From a virus: a DNA stretch of 47,644 bases. Positions 1 to 47,644 of this stretch are shown one piece after another (the stretch's first letter is position 1; every line of letters begins with the position of its first letter). The stretch is taken from IMG/VR virus record IMGVR_UViG_3300005086_000089, positions 1-47,644 of that record; one strand, written 5' to 3'. The notes below the pieces were generated by a model. That model saw nothing but the letters and a program-made list of their open reading frames with translations. It made no database searches and had not been told where the DNA came from. A program made the position numbers and the translations under genes.

Positions 1-35
1 CATTTAAAAAATTTCAATTACACTTCTTACATTCC

Positions 36-163
36 TTGACATTACCTGAGCCCCTTCGGGGCTTGGGCTCTGTCTTAAGGGTCTTATTCTTATTATAGGG
101 CTCTTAATACAGGGGCAGCCTTAACGGGGGTCGCTGAATCAATCACTTAAAGGAGTGTTAAGA
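36..163 (+). promoter_or_regulatory. leader region of the rightward early operon
   Basis: This non-coding stretch lies before the first rightward gene. A TTGACA hexamer sits at 36-41, but I see no convincing -10 at the right distance. A 6-bp GC hairpin with a TTC loop (AGCCCC at 49-54, GGGGCT at 58-63) has no U-tract on either strand, so it is not a standard terminator. The leader ends in AAGGAGTG (149-156), the Shine-Dalgarno form used throughout this operon. The - strand terS gene begins at the far right end, so if the genome is circular or permuted this is a divergent promoter region. Exact promoters are not resolved. Confidence 0.35.
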
Positions 164-418
164 ATGAAAAAACATGATGCAGTGAGCAACTTTCACTGGA
201 TAGAGATTGAGCACGAGCAACCTGAGTGGTCTGACGAACTGGAGCCATGTTTCAAATACCGTGGTGATACCTACTTTTTGAGCGAGTTTATGAGATTTAA
301 TTTTACAAATTCTAATTACAACGGGTACTGGGACGGATACCTTCAAACGTCTAACTTTGGTGGGCTTGTTGTTAAAATCCATGATACTGGAGATGCTGTC
401 CAGGTAGGAAGGAGCTAA
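164..418 (+). CDS. hypothetical early protein (84 aa)
   Basis: First gene of the rightward early operon. I chose the ATG at 164 because AAGGAGTG (149-156) lies at proper distance. An upstream in-frame GTG at 155 is part of that Shine-Dalgarno and cannot be the start. The product is acidic and aromatic-rich, with several Trp, Tyr and Phe in the middle third (the WIEIEHE, YFLSEF and YNGYWDGY stretches). It has no signal peptide, membrane segment or metal motif. Only a few bases separate it from the next gene, so they are co-transcribed. I do not recognise a family. Position suggests an early host-modulating or regulatory accessory protein (inference). Confidence 0.72.
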   Translation: MKKHDAVSNFHWIEIEHEQPEWSDELEPCFKYRGDTYFLSEFMRFNFTNSNYNGYWDGYLQTSNFGGLVVKIHDTGDAVQVGRS

Positions 419-421
419 AAA

Positions 422-631
422 ATGAGATGCAGGGACGAGATAATGCAGGATACAATGGAGATAATGAGAGCCAGGGACGCTGAAGAAAAGCGTCTCAAGG
501 GCTTAATATCCAAATATCAGGAGCAACTGGAGAATGAGACCGACGACGATGAGATTTTAGAGCTTGAATACACCATCCTGGAGCTACAGGATAGGCTGGA
601 TTGTCTGGATTTAGATTACAGACTGGATTGA
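422..631 (+). CDS. small coiled-coil early protein (69 aa)
   Basis: The ATG at 422 follows AAGGAGCTAAAAA. The protein is almost wholly helical and strongly charged. Heptad-like spacing of Leu and Ile from about residue 25 to the end (ISKYQEQLENE, ILELEYTILELQDRL) predicts a coiled coil, so it is probably a dimer or a docking partner. It has a CxxxE start (MRCRDE) but no Cys pair that would bind metal. It starts four bases after the previous stop, which implies translational coupling. I do not recognise a family and assign no function. Confidence 0.68.
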   Translation: MRCRDEIMQDTMEIMRARDAEEKRLKGLISKYQEQLENETDDDEILELEYTILELQDRLDCLDLDYRLD

Positions 632-640
632 GTCAATAAA

Positions 641-706
641 TGGGCTTGAGCCTGACGGCTTGAGCCTATAGATTGGAGTAATCCAAAAAAATTTATAAGG
701 AGTGTA
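641..706 (+). promoter_or_regulatory. double-hairpin leader cassette, copy 1
   Basis: Hairpin I pairs 641-652 with 657-668, 12 bp with G-U wobbles closed by a TGAC loop (core GGCTTGAGCC). Hairpin II pairs TTGGA (673-677) with TCCAA (682-686) around a GTAA loop, a GNRA tetraloop. An A/T spacer and TAAGGAGTGT (696-705) follow, then the start codon at 711. There is no U-tract, so it is not an intrinsic terminator. The same architecture recurs before the genes at 1367 and 2128. It could be an RNase III site, an mRNA stabiliser or a protein-binding element. Confidence 0.6.
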
Positions 707-710
707 GAAA

Positions 711-1073
711 ATGAAAATGGAGAAAAAATACTTTCAGGTAGAAGGTAGAGACGAAGAGATTAAGGTATCCCTAGATTATGAGTTAGGTGGATACAGTTTT
801 ATGAGTGGAGAATCGTCAAAACGTGGGTATTATGCTTACGTCCAGCCTGTAGAGCGTGGAGACGGATTTGAGAGCTTTGTAGTATTTGATGGGTTCAAGG
901 TGTTGCTGAATCCTGTAAATAGACAGAGCAAGAAACAGGAAGCCATCGCACGGGAAAAATTCAACGTTCAAGCTGAGCAGTTTGCTAAAAGAATAGCACG
1001 CAAAAAAGGATGGGTTCTTACAATCGAAGAAGAGCAACGTCAAGAAAAATTAACTAAAGCTTGGAAGGAGTGA
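711..1073 (+). CDS. hypothetical early protein (120 aa)
   Basis: The ATG at 711 follows AAGGAGTGTAGAAA and the structured leader cassette, so initiation here may be controlled by that RNA. The N-terminal two thirds look like a small beta-rich domain (alternating YFQVEG, KVSLDYELGGYSF, GYYAYVQPV, SFVVFDGFKVLL). The last 40 residues are a basic amphipathic helix rich in Lys, Arg, Gln and Glu. There is no Cys motif or membrane segment. The next gene starts only a few bases after its stop, with its Shine-Dalgarno inside this gene's end. Family not recognised; a nucleic-acid or protein-binding accessory role is plausible but unproven. Confidence 0.72.
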   Translation: MKMEKKYFQVEGRDEEIKVSLDYELGGYSFMSGESSKRGYYAYVQPVERGDGFESFVVFDGFKVLLNPVNRQSKKQEAIAREKFNVQAEQFAKRIARKKGWVLTIEEEQRQEKLTKAWKE

Positions 1074-1077
1074 GAAA

Positions 1078-1293
1078 ATGTTAAGTCTACCTAGTCAGCA
1101 TATAGAGTGCAAGGACTGTAAAACTGAATGGTTTGGAGAAAAAGGAGACCGTTGTCCAGTTTGCAACAGTTCTAATACCTATGAATGGACAGAAGAAGAA
1201 GAGAGAGAGCACGTCATAGAGCTACTCGTAGAAAAAGGATTGAGCAGAGAAGATGCAGAGAGAAGAATCAAGCGACTTACAGATATTTACTAG
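1078..1293 (+). CDS. zinc-ribbon protein (71 aa)
   Basis: The ATG at 1078 is preceded by AAGGAGTGAGAAA, which overlaps the end of the previous gene. The N-terminal half has two Cys pairs, CKDC at about residues 11-14 and CPVC at about 27-30. These form a classical four-Cys zinc ribbon (CxxC-x12-CxxC). The second half is a highly charged helix (EEEEREHVIELLVEKGL) ending in a helix-hairpin-like segment (SREDAERRIKRL). Proteins like this are common in phage early regions and usually act as small DNA-, RNA- or polymerase-binding factors. Zinc binding is well supported by the sequence; the partner is unknown. Confidence 0.75.
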   Translation: MLSLPSQHIECKDCKTEWFGEKGDRCPVCNSSNTYEWTEEEEREHVIELLVEKGLSREDAERRIKRLTDIY

Positions 1294-1301
1294 GATTGCT
1301 G

Positions 1302-1360
1302 GAGCCCTTGAAACTCAAGGGTTCTGTGGAGTCCTAGACTCTAATAAAATTAAGGAGTGT
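1302..1360 (+). promoter_or_regulatory. double-hairpin leader cassette, copy 2
   Basis: Hairpin I pairs GAGCCCTTG (1302-1310) with CAAGGGTTC (1316-1324) around AAACT. Hairpin II pairs TGGAGTC (1327-1333) with GACTCTA (1337-1343) around CTA, counting G-U pairs. An A/T spacer and TAAGGAGTGT (1351-1360) follow, and the gene starts at 1367. The stems differ in sequence from copies 1 and 3 but keep the same order, sizes and spacing, as expected for conservation of RNA structure. The loop region CTTGAAACTCAAG is nearly identical to copy 3. Confidence 0.62.
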
Positions 1361-1366
1361 TAGAAA

Positions 1367-1861
1367 ATGAATAAAGAAAAATTGAGAGAGCTATTAAACA
1401 TCCAATGGAACGGCTCAGATGACATGGTGGAGCACTGTCTAAGAAACTGTGCCTACATTCAGTATGATAACAAGTTTATAGACGTGGGAGCTTTAAAGCC
1501 ATCTATCACTAAGACCTTGTGGTTTGATGACGAGAAGCCTATCCCTAAGCTTACTAAAGAGCTATTCATAGACAGGAACCTAAAATATAATGCACCTAGG
1601 AAATTTGACCTTGAAAACGACCACCATGAGAGACTAATCCTGGTTCCTAAATACTATGATGATAAGACCGAGTTTGCTTTATGCTCTTTGACTTATGGAG
1701 AGAGAACCTATCAGTCTTACGAGTACGTTGATAGCGACATGCTCTTCCAGATAAACAAAAAGATAATTGAGTTGCAAGCTAAGTACATCAAGCGACTAGA
1801 GAACTATTGGAAGAGATACAAGAAACATGTAAGCTGTCGTGGATACTGGGTAAACAGGTAA
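1367..1861 (+). CDS. hypothetical early protein (164 aa)
   Basis: The ATG at 1367 has AAGGAGTGTTAGAAA upstream and is the first gene after leader cassette 2. The product is a soluble, mixed alpha/beta protein. The N-terminal 30 residues are helical with two Cys (residues about 24 and 28, HCLRNC), too few for a metal site by themselves. The middle is rich in Asp, Lys and Pro, and the end is a Lys/Arg/Tyr-rich helix (AKYIKRLENYWKRYKKHV). It has no membrane segment or signal peptide. Largest gene of this operon. Family not recognised and no function assigned. Confidence 0.72.
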   Translation: MNKEKLRELLNIQWNGSDDMVEHCLRNCAYIQYDNKFIDVGALKPSITKTLWFDDEKPIPKLTKELFIDRNLKYNAPRKFDLENDHHERLILVPKYYDDKTEFALCSLTYGERTYQSYEYVDSDMLFQINKKIIELQAKYIKRLENYWKRYKKHVSCRGYWVNR

Positions 1862-1877
1862 AAGGAAGGAGTTTAAA

Positions 1878-2048
1878 GTGAAAGAGATAACTAAAGAGCG
1901 AAAGAAAAAAATGTTTGAGTACCTTGAGATATTGAGAGACTCAGGAATTACGAATATGTATGGAGCTGGAAGTTATTTAAGAGAAATGTTTGATATAACT
2001 AAAAAACAGTCCTATGAAGTATTGAAAGAATGGATGGATAATTATTGA
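1878..2048 (+). CDS. small hypothetical protein, GTG start (56 aa)
   Basis: This short gene starts at GTG 1878 behind AAGGAAGGAGTTTAAA, a very strong Shine-Dalgarno, and stops at TGA 2046-2048. It fills an otherwise empty gap in register with its neighbours. The protein is helical. It begins with a basic stretch (KEITKERKKK) and continues with a pattern that could be a minimal three-helix DNA-binding fold: a first helix MFEYLEILRDSG, a turn TNMYGAGSYL, then REMFDITKKQSYEVLKEWM. The helix-turn-helix reading is an inference. It is followed directly by leader cassette 3. Confidence 0.66.
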   Translation: MKEITKERKKKMFEYLEILRDSGITNMYGAGSYLREMFDITKKQSYEVLKEWMDNY

Positions 2049-2056
2049 GAATTGTC

Positions 2057-2122
2057 GTGGGGCTTGAAAACTCAAGCTTCACAGAGAGTTCTTATGAGCT
2101 CTAAATAAATTATAAGGAGTGT
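2057..2122 (+). promoter_or_regulatory. double-hairpin leader cassette, copy 3
   Basis: Hairpin I pairs GTGGGGCTTGA (2057-2067) with TCAAGCTTCAC (2072-2082) around AAAC, 11 bp including G-U pairs. Hairpin II pairs AGAGTTC (2085-2091) with GAGCTCT (2096-2102) around TTAT, 7 bp with one G-U pair. An A/T-rich spacer and TAAGGAGTGT (2113-2122) lead to the ATG at 2128. It is the longest stem set of the three copies. No U-tract follows either hairpin, which argues against termination as the role. Confidence 0.64.
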
Positions 2123-2127
2123 AACAA

Positions 2128-2454
2128 ATGAAAAAAGGATATCTTAAGACCTTTACGGAGATAGGATACCGTACTCTAATAGCTATTAACATCGACAGCC
2201 ATAATGGATTCTTAGAACCTACTAGCTTAGATGATGATGACCTTGCTGAAATAGACAAGAATATGCTACCTAATGAGTATCGAGAGCCTAGAGACAAGAA
2301 AATAGTAATCAAGAACGACGTTGATATGACTACGATTGAGAAGTTCTACAGAAGGACTACCGACACTTATGTATATTTATACAGAGAGTTCGTTAATAAA
2401 ATGACAGTCTATAATAATACTGTCAAAAGCTACATAAAGGAAGTGGAGAGATGA
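2128..2454 (+). CDS. hypothetical early protein (108 aa)
   Basis: The ATG at 2128 follows leader cassette 3 with AAGGAGTGTAACAA. The product is soluble. Its centre is acidic (a DDDDLAEIDKN stretch at about residues 35-45) and its last third is rich in Tyr and Thr (TTIEKFYRRTTDTYVYLYREF). I see no Cys motif, membrane span or catalytic signature. Its stop codon overlaps the next start in an ATGA arrangement (2451-2454), so the downstream zinc-ribbon gene is probably translationally coupled to it. Family not recognised. Confidence 0.7.
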   Translation: MKKGYLKTFTEIGYRTLIAINIDSHNGFLEPTSLDDDDLAEIDKNMLPNEYREPRDKKIVIKNDVDMTTIEKFYRRTTDTYVYLYREFVNKMTVYNNTVKSYIKEVER

Positions 2455-2768
2455 AGGAGAGACAGGAGCTACATTGCCATGAGTGTAATAAGTATGTCCA
2501 GTTTGATTTAGATTTAGACCTGGACGGGAATCATGTTTTAACGTGTCCTAATTGTGGACATGAACATTGTAGAGTTGTAAAGAATGGGAAGATAACTGAA
2601 GAGAGATGGTCGAGTCGTAACAGGAATTTAGCGACAATAACGGTATCACAAGCTACGGTCACAACGACAACTACCAGCACCTATACGAGTTATGATTCTA
2701 CGAGTAGCAATACAACTGATACATCCAGCTTTTTATACAGTTCCTGGATGAATACAACGACAGGTTAG
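2451..2768 (+). CDS. zinc-ribbon protein with Ser/Thr-rich tail (105 aa)
   Basis: The ATG at 2451 overlaps the upstream stop by four bases. Residues about 8-45 form a four-Cys zinc ribbon (CHEC, then CPNC followed by GHEHC). The rest, about residues 55-105, is an unusual low-complexity tail dominated by Thr, Ser and Tyr that ends in FLYSSWMNTTTG. I have the impression that a similar zinc-ribbon plus ending like FLY-x-SWMNTT occurs in other Firmicutes phages, but this is memory, not a search. The tail is likely disordered. The role is unknown; nucleic-acid binding through the ribbon is a reasonable inference. Confidence 0.76.
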   Translation: MKERQELHCHECNKYVQFDLDLDLDGNHVLTCPNCGHEHCRVVKNGKITEERWSSRNRNLATITVSQATVTTTTTSTYTSYDSTSSNTTDTSSFLYSSWMNTTTG

Positions 2769-2779
2769 GAGATGATATT

Positions 2780-2923
2780 ATGATATTCATAAAAGCGACT
2801 TTATACGGGTATGGGTTCATATGCTTACTAGTGTTAATTACCTGGTTATTTGAAGATAAGCTTGACCTAGGGGAAGAAGAGATACAGGAAGATGAGATTG
2901 ATAAAGACGGAAGGTGGAACTAA
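2780..2923 (+). CDS. small single-span membrane protein (47 aa)
   Basis: The ATG at 2780 is preceded by TAGGAGATGATATT. The stop TAA (2921-2923) overlaps the next start in a TAATG arrangement. Residues about 8-24 (YGYGFICLLVLITWLF) form one hydrophobic transmembrane helix. The remaining 23 residues are strongly acidic (EDKLDLGEEEIQEDEID). By the positive-inside rule, Lys at residue 5 followed by the span suggests a cytoplasmic N-terminus, although the acidic tail leaves this uncertain. Phage early operons often encode such mini membrane proteins, for example for superinfection exclusion, but nothing here proves that role. Confidence 0.66.
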   Translation: MIFIKATLYGYGFICLLVLITWLFEDKLDLGEEEIQEDEIDKDGRWN

Positions 2924-3105
2924 TGAAAAATAAGAGTCCTTGCTATAACTGTAAAAAGAGAGTGGTTGGCTGTCACAGCAACTGCTCTGATTATCAAGAA
3001 TGGAAGAAACAAAATGATAAGCGTAAAAGAGATAAGTACCTGGACGACGAGTATACTGGGTATATAAGCGACTTGAGAAGTGCTGAGAAAAAGGAGTGGA
3101 GATAG
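2923..3105 (+). CDS. small Cys-rich, basic protein (60 aa)
   Basis: I chose the ATG at 2923, inside TAATG, because GGAAGGTGG lies 6 bases upstream. An in-frame GTG three codons earlier is inside that Shine-Dalgarno. Residues 7-24 hold four Cys (CYNC, GCHSNC), giving a compact metal-binding knuckle of the form CxxC-x8-CxxxC. The rest is charged helix (WKKQNDKRKRDKYLDDEY) followed by a short acidic-basic tail. Short proteins of this kind are widespread, mostly unnamed phage genes. Zinc binding is likely; function unknown. Confidence 0.7.
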   Translation: MKNKSPCYNCKKRVVGCHSNCSDYQEWKKQNDKRKRDKYLDDEYTGYISDLRSAEKKEWR

Positions 3106-3360
3106 ATGCAATGTCCTATAAAAACAATGAGAAAAATAAAAAGACATACCCAGGATGACGTTGCTAGATATTTACGGGTAAGTCCTTCTACAGTTTGGAG
3201 ATGGGAGCACAACGAAATGATGCCGACTCCTGAGAATTTTCTTTACATAGCTGAATATTTGGAGTTATCTGTAGAACGTGCTATTAGATTATGGGTAGAA
3301 TGGAGTAAGAGAGACAAGGGAGAGTCAGTTGAAGAGTTTTTAATGAGATTGGAAGGGTAA
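3106..3360 (+). CDS. XRE-family helix-turn-helix regulator (84 aa)
   Basis: The ATG at 3106 follows AAAAAGGAGTGGAGATAG. Residues about 8-60 form a Cro/CI-type HTH. TQDDVARYLRVS is helix 2 and the turn, PSTVWRWEHNEMMPTPE is the recognition helix and following loop, and NFLYIAEYLEL is helix 4. The C-terminal 25 residues (WVEWSKRDKGESVEEFLMRL) are an extra helix. It is the last gene of the rightward operon and faces the oppositely transcribed main block, with its stop codon inside the terminator hairpin. It is probably a transcriptional switch. A second XRE protein heads the replication operon (14207-14422), so the two may form a CI/Cro-like pair (inference). Confidence 0.85.
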   Translation: MQCPIKTMRKIKRHTQDDVARYLRVSPSTVWRWEHNEMMPTPENFLYIAEYLELSVERAIRLWVEWSKRDKGESVEEFLMRLEG

Positions 3361-3382
3361 TGTATACCCTTCCTATTTTTTT
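3351..3382 (+). terminator. intrinsic terminator of the rightward early operon
   Basis: GGAAGGGTA (3351-3359) pairs perfectly with TACCCTTCC (3365-3373) around ATGTA, and TATTTTTTT (3374-3382) follows. This is a textbook rho-independent terminator for the + strand. The regulator's TAA stop (3358-3360) lies in the ascending arm. On the - strand there is no T-tract after the hairpin, so it does not look bidirectional. Confidence 0.9.
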
Positions 3383-3395
3383 GCGTTAAAACCGA

Positions 3396-3785
3396 TTATA
3401 CAGCTTCCTGTTCGTTCATTTCCAGCATCAATGATACACCTTCGTCTATTAATTCAAGTAATTCCATATCCACGTTTATATCGTTCTCCCTACACAATTT
3501 TACAGTGTAGGATTTCACCAGAGCCTTTTGCTGATTTAATGATTTATCGCTTAAATCTTCTACCATGTAATAAGCCTGTACGACGTAGTTGGTCACCACC
3601 ACCAGCTTGTCTTTATACTTAAATTCTTCTCCTAGTCTCTCGACTATCAGATTAACGAGCTTTAAGGTCAGTTCTATTATTTGCTTCTCATGCTCTTCAA
3701 TCTTAGCTTTTCTCATGAAGTAAATTCCACCAGCTCCAATTAAGACAATGATTACTAATGCAAGTAGAGTATAGATTGAATCCAT
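3396..3785 (-). CDS. LLH-type holin-like membrane protein (129 aa)
   Basis: An N-terminal transmembrane helix (about residues 5-24, LLALVIIVLIGAGGIYF) is followed by a basic RKAK stop-transfer. A long charged helical domain of about 100 residues comes next (KQIIELTLKLVNLIVERLGE and onward). One N-terminal span plus a soluble helical tail of this length matches the topology of phage LL-H-type holins. The start ATG at 3785 overlaps the previous gene's stop (TAATG), so the two membrane proteins are coupled. Both lie at the 3' end of the leftward block, a common position for lysis genes. An alternative is a spanin-like or inner-membrane accessory protein. Confidence 0.68.
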   Translation of the reverse strand: MDSIYTLLALVIIVLIGAGGIYFMRKAKIEEHEKQIIELTLKLVNLIVERLGEEFKYKDKLVVVTNYVVQAYYMVEDLSDKSLNQQKALVKSYTVKLCRENDINVDMELLELIDEGVSLMLEMNEQEAV

Positions 3786-4018
3786 TATTTACCACCTTCT
3801 ATTTTATTATTTTTTATTTGTGATGCTAAACTGAGACCGTTTACTGCTCCTACTGCTGTTATTAACCCTAGTGTCATGGTTAAAAAATTACTTGGGACAT
3901 CGCCCCTTGCTAACACTAGATATACCGATACTCCAAAAGCTATCAAGAATGTGACTACTAGAGAACTTACTCTAGTCTCGTCTATACTGAGCCCGTCTTT
4001 TAAAAAATCAAGTTTCAT
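3785..4018 (-). CDS. small two-span membrane protein, candidate holin (77 aa)
   Basis: The ATG at 4018 follows AAAGGGGGTTTTTCT. Two hydrophobic helices are evident: VSSLVVTFLIAFGVSVYLVLA (about residues 18-38) and FLTMTLGLITAVGAVNGLSLA (about 45-65), separated by a short loop (RGDVPSN). The tail ASQIKNNKIEGGK is polar and basic. The size and two-span hairpin fit a class II holin. It overlaps the downstream LLH-like gene by one base, so the pair may act as holin and partner or antiholin (inference). The N-terminus MKLDFLKDGLSIDETR is polar and probably cytoplasmic. Confidence 0.65.
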   Translation of the reverse strand: MKLDFLKDGLSIDETRVSSLVVTFLIAFGVSVYLVLARGDVPSNFLTMTLGLITAVGAVNGLSLASQIKNNKIEGGK

Positions 4019-4126
4019 AGAAAAACCCCCTTTTTCTTAGATTTCCTGCTCCTGATAGCTCTCTATTTGGATTTTAAGCGATTATTGTAATGCCCTTAAT
4101 ACTATGGTATACCTTGTTTTGACCCT

Positions 4127-4150
4127 GGTACCTTCCTGGGTACCTGGTAC
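4127..4150. repeat. GGTACC cluster in the pre-holin gap
   Basis: The gap 4019-4149 contains no gene. It holds GGTACC at 4127-4132 and 4139-4144 and a third partial copy, GGTAC, at 4146-4150. The first two can pair as a 6-bp hairpin, and the third overlaps the exonuclease stop codon. The sites may be operators or part of a processing signal upstream of the holin-like genes. I see no convincing -35/-10 pair or U-tract, so promoter and terminator are both unproven. Confidence 0.3.
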
Positions 4151-4956
4151 TATATAAGCTCACTAAAATGTATTGGTTTCTCTAGTTTCTTTGTATCCCT
4201 ACAGTAGTTACATGTTTCACACCTGTCAGGCTTAACTTCTCGGGCTCTTACCTGTTTAAATCTAGGGACGTTAGCTTCTAGTAATGACAGTGCATTATCT
4301 AGGTCTTGCTGAGTGAATCCTATTATCTCAAGGTCTGTCTCTTTTGAGCTTGTTGGTTTTTCAATCCCTGCGATGTAAAATGGTAACTTCTTGCCTACGT
4401 TTTTCTCTACAATCTTTTGATAGAGTGCCCCCTGGATGTCATATCCCCAGTATCTAACAAAATCTAATTTACCCCAATCTTCAGTATACAGGGCTCCGTG
4501 CAAGTCCCTGGTAGTTTTTAAGTCCACTATTGCCGTGTCAGGTATCAACGAGTCAATCTTACACTTCCACTGTATCCCAAATATCTCAGCTGTCATGATA
4601 ACCTGCTTCTGTCCAGACATGTATTTCACAAATAAGTCATCTCTTTCAGCTCTCATTATCATGTTCTCTGCTTTTTTATAGTCAGCTCTTAAGGTTCCTT
4701 TTTGTGTAAATATATCAGGATTGTCTGCCTTGAATTTAGGTAGAGTCCCTTCAAAATAAGAGTCTACATAAGAGCCTATAAGCATCGCTGTAGATGGTTC
4801 TTCATAGTATCTACCTTCCAGCTTAGCTAATGCCATAGCTTCACATCCTGGTTTACCTAGGGTTCCCATCATTTCCGTATATTGAGAGTAACTAGCATAG
4901 TGCTGGTTAGCTTCTATCGAATAATAATTCTCTGCCGTTAATACAAAATCACTCAT
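4150..4956 (-). CDS. RecE/Cas4-like PD-(D/E)XK exonuclease with Fe-S cysteines (268 aa)
   Basis: The PD-(D/E)XK core is visible: E124 on the preceding strand (MTAEIFGIQWKCKID), D135, and IVDLKTT giving D145 and K147. An upstream G-x3-D motif lies at G61-D65, and a helix YDIQGALYQ follows. Cys38 and a C-terminal CxxCxxC (C246, C249, C252) match the single N-terminal plus clustered C-terminal cysteines of Fe-S nucleases such as Cas4, AddB and the phage DUF3799 group. The probable role is a dsDNA exonuclease producing ssDNA for the RecT annealase encoded 4 kb upstream. The Shine-Dalgarno lies in the end of the preceding gene (8-base overlap). The family assignment is firm; the polarity of digestion is unknown. 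Confidence 0.86.
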   Translation of the reverse strand: MSDFVLTAENYYSIEANQHYASYSQYTEMMGTLGKPGCEAMALAKLEGRYYEEPSTAMLIGSYVDSYFEGTLPKFKADNPDIFTQKGTLRADYKKAENMIMRAERDDLFVKYMSGQKQVIMTAEIFGIQWKCKIDSLIPDTAIVDLKTTRDLHGALYTEDWGKLDFVRYWGYDIQGALYQKIVEKNVGKKLPFYIAGIEKPTSSKETDLEIIGFTQQDLDNALSLLEANVPRFKQVRAREVKPDRCETCNYCRDTKKLEKPIHFSELI

Positions 4957-5206
4957 TCTCTATCGCCCCCAAATCTTTTAGGATTACTTTTATATCTCTA
5001 ATTGCTTCTCCATATCCACACAATTTAATTATCTCTTCGTCTATTTTTTCTCTCTTAGCTTTTTGTTTTCCTTCTAGTCTTTGTAATACTATACTACCAA
5101 CGTCTTTTTTTAACTTGGTAAACATATCTTTTTGCTCTTCTTTTTTAGTAGGCTTATAGGTGTTTATGCCTTCTTCTCTATCTTTGCTTATGTCTATTTT
5201 CCCCAT
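4949..5206 (-). CDS. hypothetical charged protein preceding the exonuclease (85 aa)
   Basis: The ATG at 5206 overlaps the previous stop by one base (TAATG), and its 3' end overlaps the exonuclease start, so the three genes are translationally coupled. The protein is very rich in Lys, Glu and Asp (GKIDISKDREEG, YKPTKKEEQKDMFTKLKK) and predicted helical, with a C-terminal AIRDIKVILKDLGAIE helix. There is no membrane span or metal site except one Cys. Coupling suggests a partner of the nuclease or a replication accessory protein, but that is inference. Family not recognised. Confidence 0.7.
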   Translation of the reverse strand: MGKIDISKDREEGINTYKPTKKEEQKDMFTKLKKDVGSIVLQRLEGKQKAKREKIDEEIIKLCGYGEAIRDIKVILKDLGAIENE

Positions 5207-5547
5207 TATTCCACTCCTTTATCATCTAATTTTTTGAAAAATTCTTTGTGTTTTTTCTCTTTTAGTTTTTTGTACCTTTCAAATTCTTGCTCTATATCCT
5301 TTAGTCTTGCAAGCTCCTTGTCGCTTATAAGATTTATCCCTGCTCTTGTGCTTAACCTGTCTCTATTTCTGTATAAATATGTTTCATAGTTTATGTACCC
5401 TTTGTCTGCCATATCTTTAGCATTATCGTTAATTTTCTTTGCTAGCCCATTCATGAGCTCTGATTTTATCTTAGCTTCTATTTCACTTCTCTCCATATCT
5501 GTCATATCGACAACTGCTTCTGCTGTAATGCTTATATAATCAATCAT
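5206..5547 (-). CDS. hypothetical helical protein (113 aa)
   Basis: The ATG at 5547 has GATAGGGTGATGAT upstream. Residues 1-45 (DYISITAEAVVDM, RSEIEAKIKSELMNGLAKKIND) and the final 40 residues (LARLKDIEQEFERYKKLKEKKHKEFFKKLDDK) are long charged helices; the latter probably forms a coiled coil. The middle has a Tyr/Arg-rich segment (GYINYETYLYRNRDRL). No catalytic motif is visible. It is coupled to the next gene by TAATG. Family not recognised. Confidence 0.7.
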   Translation of the reverse strand: MIDYISITAEAVVDMTDMERSEIEAKIKSELMNGLAKKINDNAKDMADKGYINYETYLYRNRDRLSTRAGINLISDKELARLKDIEQEFERYKKLKEKKHKEFFKKLDDKGVE

Positions 5548-5551
5548 ATCA

Positions 5552-5737
5552 TCACCCTATCCTTAGCATTTTGTGTCGCTTATCCCCATATACAAAAGCA
5601 AGAGTTTGGTAATGGAATACCTCTTCTTTAGATTTTCCTAAAGCTTTAGCTATTTCAGGGATTGTTCCTTCAACTATTTTTTCTCCATCTTTGTAGTATG
5701 CAAATACCCTTTTTTTATTTACTGTATTCTTAGTCAT
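5552..5737 (-). CDS. small DNA-binding-like protein (61 aa)
   Basis: I chose the ATG at 5737 because TAGGAGAGTAACT precedes it. An upstream in-frame start would overlap the neighbouring gene without a Shine-Dalgarno. The protein starts very basic (TKNTVNKKRVFAYYKDGEKIVEG). It continues with TIPEIAKALGKSKEEVFHY, which looks like a helix-turn-helix of the kind used to read an intron-homing or operator half-site. The C-terminal GDKRHKMLRIG is also basic. It is probably a small DNA-binding regulator (inference). Confidence 0.66.
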   Translation of the reverse strand: MTKNTVNKKRVFAYYKDGEKIVEGTIPEIAKALGKSKEEVFHYQTLAFVYGDKRHKMLRIG

Positions 5738-5747
5738 AGTTACTCTC

Positions 5748-5915
5748 CTACGGTATAAGTGTTTGAGCTTCTTCTGATGCCACAACTTTTATGCTCTCAA
5801 TTTTTTCATATACATAACTTTCTTTTGATTTCTTGCTTGCTTCATTAAAGTCTTTTGCCAATACAAATATGCTGTCTTTAAATGCTCCCTTAAATCTAAT
5901 CTTATATAAAATCAT
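5748..5915 (-). CDS. small hypothetical protein (55 aa)
   Basis: The ATG at 5915 is preceded by AAAGGAGGAAAA, a near-perfect Shine-Dalgarno, so the longer reading frame from further upstream is not used. The sequence YKIRFKGAFKDSIFVLAKDFNEASKKSKES suggests two beta strands and a helix. The C-terminus (KVVASEEAQTLIP) overlaps nothing and the next gene follows 11 bases on. The mRNA upstream of this gene carries a long inverted repeat (5934-6006) that could control its translation. Family not recognised. Confidence 0.66.
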   Translation of the reverse strand: MILYKIRFKGAFKDSIFVLAKDFNEASKKSKESYVYEKIESIKVVASEEAQTLIP

Positions 5916-5933
5916 TTTTCCTCCTTTATAAAA

Positions 5934-6006
5934 CATGGGCAGCAACTACTTATGAACAAAATATGCCACTATTTAGTTTCAAAGATTTAACCTACTGCTA
6001 CCCATG
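5934..6006 (-). promoter_or_regulatory. long inverted repeat before the 55-aa gene
   Basis: CATGGGCAGCA (5934-5944) pairs with TGCTACCCATG (5996-6006), 10 of 11 positions, leaving a 51-nt AU-rich loop. It fills the gap between two genes. In the - strand mRNA it ends about a dozen bases before the AAAGGAGG Shine-Dalgarno of the 55-aa gene, so it could be a cis-regulatory 5' leader or a protein-binding site. No strong U-tract follows, so a terminator is less likely. Confidence 0.5.
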
Positions 6007-6014
6007 TCTTTAGC

Positions 6015-6293
6015 TTATTTATATCTGTAGTCTCTCTCTGTCTTTTGATAGTCGCAATAGCCTATTATTTCAATATTGTCTCCACCGACTTCAACAGCTT
6101 TTTTGTTATCAGATAAAACTACTAATACTGTAAAATAGCCGTTTCCAGTTTCTATTACGCTTTTTTTATCTATTACAATCCCTTCTCTACCTTTATATTT
6201 CCCATCATCTATAAACACGTCTGTTTTTCTAGGGATTATTTTTTTAAACAATCTTTCCCTATGTTTTTTCAATGTTTCCATTGTTCTACTCAT
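6015..6293 (-). CDS. KOW/SH3-like small protein (92 aa)
   Basis: Residues about 25-80 resemble a KOW-type SH3 barrel as in NusG or L24: DVFIDDGKYKGREGIVI, then FTVLVVLSDNKKAVEVGGDNIEII. The N-terminal 20 residues (METLKKHRERLFKKIIPRK) are a basic helix and the C-terminus (YCDYQKTERDYRYK) is polar. The start at 6293 overlaps the end of the upstream gene by eight bases. KOW domains bind RNA or RNA polymerase, so an antitermination or translation-modulating role is possible, but the resemblance is by eye only. Confidence 0.68.
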   Translation of the reverse strand: MSRTMETLKKHRERLFKKIIPRKTDVFIDDGKYKGREGIVIDKKSVIETGNGYFTVLVVLSDNKKAVEVGGDNIEIIGYCDYQKTERDYRYK

Positions 6294-6528
6294 ATCCTGC
6301 TCCTTGTTTAAATTTTAACTGTTCTCCTTTTGACTCTCTTTTTTCTCTAGGTTTGTAGGTTTTCTTTAAATTATCATCAAATACATCAAGTGGATTGAAA
6401 GAAAAGTCTTTGCAATTATTTACAACTTTACAACTGTTGGTACTTCTTCTCCCTTTTTTATCGCAATACATATAATTGTAATATCCTGTGTGATGTATGT
6501 GAGTACAGTACCTACAGTATTGCTTCAT
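6286..6528 (-). CDS. Cys/His-rich small protein (80 aa)
   Basis: The ATG at 6528 lies in an ATGA overlap with the preceding small gene. Residues 5-40 contain CRYCTHIHHTGYYNYMYC and then two more Cys (SCKVVNNC), six cysteines and three histidines, which suggests one or two zinc sites. The C-terminal half is charged and probably disordered (KPREKRESKGEQLKFKQ). Cys-rich proteins of this sort occur beside DnaB in many Firmicutes phages and are unnamed. Metal binding is likely; function unknown. Confidence 0.7.
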   Translation of the reverse strand: MKQYCRYCTHIHHTGYYNYMYCDKKGRRSTNSCKVVNNCKDFSFNPLDVFDDNLKKTYKPREKRESKGEQLKFKQGAGYE

Positions 6529-6686
6529 TTGTTTTTTCTCCTTTCATACTCCTTTCTAGCTTTTTCTCTTTCGGATATTCTCTTGCCTTTTCTTTTCTTC
6601 CTGAGCTTGGATTGTTCTTTCAATATCTGGTATTTCTTTTTATGGTACTCATCTTCGTTCAAGTAGTCGTTATTTTCTACTCTCAA
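6525..6686 (-). CDS. very basic small protein, TTG start (53 aa)
   Basis: This gene lies between dnaB and the Cys-rich gene. It starts at TTG 6686, four bases beyond the dnaB stop, behind GGAAGGTGAATAATA, and its stop TGA (6525-6527) overlaps the next ATG. Complete tiling by overlaps supports it being real despite the weak start. Of 53 residues more than a third are Lys or Arg (KLRKKRKGKRISEREKARKEYERRKNK). The N-terminal 20 residues are acidic and aromatic. It is probably a helical nucleic-acid-binding peptide or a DnaB accessory. Confidence 0.58.
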   Translation of the reverse strand: MRVENNDYLNEDEYHKKKYQILKEQSKLRKKRKGKRISEREKARKEYERRKNK

Positions 6687-6689
6687 ATA

Positions 6690-7955
6690 TTATTCACCTT
6701 CCTTTTCTACGAAAGTCATATACTTGCCGATGTAAACCATCTCAATGTTTTTAGTCGCTCCGTTTCTCTGTTTAACCACGTTTATTTCAGCGACATCATA
6801 ATCTAGGTCTCCAGTTTTACTATTGTAGTACGCCTTATCCGTGTTAGGGTCGTATTTCCAGTCTCTGTAAAGCATTATTATTGTAGAAGCATCCTGCTCT
6901 ATGCTTCCTGAGTCTCTTAGGTCGCTCATTTGTGGTCGTTTATTGTTTCTTGTCTCTGTTGCTCTACTCAACTGGGACACAACTACTATAGGGATTTTCA
7001 TCTCCATAGCTAATAGTTTTAACTTCCTGGAGACGTAACTAACTTCCAGGTTTTTTGATGAGAAGTTCCCACCTTGTACTAGTTGCAAGTAATCAACGAA
7101 AACTATGTCTGGTTTCACTTTCCTGATGGTATTAACTATCCCTACTATGTCTGATATACTATCACGGATATCAATGTCTTTTTCAGACACATACTCTGAT
7201 GCTACTAGAACCTTCTTCCACTCTTCTGGGCTTAATTGCCCCGTCCTTAGTCCTTCAAAATCGATATGTCCTTTGATTGATACTAGCCTTTTACCGAGAA
7301 TCATTGCGTCCATCTCTAAGCTAAACATTAAGACTTTATACCTCCTGTCTATTGATAACGCTGAGTTTAAAGCAAAAGACGTTTTCCCCATTGAAGGTCT
7401 ACCTGCCATTATATAGATTTCCCCAGGCTCATAACCTAAGATAACCCTGTCCAGTGACCTGAATCCCGTCTTAATAAACTGGTTTTTACCTTCTGCCATC
7501 TCTTCTAAGTTCTCAAATATCTTGTGCATCAACTCCTTCATGGTTAAAGTCTCGTGTGAGTTGTCTTTAGTAAGTGGTAACAGTTCTGCATCTATTTTAT
7601 ATGCCAATTCTTCTAGGGTCATGTTGTTTGCCTTCATATATATTTCCGATAGCTTATTGAAAACTCTTCTTTTGTTAGCATCCTTTTTGACTAATTCTGC
7701 GTGTTTTCTTGTCTTGTTGATGCTAAACACACCGTCTGGAAGTGACACTATATAACCGTTATCCACCTTGGAATACTCACAGAGCGTTGGTATATCTATC
7801 TCTTCTTCTCCCTTGTCTACCAGGTTCATCATGTCTTTAAATAGTTGCTGGTTCACATCTGAATTAAAATCTTCAGGTCTTAATACTTCCACAGCATCTA
7901 AAAGAGCTTTTTTACTTAATAAGCATGCTCCTAGTACCTGTTGCTCTTTATCCAT
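6690..7955 (-). CDS. dnaB: replicative DNA helicase, DnaB family (421 aa)
   Basis: This is the hexameric 5'-3' helicase of the phage replisome. Residues 1-100 are the DnaB N-terminal domain (EQQVLGACLLSKKALLDAV). The RecA-like core has Walker A GRPSMGKTS at 185-193, Walker B DIVFVDYLQLV at 283-293, and the H3/H4-region PIVVVSQLSRATE and RDSGSIEQDA. The length is near the usual 440. The start at 7955 has a normal Shine-Dalgarno. No DnaC/DnaI-type loader is evident elsewhere in the window; loading may rely on the DnaD-like initiator or on the host. Confidence 0.96.
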   Translation of the reverse strand: MDKEQQVLGACLLSKKALLDAVEVLRPEDFNSDVNQQLFKDMMNLVDKGEEEIDIPTLCEYSKVDNGYIVSLPDGVFSINKTRKHAELVKKDANKRRVFNKLSEIYMKANNMTLEELAYKIDAELLPLTKDNSHETLTMKELMHKIFENLEEMAEGKNQFIKTGFRSLDRVILGYEPGEIYIMAGRPSMGKTSFALNSALSIDRRYKVLMFSLEMDAMILGKRLVSIKGHIDFEGLRTGQLSPEEWKKVLVASEYVSEKDIDIRDSISDIVGIVNTIRKVKPDIVFVDYLQLVQGGNFSSKNLEVSYVSRKLKLLAMEMKIPIVVVSQLSRATETRNNKRPQMSDLRDSGSIEQDASTIIMLYRDWKYDPNTDKAYYNSKTGDLDYDVAEINVVKQRNGATKNIEMVYIGKYMTFVEKEGE

Positions 7956-7963
7956 AAAACCAC

Positions 7964-8254
7964 CTAATCCTTGTTATTGTCTACAAAATACTCAAGTTCC
8001 CCTAGTTGCTCTCTTATATCTAATATTGCCTTGTTTACTTCGTTTAAGATTGATACTAACTCTTTTATTGATTTTATATCCTGGTTCCTTACATAATCCT
8101 GCTTAAAAGACTCAAGTACCCCTGAAATGGTACCATGGTAAGCTAAATGCTTGTATCTTTCCACACCTTTTTTATTTTTAAGTTTCCTTGAAAGCACATA
8201 ATTGTAAGTATCAGACGTTATATAATAATCTTTATAAATCTTTACTTCTAACAT
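7964..8254 (-). CDS. small phage protein, DUF5405-like (96 aa)
   Basis: The ATG at 8254 follows AAGGAGATGAGTC. Residues 1-50 (KIYKDYYITSDTYNYVLSRKLKNKKG, then YHGTISGVLESFKQDYVRN) resemble the short beta-strand/helix proteins of the type MxIxIxxYxITSDxxNyxLxR found upstream of helicase genes in Firmicutes phages. The last 40 residues (ELVSILNEVNKAILDIREQLGELEYF) form a long helix that may be a coiled coil. The role is unknown even for the family. The family resemblance is recalled, not searched. Confidence 0.72.
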   Translation of the reverse strand: MLEVKIYKDYYITSDTYNYVLSRKLKNKKGVERYKHLAYHGTISGVLESFKQDYVRNQDIKSIKELVSILNEVNKAILDIREQLGELEYFVDNNKD

Positions 8255-8265
8255 GACTCATCTCC

Positions 8266-8607
8266 TTATACGATATCTGGGCTTGGTAGTTCAACTTTTT
8301 CTCCGATTTTCTTCCACAAGTGTAAACAATGCGGATGTAGGTTAACATACTCGTCTTTAGGTGGATGGAACTGTATAACCGTTTCGTTCTCATCCCAGAA
8401 AATATCTTTTATCATACACATTTCTTCCCAGGTCGGGTCTTTAGATTTATAAGAAACACTTACATGTTCCCATCCATCGTGCCATGATGCTATAAATACC
8501 ATCCTGTTTTTAATCAACGGATGAATCACTGTTCCACCCATAGCATACTGCCCTTGTTGCTCTATGTTTAGTCTTGGATTTTTTTTAATTTCTTGTATCT
8601 CTCTCAC
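8266..8607 (-). CDS. phage protein with WxH...HPP...HLW motifs (113 aa)
   Basis: I place the start at GTG 8607 because AAGGAG lies exactly 6 bases upstream. The frame also continues to another GTG at 8625 that has no Shine-Dalgarno. Conserved-looking motifs are SWHDGWEHVSVSYKSKDPTWEEM, where Trp, His and the WEEM segment stand out, then FHPPKDEYVNLHPHCLHLW and a final ELPSPDIV. This pattern is familiar from an unnamed phage family (often described only as a DUF) encoded near recombination genes. The concentration of His and Trp suggests a metal or nucleotide site, but no reaction is known to me. Confidence 0.75.
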   Translation of the reverse strand: MREIQEIKKNPRLNIEQQGQYAMGGTVIHPLIKNRMVFIASWHDGWEHVSVSYKSKDPTWEEMCMIKDIFWDENETVIQFHPPKDEYVNLHPHCLHLWKKIGEKVELPSPDIV

Positions 8608-8629
8608 AAATAGCTCCTTCCACACTCTC

Positions 8630-8890
8630 TCATAAATTTTTCTCTTGAATATTTCTCTTCAAATTCCTTCTGAGTTTTTTTTTATACTTTAAAGCTAATT
8701 GATAGTCCTGTTGGTGTAGTTTCCTGTGACATGTATCGCAAAGTGTTACCATACAGATATCTAAATACCTTTCAGAGAAGGATTTTTCAATCCCGTAAAA
8801 GATATGGTGGGGCTTGTGTTTTGTATGCTTTCCACACTCTTGACAGGTGAAGTCGTCCCTCTCTAAAATTTTTACATATTTATTCTTCAT
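8630..8890 (-). CDS. HNH endonuclease (86 aa)
   Basis: The zinc-finger-like pair CQEC (with FTCQECGKHTKHKPHHI) and the later CDTCHRKLHQQD give the treble-clef HNH fold. The catalytic His pair is in KPHHI and the final H lies in CHRKLH. I used the ATG at 8890, which lies inside the 3' end of recT. A TTG at 8902 with AGGGG upstream is an alternative. Free-standing HNH proteins in phages act as nicking or homing enzymes or assist DNA packaging. Its position in the recombination block, away from the terminase, favours the former (inference). Confidence 0.82.
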   Translation of the reverse strand: MKNKYVKILERDDFTCQECGKHTKHKPHHIFYGIEKSFSERYLDICMVTLCDTCHRKLHQQDYQLALKYKKKLRRNLKRNIQEKNL

Positions 8891-9695
8891 CGTCCTCAGC
8901 AAACGGAGTATCCCCTATATCATCATCGAGAAAATCAGGATTGTCCAATTCTTCAAATTCAGAGAACTCATCTTTAGGGTTGTCTGGATATTCTGGGTTT
9001 TGCTCGTCTCCTGTTGAGTGGTCTAACTGGACAGCTTTTTGCATGTCGATTGATTTAACACCCCACTTGTCAATCATTAGTTTTAGGACAGTTTTCTTTG
9101 CCATCGCATCAAAATCCGTCGTCCACATACTATCGTTTTTCTTGTACTGCTTATCTCTCTTGTACGATTGAGAGTACCTGTCTGCATGTTTTTGTATCTC
9201 ATCTTTAGTCCAGTAGACAGTTTTCTCAAATCCATTCACAAGCTTGAAGTATCCTGCGTATCCTATTACAGCACCTTCCCCTTCTATAGAGAAGTCTGCA
9301 TCTAACTCTTCAGTCAATCTGTTGAAAGCTTTAAACTGGTTTTCGTATACTTCTACAGTGTTCAGTTTAAGATACTTGCCTGTCCTTAATGCTAACTGGA
9401 CAAGACCTTTATACATTATTTGCCATGTTGCCTTTTTCCCGTAAGGTATGATAGCTGACTCCCCTAGGTTAGGGTCGATTGATAAGTTTAGAGATGCTCC
9501 AGTCATCGCACTTTTCATGATTGACTCTGGAGTACACTCTAAGAGCTTGGGGTTAGATGATACTAAATTTATGATACTGTTTGTAAAATATGATGCCCTG
9601 TTATCCAACATATCTTTTAATCTTTTTTGCACCGAGTTGCTCATCAGGTAGCTTTTTACCTGGTTTAATTCTTGTTGCTTAGCTATATTTGCCAT
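8880..9695 (-). CDS. recT: RecT-family ssDNA annealing protein (271 aa)
   Basis: RecT proteins coat ssDNA and promote annealing and strand exchange. The family core is clear: YFTNSIINLVSSNPKLLECTP, then SIMKSAMTGASLNLSIDPNLGESAIIPYGKKATWQIMYKGLVQLALRTG. The later WTKDEIQKHADRYSQSYK and PMW-like DSMWTTDFDAMAKKTVLKLMIDKWG are also present. I chose ATG 9695 because AAGGAGTGAGAAT lies directly upstream; a longer frame starts 22 codons earlier without a Shine-Dalgarno. The tail is very acidic (FEELDNPDFLDDDIGD), as in SSB-like partner-binding tails. Partner: the exonuclease at 4150-4956. Confidence 0.95.
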   Translation of the reverse strand: MANIAKQQELNQVKSYLMSNSVQKRLKDMLDNRASYFTNSIINLVSSNPKLLECTPESIMKSAMTGASLNLSIDPNLGESAIIPYGKKATWQIMYKGLVQLALRTGKYLKLNTVEVYENQFKAFNRLTEELDADFSIEGEGAVIGYAGYFKLVNGFEKTVYWTKDEIQKHADRYSQSYKRDKQYKKNDSMWTTDFDAMAKKTVLKLMIDKWGVKSIDMQKAVQLDHSTGDEQNPEYPDNPKDEFSEFEELDNPDFLDDDIGDTPFAEDDEE

Positions 9696-9699
9696 ATTC

Positions 9700-9858
9700 T
9701 CACTCCTTTTTAAATAATTTACCTTTACACCAAAAGTAGTTTTTAGTGGGTAATCTCTCATCTATTACTAGCTCATCATTTAAGCCACACACAAATTTCT
9801 TTTTATTAATCTTTTTAACATTCTCGCAATCTTCACAAGTTTTTAATTCTTTAGCCAT
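9700..9858 (-). CDS. small four-Cys protein (52 aa)
   Basis: The ATG at 9858 is preceded by GAGAGGAAAAA, and the stop TGA (9700-9702) lies next to the recT Shine-Dalgarno. The sequence includes CEDC at residues 8-11, then a Cys at 24 and a Cys at 44 (FWC), enough for a single zinc site of uneven spacing. The remainder is Lys/Asn-rich. Tight packing with neighbouring zinc-ribbon genes on both sides supports it being real. Function unknown. Confidence 0.64.
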   Translation of the reverse strand: MAKELKTCEDCENVKKINKKKFVCGLNDELVIDERLPTKNYFWCKGKLFKKE

Positions 9859-10012
9859 TTTTTCCTCTCTCTACTTTTTCCCAGTTAAACATTACTCCAC
9901 ATCTAGGACAGTATTCAAATTCCTCTAAGAAAAAGATTTCTAACCTGCATTTAGGACAAATATATTGATGTTCTCCATTGTCTCTTTTTTTATATAATTC
10001 AGGTATCACCAT
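9851..10012 (-). CDS. zinc-ribbon protein (53 aa)
   Basis: The ATG at 10012 follows AAAGGAGTGAGATT. The stop TAA (9851-9853) overlaps the next gene's start region by eight bases. CPKC at residues 19-22 and CPRC at about 36-39 form a textbook rubredoxin-knuckle zinc ribbon with a 13-residue linker (RLEIFFLEEFEY). The N-terminus and C-terminus are short and basic. It is probably a small nucleic-acid or protein-interaction module in the recombination operon; no enzymatic motif is visible. Confidence 0.7.
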   Translation of the reverse strand: MVIPELYKKRDNGEHQYICPKCRLEIFFLEEFEYCPRCGVMFNWEKVERGKNG

Positions 10013-10024
10013 AATCTCACTCCT

Positions 10025-10207
10025 TTATTCCATTTCTTCATAGGTTGCATATCCTACTACGGATGTATTATTAAAGTTAGCATGTCTTTTTTTGCCTGTG
10101 CTAACTCCTTGATAGTCAAATTCAAATCCTTGTGTATGATATTTGAAGTTAGTTACATTTTTAAAAAACAAAGTTCTACCCATGTTAGTCCATATTAGTA
10201 ATTCCAT
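10025..10207 (-). CDS. small hypothetical protein (60 aa)
   Basis: The ATG at 10207 is preceded by TAGGAGTGAGATT. The sequence is rich in Phe, Asn, Thr and Gly (MGRTLFFKNVTNFKYHTQGFEFDYQGVSTGKKRH), suggestive of a small beta-sandwich or PH-like fold. NNTSVVGYATYEE at the end suits a last strand plus a short helix. There are no Cys residues and no membrane span. It sits between the SMC-type ATPase and the zinc-ribbon gene. Family not recognised. Confidence 0.68.
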   Translation of the reverse strand: MELLIWTNMGRTLFFKNVTNFKYHTQGFEFDYQGVSTGKKRHANFNNTSVVGYATYEEME

Positions 10208-10217
10208 AATCTCACTC

Positions 10218-11666
10218 CTACAGTTCTATTATTTTTAATTCTCTATCATTAGTGGTCTTAGTTGCTACAAATTGTATGTCGTGTTCTTTGAGCTTTTTAA
10301 ATAATCTCTTCTGATTATCTTCTGATAAGTCGTTTGGTATGCTGTCTAAAAGAATTAATCTCAGTCCTTCAGGTTTTTGTATGGTTACATCAACACAAAG
10401 GTCTAGTAATTCTCCTTCTGATAGGTTGTTTACTGGAAGTCCGTTGATTAAAGGCTTGCCATCTTCTACAGTCAATTCTTTTATAGGTATCTGTGCTGTT
10501 TTTAATATTTCCCCAGGTAGTTCTCTAGCAAGTTCAATCTTTCTAGTGAGTTCTTGAGTTTCAACATCTAAATCCTCAATTTCGCCTTCAATTCGTTCTG
10601 CTCTGTCGTACTCATTTAGATAGGACTTCATATGTTCTGCATGTTCAGCTTTTTTCTCAATTTCCTTTATTTTTTCTTTGTCGTGGTGAGGTGCTTTAAT
10701 ATAATTTTCTTCAACTTCTTTATATTCTTTGTCTAATTCTTTAAGTTCTCTGTGTAGTTCTTGTTGTTTAGATTTAACGATTGCATCTTTTCTGTCCTCT
10801 AGGTTTTCTAATTCGTTTTTCTTGGTAGCTAAAAGTTTTTCAAGTCTTTCAATCTCGCCTTCAAGCCTTTTTTCTTCTTTTTTATATATCCCATACACTC
10901 CTTGTATTTCGTCAGCTACCTCTTTTTCCCTTCTTGATTTTTTAAGCTCAATATCTTTTCTCCTAGTTAAAAATCTCTCTTTGTATTCGTTGTCGTTTTT
11001 CATTTTGTTGATTTTGTCGTAAAACTCTTTTAATGATAAGTTACGCCACTTTTCAGCACTATAGTTTTCAGGTATCTCTTCCATAATGTCTCTTATTACT
11101 GCTCTTTTTTCTCTTATAGCCCTGTTTATATCTTGTCTCTTATTGTAGTAGTAACCTTTATCAGACTGGATATCATTCAATACTTCCAATATATGTTGGT
11201 CGTAATCAACGTCCTTTGGAATTTCCCCAAATTGCTTTTCAATCCAGTTTAAATTCCAGTCAAACTCAATCATGTTTAGAAGTATTCTGTTTTTCTCTTT
11301 ATCGGTATATCTGATAAATTCTGCTGGGTTTAATTGTAGTTCTGTGAAAAGGCTTTTTAAAAATGTTTCTGGTTTAGCAACTTCCTGCTCGTCTTTTGTG
11401 ATTTTCTTGTAGTCACTTCCGTTTTGTCGCTTTTTCCTTTCGATTTTCAACCCATCGTCTAGCTCTAAATATATCTCCCCTTCTGTGTGCCCTTGACGCA
11501 CAATCACTTCTCTATTAGCCGTGTTATTAATAGCGACCCTTATAGCGTCTATAATACTAGTCTTACCAACGCCATTTGTGCCTTCCAGTAATAAGTTTCC
11601 GTTTACGTCTGTGTCAAGTTCCTTGATGCCGATTATGTTCTTGAGTTTTATCCTGCTTATTTTCAT
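10218..11666 (-). CDS. SMC/RecF-SbcC-like ATPase (482 aa)
   Basis: The head domain starts with KISRIKLKNIIGIKELD and Walker A GTNGVGKTS at 29-37. A long charged coiled-coil region (about residues 150-370, rich in EKR, e.g. KEEKRLEGEIERLEKLL) follows. The C-terminal head has the ABC signature LSEGELLDL (about 414-423), and Walker B is LRLILLDSIPN at about 434-444. Its catalytic Glu position is occupied by Ser (LLDS instead of LLDE). The protein likely acts on DNA ends with the RecT/exonuclease system; Rad50/SbcC normally pairs with Mre11/SbcD, and no such nuclease is present here. The Ser could impair hydrolysis, as engineered E-to-S mutants do, or a neighbouring acidic residue may compensate. 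Confidence 0.88.
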   Translation of the reverse strand: MKISRIKLKNIIGIKELDTDVNGNLLLEGTNGVGKTSIIDAIRVAINNTANREVIVRQGHTEGEIYLELDDGLKIERKKRQNGSDYKKITKDEQEVAKPETFLKSLFTELQLNPAEFIRYTDKEKNRILLNMIEFDWNLNWIEKQFGEIPKDVDYDQHILEVLNDIQSDKGYYYNKRQDINRAIREKRAVIRDIMEEIPENYSAEKWRNLSLKEFYDKINKMKNDNEYKERFLTRRKDIELKKSRREKEVADEIQGVYGIYKKEEKRLEGEIERLEKLLATKKNELENLEDRKDAIVKSKQQELHRELKELDKEYKEVEENYIKAPHHDKEKIKEIEKKAEHAEHMKSYLNEYDRAERIEGEIEDLDVETQELTRKIELARELPGEILKTAQIPIKELTVEDGKPLINGLPVNNLSEGELLDLCVDVTIQKPEGLRLILLDSIPNDLSEDNQKRLFKKLKEHDIQFVATKTTNDRELKIIEL

Positions 11667-11679
11667 ACCTACTCTCCTT

Positions 11680-12117
11680 TTATTTTTCTAAAAAATCAAG
11701 GTGTCCGTATATTGCTTGGGATATCTTTCTAATTGCTTCGTTTCGTATCCTGTAGCAATGCCTTGTTGCGTGTGATATAGCTATACTTATCTCGTCCCAG
11801 GACATGTTTTTTATGTAATATCCGACGATGACTTCCCTCTCTTTTTCATCCAGGGACTCTAAAGCCCTGTCGATTATCCTGATTATCCTTCTGTTCCTGT
11901 TTAAAATACTTATCAGTTCATTCTTTTTGGATATCACTATCAGGGCTTCAATTTCCGTTATTGATGCTCCACTTGGATTATAGGGCATCCCATCTATTTT
12001 AGACACCTTCAGTCCGACATAATCCATGTTTAACAATTGTTCTTTTATGTTCTCGCATGATGCTAGTATCGAGTTATACGACTTTAAAAGGTTTTTCGTA
12101 TTTGTTTCTAGTGACAT
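11680..12117 (-). CDS. ArpU/sigma region-4-like transcription regulator (145 aa)
   Basis: The C-terminal 65 residues fit a sigma-70 region-4 helix-turn-helix: ALESLDEKEREVIVGYYIKNMSWDEISIAISHATRHCYRIRNEAIRKI in the order expected (a DEKERE hinge, a W-x-E-I-S helix, and a recognition helix with YRIRNEAI). The N-terminal 75 residues are helical. ArpU- and RinA-type proteins of Firmicutes phages activate late operons. It sits within the leftward replication operon, and late activation is the likely role (inference). The ATG at 12117 has GAGGTGGTGTAAGT upstream, overlapping the rusA end. Confidence 0.83.
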   Translation of the reverse strand: MSLETNTKNLLKSYNSILASCENIKEQLLNMDYVGLKVSKIDGMPYNPSGASITEIEALIVISKKNELISILNRNRRIIRIIDRALESLDEKEREVIVGYYIKNMSWDEISIAISHATRHCYRIRNEAIRKISQAIYGHLDFLEK

Positions 12118-12119
12118 AC

Positions 12120-12494
12120 TTACACCACCTCGATATAAACTTCTACTCTGGGGTTTTTCTTGTCAACTTCAAAACTGTGACTTATCTCTCCTATTTGCTT
12201 CCAACCGTCTCCACTAATAACTCCTGCTTTAACTAGACCGTCAAAAACAAACTTTGTGCCAGCCATAATGTTGTCCTTGTCTTTGCGTCTGTTTTTACAT
12301 ACCCAGTTTATATGAACATTTATCCTATCGAGTCTTTTTTTTATTTCAGTTTTAGCTATCCAGGCTACGGCTCCAGTGTTTTTCTCTTTTAGTTGAGAAT
12401 AAGCCTGGTAATTTTTAGCTCCTAAGTTAGCTTTTGCAATGATTGTGTTCATGTCTGGGAGTTCTCCAGGTATGGTTAATTTGTATTTCTCCAT
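12120..12494 (-). CDS. rusA: RusA-type Holliday junction resolvase (124 aa)
   Basis: The RusA signature is present: RRKDKDNIMAGTKFVFDGLVKAGVISGDG, with acidic residues D72, D74, D85 and D96 corresponding to the metal-binding set. N-terminal ELPDMNTIIAKA and the C-terminal EVYIEVV strand complete the fold. The length (124) is typical. The enzyme dimerises and cuts four-way junctions, probably resolving recombination or concatemer intermediates before packaging. The gap of 118 bases upstream (12495-12612) holds no supportable gene, only one AUG-led frame without a Shine-Dalgarno. Confidence 0.93.
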   Translation of the reverse strand: MEKYKLTIPGELPDMNTIIAKANLGAKNYQAYSQLKEKNTGAVAWIAKTEIKKRLDRINVHINWVCKNRRKDKDNIMAGTKFVFDGLVKAGVISGDGWKQIGEISHSFEVDKKNPRVEVYIEVV

Positions 12495-12612
12495 CCAACC
12501 ACCTTCTTATTTTAGATTTAAGGGATTTTACCCCCATCGCCATAGTCTAGTATTCTTTAGCTATAAAAGTCGCTTAAAACACATATCTCGTTCGTCTAAA
12601 GGGTATTTTAGG

Positions 12613-12951
12613 CTATAGGTCGAGTAGTTTACTGAGTATAGCCATCTTTTGAGAGATTTCTTTCGCCTGCTCGGTTATCTTATCTCCAATAACCCCTTTT
12701 ATTAGGTTTTTAGGAGTCCTTAAAGGTTCTCCTTCCTCATGTTTAAGGGAATTTCCAAAGGTAATCGAGATTTTGCTAGTAGTCTCGCTTTCGTTAAGCT
12801 TATAAACCGTAACTGTGTATTCTACTAGCTTCTCAGCCCCTTTGACTTTTTCTTCCATTGCTCTGTCTGTAGCTTCGTCAGGCTCTTCCATTATGATTTC
12901 TTCAAAATCATAACGACCATTGTCAGATATATTATCGAATATATCACTCAT
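12613..12951 (-). CDS. hypothetical replication-operon protein (112 aa)
   Basis: I chose the ATG at 12951, which overlaps the stop of the upstream gene by eight bases. A TTG start seven codons earlier has only a distant Shine-Dalgarno. The protein is acidic at the N-terminus (SDIFDNISDNGRYDFEEIIMEEPDEATDRAMEE). It then forms a beta-rich centre (LVEYTVTVYKLNESETTSKISITFG) and ends in a helix (KITEQAKEISQKMAILSKLLDL). It has no metal or catalytic motif. Coupling with the next gene upstream suggests a two-component complex. Family not recognised. Confidence 0.7.
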   Translation of the reverse strand: MSDIFDNISDNGRYDFEEIIMEEPDEATDRAMEEKVKGAEKLVEYTVTVYKLNESETTSKISITFGNSLKHEEGEPLRTPKNLIKGVIGDKITEQAKEISQKMAILSKLLDL

Positions 12952-13327
12952 CTGAAACACCGATACCTTCAAATCTCTCTTTGATTTTGTCTGTCATGTC
13001 CTTCATTTCCTGCTCAACCTTGTCCTCATCATAGTCATTTACAACTTCGTCTCCTATGTAAGTGATTAAATTGTTTAGCATCTCCTGAATGTCTCTTTGA
13101 ACTATTTCTGCAATACTTTCGCTTATCTCTTCCTCGTCTTTTTTACAAACCCTTTTTATCTTAGCAAAGCCTTCTGTTTCTCTTAAGCCTGTTGTAACTC
13201 CAAACCCTTCAAGACTCATTTTAAAAGTGATTTCCAATCTCATTAAATTCATCTCAGTACCTTGAAGTTTCTTATCCATTTCCTCAATCTGCTTGTCTAA
13301 AAAATCTGTAAAGTCTTTGTTTTTCAT
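12944..13327 (-). CDS. hypothetical helical protein (127 aa)
   Basis: The ATG at 13327 has AAAGGAGTAGAAA upstream. The protein is almost fully helical and acidic: DFLDKQIEEMDKKLQGTEMNLMRLEITF, then KKDEEEISESIAEIVQRDIQEML and DEDKVEQEMKDMTDKIKERFEG. The first and last helices have heptad patterns. One Cys (KRVCKKDE) stands alone. It follows the initiator gene with 15 bases between. Proteins in this place in other Firmicutes phages are usually unannotated. Possibly a scaffold for, or partner of, the initiator (inference). Confidence 0.7.
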   Translation of the reverse strand: MKNKDFTDFLDKQIEEMDKKLQGTEMNLMRLEITFKMSLEGFGVTTGLRETEGFAKIKRVCKKDEEEISESIAEIVQRDIQEMLNNLITYIGDEVVNDYDEDKVEQEMKDMTDKIKERFEGIGVSDE

Positions 13328-13342
13328 TTTCTACTCCTTTTT

Positions 13343-14176
13343 TTAATTTATTGCTCTCTTGACGAGCTCTTCTATCTCTCTCTTCTGCTTCTCTCTTTTA
13401 GCAATTTCTTCTTTTGTAAGCTTCCTTTCAGGTTGTATTCCTTTTTTCTCCTTGTACTCAACCCACCTTTGCCCTTCGTCCAGCCAGTCAGGGTATCCGT
13501 TAGATTGTCTTATAAACTTGTCTAAAGTCCATTTATGCTCGTAATAATAATCTTTGTCCTTATAGGCTCTTGCGTATCTAGGGATTGCTATTTTCAGGTT
13601 CTTAAGTTCTTGTGGTTTATCTTTTACCGTCCTAAAAGCTTTTTTTAAAGATTTATTCTGGTAAGTGTGGTTCACAATGTCGTGCTTGTTCCAAAAATCC
13701 ACGAGACCTATATATATATTATTATTATTATTATTATTATTATCTTTATTACTGTATTGTTCCGTTGCTGTTCCGTTGCTGTTCCGTTGCTGTTCCATTG
13801 CTGTTCCGACCTTAGACTTGTCGTAGCCCTCAAGCTGGTATTCGGAGTAGTTACAGATTGTGAAAAGTGTTCCCACCTGAGTGGTTTCTATTTTCACTCT
13901 CTCTTCAGTCACCAATTGATGCACCAATCTTTTTATTTGGCTAACAGATAATTCTTTTTCTGCGTTCCTGTCCAGGTATGCTAAGTCCTTCTGGATGTTA
14001 CGATACGACCTAATAAATTGACCTGGTTTTAATGTTACCCCGTATTTTTTTATCTCACCTTCCGAGTATCTAGCGTTGCCGAGTAAGTAAATAAACAACC
14101 TTAGTTTTTGAGGATGTCTCCATATGTCGCTATTAAATATGTCTCTATCCAACTTGAAAAAACTTGTTTTTCCCAT
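13343..14176 (-). CDS. DnaD-like phage replication initiator (277 aa)
   Basis: The N-terminal winged helix (about residues 1-110) is like phage replisome organisers: FFKLDRDIFNSDIWRHPQKLRLFIYLLGNARYSEG, LKPGQFIRSYRNIQKDLAYL and SVSQIKRLVHQLVTEERV. A low-complexity linker (eight Asn, after a Gln/Asn/Thr-rich segment) is encoded by the iteron and AT-rich tract described separately. The C-terminal helical part (LVDFWNKHDIVNHTYQNKSLKKAF, then HKWTLDKFIRQSNGYPDW) resembles a helicase/ssDNA-binding end. I chose ATG 14176 with AGAGGTG upstream over GTG 14200. It probably binds its own iterons, melts the origin and loads DnaB. Confidence 0.86.
   Translation of the reverse strand: MGKTSFFKLDRDIFNSDIWRHPQKLRLFIYLLGNARYSEGEIKKYGVTLKPGQFIRSYRNIQKDLAYLDRNAEKELSVSQIKRLVHQLVTEERVKIETTQVGTLFTICNYSEYQLEGYDKSKVGTAMEQQRNSNGTATEQYSNKDNNNNNNNNIYIGLVDFWNKHDIVNHTYQNKSLKKAFRTVKDKPQELKNLKIAIPRYARAYKDKDYYYEHKWTLDKFIRQSNGYPDWLDEGQRWVEYKEKKGIQPERKLTKEEIAKREKQKREIEELVKRAIN
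13688..13807. repeat. predicted replication origin: GTTCC iterons and AT-rich tract
   Basis: Five GTTCC cores start at 13759, 13770, 13781, 13792 and 13803, exactly 11 bases apart (unit TGTTCCGTTGC, one copy with A). One more lies at 13688 on the other side of a 50-bp AT-rich tract (13709-13758, only three G/C), which contains (AT)n and (ATT)n runs. An iteron array beside an unwinding tract inside the initiator gene is the lambda-O-type origin arrangement. The 11-bp period cannot be a coding constraint because it rotates through all three frames. Confidence 0.72.
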
Positions 14177-14206
14177 TGGAACACCTCTCTTTCGTATCAC
14201 TCCTTT

Positions 14207-14422
14207 CTATTTTTTATTTTTGAAAAATTCTTTCATGCCAATAGTTTTGCTCATTCCCAAACTTATCATTGTGTCGTAAATTTTTACTGCTAATTCAAAG
14301 CCTGGAGTCTTATTACCGAGTTCAATATTAGTAATATGGTCTCGAGAGCAACCGACCTTTTCAGCAATTTCACGTTGAGAGTATCTTAACTTCTCCCGTT
14401 CGCTTCTCATTACGTTTCTCAT
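14207..14422 (-). CDS. XRE-family repressor or Cro (71 aa)
   Basis: This single-domain HTH protein carries KLRYSQREIAEKVGCSRDHITNIELGNKTPG, the classical Cro/CI pattern of helices 2 and 3. It then has FELAVKIYDTMISLGMSKTIGM. It lacks a cleavage or oligomerisation domain, so it is Cro- or antirepressor-like in size. I chose ATG 14422 with GAGGTGG six bases upstream. An upstream TTG at 14473 is really the -35 of the promoter. It is the first gene of the replication operon and sits behind a palindromic operator overlapping the -10, so autoregulation is likely. Confidence 0.88.
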   Translation of the reverse strand: MRNVMRSEREKLRYSQREIAEKVGCSRDHITNIELGNKTPGFELAVKIYDTMISLGMSKTIGMKEFFKNKK

Positions 14423-14440
14423 AGTCCACCACCTCTCTAT

Positions 14441-14473
14441 TGGTAGACTACCACTATTGTTGCTATTTGTCAA
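14441..14473 (-). promoter_or_regulatory. promoter with overlapping operator palindrome
   Basis: On the - strand the -35 TTGACA (14473-14468) and the -10 TAGTCT (14450-14445) are separated by 17 bases. The sequence TGGTAGACTACCA (14441-14453, + strand reading) is a perfect 6-bp-arm palindrome covering the entire -10. The first codon of the XRE gene is 19 bases downstream. Binding of a dimeric HTH protein here would block RNA polymerase. Confidence 0.75.
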
Positions 14474-14481
14474 CAGAAAAA

Positions 14482-14510
14482 TTAAAAAAAAGGGATAAAA
14501 AATATCCCTT
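14482..14510 (-). terminator. intrinsic terminator ending the structural operon
   Basis: On the - strand AAGGGATA (14510-14503) pairs with TATCCCTT (14497-14490) around TTTTT, and a T-rich tract (complement of 14482-14490) follows. It lies directly after the stop of the last tail gene and directly before the replication promoter, insulating the two leftward blocks. Confidence 0.88.
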
Positions 14511-14514
14511 CATT

Positions 14515-14829
14515 TTATGCCACCCCAAAATCAGGGTCTAGGCTTTTTATTACTTCTATTTCGATAACATCCAACATATCAACATCGCTAGATGAGTCCA
14601 ACATTTTTAATTCAGCTTCGTACTTACCCTGCATTAAAGCCGTTACAGCAGGAGTAAATTTAGCTGTTATAACATTACTTGCTATGGTACAGGTTATTTC
14701 ACTTACCGTACCCTTGTTTTTTCTATAAAAAAGTTTAGCAGAAGCCCCAGACAAGTCAACAGCTTCTCTATCTTCGTTTACAACCGTAAACTCAAGTTCT
14801 AAACTTTCTCCTTGATATATCTTAATCAA
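14515..14829 (-). CDS. BppU-N-like tail or baseplate protein (104 aa)
   Basis: The sequence resembles the N-terminal beta domain of BppU-type baseplate proteins: IKIYQGESLELEFTVVNEDREAVDLSGASAKLFYRKN, then VITAKFTPAVTALMQGKYEAELKML. The start is TTG 14829 with AAAGGATG upstream, overlapping the stop of the preceding gene. It is the last gene before the terminator. BppU domains usually occur in siphophage baseplates, so here it probably caps or anchors a fiber of the short tail. Assignment is by visual pattern, moderately sure. Confidence 0.72.
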   Translation of the reverse strand: MIKIYQGESLELEFTVVNEDREAVDLSGASAKLFYRKNKGTVSEITCTIASNVITAKFTPAVTALMQGKYEAELKMLDSSSDVDMLDVIEIEVIKSLDPDFGVA

Positions 14830-16651
14830 CTTCTATCATCCTTTCATATTTAATATCATTGAGAACTGTCCTATTTGTCTTTGCCTTACGGACAACTTCC
14901 ACTTCATATTTATTATCGTTTATCACTTTAAAACCTATTTTAATACTATTAATAACTTCCGTTTCGTAATCGATATCATTCAATACGACTACTTTATGTT
15001 TGTAAACTGCTTCATATGCGTTTACTACTACTAGTGAATATACATCTATATCAACAAAATCTTCTGCCGACTTAGTTCCTGAAACATTTAAAATTGACTC
15101 TGATAATACAACTACTGACCTATCTGTATCTTTTTGTCCTGATATAGATACAAAACCATCATTTAAGATAGTTATATCGGTGTCTGAGCCTTTTTCTCCA
15201 CTTACCGATACCTGACTATTACAGTCTATGCTTAAGCTACTAGAGACTGTTTTATAAGCCTCCACCTCTACGTTAGAACTAAGGAGTAATAATAAAACTG
15301 GATATATTTTTATTTGACCTGAATAAGCATTGAACCTTATATAGTTAAATCTCTGTCCTGGACTGTCAATTATTTCCCAGTAAGTTTCAGCGTGCTTAGT
15401 ACCAGATACTTCGACATCTGATTCAACATCTATTTCAAGTTCTATCAAACCGTGAGCATTTGCATACGCTTCGCAGTTTATATCTACAGTTCCGCCAGCA
15501 CCCTTAGTACCACTTACTGATATATTTGAATTTTCGTCAATAGAAACAGAGCTGGTAGAATTTCTGTCCCCATCTAAGACACTTATGTCTGATTCAGATT
15601 CTATAATTAAACTGCTGGATGCCGACTTAGTTCCTGAAACACTCGCAGAGGAATTAACGGTTATTAAAGCAACACCACTTGCCGTTACATATCCTACTAC
15701 ATCAACATCAGAATAAATATCTATCGCTAAGTCTGAAGAAGCTCCTTTTTCTCCCTGAACTTCTACAGAACTACTGCTATTTACTTCGATAGAGTCTGAG
15801 CTTGATTTTTTACCATTGACGGTTGTTTGAGCATTATTAGTTATTCCAACATCGGTTGAGGTTGATTTAATTCCCGAAGCTGATACTGAACTTTCAACTT
15901 CAATAGATATGTTAGTACCAACAGAGATACTTCCACTTACCGTTACTAAAACATTACAATCTATTTCCAGGCTATCTGATTTACCTGAAGATACTTCAAC
16001 TTCTACTAAAGATTCTCCAACTACAGCTAAACTATCTAAAGTTGCTTTTTCTCCGTTTACATCTGTATCACTTTCAAAAATTGTTTCTATAGGTGGGCTT
16101 CTACCACCTTTAATACCAGCTGAGCTGACATCTGAGAGTGAAATTATGTTAACATTATCCGTTGCTGTTTTAGCTCCAGTTGCTTCAACACTAGAGTAGG
16201 CTATTATTGTAAGGCTTACAAAAGCTCCCTTATTTCCAGCACTTGTTAAAGCTGAGTATATATCAATCTCAACAGACCCACTTCTAACAAAGAAAACCGT
16301 TCCGACTACACTTGATGTGAAAGTTTCACTTGAAGTTACTGAAATGTATTTGATTACATCTGAGTAAACTGCATCGGTCTTAGTGTTTACGGATGTTACG
16401 GTCAAGTATTTAACTACGTCTGAGTAAACATTATTAGTGTCGGTATTTACAGAGGTTACAGTGAGGAATTTAGTTAATTCAGCTAATATTGAAGCTGTAA
16501 ATGCCTTGCTTGATGTTGCTGAAATATCTCTAATTCTAATACCTGAAACACTTGAACTAAAAGATTGGGAGCTAGTTACAGCCCCCTCAATCTTATTAAA
16601 ATCGCTTACATTGAACCCCGATACATTAAATCTGCTTTTGTTATATTGCAT
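14822..16651 (-). CDS. repeat-rich fibrous tail protein (609 aa)
   Basis: From about residue 150 to 550 the protein is built of near-tandem units of roughly 20-24 residues. The pattern is V-x-[SA/V]-x-G-x-K-[SAG]-x-[SAG]-[STD]-[SLV]-x-I-[ND], for example SVSGTKSASSSLIIES and NISVSGTKGAGGTVDIN. Ser, Thr, Val and Ile dominate and aromatics are rare, typical of an elongated beta-helix or beta-solenoid fiber. The start (QYNKSRFNVSGFNVSDFNKI) also repeats a FNVS element. The C-terminal 60 residues are a separate repeated segment (VLNDIKYE, VINSIKIG). The ATG at 16651 has AAAGGAAGTG upstream. It is probably a host-binding or decoration fiber. Confidence 0.78.
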   Translation of the reverse strand: MQYNKSRFNVSGFNVSDFNKIEGAVTSSQSFSSSVSGIRIRDISATSSKAFTASILAELTKFLTVTSVNTDTNNVYSDVVKYLTVTSVNTKTDAVYSDVIKYISVTSSETFTSSVVGTVFFVRSGSVEIDIYSALTSAGNKGAFVSLTIIAYSSVEATGAKTATDNVNIISLSDVSSAGIKGGRSPPIETIFESDTDVNGEKATLDSLAVVGESLVEVEVSSGKSDSLEIDCNVLVTVSGSISVGTNISIEVESSVSASGIKSTSTDVGITNNAQTTVNGKKSSSDSIEVNSSSSVEVQGEKGASSDLAIDIYSDVDVVGYVTASGVALITVNSSASVSGTKSASSSLIIESESDISVLDGDRNSTSSVSIDENSNISVSGTKGAGGTVDINCEAYANAHGLIELEIDVESDVEVSGTKHAETYWEIIDSPGQRFNYIRFNAYSGQIKIYPVLLLLLSSNVEVEAYKTVSSSLSIDCNSQVSVSGEKGSDTDITILNDGFVSISGQKDTDRSVVVLSESILNVSGTKSAEDFVDIDVYSLVVVNAYEAVYKHKVVVLNDIDYETEVINSIKIGFKVINDNKYEVEVVRKAKTNRTVLNDIKYERMIEVD

Positions 16652-16672
16652 CTAATCACTTCCTTTCAGAAG

Positions 16673-17023
16673 TTACTTAGCTAAATCAACTTTTTTAGCA
16701 ATCTTTTCATTATAAACAGCCTGGTCTATCTTTCCTTCTGCTTTAAGCTCATCTAATACTGTTTTTTTAACCTTTTCTATTGCTTCTTCTGTTTCCATTT
16801 CTTCTTTAGTCAACGGTCTATCTTGATACTCATACCATACTTCCCCAGTCTGAGGATTGCAAAACAGTAAGGTAGACTTACCTACTTGTTGTTGTGGTAT
16901 TGGTACTGAATTAATTGTTATAGACCCTTCCTTTTGTGCTTCTGTTAGAGTTTCTGGTGCAGAATGATAACTTATCACCCTGTGTTTTGTATCTGTTATT
17001 TTTTCAGTTCTTGCTATTGCCAT
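16673..17023 (-). CDS. XkdW-like tail protein (116 aa)
   Basis: The central segment (STLLFCNPQTGEVWYEYQDRPLTKEE) is typical of short proteins located beside phage tail fibers and resembles XkdW-like families: a stretch with TGEVWYEY and a following acidic helix EEMETEEAIEKVKKTVLDELKAEG. The C-terminus is a long Lys/Glu-rich helix, likely coiled. The ATG at 17023 has AAGGAGATGATTTAAA upstream. It probably links a fiber to its partner or chaperones fiber assembly (inference). Confidence 0.68.
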   Translation of the reverse strand: MAIARTEKITDTKHRVISYHSAPETLTEAQKEGSITINSVPIPQQQVGKSTLLFCNPQTGEVWYEYQDRPLTKEEMETEEAIEKVKKTVLDELKAEGKIDQAVYNEKIAKKVDLAK

Positions 17024-17024
17024 T

Positions 17025-18077
17025 TTAAATCATCTCCTTATAATATTTTATTTCGTGAAATAAGTTCTTAATTTGTTTTATGGAATCTTCCTGTCCACCG
17101 AAATACAACTGTTTCCCATCAGGCGATAAAACCGAGTCCACAACATAATCATAAACTTCTTCAAAAGCCCATATTGTTTCTTGTGTTGAAATCTTTAATT
17201 GAATTATTTCGCTAGGAGTCGAAAAATAAAGATATTCACCACAAGGAGAAACATCTACTGTATAATATCCCACCCCTGTTGAATAAGTCCAATCACTACT
17301 CCCATCAGAAGTGTTAATTCGTTTTAAGGAATGACTAGTACCAGAAGATGCTGAGTAAAGATAACTACCGTCAGATGATATTGCTAAGTCTTTAACAAAA
17401 TAAACATGTCCTGTAAAAGTCCACCCAGCACTACCATCTGAAATATTTATTTGTTTAACTGTATAATCCCGGCTTCCTGAATAAACGTAATTACCGTCAG
17501 GCGATACTATTAATGCCTCAACATCATCTGTATGACCCGAAAAAGTCCAGCCTGCACTACCATCTGAGGTGTTAATTTGCCTTATTATCCCAGTCGAAAT
17601 TCCAACATAAACAAAATTATCATCAGGAGATATAGCCAATGACTTAGAAGAACCTTCTCCTGATGCTCCAGTATAAGTCCAACCATTAGCACCAGTTGAA
17701 GCGACAAGTTGTCTTACTATAGGCTGTAATGTCCCTGTGTACTCATCTGTGCCAACATAAATATAATCACCTGAATTTGAAACGGCTATTCCTACATTAG
17801 ACCTAGAAAAAGTAACTGTCCAACCTATACTACCATCAGATGTATCTATCTGCCTTACTATATTATCATTACCACCTGAATAAATATAAGCACCATCTGG
17901 AGATAGACCTAATGAAGAAACGGTATTTGTAGGAGCTGTCTGTACCCAACCTAAATCTGGTACATTAACATTCAGAACAGGAGCATATCTCGTACTCCCT
18001 ACATAAATTGAGCCTAGTTGTTTGTTTACTGGTATATCTAGTTTAGAATTTATTGCTTTCTTAATTATTCCCCACAT
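17025..18077 (-). CDS. seven-bladed beta-propeller adhesin, copy A (350 aa)
   Basis: An N-terminal amphipathic helix of about 28 residues (MWGIIKKAINSKLDIPVNKQ) is followed by seven WD/PQQ-like repeats of about 40 residues. Each has the shape PDGxYxYxGxxDxxVRQIxxSDGSxGWTxTG. The blades can be counted directly and close a seven-bladed propeller. The protein lacks a signal peptide, as expected for a virion protein. It is an adjacent paralogue of the next gene (same anchor helix, same repeats). Tail adhesins with a duplicated propeller probably recognise a cell-surface ligand; binding specificity is unknown. The Shine-Dalgarno is AAAAGGTGGTGAGTTAA. Confidence 0.84.
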   Translation of the reverse strand: MWGIIKKAINSKLDIPVNKQLGSIYVGSTRYAPVLNVNVPDLGWVQTAPTNTVSSLGLSPDGAYIYSGGNDNIVRQIDTSDGSIGWTVTFSRSNVGIAVSNSGDYIYVGTDEYTGTLQPIVRQLVASTGANGWTYTGASGEGSSKSLAISPDDNFVYVGISTGIIRQINTSDGSAGWTFSGHTDDVEALIVSPDGNYVYSGSRDYTVKQINISDGSAGWTFTGHVYFVKDLAISSDGSYLYSASSGTSHSLKRINTSDGSSDWTYSTGVGYYTVDVSPCGEYLYFSTPSEIIQLKISTQETIWAFEEVYDYVVDSVLSPDGKQLYFGGQEDSIKQIKNLFHEIKYYKEMI

Positions 18078-19100
18078 TTAACTCACCACCTTTTGATAGC
18101 CTATTAATTCTGGGAAGATATCTGTTCCCGTTACTGTGTTTATTTGTCTCACTATACCTAAATCTCCACAAGAATAAACGTAATTACCGTCAGGAGAAGT
18201 TGCTACACCAGTGATATCCCCAGTATCTCCTGTATAAGTCCAGATTAAATCTCCGTTAGAGGCATTAAATTTCCTAACTTGTTCAGCTTGTGTTCCTGAA
18301 TAAATATATTGATTATCTTTAGAAATATCTATCCCATAAGTATTACTTTCTTGGGCAAACTCCCAACCTAATGAGCCGTCAGAAGCTAATATTTGCTTTA
18401 AAAAAGTATAGCCACCAACATATATATAAGTGCCGTTAGAAGCTACAGTTATATCTCTCACCGTCCCCTCATTAGTTGGTGAAGTCCAACCGACTAACCC
18501 TGTTGATACCACAATCTGCTTTACCACGTTATTATCATCACCTATATAAACATAAGCACCATCAGGAGACACATTGACCGCATTAATAGGAACGGTACCT
18601 CCTGTATAAGTCCAACCGACTAACCCTGTTGATACAACTATCTGTTTTGATGTGGTATCTTCACTACAAGAATAGACATATTGATTATCAGGAGAAACCA
18701 CTACATTCCCAATCCAGTTTGTATGTTCTGTAAACACCCAACCTGCACTTCCATCTGATGCATCTATTTGCCTTACTGTGTTATCTGCACCCCCTGTATA
18801 AACATATTTCCCATCTGGTGATACTGCTATTGCATATGGCGAAGATGTGGCAGTCCAGCCTTCCTTTCCCGTATCTGCACTTAGTTGTCTAACTGGATTA
18901 TCTGCTACATAAACATATTTTCCATCGGGGGATACCACTAAATCTGAAATATATCCTATTGAATTTTTAAAAGTCCAGCCTTGTCTTTCTGCTACTACTG
19001 GCAAATACTCGTTTCCTGCTTCATCTCTTACTCTACCCAGCTGTTCATTTAAGGGAGTTTCTAACTTATCATTTATTGCTTTCTTTATTTTAGCCCACAT
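18078..19100 (-). CDS. seven-bladed beta-propeller adhesin, copy B (340 aa)
   Basis: I trimmed the start to ATG 19100, two bases past the preceding gene's stop, with GAGGTGG upstream. A longer frame begins 18 codons earlier with a leucine-rich stretch that has no supporting Shine-Dalgarno. The N-terminal anchor MWAKIKKAINDKLETPLNEQ matches copy A, followed by a short linker (GRVRDEAGNEYLPVV) and seven propeller repeats. Within the repeats blades 3 and 4 share an identical KQIVVSTGLVGWT, which shows recent intragenic repeat exchange. It is probably an alternative receptor-binding protein or part of the same heteromeric adhesin. Confidence 0.84.
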   Translation of the reverse strand: MWAKIKKAINDKLETPLNEQLGRVRDEAGNEYLPVVAERQGWTFKNSIGYISDLVVSPDGKYVYVADNPVRQLSADTGKEGWTATSSPYAIAVSPDGKYVYTGGADNTVRQIDASDGSAGWVFTEHTNWIGNVVVSPDNQYVYSCSEDTTSKQIVVSTGLVGWTYTGGTVPINAVNVSPDGAYVYIGDDNNVVKQIVVSTGLVGWTSPTNEGTVRDITVASNGTYIYVGGYTFLKQILASDGSLGWEFAQESNTYGIDISKDNQYIYSGTQAEQVRKFNASNGDLIWTYTGDTGDITGVATSPDGNYVYSCGDLGIVRQINTVTGTDIFPELIGYQKVVS

Positions 19101-19101
19101 A

Positions 19102-19695
19102 TTAAACCACCTCAGAAGTTGTTTCAGTAATATCTCCAGTAGTAGGAGTATCAAATTCTGTAACTATTTTTATGTTGATTGATAGAGCCGAGCAAGTTAT
19201 TGTCTCAGTAATATCTCCAGTAGTAGGAGTATCAAACTCAGTTATCCTAGTTAAATAAGTTGAGTTATCGCTTGATAGCTTTATTGTTTCAGTAATATCT
19301 CCTGTTGTTGGGGAATCAAATTCAGTTACTTTATAATACCCATTAAAAGCTCCCATTCCAGCTGAAGATGTAAGAAGGGAGTTTATAGTATTTATATTTT
19401 CTTTAAATGTTGCAAAATCATACTCTGTAAAATTTCTACCGATGGTAGTTCCACCATCCCAGTTTTGAGCAGTTCCTTGAAAGGCTCTTGTAACGGTTAG
19501 GTCTGAACCTACTTTAGCTGTCATTAAAACCGTTTCAGGGTTAGCTGTTCCACCACCGATAACAAGTATATTTGGAGCATCAGGAATCTTACTAACATCG
19601 GCTACAGTAATTGTAGTAGCCGTGTCAGTAATCCCTGAGCTTATTGTAGTTTGAGGGCTGTTCACCAGCCCGTCATACATTGTAGTTAAATTCAT
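19102..19695 (-). CDS. tail protein with threefold 15-residue repeat (197 aa)
   Basis: The N-terminal half (TTISSGITDTATTITVADVSKIPDAPNILVIGG, then TVTRAFQGTAQNWDGGTTIGR) matches a small carbohydrate-binding-like domain common in phage tail fibers. The C-terminal half has three almost identical copies of TEFD[ST]PTTGDITETI, separated by variable segments (KLSSDNSTYLTR, TCSALSINIKI). The three DNA copies are also nearly identical, so the repeat is either very recent or under homogenisation. The ATG at 19695 has AAGGAAGGTG upstream. Its stop lies just before the propeller B start. Confidence 0.78.
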   Translation of the reverse strand: MNLTTMYDGLVNSPQTTISSGITDTATTITVADVSKIPDAPNILVIGGGTANPETVLMTAKVGSDLTVTRAFQGTAQNWDGGTTIGRNFTEYDFATFKENINTINSLLTSSAGMGAFNGYYKVTEFDSPTTGDITETIKLSSDNSTYLTRITEFDTPTTGDITETITCSALSINIKIVTEFDTPTTGDITETTSEVV

Positions 19696-19710
19696 TTATA
19701 TTCACCTTCC

Positions 19711-20079
19711 TTAACTTAAGGAGATGTCGTAATCCCCTGATGATACTCTGAAAGTATCTCCTGCTGTTACTGTCTTTTGAGTGTCTAAAGCATCTTCCCA
19801 CCAAACAGTCCCACCACTAGAAGCATCCCATAAAGCAACATGGGTTACGGTTACCCCAGGCATACCAGCAAATTCGATGTCGGCATTTGAGGTTATCGCT
19901 CCACTAGAAGCTGTAGTAAAATCTATACTCTGTCTAGCATAAGAGCCACCAGTCACTTCATTTGCTCCTGTACCTGCTGGGTCTGCTGTATGTAAAGACA
20001 AATATAAAGTTGTTGGTTGAATAAAATCTGTGTTGTTAAAAAGCTTATCTAAAAGCTTATTTGCTGAAGCTACTAACAT
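19711..20079 (-). CDS. tail-associated protein of the GGSYARQ family, copy A (122 aa)
   Basis: The sequence LYLSLHTADPAGTGANEVTGGSYARQSIDF is a widespread phage tail-associated module. It is followed by a beta-rich stretch (SSGAITSNADIEFAGMPGVTVTHVALWDA) and a final strand pair (TVTAGDTFRVSSGDYDIS). The ATG at 20079 has AAAGGAGAATTAAT upstream. It is a paralogue of the next upstream gene. Family members occur beside fibers in many podoviruses and siphoviruses; the role may be trimeric fiber attachment. Nothing in the sequence identifies a catalytic function. Confidence 0.8.
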   Translation of the reverse strand: MLVASANKLLDKLFNNTDFIQPTTLYLSLHTADPAGTGANEVTGGSYARQSIDFTTASSGAITSNADIEFAGMPGVTVTHVALWDASSGGTVWWEDALDTQKTVTAGDTFRVSSGDYDISLS

Positions 20080-20097
20080 ATTAATTCTCCTTTCTTA

Positions 20098-20448
20098 TTA
20101 TACGGCATCATTTATTGTGATGGTCGCATTATTTACAGTATAAGTTCCTGCATTAGCAAAAGACTCACTCGTTACAGTATCATCTGCATGAATAGTCCCA
20201 GCTGTTAAGGCTGAGCAAAATCCCACACAAGCTACAGTTGCTCCTGCTGGTACATCAAATACTGGAGCATTACTTATTGATACGCTCCCACCTGATGCAC
20301 TATTGTAAGTTGGAGCTTTTCTCGCATATGAGCCACCAGATATTTCATTTGCTAAACTTGCTGGAGAAGCACTGTGCAAGCTCATATATGGACATTGAGT
20401 TGCCAATTCATCTAACATTAAATTTTTACCACTATCGTTTACTGCCAT
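20098..20448 (-). CDS. tail-associated protein of the GGSYARQ family, copy B (116 aa)
   Basis: This paralogue of copy A shares YMSLHSASPASLANEISGGSYARKAPTY and the same order of beta strands, but is about 35% identical by eye. The C-terminus (GTYTVNNATITINDAV) matches the last strand of copy A. The ATG at 20448 has GAGGAATTAAA upstream. Tandem divergent duplication suggests two attachment modules for different fibers or trimer heterogeneity. No enzyme motif is visible. Confidence 0.8.
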   Translation of the reverse strand: MAVNDSGKNLMLDELATQCPYMSLHSASPASLANEISGGSYARKAPTYNSASGGSVSISNAPVFDVPAGATVACVGFCSALTAGTIHADDTVTSESFANAGTYTVNNATITINDAV

Positions 20449-20466
20449 TTTAATTCCTCACTTTCT

Positions 20467-21747
20467 TTATATTAATAAGTCTATAAACATTATAGACATT
20501 GGTACTTTCCTACTACCAGTCATCTTCCATTTAGGTGTTGCCATCTGTGTTGAGCCCCCACCATCTAAAGCTATAGCCATAACACAACCAAGCTCCTTCA
20601 TATGAGAAACACATTTTTCTAAACTTACCATATAGTGTCTAACCCAATAAATCATACCATCTTTATCTACTCCAATAGAAGCATGGTTTGCTATCCTAGT
20701 TACATCTGAATAGTCGTCAACCTTACCAGTCACTACATTGACATCTCTTTTAAAACCTTCTGATGCTGGGTTATAACCATATTTACTTATTAAGCCTATT
20801 CCACCTATAGCCCACCATACCTTCGAGGATTTATTAACATCGTTATCCACGAAAAGTTCAGAGGCTCTTTTAATTTTTTCTATCCCAAAAGTTCCATCTC
20901 TGTAGTAACATAAAACACTTTGAGGACAATCAAAACCCCAGAGATGATTAGCTGTATCTTTAACTATTTTGTTTTTCAGTACAAGGATAGAAGTTAAATC
21001 TTTAGTAATCATATTAAAAAACGTTCCATTACCACCTGCATATTCAAAGTCGTTTACGTCTTGAAAATCTAAAGATATCCCAACATTATAAGGGTGTCCT
21101 TTGATATACCTATAATACTTATCTGGTACTACATCTGTAGGTGGGTAAAATGTAGTTTTAGGCAAGTCTTTTAAGTTAGAATGATTATATTTCATATAAT
21201 ACAAATTCCCACTAACACTTAAATCATTCTCGATATCCTTAACCTCTTCTTTTTGATTAGGTGTTTTATAATCAAGAGTGTCATATACGATAACTATGTA
21301 GTTCCCAATCCACCTGTTGTAACCAACCCTGGTTACCCTACCAGTAAAAGTTCTATTCCAGTAAAATATCCTGTGCTGAGCCAATCCGTCTCGGTTAATG
21401 AAGTCAATAGCTGGATGATGTCTTTTGTATAAATTGTAGTAGCTAGCTCCCGTACTCATTATCATGCCGTCGTAATTAACTGTCACCTTGTACGGAGCTT
21501 TAAAGAAGTCGTCGTGTATAAAGTAATTAGCTTGTTCTCTACTTCCCTTCACGCCCCTTTCATAATAAATATCATCAAGAGTCCACCACCTGTCGTAATG
21601 CTCACCTTCCACTGCTTCAAGGTGTATATGAACCCCGTCGGATTCTCCTGTGTCACCAGCTATCCCTAAAATATCTCCGTTGTTTACCAGTTGACCGTTT
21701 TTAACTTTAGGCTCTTTTAGATGACAACATACCATTGTATATTTCAT
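20467..21747 (-). CDS. permuted M23 peptidase fused to phosphodiester glycosidase (426 aa)
   Basis: Residues 1-50 hold the C-terminal half of a M23 domain (VNNGDILGIAGDTGESDGVHIHLEAVEG, with the HxH at HIH). Residues about 100-165 then hold what looks like the N-terminal half (HHPAIDFINRDG with the HxxxD-type pair, followed by GRVTRVGYNRWIGNYIVIVYD). Residues about 300-426 are a NAGPA-type phosphodiester glycosidase (WAIGGIGLISKYGY, HASIGVDKDGMIYWV, MAIALDGGGSTQM). The ATG at 21747 has AAAGGAGATGTTTTAA upstream with a stop codon immediately before it, so no N-terminal extension exists. As no other lysin is present, it probably degrades the cell wall or teichoic-acid-linked sugars during entry or lysis. 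Confidence 0.82.
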   Translation of the reverse strand: MKYTMVCCHLKEPKVKNGQLVNNGDILGIAGDTGESDGVHIHLEAVEGEHYDRWWTLDDIYYERGVKGSREQANYFIHDDFFKAPYKVTVNYDGMIMSTGASYYNLYKRHHPAIDFINRDGLAQHRIFYWNRTFTGRVTRVGYNRWIGNYIVIVYDTLDYKTPNQKEEVKDIENDLSVSGNLYYMKYNHSNLKDLPKTTFYPPTDVVPDKYYRYIKGHPYNVGISLDFQDVNDFEYAGGNGTFFNMITKDLTSILVLKNKIVKDTANHLWGFDCPQSVLCYYRDGTFGIEKIKRASELFVDNDVNKSSKVWWAIGGIGLISKYGYNPASEGFKRDVNVVTGKVDDYSDVTRIANHASIGVDKDGMIYWVRHYMVSLEKCVSHMKELGCVMAIALDGGGSTQMATPKWKMTGSRKVPMSIMFIDLLI

Positions 21748-21761
21748 TTAAAACATCTCCT

Positions 21762-24700
21762 TTAATAAGGTTCGTAGCCCCTCATTTCAATGATTTTATC
21801 TCTAACACCTTGACGTACGTCGTTTAATATATCATTTAAGATGTCAACCTGTTCGTAATCGTCAAGGGTACCAAGACCGTATCTTTCAATCTCTTCTCGA
21901 TATCTAATTTTAGCCTGTTCTCCAGCCCATTTTGATAGTTCTTCGTATTCTTCAGGAGTTAATACTACGTCTACTGGAGTTTTCTCCTGGTTCTGCCAAG
22001 TCTGTACTGTCCATTTTTTGTCTAAATATTTAGGAACATGTCGGCTTTCACCTGTGTTTCTTATTAGGTTCAGCACTTTTTCCTCTTCCACTGTAGGGTT
22101 AAATTCTCCCATTATTGCTGGAGCAAAGAATGAGTTAAAGAATTTGGTTCCAAAAGTACCTTCTAGCCCTTCAAAGAAACTAGAGCCAAAGTCGTACTCA
22201 GACTTATTCCCGAACTGGTCGTAGTAAGCTGGAAGAGTTTGACTAAGGAAAGGTATCTTTTTAATCGACAAGTTAAGAGCTGTTTTTAAATTACTCTCCA
22301 TGTCTCTAGGATTCCTAACTGTAGGGTCTATCAAGTATGCCATTTGAGAGAACAAAGTAGGTGTAAAACTCGATAATATTCCTTCAGAGAAATTCATTAC
22401 ACCTTCCTCAAGGCTCCTAGCAGATAAAACATCTGTTATGCCTTGTAATAGTGGTTGCTGAATCAATGTGTTAGCTCCTGAAGCAACAGCCCCAAGTCCA
22501 GTAGAGACAACATCCTTAAGTTGTTCTTGCCTATACATGTCAGCTCCCATAGCTATTGATATAGCACTAGGTTGGAACCAATCATAAGTCATGTAAGTAT
22601 CCCCAGGCTGAGGTTCTATCTGCGATTCTCTTAACCCTGATGAAACCCATCTAATTAAAGCATCTATATTAATTGAGTAGTCTCTTAACCCTAAACTTCT
22701 TCTAAAAGAACTTATTCTCCAAGGTTCCTCGTCGTCTGGAGTACCAGAGATAACACCAGCTCTAGCTAATACATAGCCTAAACCAACTGCAACTGTACCA
22801 GTAACTCCTCTCGCAATTCCTTCTACCATAGCTTTTTTAGAGTACAATGTTAGCTCACCTTTTCGTGCCTGCTGTATCATTTTAAATACCTGTATGCCTG
22901 CGTTAACAAAAGTATAATCAACACCTCTTGCTATTAAGTTAGCAGGAGTTTTAGGATATTTAAGTAAGAATGACCCAACACCGAAGCCGTCTTTACCGAT
23001 ATGGCTTAACAGTTGTTTAGTTTTAACTGCCATATCACTTATTAAGTTAGCATCCTGGAATGTTCTATACAAGCCTTTATGGTGTGCATATTCAAGCATC
23101 TCAGGGGTAGGCTTACTAACTCCTTCCATGAGCATTAATTCTCTAAGTTCATCCTCGAAAGCCTGTATATATGAACCTCTATCAGTCACTCTCAAACCAA
23201 CATTGAGTAAAAGCTCAAGGTCTGCCAATATACCTTCTCTAAACACTCTTGACTTAGGTAAGTCGTACTGGGTGTCTAAGCTAGTTGTGTCTATACCTTT
23301 TACAGCATCTTCAAAACCTAAACTTATACCTTTTTTAAATCCTTTCCACTGGGTTGACGCCTTTTGACCTGGAGTGAAAAACTTAGTACGGTCAGTTTTA
23401 GTAATCATAGAAGCAAACTTATCTAACGGTACTGCCACCTGGTCTGATATGTACTCAGCTAAAGAGAACCCAGCGTTACCAACCACGTTTCTTATTAAGG
23501 TCTTAGGATTTAATAACTGCATCATGGTCTGGAAGAGGTCTATTTTTTGCCACATTGAAGGTTCAATTTGAGCAGACATTATGTCTATCATCTTAGCTAC
23601 TTCAACGTCTTTAGCCCTTCCATCTTCCATTGTCTGAATATTTTGAGCCATTGTATGGATTGTGTTGATGGTGTCCTCGTCTGCAAATTGCATCCCTAAT
23701 TTTTCAGCAATTAAATGCTTGTATTGTCTATGCGTAAAAGCCCCTAGATTAGACAACTCTATAATTCTTTGGTCTATAGTAGGAGACTCTTTCTTAGGTT
23801 TTTTATCTGCAAAAATTCTCTTAAGTTGTCGTTCCTTCTCTTCACGTGTTAATCTATCCATTTCTTTATATATATAATCTTCTAGCAACATAGCTTCAAC
23901 ATCTTCAAGCCCAGCTCGTTTTATCAATTCCTCAGCTAAGGATTTTTTAACTGAATTCTGTTGAGTGTAGTGTTGTTTAACTATATCTGCTATGTTAATT
24001 TCTAAGGTTTTCAACTCCTGCTTAACCGTTTGTCTCAACCTTGATTGAGGGAAGGTCTTGTCAAGGGTAAACTCAAAGAACGGTTGCAATTTAGCTAGTG
24101 CTTCTTCATTGTCTTTAAGTATGTTTTCTTCCAGTTGTCTTTTTGCTAGCTTCCAAACTTCCCTATACCTATCCCTGTTTTTAATAGCTTCTACAATAAA
24201 TTCCAGAGGGTCTTTAGTTACAACTTTTTGCTCTAAAGGAACCTCTTCTTTAGCTAGTTTAAACAAGGTATCTACCATCATTTTAATTGGGTTATCCTCT
24301 GGAGTTTTCTCACTTAGGGTAGCAAGAACTCTTCTTGATAACATTTCTTCTGGTTGCATTTTAATTATCTTGTTTAGCCAATTGCCGATGCTAAGCTCAG
24401 TAAGGGCGTTAGCGTTTATCTTATCTATTATATCTCTAACTTTTTGAGACTTAGTTCTTAGGTCTATCTCTTCTTTAGGAGTGTAAGTATCTTCTATGGT
24501 TTTCTCAAGTCTCCTAACCAAAGTAGCTGGAGACAACCTACCCATAGCTGAAAGAATTTGGATTCCTTGACCCATGTTGTTAGCCTTTTGAGACATTCTC
24601 TCTAGCAATAGTAACGACCTGTCCATGGTTTCATGGTTTTGAGACATTTTAGATATGAGTAATTGTCCTGCCATAAACATTACAGTGGTACCTGGTTGGT

Positions 24701-27700
24701 TACCTAATATCCAATCCATTACGGCTTCTTCGCCCTCTTCATTCAGTATGTAAAGAGCTTCAAGCATTGTTTCAGAGTTGTGTTTAACTTCATAAGTCCA
24801 CTTTTTAGAATTGATTAGGTCTTTAAATTCTTGAGATATACCGTCCATGTTAGCAACTGTTTCCATGAAGCTTAGTTCTCCAGTATCTCCTTGACCTTCG
24901 CCTTTAACCTCTTTAGCTTGGTACATGCTTTGACCGTATTTTTTAATCCTGTCGTAAGATTTAGGAGTTAACTCAAACCTATGGACAAAATAATCTCCTA
25001 CTTCCTCTTCGTTTAAAATCTCAGGTCTGAAACCGTCGTATACTTCCTGTATAGCTACATGCTCTTCTTGCCCTGGAGAAACGTCGGCTATTTTTACAAA
25101 GTCATACTTGCCGTTCCACTTGTTACTTTTATTTAGTTTATTAAAGTTTTGTACCATTATTTCGTCATATATAGTTGACTTACCTTTCTCGTTAGCCATA
25201 AATTCTGGGATGCTAAAAGGAGCATAGAGGATATTTTTCAACTCATCTTTACGCTTCCTGATAGCTTTTCCTTCGTCAACATAAACCCTATACATTAATG
25301 CTATGCCAACTTCTCTTACTTTTTCCAGCGAACCTAGTTTTTCAAGCTCGTCTAAATATTTTTCAAATTTAGGGTCTTTTTTCTTATAAGCTTCTATAAA
25401 AGCGATAGTTTTTTCAGACCCCATATCCCTTATGAGAGATGTTGCTAGGTCTGTTAAGAATCCAGTTTCGTCGTACTTTTCTTTAGCAATTCTAATCGAC
25501 TCGATATCAAACCCTAAGCGTTCAGCGTTAGCTACAATGTGAACAGCTGGTAATATGTTAGGTCTAGCAAAAATACCTCTCTTTAAAGCGTCAATTTCTT
25601 CTTCAGTGAAAGTGGTATCCTCGTAAAAATCTGAAAACTGGTTTGTTAAGGTAAAAAGTTCTGTGTTTGTTAGAGAATTATTGAAAGAAGATTTAAGTTT
25701 GTCTATTTGAAAAGTAGAGTCATCCTGGTTTTGAAGATTATAAAACTCATCTGATTGAACCTTAGCATATTCAGAAAACAACTTTTTCTTTTTCTCTATC
25801 TCTTCTCTTATTCTGTCTGCATAATCTTTACCTACATAATCATCTAAAGACTTGCCTCCTCTGTAGAACTTGCCATCTCTAGTTTCGTATGTGAATGTAA
25901 CATCTCCATTGTCCGTTAAAAGTCTCAACTCTAAACCTGAGATGTGATATCCTTTTACATCAAAAGTATCGCTAGATAAAAACAAATGACTTAAACGCAC
26001 ATCGTTTACATGTTTATTTATTTTATATCTATTAGCTTGTTCTCTGCCTGTGCTCCAAGCAAGACCGTCGTATTCACTTTCAACAGCTAAATTCACAAGT
26101 TGTTTTATTACCATCTCTTGCCATGCACTTTTATATGGAGCAACAGGTAGTGGGCTAGTCACGTCAGCAACGGATAAGGCTACCTCTCTCAGTTCCTCAA
26201 GGGCTTCCATACCCATTTCATCGTATAATCCTTCAGCTCTATTCATTAAAAGCTCGTATTTTTCAGATGAGTACATGTCGTTTTCTATCATAAAGTCCCT
26301 TAAAACGTCGTATAAGTAGTAGCTATAATGGTCTGTGTAGTTTTTATAAACATCGACTATATGCTGTTTTTCGTACCCTCGTTTAGTTATATTGATTTTA
26401 GTCGTAGCTTCCCCAAGGGAAACATCATTGCCTCTCTTTTCAAGCATTAATTTTTCAGTCATAAATTTTAAAATCTGTTCGTCAGTAGCTCCTAAAGTTT
26501 CTTTTAAAAGTCTTTGAAAGTAGGTATATCTTTCTTTGTTTATACGAACTATTGGAGCTTGTCTCGACGAATACTCGTTACTTTCACCATTAATACCTTC
26601 GACAGAAACAGTTTCCCTGTAACCAGTAAAATCGTCAAAAAACCTACTAACAATATCTCTAGCTACATCCATTGGAACATAATTATTATTATCAGATAGA
26701 GGTACTCCAGTATCAAGTTTGCCATAACCACCAAAAAATTCAGCAACATAATTGCTCGCTCTAATGCCACTTATAGCTTTTTTCTCGAAGTTTCGTTTTC
26801 TAGCAACTTGAGACCCATGTAAATCTGACTGTACTTCATCTATAAGTAAATATTTTTTGCCTTCAATCTTTATATCTTTTGTTCTAGCATGAGCAATAAT
26901 ATCGTCTCTATCCCAATGATTAGTATTGAATTTAAAAGCTTTTGGTAGAGTAAATAGAAACTCTCTATAGTTGTCTCCGAGGTCGTAAGCCCATTGCTCA
27001 TACCTAGGTTTACCGTAAGCTTCGTAACCTAATGTTTTATAAACTTTATCTTCTTTAGTTTCTCCAGTGTCAATCATGTCGTTAAGGTTCTTGAAAGCGT
27101 CCACGAAAAACTCTGGTTTAGTTTCTAAAAACTCATTAAAAGTTCTTCCTTCTATAAAGGTGTAATCAAGGATAGAATTTACAAGACCAGGAGAATTAGA
27201 GCCTTTTTGAAATATATACGATGCCATTTCCAGTATTATTTGATGGAAATTATTCTCAAGCTCCTTAGCTTCATCTAATACAGGTTGTGGATAAGCTATG
27301 CCGTCATTCCCGTTGTTGAACCTGTTGAGCCAGTCGTATGTTTCAAAAACATATTCCAAAGGTCTTTTGTTGACTTGTTTATTGTAATAATTTTGGCTGT
27401 CATTTCCTTTCAACACTTCAAACCTGCCAAAATCAGCATGTAATAACTCCCCTAGGTTTTCTCTCCAATGTTCTGATTGGAGTTTTTGGTAGGATTTTTC
27501 AAAGTCTGTTTGTGAAAAAACATCCAATCTCATTGCTAAACTACTTGTTTTTTTATCTATCTTTAAAAGTCTTTCTTTGTTCTCCTGTAAATACCAGGAA
27601 CTAAGTTGTGTATATTCACCTGTAGCTTCGCCTATAAGTCTTTCTAATGACTTTAATTCAGAAAGAACAGTAAACCTTTGTGACTTCAGTTTTATCCCAT

Positions 27701-30700
27701 CATCAAAATACCTTAAAAGTTTTGTGTCTAAAAACTCAACAGTTTTTTCGTTGGTCTCCATAGACCCATTTTTGTATTTCTCATTCGCTTCAAATATTTC
27801 TCCTAAAATGCCGAGTGGATGGTTAGTCATGTTTTTCATCAATACTATCCCTCGTGTTAAAAATCTTCTCTCTCCAGGAGAATACGCTCGTGATAGATAA
27901 GATAAAGTATTTTCAAGTTTAGAATAATACCTATGCTTGCTTACCTCTGTAACGTATTTAGTACCATCATAAATACTCAAGGTATCTGAATTGTCTTTAA
28001 TGCTAATTTCCCCTGTAAAATCATAGTCTTTTGCTTTCATTTTAGAGAAATAACCTTTTCTGTAAACCTTGATATTAGGGTAGTTTTGTTTTAGAAAATT
28101 CTTAAGACCTAATATTTTAATGGTTTCATCTTCGTTCTTTATATCATCCATGTATACATAGCCATTATCCATGATACGCTCTGTTAAATATTCTCTAATC
28201 CCAGAAAATCTTATCTCATCATCTTTTATGCCATTTTCTGGTTTTTCAATTAGAGCTAATAAATCACTCGCTTTAAATCTTCTCCCCTGGAATTTAGAGT
28301 CAATTAGCCTTATGAGTTTAGAGTAAAAACCGTGCATTATGTAGGAGTGTTGTTCTATTGGTTTCATCTGGAACAGGGTCTGTTGACCTTTTCCTTCACT
28401 AACAAATATGTCAAAACTTTCCTGTTTGCCTAATTCCGTACTAAACCTTTGGTTAAAATCGAATACAACTTCAGGGGCAGGAATTACTTTGTTTGACGCT
28501 TCAACAACCTTATCTGGGTAAAAGGCTCCCTCTATTCGTTCAGAGCCGTCGTAATAATCTATTTCAACTGGTATCTGCGTGTACCCTGCACCAACCAGGG
28601 CGTCATAAATAGCTTCCCCTTGGGTGAAAAAAGCATCCCCGTAAGCATCTACAGCTATTGTCATCTTATTGTATGGGTCGTACTCGTCAAAGACTCCGTT
28701 AGTTATTTCAGATGAAACCTTATTATATTTTTGGGAATATACTAGGGACTCTTTTGAATTTTTCAATATTCCACCCTTTATACCCTCTGCAACCGTATGG
28801 ACGTCTATATATATTCTTTCACTAAACATGCCTGTTTTTGTACCTAAATATGTTTGAATCGAAGTTCGCTCATTATGTCTATTACTTACTATTTTCCATT
28901 GTGCTTCACTGTTTATCTGGGTATAGTTTTTCTCATTTTCTCTATACTTATAGTTGTCAAGTAACGGAGAATTGTTTGCAGAGTGTTCTGTTGAGTACCT
29001 GGTACCATGAAGAGCCATTCCCGATTTTTTACCTTTTTCTACATCGAGTATTTTCTCTTCCTTAGCAAGTTTACTGTATTCTCTACCTTTTACTGCATCA
29101 TAAAATTCCTTACCCATCACGTCTCTAAAGTTTTCAACTAGAGCATCTGGTAAGGCTATTAAATCAGCAAGTTGCTGGTTCTCCGTAGCGTATCCCATTT
29201 CTGAGAACACTAAAACTTGAGCAAAGAGCTCAAAACTATTTGGTACTTCAATACCTATATTTTCAGCCATTCTTTCAGCGTTAGCAATCCAATCTACCAT
29301 AGCTGAATATAAAGCTGGGTCAATTTCTTCTAAACCAAACTGGATATGGTGTACTAATTCTTCGAGAACAGTATCTCGAGTAGCTCCTTCGTAGAGTAAG
29401 ACTTGCCCTCTTCCGTTGCCTTCGTAATTGTATTCACCTGTGATTTGGAATTGTTTGTCTGGGTTTTGTCTTGCATATCCTTTTGAGTTGTCATTCAATT
29501 CACTCCCTTTCACTAATTTTTTACTAGCGTTATATACTATTTCTACCCCGTTAAATACTGGGTTGTTTTTAGCTTTTTCTATTACATCGGTAATATCATT
29601 ATTTTGAATCTCATCACCTTTTACGGCTAGAGGTTCTTTTATCTGAAAGGCGTTTTGCAATACATCTTTTTCGGTCTTTATATTGCCTTCTTCTATCATT
29701 TGGATTAAAGTGTTGTAAGCTTCTTTTTTAAGTTTAGCTTTTTCGTTAGATGAAGCTTCTTTATATTTTTGAGCCAGCTCATTAAAGGCTTCGCTTAATT
29801 CTGAACCTGGTCTATATACTGAAGCATCTAAAAACATTTCAGCAAGTTCAGCTTCCGATGCCATTTGAGCGTTAGCTTCAACATCTATTACGTTTCCTAT
29901 TCTTTCAAGTCGTTCTTTGTTTTGCTCTTCAGATGCTGTTTTAAAAACTCTCTTAGCTTTTCTAAGTTGAGTTCTGGTTGCATCTACTAGTTGGGATTTT
30001 TCATAACGGCTTGTCTCAGTAAAAGACTGCATCCCTAATAAGCTTATTTGCTCCTTAGTATCTTGAGCAGAACTTTTAACCTGGTTTATTAATTCAGCAA
30101 GTCCACTTTGAGTTATGGTCTTACCTTTATCTTCTCTTAAAGTGTCTACCGTTTTATAAACTTCATATTGAAGGTCTTTGTTTTCTAATCCATTTGATAT
30201 TACTATTGCCATGTTCTGGTTAAACTTCTTAGTAGCAACAGCCTGGAAAATTGCATCATGAAGTTTTGAAAGTGCAACCCCGTCTCTAAGTTTCTTAGGT
30301 GGGATGTTTTCACTTACTAATACTTCTTCAGTCATTCCAGTATCTCTCATGAATCTAGCTATGTCTACAGCAGAAGCATTTCCTTCAGCAATATTAATCA
30401 TAGCTCCTTCAGCTCGAGCTTCTTCTTCGGTATAATCTTCATAAGATAATATTTGAGCGTTTAATTCTTTTATTCCGTATTGTTTTGCTAGAGCAACCCT
30501 ATGATGACCGTTTACCGCCCAAAGGTCGCCTGCTTCATCTTGCCATAAAGTTATTATACCTGCATATTTTTCGTTCCAGCCTTTTGTCCCTGATAATTCT
30601 TTTGTGGTACCAGTATCTTGTCTAACATCAAATCTGAACTGGAACCTTTTTGTATCGACATTCATGTCGTCAACTGGAGTAGATACTATATTTTTTGGAG

Positions 30701-33170
30701 CATTTTTCTTTTCTTTTACCTCTTCAAAGGTTTTTTGCTCAATTTCTTCCTCGACTACCTCAGTTTCGACTGTTTCTTCCGTCTCTTCTTCCTGAACGTC
30801 CGTCTCAGCCTGCTGTTCAGTGTCTGGAGCATTTTCTTGTTCTCCTTGACCTTCAGTATTAACGTCATCAATTTCTTCGCTTAAAACTGGATTATTTTCG
30901 AGGTCAATTTGCTCTTCAGCCTGTTCCTTGTTAAATTGAGAATTTAGTATCTTAGCCTTCTTTAAAGCTTGCTCCATTTTAATAACTGCTCGTGCATAAG
31001 CATAAGCATCAGTTAATTCCATTTTTCTATTCTTTGCTTTTAGAGCTTGAGCTATGGTTAAGATTTTTCTCTCTTCCATATTTTCATTATTTACATCTAT
31101 ACCAGCTAAGTATCCGTTTCTTTCATACTGGAATATTAATTCTCTTATCTCAGGGATGTACCCATCTTTTTTAGCTCTGGAAAAAGTTTCAAGAGTTTTA
31201 ATTGGTATCCCAAGTTCTGTTGCATCGTAATCTCCTACTTTTGTAGTAGTAGTTAATTCTTCCTCTAGGTCATCAAAATCTTCAAAGGCGTAAGTTATTG
31301 CCTGGTTTTCTTCTTTAGCTTGATATTGATACCTATTTGATATTGCTTTCATATGAGCCAGTAACTCATTAACTTTTTCCTGCTGACCGTTTGTTAACTT
31401 GTAAGCTCCCTTTATTGATTCAAGAGCTCGCATATTTATTTTAATAGTCTCGTATTCTTCCCTTGACGGTAGTGCATCTTTTTTGTTTGCCATATCCTCG
31501 TAAAACTTAAGATGCTCTTCATTCTCTATTGTCTCTGTGAAATTTTTAAACTCCTGGGAGTTTTCATACTGAGACTTTTGTATTTTAGTTCCTGCGTAAT
31601 TAAAAGCTCTGGTTCCCATAGCTGTGCCAAGAGGGAACATTGACATTGTTACTAAAGACTGTTTACCAGTTTCTATTAACCTAGCTCTGTTTTCTTTTGC
31701 TGAAGCAGTTGCAATTTTCTGTCCAGTTTCTTTTTCGTGTTTTCTAGCAGAAAATTCACTACCAGCTATAGTTACAGCTTCCTGAGCTATTTCCTCAAAG
31801 ACGTTCCCAGTCAAGTTAGCAACATAATCTGTAGTAAAATTAAGGATTTTGTGCTTAGCCTTTAACTTGCCAACATTTACTCCTGCTCTTGTGAGCACGC
31901 CAACAAGACCTCGCCCTGTATGAGCGTAGGCTCCGTTAATTGCTTTTTTAAGTAAGTTAGCACCAGCTCCACCAACGCCTATTATTCCAGATACTAAAGC
32001 AAGTTCTATAAGTCCGTTTATTACACCAACACCAGTTGCATACTGTGAAGCTATTTCAGGGTCAATACCTTGCTCTATATATTCTAGGTAAGCGTGCCCT
32101 GCTTCAATCATAGCCATATGCTCAAAAGCACCTTTTCTTAACCCAAATTGTGCTCCTAATAAGGCTCCAGATGTAGCTGTCCATGGGGATGCTATTCCAC
32201 CACCGTACATAGCTCCAGCGACTCCACCAGCCATAGCATACATTAAAGCATCATCTATTCCAGCAAGCCCTGATTGAACTATTAAGGTACCCATATCTGT
32301 GATACCACCAGTAGCTCCATAAACAAATCGCTCAACTTTATTCAAGTCGTGCTTCATCCAGTCTGGGTCAAGCTCAGGATGTTCAGCCATCCACTTTTGT
32401 ATGGTTTCAAGCTGGTTGTTGTATCCGTACATTTCCCTTACAGCTTCATTAGCAAGCATGGTTTCTACTTGTTTCCTTAGAGAAGATTCCTTCATATTGT
32501 AAAAAATGTTTTCTTTACCCTCTTTAAGGTTTCTTTCTATGTTAGCTAATTTAGTGTCAAGGTCGTATATGCTTTCCTTTACCATACCATTTGTTATACT
32601 TACTTCATCATACCCAGCTTCTTCAAAAGCTTTTCTTTTTTCAGCCATTTCTTTAAAGGTCTGACCGTGATACAAGAAGTGTTCTTGTTTGATTTGCTCT
32701 CTATAACCATTGTAAGCTTGTATTGCCCTAGGGTTTACATTGTATGAAGCTTTTTCATCGTGCTTATACATAGACGGCATTTCACTTTTAGCTATAGATG
32801 GGTTACGTTCAGGAGCGTTGCTAGCTCTAAACCTAGCGTCATCTGTCCTAGCTTGCAAGCCTTCTATCTTATAATCATCCGAGCTTTTGTAATTAATCTG
32901 GTTCCGTCTATCGGTTTTTTGAGCTTCTATTTTCTGGTTTATCTTAAACCTTTCAAACTCTTCTTCCCGTTTCTTAGTATCCTTATAAACTTTTTCTAAA
33001 GCTTTTTGTCTATAGGATTCTTTTACGTTAGTTTTATAGTCCCTTACAGCACTTTGGTACTCTTCTGGGATTTCCTGACCTAAAGCCATTCTTTTTCTAA
33101 GATAAAAATTTATAAAATCATCATCTTTAGGCTTCCTGGTCTTAGGGTAGTTCTTTAAAAAGTCATCCAT
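21762..33170 (-). CDS. giant polyvalent internal/ejection protein (3802 aa)
   Basis: Order by residue: a charged N-terminus; Gly/Ala-rich hydrophobic segments at about 310-345 and 380-405; an acidic linker (about 755-830); a ParB-like domain with GHHR at about 888; and a degenerate metalloprotease-like EELVHH (about 1270, first His replaced by Glu). Further on are a MuF-like ALHGT segment at about 1383; a helical module (about 1611-1660); polyvalent-protein motifs LIDEVQSDLHG (about 2111) and YDGLAWSTGREQANRY (about 2366); and an HRFELTP...GQSMYQ ending at about 2730. The C-terminal 1000 residues are internal-virion-like, with LNPKTLIRNVVGN at about 3221 and a hydrophobic segment at about 3450-3475. 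It is probably packaged in the capsid and ejected into the host to counter defences. Start ATG 33170 has GGTGGTGAAACA upstream. Confidence 0.9.
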   Translation of the reverse strand: MDDFLKNYPKTRKPKDDDFINFYLRKRMALGQEIPEEYQSAVRDYKTNVKESYRQKALEKVYKDTKKREEEFERFKINQKIEAQKTDRRNQINYKSSDDYKIEGLQARTDDARFRASNAPERNPSIAKSEMPSMYKHDEKASYNVNPRAIQAYNGYREQIKQEHFLYHGQTFKEMAEKRKAFEEAGYDEVSITNGMVKESIYDLDTKLANIERNLKEGKENIFYNMKESSLRKQVETMLANEAVREMYGYNNQLETIQKWMAEHPELDPDWMKHDLNKVERFVYGATGGITDMGTLIVQSGLAGIDDALMYAMAGGVAGAMYGGGIASPWTATSGALLGAQFGLRKGAFEHMAMIEAGHAYLEYIEQGIDPEIASQYATGVGVINGLIELALVSGIIGVGGAGANLLKKAINGAYAHTGRGLVGVLTRAGVNVGKLKAKHKILNFTTDYVANLTGNVFEEIAQEAVTIAGSEFSARKHEKETGQKIATASAKENRARLIETGKQSLVTMSMFPLGTAMGTRAFNYAGTKIQKSQYENSQEFKNFTETIENEEHLKFYEDMANKKDALPSREEYETIKINMRALESIKGAYKLTNGQQEKVNELLAHMKAISNRYQYQAKEENQAITYAFEDFDDLEEELTTTTKVGDYDATELGIPIKTLETFSRAKKDGYIPEIRELIFQYERNGYLAGIDVNNENMEERKILTIAQALKAKNRKMELTDAYAYARAVIKMEQALKKAKILNSQFNKEQAEEQIDLENNPVLSEEIDDVNTEGQGEQENAPDTEQQAETDVQEEETEETVETEVVEEEIEQKTFEEVKEKKNAPKNIVSTPVDDMNVDTKRFQFRFDVRQDTGTTKELSGTKGWNEKYAGIITLWQDEAGDLWAVNGHHRVALAKQYGIKELNAQILSYEDYTEEEARAEGAMINIAEGNASAVDIARFMRDTGMTEEVLVSENIPPKKLRDGVALSKLHDAIFQAVATKKFNQNMAIVISNGLENKDLQYEVYKTVDTLREDKGKTITQSGLAELINQVKSSAQDTKEQISLLGMQSFTETSRYEKSQLVDATRTQLRKAKRVFKTASEEQNKERLERIGNVIDVEANAQMASEAELAEMFLDASVYRPGSELSEAFNELAQKYKEASSNEKAKLKKEAYNTLIQMIEEGNIKTEKDVLQNAFQIKEPLAVKGDEIQNNDITDVIEKAKNNPVFNGVEIVYNASKKLVKGSELNDNSKGYARQNPDKQFQITGEYNYEGNGRGQVLLYEGATRDTVLEELVHHIQFGLEEIDPALYSAMVDWIANAERMAENIGIEVPNSFELFAQVLVFSEMGYATENQQLADLIALPDALVENFRDVMGKEFYDAVKGREYSKLAKEEKILDVEKGKKSGMALHGTRYSTEHSANNSPLLDNYKYRENEKNYTQINSEAQWKIVSNRHNERTSIQTYLGTKTGMFSERIYIDVHTVAEGIKGGILKNSKESLVYSQKYNKVSSEITNGVFDEYDPYNKMTIAVDAYGDAFFTQGEAIYDALVGAGYTQIPVEIDYYDGSERIEGAFYPDKVVEASNKVIPAPEVVFDFNQRFSTELGKQESFDIFVSEGKGQQTLFQMKPIEQHSYIMHGFYSKLIRLIDSKFQGRRFKASDLLALIEKPENGIKDDEIRFSGIREYLTERIMDNGYVYMDDIKNEDETIKILGLKNFLKQNYPNIKVYRKGYFSKMKAKDYDFTGEISIKDNSDTLSIYDGTKYVTEVSKHRYYSKLENTLSYLSRAYSPGERRFLTRGIVLMKNMTNHPLGILGEIFEANEKYKNGSMETNEKTVEFLDTKLLRYFDDGIKLKSQRFTVLSELKSLERLIGEATGEYTQLSSWYLQENKERLLKIDKKTSSLAMRLDVFSQTDFEKSYQKLQSEHWRENLGELLHADFGRFEVLKGNDSQNYYNKQVNKRPLEYVFETYDWLNRFNNGNDGIAYPQPVLDEAKELENNFHQIILEMASYIFQKGSNSPGLVNSILDYTFIEGRTFNEFLETKPEFFVDAFKNLNDMIDTGETKEDKVYKTLGYEAYGKPRYEQWAYDLGDNYREFLFTLPKAFKFNTNHWDRDDIIAHARTKDIKIEGKKYLLIDEVQSDLHGSQVARKRNFEKKAISGIRASNYVAEFFGGYGKLDTGVPLSDNNNYVPMDVARDIVSRFFDDFTGYRETVSVEGINGESNEYSSRQAPIVRINKERYTYFQRLLKETLGATDEQILKFMTEKLMLEKRGNDVSLGEATTKINITKRGYEKQHIVDVYKNYTDHYSYYLYDVLRDFMIENDMYSSEKYELLMNRAEGLYDEMGMEALEELREVALSVADVTSPLPVAPYKSAWQEMVIKQLVNLAVESEYDGLAWSTGREQANRYKINKHVNDVRLSHLFLSSDTFDVKGYHISGLELRLLTDNGDVTFTYETRDGKFYRGGKSLDDYVGKDYADRIREEIEKKKKLFSEYAKVQSDEFYNLQNQDDSTFQIDKLKSSFNNSLTNTELFTLTNQFSDFYEDTTFTEEEIDALKRGIFARPNILPAVHIVANAERLGFDIESIRIAKEKYDETGFLTDLATSLIRDMGSEKTIAFIEAYKKKDPKFEKYLDELEKLGSLEKVREVGIALMYRVYVDEGKAIRKRKDELKNILYAPFSIPEFMANEKGKSTIYDEIMVQNFNKLNKSNKWNGKYDFVKIADVSPGQEEHVAIQEVYDGFRPEILNEEEVGDYFVHRFELTPKSYDRIKKYGQSMYQAKEVKGEGQGDTGELSFMETVANMDGISQEFKDLINSKKWTYEVKHNSETMLEALYILNEEGEEAVMDWILGNQPGTTVMFMAGQLLISKMSQNHETMDRSLLLLERMSQKANNMGQGIQILSAMGRLSPATLVRRLEKTIEDTYTPKEEIDLRTKSQKVRDIIDKINANALTELSIGNWLNKIIKMQPEEMLSRRVLATLSEKTPEDNPIKMMVDTLFKLAKEEVPLEQKVVTKDPLEFIVEAIKNRDRYREVWKLAKRQLEENILKDNEEALAKLQPFFEFTLDKTFPQSRLRQTVKQELKTLEINIADIVKQHYTQQNSVKKSLAEELIKRAGLEDVEAMLLEDYIYKEMDRLTREEKERQLKRIFADKKPKKESPTIDQRIIELSNLGAFTHRQYKHLIAEKLGMQFADEDTINTIHTMAQNIQTMEDGRAKDVEVAKMIDIMSAQIEPSMWQKIDLFQTMMQLLNPKTLIRNVVGNAGFSLAEYISDQVAVPLDKFASMITKTDRTKFFTPGQKASTQWKGFKKGISLGFEDAVKGIDTTSLDTQYDLPKSRVFREGILADLELLLNVGLRVTDRGSYIQAFEDELRELMLMEGVSKPTPEMLEYAHHKGLYRTFQDANLISDMAVKTKQLLSHIGKDGFGVGSFLLKYPKTPANLIARGVDYTFVNAGIQVFKMIQQARKGELTLYSKKAMVEGIARGVTGTVAVGLGYVLARAGVISGTPDDEEPWRISSFRRSLGLRDYSINIDALIRWVSSGLRESQIEPQPGDTYMTYDWFQPSAISIAMGADMYRQEQLKDVVSTGLGAVASGANTLIQQPLLQGITDVLSARSLEEGVMNFSEGILSSFTPTLFSQMAYLIDPTVRNPRDMESNLKTALNLSIKKIPFLSQTLPAYYDQFGNKSEYDFGSSFFEGLEGTFGTKFFNSFFAPAIMGEFNPTVEEEKVLNLIRNTGESRHVPKYLDKKWTVQTWQNQEKTPVDVVLTPEEYEELSKWAGEQAKIRYREEIERYGLGTLDDYEQVDILNDILNDVRQGVRDKIIEMRGYEPY

Positions 33171-33188
33171 TGTTTCACCACCAATCTA

Positions 33189-34544
33189 TTATTCATCATA
33201 AACTTTGCTCATTTCATATTCTAATTGTTTAAATCCTACATCCGTACCGTATAAGTCTCTTATAGCTTTGTTCCCCATAGCTATTGCATTGAGTCTTTCC
33301 TGTTCTTCTATATAAGGCTTGTACAATCTTTGGTATGAAGGCTTTCTTTCAAGCATGTCTAGTTTAAAAGCCATCTCAAATTGCGATTTAATACTTTTAT
33401 CGGACATATAAAACTCATCGTAAATCCTATCAACTAGTCCGTCTATGTATTCAATCTTTTCAGTTTCTCCGTAGTAGTCCCACGCACTCCTTCTGCCAGC
33501 TTCCTTAGCGTCAATTATTGAAACGTCCTCACCAAAAGTTTTTCTTATATATTCCATTTCTTCACTTGTTAAGTAATCTTCTTCAGATGCTTCAGGAGCT
33601 AAAGAGCTTAATCTTTGTTGCAGGTCAAATTCTATATCTGCTCTAGCCTGTATAAGACCTAATTCTCTTTGGTAATCTCTTTGAGCCTGTTCCTCGGCAA
33701 TTTTCATTTCAGCTTCCAGTTGTTTTAAGTAGTAGTCGTACTCTTCCTTCATAAGCATTAATTCCTGGGATGGAGTTCCTGGAGCTAGTCCTAGGATTGC
33801 TGAATCCTCGTTAGTAACGTAACCAAGAGTATTAGTTCTATCCCAAGCCCTATCAATTTCTCTTTGAATCTCGTCGAGCTGTGCATTGTATCTACCTACT
33901 TCGTACTCAAATTGCTGGTACTTCTGATTTACCGTATTTAAGTACCTACTATATTCGATATCGTCCATGGTTAATAGTGTGTTCAATTTATCCATACTCA
34001 TATTATATTTATCTAAATACTTCTGGTAGGCGAGACTTTCAAATTGAGCCATGTTAGCACTAGCTTCAGACATGTATTTAGCCTGCTGTTGGGATGCAAC
34101 TGTTTGACTCCAACTGTTAGGCATGCCACCAGTAGCACTACTCATGGTAGCTAGAGAATTAGTGAACGCTTCTTCACCTAACGTAGTCATCTGCTGTAAA
34201 TAAGCCTGGTACGATGGGTCTCTGTTAGGGTCATAGCTAAAATCATCGTAGTTTAATATATCAGACAGCGTATCTTTTATTAAATCTTTATAGCTACTGT
34301 CGTAAGGGTCGATTGTTGGAATGTCTGGATATGTAGGAGAAGCAGGTTGTATCTGTGGTATTGTAGGGTCGTTTTCAATCTTCTCCATCTCATAAATGCT
34401 TTCAGTAGCTGTCTCAACCTTATCTGCATAGTCTTGAACTACTGGGTCTGGGTCATTTTTCAAAGTATCAACTGTTTTAACGACAGTAGGATAATCTGGT
34501 TCTGGTTCTGGGAATATAGGTCTACCGTTTATATCTAATCTCAT
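33189..34544 (-). CDS. internal virion protein (451 aa)
   Basis: The protein is long, charged and helical. It has a Pro/Tyr/Asp-rich N-terminus (PEPEPDYPTVVKTVDTLKNDPDP), a central helical region (YMSEASANMAQFESLAYQKYLDKY and repeats of Gln/Glu/Tyr), and a C-terminal region of RADIEFDLQQRLSSLAPEASEEDY. The size and position, directly before the giant protein and after the tail stabilisation gene, match the small internal virion proteins of podoviruses (T7 gp14/gp15-like, P22 gp7/gp16-like). The ATG at 34544 has AAGTGAGGTGAGATT upstream. It is probably ejected with the DNA and forms part of the trans-envelope channel (inference). Confidence 0.72.
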   Translation of the reverse strand: MRLDINGRPIFPEPEPDYPTVVKTVDTLKNDPDPVVQDYADKVETATESIYEMEKIENDPTIPQIQPASPTYPDIPTIDPYDSSYKDLIKDTLSDILNYDDFSYDPNRDPSYQAYLQQMTTLGEEAFTNSLATMSSATGGMPNSWSQTVASQQQAKYMSEASANMAQFESLAYQKYLDKYNMSMDKLNTLLTMDDIEYSRYLNTVNQKYQQFEYEVGRYNAQLDEIQREIDRAWDRTNTLGYVTNEDSAILGLAPGTPSQELMLMKEEYDYYLKQLEAEMKIAEEQAQRDYQRELGLIQARADIEFDLQQRLSSLAPEASEEDYLTSEEMEYIRKTFGEDVSIIDAKEAGRRSAWDYYGETEKIEYIDGLVDRIYDEFYMSDKSIKSQFEMAFKLDMLERKPSYQRLYKPYIEEQERLNAIAMGNKAIRDLYGTDVGFKQLEYEMSKVYDE

Positions 34545-34557
34545 AATCTCACCTCAC

Positions 34558-35889
34558 TTAGTTAGTAGTATAATAATCGTTTTTAATCTGTTTATCGCTT
34601 CTAAAGCTGTATTCAACCATTCCTGATACAATTGACTTGCCGACGCCTTTGACTTTTATTTGGAACCGACTGAGCCTGCCCGTTTTAACGAGACAATATA
34701 TCTCTTTATAAGAATCATCATCGTAATGGTTATATATCTCAAGCCTTTTAAATTCTCCACCGTTCGAGCTTAAGAAAACCTCTACTGTAGAAGCTGTTTC
34801 CATCTTAGCTTTAATCTTTACATTGCTTACTGATTTTTTAAAGAAGCTGTTCATGTCAAATTCTTTTGTAGTAAACTCCCATTCTATATCATCGTAACTT
34901 CCACTGTTAAATTTCCAAATCTTCCCTGAGCTGTCTAGTGCATAAACCGTCCTCTCAATCTCAGTAAAAGCTACTACATCTAGGTCATCTTCTGGAAGCC
35001 ACGTCATTGTCCTTAAATCAAACATATATAATTTATTATTAATACCATTATTGTTAAATAGATAAAACCTTCTGCCATCTGAGACTAGAGCAGAATCTAC
35101 ATAGGTCTCATCAAGCTCATCACTTACTAATTTAGGTACTCCACCTGTATATTGCTTCACTCCGTCTTTATCAACGAACAACAAATATCCGTTACCCTCG
35201 GCAACGGCTCTCTGGTCGGTTATTCCGAACTTACCAACATCAACGGTCTTAAACTGGGAAGGATATGCCCCGTAAAGTTCCGTCATGTAATCTGATTTAA
35301 AAAATATTACATGGTCTTGAAAGGTATAAATACCCGTAAAATCTCCTTTTGTTACAACGTCAACAGCCCAAGAGTCATCTTCTTCACCTGAAAAATCTTC
35401 CCAGGATTTAAAGTCTCCCCACTTTGAACCTCTTATAGAATCACCTTTACAGCCAAAAACTCTATTGTAATGAGTGGTTACATAGTCCAAATCTGGAGCC
35501 GTAAAAGAACCAAAGGTATCGTAATCTACGTTAGCTGAGTTGTAGCAGTAGTATTTCTTGTCTGGGAATATTACTATATGCCCGTTAAAATCTACCATTG
35601 ATTTTTTACCAGCTGTTACAGTTCCTTTTAAGACACCATCATAATAAAAATTAGTACCGTCTACCCAGGCTAATTTGCCACCAGCAGAGAATAAGTCTTG
35701 TGGGTCTGATAATGTGTAGCCTAAATCCTCTCTAGGAAGCCTAGGAGATATTTTAGGTAAAGTTTCTGAGCCAATATTTATTCCGTCTGCAATCTGCTCG
35801 TCACGGATGTTCTCTCTTCTGTTCAACCCTACGAATTGCAAGGGCTGTATATCTATCTTTAATGGGTTAGCTCCAGTAACTAAAGGCAT
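34558..35889 (-). CDS. tail nozzle/stabilisation protein, P22 gp10-like (443 aa)
   Basis: Residues 1-50 (PLVTGANPLKIDIQPLQFVGLNRRENIRDEQIADGINIGS) resemble the start of short-tail stabilisation proteins. A beta-propeller-like stretch follows (KSMVDFNGHIVIFPDKKYY, HYNRVFGCKGDSIRGSKWGDFKSWEDFSG, GITDQRAVAEGNGYLLFVDKDGVKQYTGG, LYMFDLRTMTWLPEDDLDVVAFTE). The last 130 residues form another beta domain (ASTVEVFLSSNGGEFKRLEIY). The length is near P22 gp10 (about 470). It probably closes the DNA exit channel below the adaptor. The ATG at 35889 has GGAGATGATAAT upstream. Confidence 0.78.
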   Translation of the reverse strand: MPLVTGANPLKIDIQPLQFVGLNRRENIRDEQIADGINIGSETLPKISPRLPREDLGYTLSDPQDLFSAGGKLAWVDGTNFYYDGVLKGTVTAGKKSMVDFNGHIVIFPDKKYYCYNSANVDYDTFGSFTAPDLDYVTTHYNRVFGCKGDSIRGSKWGDFKSWEDFSGEEDDSWAVDVVTKGDFTGIYTFQDHVIFFKSDYMTELYGAYPSQFKTVDVGKFGITDQRAVAEGNGYLLFVDKDGVKQYTGGVPKLVSDELDETYVDSALVSDGRRFYLFNNNGINNKLYMFDLRTMTWLPEDDLDVVAFTEIERTVYALDSSGKIWKFNSGSYDDIEWEFTTKEFDMNSFFKKSVSNVKIKAKMETASTVEVFLSSNGGEFKRLEIYNHYDDDSYKEIYCLVKTGRLSRFQIKVKGVGKSIVSGMVEYSFRSDKQIKNDYYTTN

Positions 35890-35893
35890 ATTA

Positions 35894-36508
35894 TCATCTC
35901 CAAATCTTAGGGTTTTTTCTCAGCTCAGATGTAGTCTCAGGTCTTGTCCTAGCTAAATATTGAAATAGCTCTGTTTCTGCTGAGTTGTAGTACATAGCAT
36001 AGTTGTTAGCTAATGCAAAATCTTTATTATAAACACAATATCTGTTTAAAAGTGCAAAGTGATATAAGTCCTTCCACCTGTTCCCAAAGTCCTCAACAAT
36101 GTCTAAAGTCGCTGTGTCCGTGTTGTCTACGGTCTTTTCAGACGGCTGATAAAGGTAAGTTATCTCGATACCAGCAGTTTCACTCGTAACAGGTTCAGGG
36201 TCTATAACTATATTGTCGCCATCTTCGTAATAAGTGTATGTATAATTTTCTTCTACTGTCATCTTTTTGTATTCTATTCCGTCAATAACAAGTTTCTGTA
36301 TGCTGTCAAAGTCGAAATCTTCAGAAGCTAGAGAATATGTATCCTGTTCTGCAACCAGGTCTATTGTAGCTGTTTCAAACTTTAAGAACTTAAGGTTAGA
36401 ATAAAAGTCTAATTCTACGTTTCTTATTACATCTATTTTTTCATCTAAAGGCAAGCTGGATTCAACCCACCTATCTGCCCTTTCAATCGCTTCGCTTACT
36501 AACACCAT
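35894..36508 (-). CDS. head-tail adaptor (tail tubular A / P22 gp4-like) (204 aa)
   Basis: I chose the ATG at 36508 because GAGGAAGG lies 6-8 bases upstream; a GTG two codons earlier overlaps the Shine-Dalgarno. The protein is largely helical at the N-terminus (VSEAIERADRWVESSLPLDEKIDVIRNVELDFYSNLKFL), with a central beta-insert (EYKKMTVEENYTYTYYEDGDNIVIDPEPVTS), and then a helix FGNRWKDLYHFALLNRYCVYN. This is the order expected for T7 gp11/P22 gp4 adaptors beneath the portal. It is followed at once by the stabilisation protein gene. Confidence 0.76.
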   Translation of the reverse strand: MVLVSEAIERADRWVESSLPLDEKIDVIRNVELDFYSNLKFLKFETATIDLVAEQDTYSLASEDFDFDSIQKLVIDGIEYKKMTVEENYTYTYYEDGDNIVIDPEPVTSETAGIEITYLYQPSEKTVDNTDTATLDIVEDFGNRWKDLYHFALLNRYCVYNKDFALANNYAMYYNSAETELFQYLARTRPETTSELRKNPKIWR

Positions 36509-36647
36509 TATCACCTTCCTCGGCTTTTTGAACGGCTCTAACTATTTCCAAAAAAGCAATAGCTTCAGTCGTACCTTTTACTTGAACTCTTTCAAGAAAT
36601 ATTAAAAGGTTTTTGTGTGATTCTTTATCTAATTTTATTATTTTCAT
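36483..36647 (-). CDS. small hypothetical protein in tail block (54 aa)
   Basis: The ATG at 36647 is preceded by GAGGTGGATT, and the stop TGA (36483-36485) lies 26 bases inside the next gene. The protein is mostly helical (KIIKLDKESHKNLLIFLERVQVKGTTEAIAFLEIVRAVQKAEEGD) with a short basic C-terminus (SKRSD). It fills the otherwise empty space between the FN3-domain protein and the adaptor. The reading frame, the Shine-Dalgarno and the coupling to the next gene make it real. Function unknown, perhaps an assembly chaperone. Confidence 0.68.
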   Translation of the reverse strand: MKIIKLDKESHKNLLIFLERVQVKGTTEAIAFLEIVRAVQKAEEGDNGVSKRSD

Positions 36648-36656
36648 AATCCACCT

Positions 36657-37532
36657 CTATATCTTAGCATTTATAGCGTTTTTTAAACTGTTAAACCTTT
36701 CTGCGATTACATCATCCCCACTCGATACTTGAGCATAGCTATAACCTAACCCGTTTATAGCTAAAACTGCTTCATTATAGTATAGTGCTTTAAAGTTGTC
36801 CCCACTCGTAGGATTGTCACCATTGAAATTCCCAAAGGTATAATTGCTTAATCCATTGTGAACCCTAATTGCATTTATCCTATCTAAGAAAGCTTGCCAT
36901 TCAGCAGGGCTTATACTGAACGGATATCCACTTGCTACCGTAGACCACCAAGCCCAAGGGGTTACTGGAGCAGGGTCAGTATAAAAATCTATCAACATTA
37001 CAACAAGAGAATCGTCATACCCAGTACCACTAACATAACAATAAACAGCATAATGAGTATCAGGGTCTAAATTTTCAAATGTTACATCAGAACTTCCTCT
37101 ATTTATAGTCTGTTCATAAGATATTTCTCCGTAAACTTTTATTAAGAAATGGTATATATCAGCTCCACTAACAGAAGTACAATCTACATAAACCGAATCA
37201 TAGTCTTTACTATGACTTACATATGATGGAGCAGACAGTTGAGGTAGGTCTGTTGTGAAAGTTCCAGTAGTGCCACTCCAAAACATTACCGTTCTGTCAG
37301 CGTTCCACACTTCAGCGTATCCTTGACACTCAGTTCCTGAAGGTAGACCAGTTATATATTTATAGCCACCAGAAGAATAAGCAGGCAAGGTAGTCCAGGC
37401 GTCTTGCTGTCCACCACTGTATAATACAGCCCAATAAACATCTCTTTCATAAGCATGTGTATCGTCAAGACCTGAAAGAGTTAGCTTTACTTGACTATCG
37501 GTTACCGATGAATACGTTAGTGATACAGCCAT
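36657..37532 (-). CDS. FN3/Ig-like tail protein (291 aa)
   Basis: Residues 1-95 (SLTYSSVTDSQVKLTLSGLDDTHAYERDVYWAVLYSG, then YITGLPSGTECQGYAEVW) and 100-190 (SAPSYVSHSKDYDSVYVDCTSVSGADIYHFLIKVYG, then FENLDPDTHYAVYCYVSG) are two fibronectin-III-like beta sandwiches. The last 90 residues (WAWWSTVASGYPFSISPAEWQAFLDRINAIR and VSSGDDVIAERFNSLKNAINAKI) form a separate helical module with two similar helices. FN3 domains on phage tails bind cell-surface polymers weakly. The ATG at 37532 has AAGGTGGTGGGATAA upstream. Confidence 0.8.
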   Translation of the reverse strand: MAVSLTYSSVTDSQVKLTLSGLDDTHAYERDVYWAVLYSGGQQDAWTTLPAYSSGGYKYITGLPSGTECQGYAEVWNADRTVMFWSGTTGTFTTDLPQLSAPSYVSHSKDYDSVYVDCTSVSGADIYHFLIKVYGEISYEQTINRGSSDVTFENLDPDTHYAVYCYVSGTGYDDSLVVMLIDFYTDPAPVTPWAWWSTVASGYPFSISPAEWQAFLDRINAIRVHNGLSNYTFGNFNGDNPTSGDNFKALYYNEAVLAINGLGYSYAQVSSGDDVIAERFNSLKNAINAKI

Positions 37533-37545
37533 TTATCCCACCACC

Positions 37546-38286
37546 TTATGCGAATTTTGCAGTTACATCAAGTCCAATAACATTACAATTATTGAAATCA
37601 ACGGTAAATAAACCATCGAAATGCACATCTGTATAAAAATAAGCAGTATTAGCATCCATACGAAAATCCCCATTACTAGCATTTATTTCAACATTACCAA
37701 CTCCGTATAACTGTAATGTTTCTAGTCCAGAAAATTCATCATCGAAAGCTGATAAAGAGCCATACCATGTATTTGAGTTATATAAATCAGCATCACCCCC
37801 ACTAATTCTAAGGTAATTACTTGCATTAACAGGGTCATATATTTTAGTTATACCAGTAAGCTCAATGTTGCTAGCATCTATAACAGCAGTACCACCGTTG
37901 ATTTTGGACACAATAATAGAAGCAGTGTATTCACTTGTGCTTACCTTTAAAGTTATATCGCTTGCATTTTGCTGAATCAACGAATAGTTGTCGTTAACAT
38001 CGGATACTAAACTTGTAATGCTTGTTGCGTTTTGCTGAATCAAAGTATAGTTACCTGATACATCCTCGGCAAGAGTCGTTATGCTGTTAGCGTTTTGCTG
38101 AATCAAAGTATAGTTACCTGATACATCCTCAACTATAGAATTTAGCCCAGGCACGTTTTCATCATCCAGGTTATACATTAAAAATTGAAGTTCTTTTCTA
38201 AGTTTTAAGACGGTATCCATAAGAATGTCTACCGTCTCATCTGTGCTTTCACCCCTATATGGGCTAGGTAAATTAACTTTTGACAT
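37546..38286 (-). CDS. trimeric tail fiber with 21-residue repeats (246 aa)
   Basis: I placed the start at ATG 38286 with TAGGTGATAAT upstream; an upstream frame reaches ten codons further without a Shine-Dalgarno. Residues 40-110 contain three copies of a 21-residue unit (DVSGNYTLIQQNANSITTLAE, and near copies). This is typical of an intertwined trimeric coiled-coil/beta shaft. The distal part (GITKIYDPVNASNYLRISGGDADLYNSNTWYG, FDDEFSGLETLQLYGVGNVEINAS) is beta-rich. It is likely a fiber that contacts the receptor. The DNA encoding two of the repeats is identical over 41 bases (see repeat). Confidence 0.78.
   Translation of the reverse strand: MSKVNLPSPYRGESTDETVDILMDTVLKLRKELQFLMYNLDDENVPGLNSIVEDVSGNYTLIQQNANSITTLAEDVSGNYTLIQQNATSITSLVSDVNDNYSLIQQNASDITLKVSTSEYTASIIVSKINGGTAVIDASNIELTGITKIYDPVNASNYLRISGGDADLYNSNTWYGSLSAFDDEFSGLETLQLYGVGNVEINASNGDFRMDANTAYFYTDVHFDGLFTVDFNNCNVIGLDVTAKFA
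38027..38130. repeat. 41-bp perfect direct repeat in fiber gene
   Basis: Bases 38027-38067 and 38090-38130 are identical over 41 bp with a 63-bp period (21 codons). A diverged third copy lies at 37964-38004. The identity in synonymous positions shows recent duplication. Such repeats can expand or contract by slippage or recombination without changing the frame, so fiber length could vary in the population. Confidence 0.85.
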
Positions 38287-38294
38287 ATTATCAC

Positions 38295-38549
38295 CTACAG
38301 AGTCTGGACATACCAAACAAAAAAGCCTATAAAAATAAGCATAATAGCTCCTACGCCTTTTATAAACAGTCTCATGGTATCCACTAAATCTTTTATTTGT
38401 CTAACTAAATTTCTTATTTCTACTTCAGTTCCAGATTTCCAGTTTTCCAACTTATCCACTTTACCTTCAACGATGCCAAGTCTTTCAGTATTATTGCAAA
38501 CCTTCCCATCCAAATTACTGAATTTTTCTTTAAATAAATCATCTTGCAT
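38295..38549 (-). CDS. XhlA-like membrane-associated protein (84 aa)
   Basis: A charged coiled-coil region (residues 5-60, SNLDGKVCNNTERLGIVEGKVDKLENWKSGTEVEIRNLV) precedes a C-terminal membrane helix (about 65-82, FIKGVGAIMLIFIGFFVWYV). The order and length fit the haemolysin XhlA family, which cooperates with holins in Bacillus. The ATG at 38549 follows GAGGGGGGTTAATA. It lies between the capsid terminator and the fiber gene, away from the other membrane proteins, so it may act in the virion instead, for example as a coiled-coil anchor. Assignment moderate. Confidence 0.66.
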   Translation of the reverse strand: MQDDLFKEKFSNLDGKVCNNTERLGIVEGKVDKLENWKSGTEVEIRNLVRQIKDLVDTMRLFIKGVGAIMLIFIGFFVWYVQTL

Positions 38550-38571
38550 TATTAACCCCCCTCAGCAAATC

Positions 38572-38598
38572 AAAAAAATAGGGCTGTGTTAAGCCCTA
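38572..38598 (-). terminator. intrinsic terminator after the major capsid gene
   Basis: On the - strand TAGGGCT (38598-38592) pairs with AGCCCTA (38585-38579) around TAACAC, and a run of seven T (complement of 38572-38578) follows. It lies four bases past the capsid stop. A terminator here would partly decouple the abundant capsid transcript from the tail genes, a common arrangement in phages. Confidence 0.88.
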
Positions 38599-38601
38599 AT
38601 T

Positions 38602-39498
38602 TTAAGACGCTACTCCAGTTAACTTAACGAATCCGTAACCAGGGTTTATCATGCCAGTCTGGTATCTTTCATGTACGTTAAAGTAGAAGTTGAAAGTGTA
38701 TCTCTTATCATAGTCGTACTCAGATACAAGACCTTTTCTCTTCTGGAATACAGCAGTATCAATAGTGCTATCCACAAAGTAAACAGGTAGTTCTTCAATG
38801 TATCTGTTAAATACAGCCTTTAATTGAGGTATGGTATTTTTAGTGTTTGAAGATTCAAAAGGCACTAGGTTGGATTGTAGCAACGCCTGGAAAGTTGTCT
38901 GATAGTTCCTGTGAAGGATAACTGTATCAGGTGTAGTATGGAATACTTCTCCCCAGTGTGATTTCCAATCATTAAACATTTTTACACAAGTGTCGTAGTT
39001 GTCGAAGTTTAATACTCCAACAGCAAGGTTGTCGTTAACACTAGCTGAGTGTAATAGAGGGTGAGCGTTATTTGCATAAGTAACACCATCTCCACCTACA
39101 GCAGTTCCAGTGTTATCCCAAACTTCTGCAACTTTTCTTTCCCTTAGCTGGGTTATGGTTCTTATTAATTCATTAACCTTCGCTGTAGGAATTACATTCC
39201 ATTTTTCATCTTCTTTTGCTTCCATGGTAACTTCAAGACCGTTAGCCCATGTTTTATTAACTATGGTAGTCCTGTAAGCCTGTTCGATTTTACCATATTC
39301 AACAGAACCTTCTTCAGCCTTTTCATGAGCTGGTTTCAAGTTCCCAACTGTATCGTAAGTCTCCTGAGCTTTATCGGAAGTTTTAACAGTACAAATACTC
39401 TTCCATTCCTGCTTAGGAGCCGTTTTTAAGTTTTTCATGAATACTTCTTTGGTTCCAACATACATCGCACGAGCGATATCTTCTCTTCTTAGAGTCAT
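38602..39498 (-). CDS. major capsid protein, HK97 fold (298 aa)
   Basis: The length and sequence fit an HK97-fold major head protein, perhaps of the Mu gpT type: TKEVFMKNLKTAPKQEWKSICTVKTS, then AYRTTIVNKTWANGLEVTMEAKEDEKWNVI, VAEVWDNTGTAVGGDGVTYANNAHPLLHS and FHTTPDTVILHRNYQTTFQALLQ. The ATG at 39498 has a strong AAAGGAGAAATAAG upstream. It is preceded by a decoration protein and a scaffold and followed by its own terminator. No protease gene is found next to it, so maturation may not use prohead cleavage. Confidence 0.9.
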   Translation of the reverse strand: MTLRREDIARAMYVGTKEVFMKNLKTAPKQEWKSICTVKTSDKAQETYDTVGNLKPAHEKAEEGSVEYGKIEQAYRTTIVNKTWANGLEVTMEAKEDEKWNVIPTAKVNELIRTITQLRERKVAEVWDNTGTAVGGDGVTYANNAHPLLHSASVNDNLAVGVLNFDNYDTCVKMFNDWKSHWGEVFHTTPDTVILHRNYQTTFQALLQSNLVPFESSNTKNTIPQLKAVFNRYIEELPVYFVDSTIDTAVFQKRKGLVSEYDYDKRYTFNFYFNVHERYQTGMINPGYGFVKLTGVAS

Positions 39499-39529
39499 AA
39501 CTTATTTCTCCTTTCTTTAAATTTTTATA

Positions 39530-39928
39530 TTACATGTATCTGAATGATTTAGGTATCATAAATTTGATTATATCAACATCGTTGTTGTATCCAACACATA
39601 CGCAACATCCACCAGTCGTGTCATCAAGGTTTACTGTGTCGGCATCGGTTAAGTCAAATACTGTACCGATATCGGTATCAGCAAGAGTGGTTTTAATGCT
39701 TCCAGTATATTCAGCCTGGAGTACAGCTCCATCCTCTAATACACCTACAGCAACCAAGTCCGTAGCATCAGCATCTTCTAAAGCAACTCCAACTACAGTA
39801 GAAGCGGTAGGAGCAGAAGTAGCTGAGATAACGGTTCCACTAGATATAGTTACTAATTCGCCAGCAGATACTCCACCACTACCAGCTATTAAATCTACAA
39901 CTTCATATTTGCCATTAAGAATTTCCAT
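39530..39928 (-). CDS. head decoration protein (132 aa)
   Basis: The protein is almost entirely Gly, Ala, Ser, Thr, Val and Asp with alternating hydrophobic residues (YEVVDLIAGSGGVSAGELVTISSGTVISATSAPTASTVVGVALEDADATD), predicting a small beta-barrel. The C-terminus (CCVCVGYNNDVDIIKFMIPKSFRYM) has three Cys close together. This arrangement and the position between scaffold and capsid suit a lambda-gpD-like or DUF2190-like capsid cement. The ATG at 39928 has AAAGGAGAATGAATA upstream. Confidence 0.8.
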   Translation of the reverse strand: MEILNGKYEVVDLIAGSGGVSAGELVTISSGTVISATSAPTASTVVGVALEDADATDLVAVGVLEDGAVLQAEYTGSIKTTLADTDIGTVFDLTDADTVNLDDTTGGCCVCVGYNNDVDIIKFMIPKSFRYM

Positions 39929-39944
39929 TATTCATTCTCCTTTC

Positions 39945-40724
39945 TTAGAAATCTAATTCTTCTTCTTCGTTCAACCTTTTATAAAATTCATCTTTAGTCA
40001 TTTTAGGATTAAACTTTTTAACTTCTTTAAAAGCTATTTCTTCAGACCTAGTAAGTTTTACGGAAGATTTTTTACTAGGAACGCCATCAACCAAGCTCTT
40101 GTCTTTAGCTAACTTTTTCTTATACTCAAGCTCTGCTTCCATATTACGCTTAGTTTCAAAACTAGCATTTTTGTAATACTTAGCGAGATAAAGTTCCTCC
40201 CTAGTCATTTCAGGATACTTTTCTCTGAGAGCTTCAATATCCTGTTTATGGTTAACTATATTAGGATATACTTCTTTTAAACTGTCGTACTCGTAGTTAG
40301 CCAGCTTAGCTTCCATCATCTTAGCCTTAGTTTCAGCCTGAGCAGTTCTTTTAGCGATATCATCTGATATCCCTTCCTTTTTAAGCTCATCGACTCTCTT
40401 AGATTCTTCATCTTTAAGCCTTTCCATTTCAAGCTTCTCTTCCATCTCGGCTAGCTTTTTCTTAGCTTCCTTAGCTTCCTGTTTATATTTAATTAGAGCT
40501 TTAGTTTTCTTATCAAGCTCTTCCTCATCTTCCTCATCTTCCAGGTAATCTTCTTCCCCATTGTCAATATCGTCATCGTCAACTTCGACATCATCAATGG
40601 TTTTTTCTTTATCATCGACTATTTTGTCAGCAGAGACTTCAGGTAAATCTCCATCTTCAACATCTTCCATATCATCGTCATCTGCAAACATTTGTAACTT
40701 TAATTTATATTTATCAAGTATCAT
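39945..40724 (-). CDS. scaffolding protein (259 aa)
   Basis: The start (ILDKYKLKLQMFADDDDMED) carries the LKLQMFA-like N-terminus often seen in phage scaffold proteins. A very acidic region (DDVEVDDDDIDNGEEDYLEDEEDEEELD) and then a long charged helix rich in Lys, Glu and Ala (KYKQEAKEAKKKLAEMEEKLEMERLKDEES) complete the pattern. The C-terminal RSEEIAFKEVKKFNPKMTKDEFYKRLNEEEELD is helical and could bind the capsid. It lies directly before the decoration and capsid genes. The ATG at 40724 has AAAGGAGAAATAAA upstream. Confidence 0.85.
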   Translation of the reverse strand: MILDKYKLKLQMFADDDDMEDVEDGDLPEVSADKIVDDKEKTIDDVEVDDDDIDNGEEDYLEDEEDEEELDKKTKALIKYKQEAKEAKKKLAEMEEKLEMERLKDEESKRVDELKKEGISDDIAKRTAQAETKAKMMEAKLANYEYDSLKEVYPNIVNHKQDIEALREKYPEMTREELYLAKYYKNASFETKRNMEAELEYKKKLAKDKSLVDGVPSKKSSVKLTRSEEIAFKEVKKFNPKMTKDEFYKRLNEEEELDF

Positions 40725-40851
40725 TTTATTTCTCCTTTATTTTTAGATGATTCTCACATCTCTATTAACAATTTTTACATCGTGTCGGATGTTCTGTTTG
40801 TTAGGGTCAGCTCCCCATTGAGTGAGTTAAGCCCACCAAGCTTTTTGCAGT

Positions 40852-41007
40852 TTACTCAACTACATCCTGTAATAGTGCTAGTATAGCGTTAATCTTATTA
40901 GCACAGTCCTCAGCTGTCGCAGTAGCAGGAGTTGCAATCGCTTCTATGTCGGCAAGCGAGTCAGCTCCATCAACGGTTACTTTATCACCAGTTGGATACT
41001 TAGGCAT
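40852..41007 (-). CDS. head-fiber-like small protein (51 aa)
   Basis: The ATG at 41007 has GAAAGGTGGTGAGCTAA upstream and overlaps the stop of the previous gene by eight bases. The sequence (KYPTGDKVTVDGADSLADIEAIATPATATAEDCANKINAILALLQDVVE) resembles the C-terminal module of head fiber proteins, where ATAE...NALI is characteristic. The 128-bp gap after it (40725-40851) contains no further gene. Confidence 0.68.
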   Translation of the reverse strand: MPKYPTGDKVTVDGADSLADIEAIATPATATAEDCANKINAILALLQDVVE

Positions 41008-41605
41008 TTAGCTCACCACCTTTCTTGAAATCTCCTGTATCTATTAGAAATTCTATGAAAGCTTCTTTGCCCCTGATTTTTTCTCCTTGAAACTCGTAGT
41101 ATCCCCCACCTTTGTGGGCTTCTTCTATAAGTTCTGGAGTGATATCTTTTTTATCAACCTCTTCAAATATAATATCCTTTAGTGGGTTCCTATAAAACTT
41201 GATTATATCAAACACTCTGTTGCCAAATTCTATCAATAAGAAAACATTGTGTTCCTCTGTCATATCGCACTTCGCAACCTTATAGACGTTACCACCGTAA
41301 AAGTTAGACGGCAAACCTATACGATTCAGCGATACGAACCCTTTAGTGTCATTAAAACTATAACTCTTGTTGTTGTACTTCGTAGAGTGGAGTAGATAAA
41401 AACTATCAGCTTTTTCTTCATACTCTTTTACTCTAACTTTCCAATTAACCTTATTACCAAGCTTTTCAAGGCTTCCCAGGTCAGCTTCTTCCAAGACTCC
41501 AGTGTGTAACTGTTCTTCTATGATAGCTAGGATATCTTTTTCGTCAAGGTTAATTCCCTTCATTCCTTTTAGTTCAGTCAGTAATGATTTTACTTTTTCC
41601 AGCAT
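41000..41605 (-). CDS. hypothetical protein in the capsid block (201 aa)
   Basis: I placed the start at ATG 41605 with GGAGAGGT upstream. Its N-terminus overlaps the previous gene by 32 bases in another frame. The N-terminal 60 residues are helical (LEKVKSLLTELKGMKGINLDEKDILAIIEEQL). The middle is beta-rich (YNNKSYSFNDTKGFVSLNRIGLPSNFYGGNVYKVAKCDMTEEHNVFLLIEFGNRVFDIIKFY) and the end is an acidic helix (TPELIEEAHKGGGYYEFQGEKIRGKEAFIEFL). It is located between the portal-side zinc protein and the head-fiber-like gene. Family not recognised; a virion role is possible. Confidence 0.7.
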   Translation of the reverse strand: MLEKVKSLLTELKGMKGINLDEKDILAIIEEQLHTGVLEEADLGSLEKLGNKVNWKVRVKEYEEKADSFYLLHSTKYNNKSYSFNDTKGFVSLNRIGLPSNFYGGNVYKVAKCDMTEEHNVFLLIEFGNRVFDIIKFYRNPLKDIIFEEVDKKDITPELIEEAHKGGGYYEFQGEKIRGKEAFIEFLIDTGDFKKGGELNA

Positions 41606-42038
41606 CTTCAACTACCTCTCCTTCATTTGCTTTTTCTGCCATGGACAATAACATTTTTATCTTGTCCTCGGGCATTTTAATTACTTCTCTCATGAGATAT
41701 TCTCTAACCGTAGTAGGGTTTACAGTATGGATATTACACTTAAAACAGTAGCCACGCTGGTTACCTTTTGAGTCTGGGAAGTCCCAGGATGCAGGAGACT
41801 CACATCTTCTACAAACGGGCTGTTCCAACAGATGTATCCCACCACCCATATGCTTAGCAAACTCCAGCAAAAGTTTATTGCCCTGGTACATATGCTTAGC
41901 ATACTTAGGGTTTACTCCTTCTATGGTCTTTAGAACTCTTAAATTATCTTTGTCTGGTTCGTTTATTTGCTTATCTAAAATTATTCTTCTGCTTTTGTTG
42001 TGTTCCTTTATATTGTGTTCATTCTTTTTAAACAACAC
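41574..42038 (-). CDS. zinc-finger protein next to the portal gene (154 aa)
   Basis: The start is GTG 42038 (GGGGGT Shine-Dalgarno six to eight bases upstream), overlapping the end of the portal gene by eleven bases. The N-terminal half is basic and helical. Four Cys (CRRCESPASWDFPDSKGNQRGYCFKC) form a zinc ribbon at about residues 77-102, followed by a helix TTVREYLMREVIKMPEDKIKMLLSMAEKA. The position beside portal and capsid genes is unusual for a zinc-ribbon protein; it may bind DNA or RNA during packaging (inference). Confidence 0.72.
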   Translation of the reverse strand: MLFKKNEHNIKEHNKSRRIILDKQINEPDKDNLRVLKTIEGVNPKYAKHMYQGNKLLLEFAKHMGGGIHLLEQPVCRRCESPASWDFPDSKGNQRGYCFKCNIHTVNPTTVREYLMREVIKMPEDKIKMLLSMAEKANEGEVVEDAGKSKIITD

Positions 42039-43902
42039 TACTATTACCCCCTATATTAGGTCTCATGTTTCCTGCTTGTGTAGCTCCAGGTACATTAGGA
42101 GATTGGTTTAGGTTAGGTTTAGCAGGTCTTTGCATTTCTTTAGCCTTGTCAACCAAGCCCTTAACCTCATCATCTGAAATCTGAAGCCCCAAAATCTCTT
42201 CAATAAGCTGTCTTGTTTTCTTATAGGATATAAGCGACTTAGGTTGTCCAGTCTCGTCATCTATCATCTGTATTGTAGCTAGGGATAATACGATATTATA
42301 TAGAGCCATTTTATTAGTAGGCAATCCTTCACCTAAGGATATGTCTATATCAAGCTCTAATTGTTTTGTTGCAATTTTTCTATCTTCGCCATCTTTGTAT
42401 TTAAGGGTCATCCACTTAGGAGTGTTCTCTTTAGGAGCCTTCCTATTTTGCTGTCTCCAGTTGGACTTAAACTCGCTATCAGCAGGAATCATTTCAGGAA
42501 TATCTCTAAACTGTTTAGCTTCAATCCACTGGAACTCGTCGGTATCAGCAACTCTTATAGCCTTACCAGTATCCCAAAACTCCATGCATAGACCTAGACA
42601 GTAACTTAGTGCGTCCCCAAACATTCTGGATAAATCACTTCTTTTATCATCAATTCCAGCGTTACCTTGTTGCATCTGGATACCAGCCTGGGTAGCAGTC
42701 ATTTGCTCGCCAGTTTCATTACCAGTCATAAGGGCTGAGAACCTTGTAGCTTCCTGGACTTTTTGAAATAGCTGTGCTAGTAGGTTAAATACTACATCGT
42801 TTATTCCAGTACCTTGAACGGTCTTAATAAAGTTGTTAGGGTTCTTAGAAAATAACGGCTTAGATGGGTCTGCTTCAGCAAACTCGTCTGGGTTAAGCTT
42901 AGACTGAGGGTCTGCAAAAGTTCTACCTTGAGATGAGAATTTAATAGCTAATACAATTTCATCATACAACTTATTTATCAGCTCTTGTATAGGTTTAAGC
43001 AACTTCCCGTCTCCGAACCTATGGAAGTTCCCTTCTTTAGGATATAACCCAGAAACAAATACTGGATACTTGTTGTGAACGAACTTATAAAAAGGTTCTG
43101 TTGCAGGTGGTCTCTCACCTTTAGGTCTTTTATCTAGGAGTATTCCACAAAGGGCTATATGGATTCTTTCAAGAACATTGTTCTCATTTTCCCTTGTCCA
43201 TACTTCAAGCATAGTAAAAGCCTTATCATCATCTGTAGTATTATTATCATCAAACTTTGGAACCTGGTTACCCAGGGTAATTGCATCGGCAATATCGTCT
43301 CCGTACTCTCTTCTAGCCCAATTTATTGATTTAGAGCCTATCTCCCTTATAATATACTCAGCTTCCTGGATATCTTCCATGTCCTTAATATTACCGTCGA
43401 CAATTATAGTTCCCATTCCTGGAGTTTTTAATTTAGCAATACCAAACCCGTCAAAAGCTTCCTCATCCCAGTAAGGCATAAGGTATGATTCTCCAAAAAG
43501 TATATACCTTCTTGAGGAACGCTTTACTTTTTCTTTGATATGGGACTCGTGCATAACCAGGGATATTATCGGGTTAGCAGTAGAAGCAAATTTCTGGTCT
43601 GATATTCCCTTACCCTTACACGTCGCTGAAATATTTGAGCTTATAAGCGATGATACCTGTCCTTCAACGTTCGGTAGGATGACATTAACAAAAGCATTTA
43701 TATCATGCTCATATTCGCTCTCACGCTCTCCTGAGTATAGGTTCTGTATCTCTTCCCACTCGTCAACGTACTTTTGTAAATCTGAAGAGCCCTCATTGTA
43801 TTTAAGTATAAAATCATCAACACGTTTTATCTCTTCTTCGGTCATGAGTTCTTCTCTGACCTTTATGTAATTCTCTTCACGTTTTTTCTCGTCATCAATC
43901 AT
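42028..43902 (-). CDS. portal protein, P22-like (624 aa)
   Basis: The protein is long and helical with a sequence like P22-type portals: YEHDINAFVNVILPNVEGQVSSLISSNIS near residue 65-95, HIKEKVKRSSRRYILFGESYLMPYWDEEAF, and FADPQSKLNPDEFAEADPSKPLFSKNPNNFIKTVQGTGINDV. A segment that fits the crown and helix region (MTGNETGEQMTATQAGIQMQQGNAGIDDKRSDLSRMFGDALSYCLGLCMEF) is near residue 395-445. The C-terminus is Pro/Asn/Gly-rich (NLNQSPNVPGATQAGNMRPNIGGNS). The portal forms a dodecameric DNA channel. The ATG at 43902 has AAGGAGTG upstream. Confidence 0.92.
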   Translation of the reverse strand: MIDDEKKREENYIKVREELMTEEEIKRVDDFILKYNEGSSDLQKYVDEWEEIQNLYSGERESEYEHDINAFVNVILPNVEGQVSSLISSNISATCKGKGISDQKFASTANPIISLVMHESHIKEKVKRSSRRYILFGESYLMPYWDEEAFDGFGIAKLKTPGMGTIIVDGNIKDMEDIQEAEYIIREIGSKSINWARREYGDDIADAITLGNQVPKFDDNNTTDDDKAFTMLEVWTRENENNVLERIHIALCGILLDKRPKGERPPATEPFYKFVHNKYPVFVSGLYPKEGNFHRFGDGKLLKPIQELINKLYDEIVLAIKFSSQGRTFADPQSKLNPDEFAEADPSKPLFSKNPNNFIKTVQGTGINDVVFNLLAQLFQKVQEATRFSALMTGNETGEQMTATQAGIQMQQGNAGIDDKRSDLSRMFGDALSYCLGLCMEFWDTGKAIRVADTDEFQWIEAKQFRDIPEMIPADSEFKSNWRQQNRKAPKENTPKWMTLKYKDGEDRKIATKQLELDIDISLGEGLPTNKMALYNIVLSLATIQMIDDETGQPKSLISYKKTRQLIEEILGLQISDDEVKGLVDKAKEMQRPAKPNLNQSPNVPGATQAGNMRPNIGGNSSVV

Positions 43903-44150
43903 TCATCATCACTCCTTATATGTTTATTGGTAAAAAATTTACCGTCTGGGTCTAAATACTTGTTATAATCGAAGTCCTCAGGGTTATCAACAGTCTTGTC
44001 CACAGGTTTATCCACAATCGGTGGATTATTAAATTTTTCTTCTATCCTGCTCATGACTTTAACCATATCCTTTGTAGCTATTGATAAACCAATACCTATA
44101 CCAAGTGCCAAAACCATTACATAACTTAACGCAACTAAAAATACTTCCAT
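43899..44150 (-). CDS. small membrane-anchored protein between terL and portal (83 aa)
   Basis: I chose the ATG at 44150 with AAGGATGG upstream over TTG one codon earlier. An N-terminal membrane span (about residues 4-25, FLVALSYVMVLALGIGIGLSIA) is followed by a charged cytoplasmic-like tail (KVMSRIEEKFNNPPIVDKPVDKTVDNPEDFDYNKYLDPDGKFFTNKHIRSDD). Its end overlaps the portal start by four bases (ATGA-like). This is unexpected between terminase and portal. It could be a membrane-anchored packaging or entry factor, or a holin-type peptide; unknown. Confidence 0.7.
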   Translation of the reverse strand: MEVFLVALSYVMVLALGIGIGLSIATKDMVKVMSRIEEKFNNPPIVDKPVDKTVDNPEDFDYNKYLDPDGKFFTNKHIRSDDE

Positions 44151-44165
44151 CAAATCACCATCCTT

Positions 44166-46052
44166 TTAATCGTATACTCTTTGAGCATCCAGATATTTTT
44201 CAATCTCGTACTTAGAATAACCCATATCTTCTAGCTCTGAGCGAGTGTTAAAGCCCTTGAGCTCGGTAATTTCCTTTTCAACCCTGGTAGTTATCTTGTC
44301 TATAAGTGAAAGTGCAATCGCATAAGCCATTATTGTATCGTCGTGCTTACCTTCTTCTGCTTCGGGCTTACCTTTTTCATTCACAATAAACGACAGCATC
44401 TCTTTAAGAGTAATCTCGTCGTGGATTTTCTCAACATTTTCCCTAACCAAAGTCCTAAGTTCCCCTAAAATAGAGTTCCTGTTAGCCTTGTTAGTATTGA
44501 ACCCGTATTTATTATATAAGGAACCTGAGAAACTATCAGGAGCTTGCTCCCTTACATACACATTAGGGTAACCTCTTTCAACTAATACTTTAACAGGATG
44601 GGTAGAATAGTTCGTTTCAACGGCAGTGAGAGCCCAATTATACATATGACCCAAACAATACATCTGTTCTGCAAATAAATCTTCGTCTTTTTCTATGACA
44701 AGGACAGCCTGTTGCTCTCCAGTCTTATCGATAACCTGAGCAATGTTCCTGTCGCTACCATCCCCAGCAGTATCGGCTCCAATCCCGTAAGGCTTGCCGT
44801 CTCTAGGCTCAATGTATATATATACACTACCATTCACGTTTGGAACGAACCTGATAGAGTTATTATTAATAATCTTATCCTTTGTCTGGTAATCGGTCTC
44901 ATACTCGTACTCGAATATTCCCCTTACCACAGGAACGTCCTTTTGCATGTCCCTCTCAATGGATAATTGTCTTGTTACGTTTTCAACATTAAAATAGCTT
45001 CTACCAGACGCCAAGAAGGCTTCCTCTGGAGTGCATGGGTATTCCTGCTGGATAAGTTCGTGCTTATCTTGCCACTTCTTATAGTACCAGTAGCATTGAT
45101 TCAGCGAAAGTCCCTTCTCCTTATACAGCCACTTGCACCTATTAAGAGCCCACATACGACTCTGAACGTCCTCTGATTCAACGGACTCAAGAATCTCGTC
45201 CCTAAACTTAAGCCTGTAGTAGTTGCTTGAAAAATCAAGCCTGTATTCTGGTGTCTGCCACCATTCAAAAAACATGTTCTCCCAGTTATTATCGCCATCC
45301 CACAAATCTTTGTACTCGTTATATCCATTAGCAGTAGTCTCTAGTATAGCAATACATGATTTAGTAAATGCTTCAGCTAAACCACCCATAGATGCCTTTA
45401 AATCCTTCCAGAAAGCTCCCTCAGACCCGTGAAAAAAGTTTATAGTCTTTGAACGACCTGCATCCTTGTTACCAGCAGTATTAATTCTCCACCTACTATT
45501 TAACCCAGTCCCCTTATCGTTTTGAAAGTGCAACTCTCTTCTGGTATTGAACTTCTCCTGGGGTTTCAATATATCAGGCAACAAATCATAAACATACTTA
45601 GCCTTGTCCTGGAATATGTCCGTAGCATTATCTGTATTGTCTGCTAAGGTATAACCAGCAAAGTTGGGTTGTGTTATCGCAATAGCTAACTGGTATGCCG
45701 TTATAAACGTCGTAAAGCCCTGCTGACGCCCTTTTAATAATAAGAAGTGTAAATGGGTTCTCTCTTTCCTGTCAAACTCGTCACGAGCTTCATTTATCCT
45801 CTTAACAAATTTCTTCTGAACAGTATTTAAAAAAAACGGTACGGTCTTTTGCTCCTTGTCTACTACCAAAAATGCCAGCTCAATTAAATACTCAGGATTA
45901 CCCACTATCTCATTCATTAACTCCCTTCCATCTGGAGCTATCAAATACTCAGCAAAGGATTTAACAAATTCCCTGTCCTTCTTTAAATCACCATACTTGT
46001 TCCATAACCTCTTCCTGCCCTTTATCAACTCATCAACACTATATGTAGCCAT
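44166..46052 (-). CDS. terL: terminase large subunit (628 aa)
   Basis: The ATPase domain has a Walker-A-like LKGRQQGFTT at residues 106-115, Walker B TINFFHGSEGAFW in the second third and a coupling motif ILETTANG. The nuclease domain has YGIGADTAGDGSDRN (first Asp of the RNase-H-like site, about 410-425), AVETNYSTHPVKVLVERG, and the final KHDDTIMAYAIAL carrying the catalytic Asp pair. The order and length fit a headful- or pac-type TerL. The ATG at 46052 overlaps the upstream stop by one base (TAATG). It packages DNA into the prohead with the TerS at the right end. Confidence 0.95.
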   Translation of the reverse strand: MATYSVDELIKGRKRLWNKYGDLKKDREFVKSFAEYLIAPDGRELMNEIVGNPEYLIELAFLVVDKEQKTVPFFLNTVQKKFVKRINEARDEFDRKERTHLHFLLLKGRQQGFTTFITAYQLAIAITQPNFAGYTLADNTDNATDIFQDKAKYVYDLLPDILKPQEKFNTRRELHFQNDKGTGLNSRWRINTAGNKDAGRSKTINFFHGSEGAFWKDLKASMGGLAEAFTKSCIAILETTANGYNEYKDLWDGDNNWENMFFEWWQTPEYRLDFSSNYYRLKFRDEILESVESEDVQSRMWALNRCKWLYKEKGLSLNQCYWYYKKWQDKHELIQQEYPCTPEEAFLASGRSYFNVENVTRQLSIERDMQKDVPVVRGIFEYEYETDYQTKDKIINNNSIRFVPNVNGSVYIYIEPRDGKPYGIGADTAGDGSDRNIAQVIDKTGEQQAVLVIEKDEDLFAEQMYCLGHMYNWALTAVETNYSTHPVKVLVERGYPNVYVREQAPDSFSGSLYNKYGFNTNKANRNSILGELRTLVRENVEKIHDEITLKEMLSFIVNEKGKPEAEEGKHDDTIMAYAIALSLIDKITTRVEKEITELKGFNTRSELEDMGYSKYEIEKYLDAQRVYD

Positions 46053-46222
46053 TACCTTATCACCTCTACCAAATTATGCCCCGTTAAATAATCGTTTATC
46101 TCAGCGACTACAAAAAACCAGTGCCTACCACTCTTTATTACATCTATGACCTCACATTCGTAATGACGTCCTTCATATTCAACCAAAACTATACGACCAG
46201 GTCTCAATAACCTCTCTTCCAT
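46052..46222 (-). CDS. small SH3-like protein coupled to terL (56 aa)
   Basis: The ATG at 46222 has ATGGTGATGCTAT upstream, and the stop TAA overlaps the terL start by one base. The protein (RPGRIVLVEYEGRHYECEVIDVIKSGRHWFFVVAEINDYLTGHNLVEVI) has alternating strands and resembles a small SH3-like barrel. It lies in the terminase region and is translationally coupled, so it may bind terminase or DNA. Below typical ORF size cut-offs, it is easily missed. Confidence 0.68.
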   Translation of the reverse strand: MEERLLRPGRIVLVEYEGRHYECEVIDVIKSGRHWFFVVAEINDYLTGHNLVEVIR

Positions 46223-46235
46223 ATAGCATCACCAT

Positions 46236-46433
46236 CTATAGTCCCCCTGTTATGTCTTTAAACCAGTCAAAGTTGTCATAACTATTATAGTGAGCGTTTA
46301 ATAACTCATCAGCATTGTAGTCCTCATACTTGCTCTCTTCATAATCTGCTATCCTCTCAATTAACTCAATACCGTCCTTGTCTTTACCGTTAAACTCTAT
46401 ATTTAATATCCCATCATTATATACCACTCTCAT
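46236..46433 (-). CDS. small acidic hypothetical protein (65 aa)
   Basis: The true start is ATG 46433 with AAGGAGATAGTT upstream. A longer frame overlaps the zinc-ribbon gene and has no Shine-Dalgarno. The protein has two short beta strands (RVVYNDGILNIEFNGKDKDG) and then a very acidic helix (ELIERIADYEESKYEDYNADELLNAHYNSYDNFDWF). Charge and position, near the terminase genes, suggest a DNA-mimic or a regulator, but I have no family. It is coupled to the next upstream gene by overlap. Confidence 0.68.
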   Translation of the reverse strand: MRVVYNDGILNIEFNGKDKDGIELIERIADYEESKYEDYNADELLNAHYNSYDNFDWFKDITGGL

Positions 46434-46608
46434 AACTATCTCCTTTACATTCAGGACAGTAGTTCTCCCATTCTTTTCCATTCTTGTTAAAAGTCCAGCC
46501 ATTTTCTTTTGCATAATCTACAGCATCATCAAAAGATATAAAACCAGGTATGTAACATCCACAACAATTACACTCTATATACCATTTACCATATTCCTTC
46601 TCAATCAT
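46417..46608 (-). CDS. four-Cys zinc-ribbon protein (63 aa)
   Basis: I chose the ATG at 46608 with AAAGGAGTATGCT upstream. A longer in-frame extension adds 14 residues without a better Shine-Dalgarno. Residues about 10-15 give CNCCGCYIPG and a second CPEC at about 53-56, a zinc ribbon (KWYIECNCCGCYIPGFISFDDAVDYAKENGWTFNKNGKEWENYCPEC). The pattern FISFDDAVDYAKENGW is common in small phage proteins that pair with such ribbons. It is the first gene of the leftward run after the 550-bp gap. Function unknown. Confidence 0.72.
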   Translation of the reverse strand: MIEKEYGKWYIECNCCGCYIPGFISFDDAVDYAKENGWTFNKNGKEWENYCPECKGDSYESGI

Positions 46609-46625
46609 AGCATACTCCTTTCGGT

Positions 46626-46724
46626 GTTCCAACCTCCGTTCCAAACCCAATATCGCTGAATCAATAGAACCCTTGATATAACCCTACTAATACCCTGTTC
46701 CAATGCCGTTCCATACCCTGTTCC
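46626..46724. repeat. second GTTCC cluster near terS
   Basis: Five GTTCC cores, starting at 46626, 46638, 46697, 46708 and 46720, occur in the same orientation as the origin iterons. Spacings are 12, then 11 and 12 after a 59-base gap. In the second part the units CCTGTTCCAATGC, CGTTCCATACC and CCTGTTCCAACC are near copies. It sits 32.9 kb from the origin, at the start of the non-coding region downstream of terS. The same protein may bind both clusters (inference). Confidence 0.65.
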
Positions 46725-46800
46725 AACCTACCCCCTAAAAAAAGGAAGGACACATCTCTATGCCCTTCTAAAATAAAGAAAATATTTAAGGAGTGTATGT

Positions 46801-46860
46801 ATGAAAAAGAAAAACAAATCCACTGCAAAATTTTGCATGCAATTTCTTGCACTAAGTTAA
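46801..46860 (+). CDS. candidate 19-codon leader peptide
   Basis: An ATG at 46801 lies seven bases after GGAG (46790-46793) in AAGGAGTGTATGT, which is the same Shine-Dalgarno form as the rightward early operon. The frame codes for a basic 19-residue peptide (KKKNKSTAKFCMQFLALS) and stops at TAA 46858-46860. A second ATG at 46797 gives a 24-residue alternative. The DNA also contains the nested palindromes TGCAAAATTTTGCA (46824-46837) and TTGCATGCAA (46833-46842). It is antisense to the terminase direction. Too short to be sure; it could be a leader or attenuator peptide. Confidence 0.35.
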   Translation: MKKKNKSTAKFCMQFLALS

Positions 46861-46970
46861 AAGTCCCTTAAGTTAAAAGTCCCTGCATATTTATTACATA
46901 CAGTGAATAAATCTATCACAAAATACGGGGTTTATATAAAATAAAATGTATATTATTCATTAAAAGTCCC
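46857..46970. repeat. three TTAAAAGTCCC copies
   Basis: Identical 11-mers are found at 46857-46867, 46873-46883 and 46960-46970. The first two form a 15-base repeat AAGTTAAAAGTCCCT with a 16-base period (46854-46868 and 46870-46884). They flank an AT-rich stretch. They are likely binding sites for a DNA-binding protein, perhaps the TerS or a replication factor. Confidence 0.6.
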
Positions 46971-47065
46971 CAAAATTCTGGGTGGGCGTGAGGTTGTATC
47001 TATACATAATACTACCCACCTTCGTTCTGCTCGGGGTGTATGGGGGGTCTAGTGCAGTATAATGA

Positions 47066-47094
47066 ACGTGTGCGTGTGTGTGCGTGCGTGCGTG
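47066..47094. repeat. 29-base alternating purine-pyrimidine tract
   Basis: From 47066 to 47094 purine and pyrimidine alternate strictly, with repeated GTGC and GTGT units. In an AT-rich genome this GC-rich (CA/TG/CG)n tract is unusual. Such DNA is prone to Z-form under negative supercoiling, or serves as a rigid/flexible boundary. It lies 69 bases from the terS stop. Confidence 0.7.
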
Positions 47095-47106
47095 ATACCT
47101 TATTTA

Positions 47107-47130
47107 GTCACAAAACAATTATTTTGCGAC
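47107..47130 (-). other. inverted repeat after terS
   Basis: On the - strand GTCGCAAAA (47130-47122) pairs with TTTTGTGAC (47115-47107) around a six-base loop, nine pairs with one G-U. It begins 32 bases past the terS stop. There is no T-tract afterwards, so it may be a weak terminator, an RNA processing site or a protein-binding site. Confidence 0.4.
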
Positions 47131-47162
47131 ATAATAGCTGTACCCGTTGGTATGACTATGGT

Positions 47163-47636
47163 TCAATCTTCATCATCCTCTATTATCTCAGCATCCTGGG
47201 CATCCAGTAGCACATCTTCCAGCCTTCTGGAAACTTCGACATGCTTCTTGCTCTTCCACTTGCTGGGGTGTCGGTTCTCTAGTATGAACTTCTGGGCTGA
47301 TACATCTGGGGGGATATGGTGCTCTGTGGTAGTAGTTTCAACGCCTTCAGGCTTTTCTACAACCTTTTTAGTCGTGTATCTGTAGCCTGTAGCCCTGTCA
47401 TATAAAGCCTTGACAACTTCAGCATCAGCAACTCTTCCCCGTTGGTATGCGTCTTTCATCGATGGGTATTTTTCCAGCCACCTGTAGAGCGTCTCAGTTG
47501 ATAAGCCCATAAAATCGCATATTTCATCCATTTTAAGCCCTAATTTCAGGCAATTCTCAAATATAACGGGCATCGAGTCATTAAATTTAGTAGGACGGCC
47601 CATTTTTTTAATTTTGAAATCTAAATCATTATTCAT
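47163..47636 (-). CDS. terS: terminase small subunit (157 aa)
   Basis: The N-terminal DNA-binding part (KKMGRPTKFNDSMPVIFENCLKLGLKMDEICDFMGLSTETLYRWLEKYPSMKDAYQRG) is a helix-turn-helix of the kind found in many phage small terminases. The middle (RVADAEVVKALYDRATGYRYTTKKVVEKPEG) and the C-terminus (HIPPDVSAQKFILENRHPSKWKSKKHVEV) match the same family. No Shine-Dalgarno is visible in the eight bases left before the window end, so the start at 47636 is tentative; MGRPTKF at 47603 is the other option. It selects the packaging site and hands DNA to TerL. Confidence 0.88.
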   Translation of the reverse strand: MNNDLDFKIKKMGRPTKFNDSMPVIFENCLKLGLKMDEICDFMGLSTETLYRWLEKYPSMKDAYQRGRVADAEVVKALYDRATGYRYTTKKVVEKPEGVETTTTEHHIPPDVSAQKFILENRHPSKWKSKKHVEVSRRLEDVLLDAQDAEIIEDDED

Positions 47637-47644
47637 AAAATTTT

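Follow-up and report, generated by a model that had tools for sequence, protein, structure and literature searches.

The window, i.e. the complete 47,644-nt stretch of DNA analysed here (a 47.6-kb record), represents a tailed phage, in which genes for TerS, TerL, portal and major head proteins were found together with genes for DnaB, RecT, RusA, a DnaD-like loader and a phrog_36 transcriptional regulator. The latter set points to a host that is probably a member of the Bacillota (Gram-positive), and a Clostridia MAG contains one TerL relative of the phage. The minus strand encodes a WD40 beta-propeller protein (17025-18077), a protein (20467-21747) that begins with an M23 peptidase fragment and ends with an NAGPA (phosphodiester glycosidase) domain, and an ORF of 3802 aa (21762-33170), whose sole PHROG match is phrog_21 (labelled portal protein; residues 824-1149) and in the rest of which no domain was recognised.

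Both ends of the window are bridged by an 8.6-kb contig, L013, with 100% identity over either end, and 489 nt of the phage genome (L013 1363-1851, minus strand) are absent between window positions 47644 and 1. The missing piece, read from L013, holds a consensus sigma-A promoter (TTGACA-17-TATACT) oriented toward the early genes, as is a possible 29-aa leader ORF in the same 489 nt. An intrinsic terminator on the plus strand at 3351-3380, a 9-bp stem followed by TATTTTTTT, closes the early operon, and the terminator scan lists no plus-strand terminator-like sites between 84 and 3351. The early genes probably form one operon, with a presumed transcript from the L013 promoter to the terminator (3351-3373), and a Cro/CI-type HTH gene (3106-3360) is its end. 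Zinc-ribbon-like stretches are present in two of the early proteins; all of them score under the curated Pfam cut-offs.

Three intergenic segments on the plus strand (640-713, 1300-1369 and 2057-2130; copies 1, 2 and 3) share a common order of a strong hairpin I, a weaker hairpin II, a spacer of A/T, TAAGGAGTGT as an exact 10-mer and an ATG. A sequence-only reading of this DNA had pointed to these segments, and each of them indeed contains the whole series; its estimate of 5-7 bp for hairpin II agrees with ours, whereas hairpin I, with 11-13 bp, slightly exceeds the 9-12 bp proposed. In copy 1, which follows the TGA stop (629-631) of the gene at 422-631, hairpin I (640-669) has 13 bp and the loop TGAC, hairpin II (670-686) is weak with 5 bp, and TAAGGAGTGT starts at 696, ahead of the ATG (block 696-713) of the gene at 711-1073. 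Copy 2 consists of a hairpin I of 12 bp with the loop AAC (1300-1326), a hairpin II of 7 bp with the loop CTA (1327-1343) and TAAGGAGTGT from 1351 with the ATG of the gene at 1367-1861 (1351-1369). Copy 3 has 11 bp and the loop AAAC in hairpin I (2057-2082), 7 bp and the loop TTAT in hairpin II (2084-2101), and TAAGGAGTGT from 2113 with the ATG of the gene at 2128-2454 (2113-2130). The distance from the upstream stop codon to hairpin I is 8, 6 and 8 nt, and the intergenic gaps measure 79, 73 and 79 nt in copies 1, 2 and 3, respectively. A two-gene block precedes each copy. Given the L013 promoter and the terminator at 3351, all three copies seem to belong to a single early operon; the segments, which had been described as leader cassettes, do stand ahead of early genes but would then be intercistronic rather than separate 5' leaders. 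In accordance with the earlier view that they are not terminators, the terminator scan lists no stem followed by a U-tract at any of the three copies.

Six occurrences of the block AAGGAGTGT in the window compare with 0.5 expected, and four of them head genes of the early operon. Besides copies 1-3, the fourth is preceded by Leader 0 (30-149, plus strand; z -5.8), a larger multi-hairpin leader of the first full early gene, with the SD block and the ATG of the gene at 164 in 150-166. In the folding model, Leader 0 shares the SD block of copies 1-3 and forms a different, larger structure. A near-complement upstream (~24-37) is predicted to pair with its SD, which has an unpaired probability near 0 and, of the SDs in the four AAGGAGTGT leaders of the operon, is the only one that looks closed; Leader 0 may work differently from copies 1-3. 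At the other end of the window, TTTAAGGAGTGT is also present at 46787-46861, ahead of a 19-codon lysine-rich ORF (MKKKNKSTAKFCMQFLALS), and a strong double hairpin upstream of this site is not evident on reading the sequence. The same end carries five GTTCCA repeats in ~100 nt (46626-46725), possible iterons or protein-binding sites, and three occurrences of TTAAAAGTCCC in a non-coding stretch (46857-46970).

The leader folds are considerably more stable than those of shuffled sequences (z = -4.6, -4.4 and -5.0 in copies 1, 2 and 3). Compared with dinucleotide shuffles, hairpin I reaches significance in all copies (p <= 0.002), and hairpin II yields p = 0.07, 0.015 and 0.004, hence it is not significant by itself in copy 1; combined over the three copies by Fisher's method, p is ~0.0004. 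A descriptor that requires, in this order, a stem of at least 9 bp, a stem of at least 5 bp, an SD and an ORF spanning 40 codons or more matches 3 of the 39 SD-plus-ORF sites in the window, exactly copies 1-3, and 5 of 1,717 sites elsewhere (2.15 Mb of TerL-related and SD-matched phage contigs); since it was devised after the finding had been seen, these counts gauge rarity and give no unbiased p-value. Among TerL relatives, three of 954 sites match, and the window's own upstream segments, shuffled in 300 rounds, returned no match. Strong single hairpins upstream of an SD are not rare: 34 of 540 GC-matched sites in related phages reach -16 kcal/mol or better. Judged by these folding statistics, the double hairpins are real RNA structures.

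The plus strand folds with -25.0, -23.2 and -24.9 kcal/mol in copies 1, 2 and 3, the minus strand with -17.1, -15.1 and -14.6 kcal/mol; the difference of 8-10 kcal/mol in favour of the plus strand arises because the stems contain G-U pairs. A comparison of the arms agrees with the earlier observation that the stems differ yet keep pairing and that copies 2 and 3 have a CTTGA/TCAAG core in common. In hairpin I of these two copies, the five loop-side pairs are identical, and the outer pairs comprise four two-sided changes, one one-sided change and one unchanged pair. The 5' arm of copy 2 pairs with its own 3' arm at 12 of 12 positions, with the 3' arm of copy 3 at 7 of 11. The hairpin I stem of copy 1 has an essentially different sequence. 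Owing to the strand asymmetry and the two-sided pair changes, selection in this one genome looks to act on plus-strand RNA pairing, after either duplication or convergence. Both observations uphold the interpretation as a repeated RNA element preceding several early genes.

Scans of viral and genome collections with the 164-aa early protein, the exonuclease, TerS and DnaB yielded no phage with homologous early genes, and the 120-aa early protein is the sole early protein with weak matches in SPbeta-like Staphylococcus phages. TerL identity is 100% in L013, ~80% in L014 and L015, both of which end before the early region, and 40-49% in the others, none of which carries the early genes. Among 391 sampled genomes of a Clostridia class, TerL turned up in distant form only, and an early protein was not detected. 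The pattern CTTGA-CAAG-TAAGGAGTGT matched 66 contigs, mostly by chance. One of them, L264, has at 6118-6185 a single long stem rooted in the upstream stop codon, followed by AATTATAAGGAGTGT, a TAAGGAGTGT-type block, and an ORF of 128 aa; lacking any detectable protein similarity to the window, it is at most suggestive. Most other genes of L264 use AGGAGG. A covariance model (R1), built from a MAFFT alignment of the copies, holds only 10 pairs because hairpin I of copy 1 was misaligned, and beyond the window and L013 it matches L264 only, with E ~0.07 and with L264 itself pre-picked by the pattern. L121, which has one small early domain in common (39.6% identity), was discarded, since a leader of this kind is missing at its AAGGAGTGT site. 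L141 (TerL 47%) carries at 8380-8475 strong hairpins of 9 and 14 bp directly before a AAGGAGTGA start; the second of these resembles a bidirectional terminator.

The double-hairpin form itself holds as the predicted optimum for copy 3 with its full flanks, but copies 1 and 2 with flanks prefer a single imperfect stem (25 bp in copy 1, 21 bp in copy 2), in which the region of the upstream stop codon (in copy 1 the TGA at the base of the stem) pairs with the region of hairpin II (in copy 2 its 5' arm), replacing the two hairpins. This extension is only modestly better than in shuffles (p 0.015, 0.11 and 0.042 in copies 1, 2 and 3). When the stop codon and 3 nt are masked, mimicking a terminating ribosome, the two-hairpin fold is obtained in all three copies. 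Mean SD openness amounts to 0.80, 0.71 and 0.85 in the masked state and to 0.78, 0.53 and 0.46 in the unmasked state, so that the SD is predicted to be at least partly open throughout. The actual spacers leave it more open than shuffled spacers do, which contradicts repression of the SD by copies 1-3, and closed and open states are separated by a mere 0-1.3 kcal/mol.

These folds might be taken as a switch gated by the ribosome: in its absence, the 5' half of hairpin II would be paired with the stop region, leaving the 3' half free to cover the SD in part, and a ribosome terminating upstream would reverse this and couple the gene pairs. The return of both hairpins on masking, with an increase of mean SD openness in each copy, and the near-constant spacing between stop and stem speak for such a switch. 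The small energy gaps, an SD in copy 1 that is open in either state, and spacers that occlude the SD less than shuffled ones make it doubtful, and for these reasons we rank it under a processing or stabilising role. Its fuller version, in which termination upstream repeatedly refolds a stop-anchored stem and frees the next SD, so that early proteins would be made in a fixed order and ratio, seems quite improbable. Leader attenuators of the erm type, which work with ribosome stalling, similarly employ mutually exclusive pairings around an upstream stop and a downstream SD; here, by contrast, energy differences of the predicted size would not give a clear off-state, and the SD of copy 1 never closes. 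Programmed readthrough (a hairpin 8 nt past the stop) was rejected on reading the sequence: none of the three joints has the next gene in the frame of the previous one, and at copy 1 a second stop interrupts the upstream frame within a few codons.

Several further explanations were weighed against the same evidence. The copies could be passive: duplicated or repeatedly acquired gene blocks, each bringing its own strong RBS, with unregulated hairpins that merely keep the SD clear or are remnants of insertion. The open SD, the two-gene blocks with one leader each and the frequency of strong single hairpins in related phages suit this idea, but the pairing is retained despite differing stem sequences, including G-U pairs, and the double form is rare among TerL relatives; we regard passive cassettes as rather unlikely. 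The hairpins form inverted repeats in DNA as well, and the copies could act at that level, either as operators for the HTH protein encoded at the end of the operon (3106-3360) or as hairpin promoters of an N4-like virion RNA polymerase, an enzyme of about the size of the 3802-aa ORF. Many of the pairs are G-U, i.e. mismatches in DNA, the spacer between half-sites varies in length, and a consensus sigma-A promoter exists. The 3802-aa ORF has no polymerase match in PHROGs, Pfam or PDB sequences, and with no polymerase recognised the N4-like promoter was dropped; a DNA-level role as a whole is very improbable.

Alternatively, the double hairpin could be the recognition unit for a trans-acting RNA-binding factor of phage or host, a translational regulator or an antitermination factor, which would co-regulate the blocks. 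Several near-uniform copies with a core common to copies 2 and 3 would be expected of such a site, the HK022 put RNA is likewise an element of ~70 nt with two stem-loops (PMC9378689), and the zinc-ribbon-like stretches in two early proteins, albeit below cut-off, might offer a candidate. Stem and loop of copy 1 are unrelated to the others, however, which leaves no common recognition sequence besides the SD; without a predicted terminator between the copies, antitermination would have no target there; and the loops of ANTAR targets (6 nt, A1 and G4) are absent. Nor did we recognise an RNA-binding regulator of a known kind among the proteins scanned. We found no evidence for the joint control by a trans-acting factor that the sequence-only reading had envisaged, and consider it unlikely.

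Our tentative preference, which we would put somewhat short of an even chance, is that the copies are intercistronic joints of one early polycistronic mRNA that are cut by host RNases or shield against them. The sigma-A-type promoter in the missing 489 nt would transcribe a row of small genes up to the terminator at 3351, and each joint, 6-8 nt past the stop of a gene pair, would present a stable stem, a small second hairpin and an exposed strong SD. Cleaved by host RNase III, or acting as barriers to host RNases, the stems would leave the upstream two-gene message with a hairpin-protected 3' end and the downstream message with a defined 5' end, structured and with its ribosome site free, and early proteins could thus be produced in differing amounts. 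If so, the gene dosage scheme of T7 and SP82 early genes would extend to an uncultured lineage, and the compact, near-modular form (stop, stem, small hairpin, SD) could be spotted elsewhere; if the copies are switches instead, this phage would be one of the rare cases with repeated structure-based coupling of translation.

Taken alone, hairpin I (11-13 bp) falls short of the length expected of a two-turn RNase III substrate. The extension to 25 and 21 bp is weak relative to shuffles and not optimal in copy 3, and these points count against RNase III. Moreover, neither the fixed TAAGGAGTGT block nor the second hairpin is required by this enzyme, and because RNase III alone leaves both unexplained, our preference stays tentative. 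In support of the joints, all three copies occupy intercistronic positions in the presumed early polycistronic mRNA, and their stems, 11-13 bp or, extended in copies 1 and 2, 21-25 bp, fall within the 10-36 bp spanned by mapped duplexes of the B. subtilis enzyme (PMC11780869). Also in favour are the excess of the hairpins over shuffles and their rarity in other phage contigs, the folding advantage of the plus strand with the two-sided pair changes, spacers that leave the SD more open than shuffled ones, and the regular distances from stop to stem and from gene to gene. Two of the roles proposed at the outset, RNase III sites and stabilisers, thus still fit best, with cleavage as a presumption.

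With regard to known systems, the initial statement that no named element has this form needs correction, as SAS/ESAS, the HK022 put RNA and the RNase III sites of T7 and SP82 are close architectural relatives. Covariance models of Rfam 15, applied to positions 1-6000, gave no match above threshold; the sole hit, InvR on the minus strand, scored 21.9 bits versus a gathering score of 60 and is a sub-threshold chance match. Closest among named architectures are the ESAS of cluster K mycobacteriophages and the put RNA. SAS/ESAS, the function of which is unknown, have an inverted repeat just upstream in half of the sites, and the 17-bp repeats of ESAS conserve sequence, not pairing, for which reason their authors favour DNA binding (PMC3203893, PMC12699233). 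They resemble our copies as repeated blocks right at gene starts with a fixed SD-containing sequence, but here pairing is retained while sequence varies, in place of sequence-conserved inverted repeats without RNA pairing support. On reading the start regions, we did not find the SAS consensus GGGATAGGAGCCC (<= 2 mismatches); TAAGGAGTGT has AGGAG alone in common with it.

The put RNA of HK022 is a ~70-nt element of the early transcript with two adjacent stem-loops, and its copies adjoin early promoters and suppress downstream terminators (PMC9378689). Two adjacent stem-loops in ~70 nt are also present in our copies; these, however, lie deep in the operon, with no downstream terminator of the same operon listed on the plus strand between 84 and 3351. 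ANTAR targets, likewise two consecutive hairpins in a leader, depend on an overlapping terminator and on loops of 6 nt that carry A1 and G4 (PMC3369931), whereas our hairpin I loops are TGAC, AAC and AAAC, the hairpin II loops comprise 3-4 nt, and no terminator overlaps the copies.

The early mRNA of T7 contains RNase III processing sites, and such sites are also attributed to SP82 early mRNA (Panganiban and Whiteley 1983, as cited in PMC12502629). These are the nearest in setting: they too are intercistronic stem-loops at several joints of one early transcript of the host polymerase, ahead of ribosome sites. In contrast, the stems of the window phage are shorter unless the stop-codon extension forms, and our copies have in addition a second hairpin and an SD block of fixed sequence.
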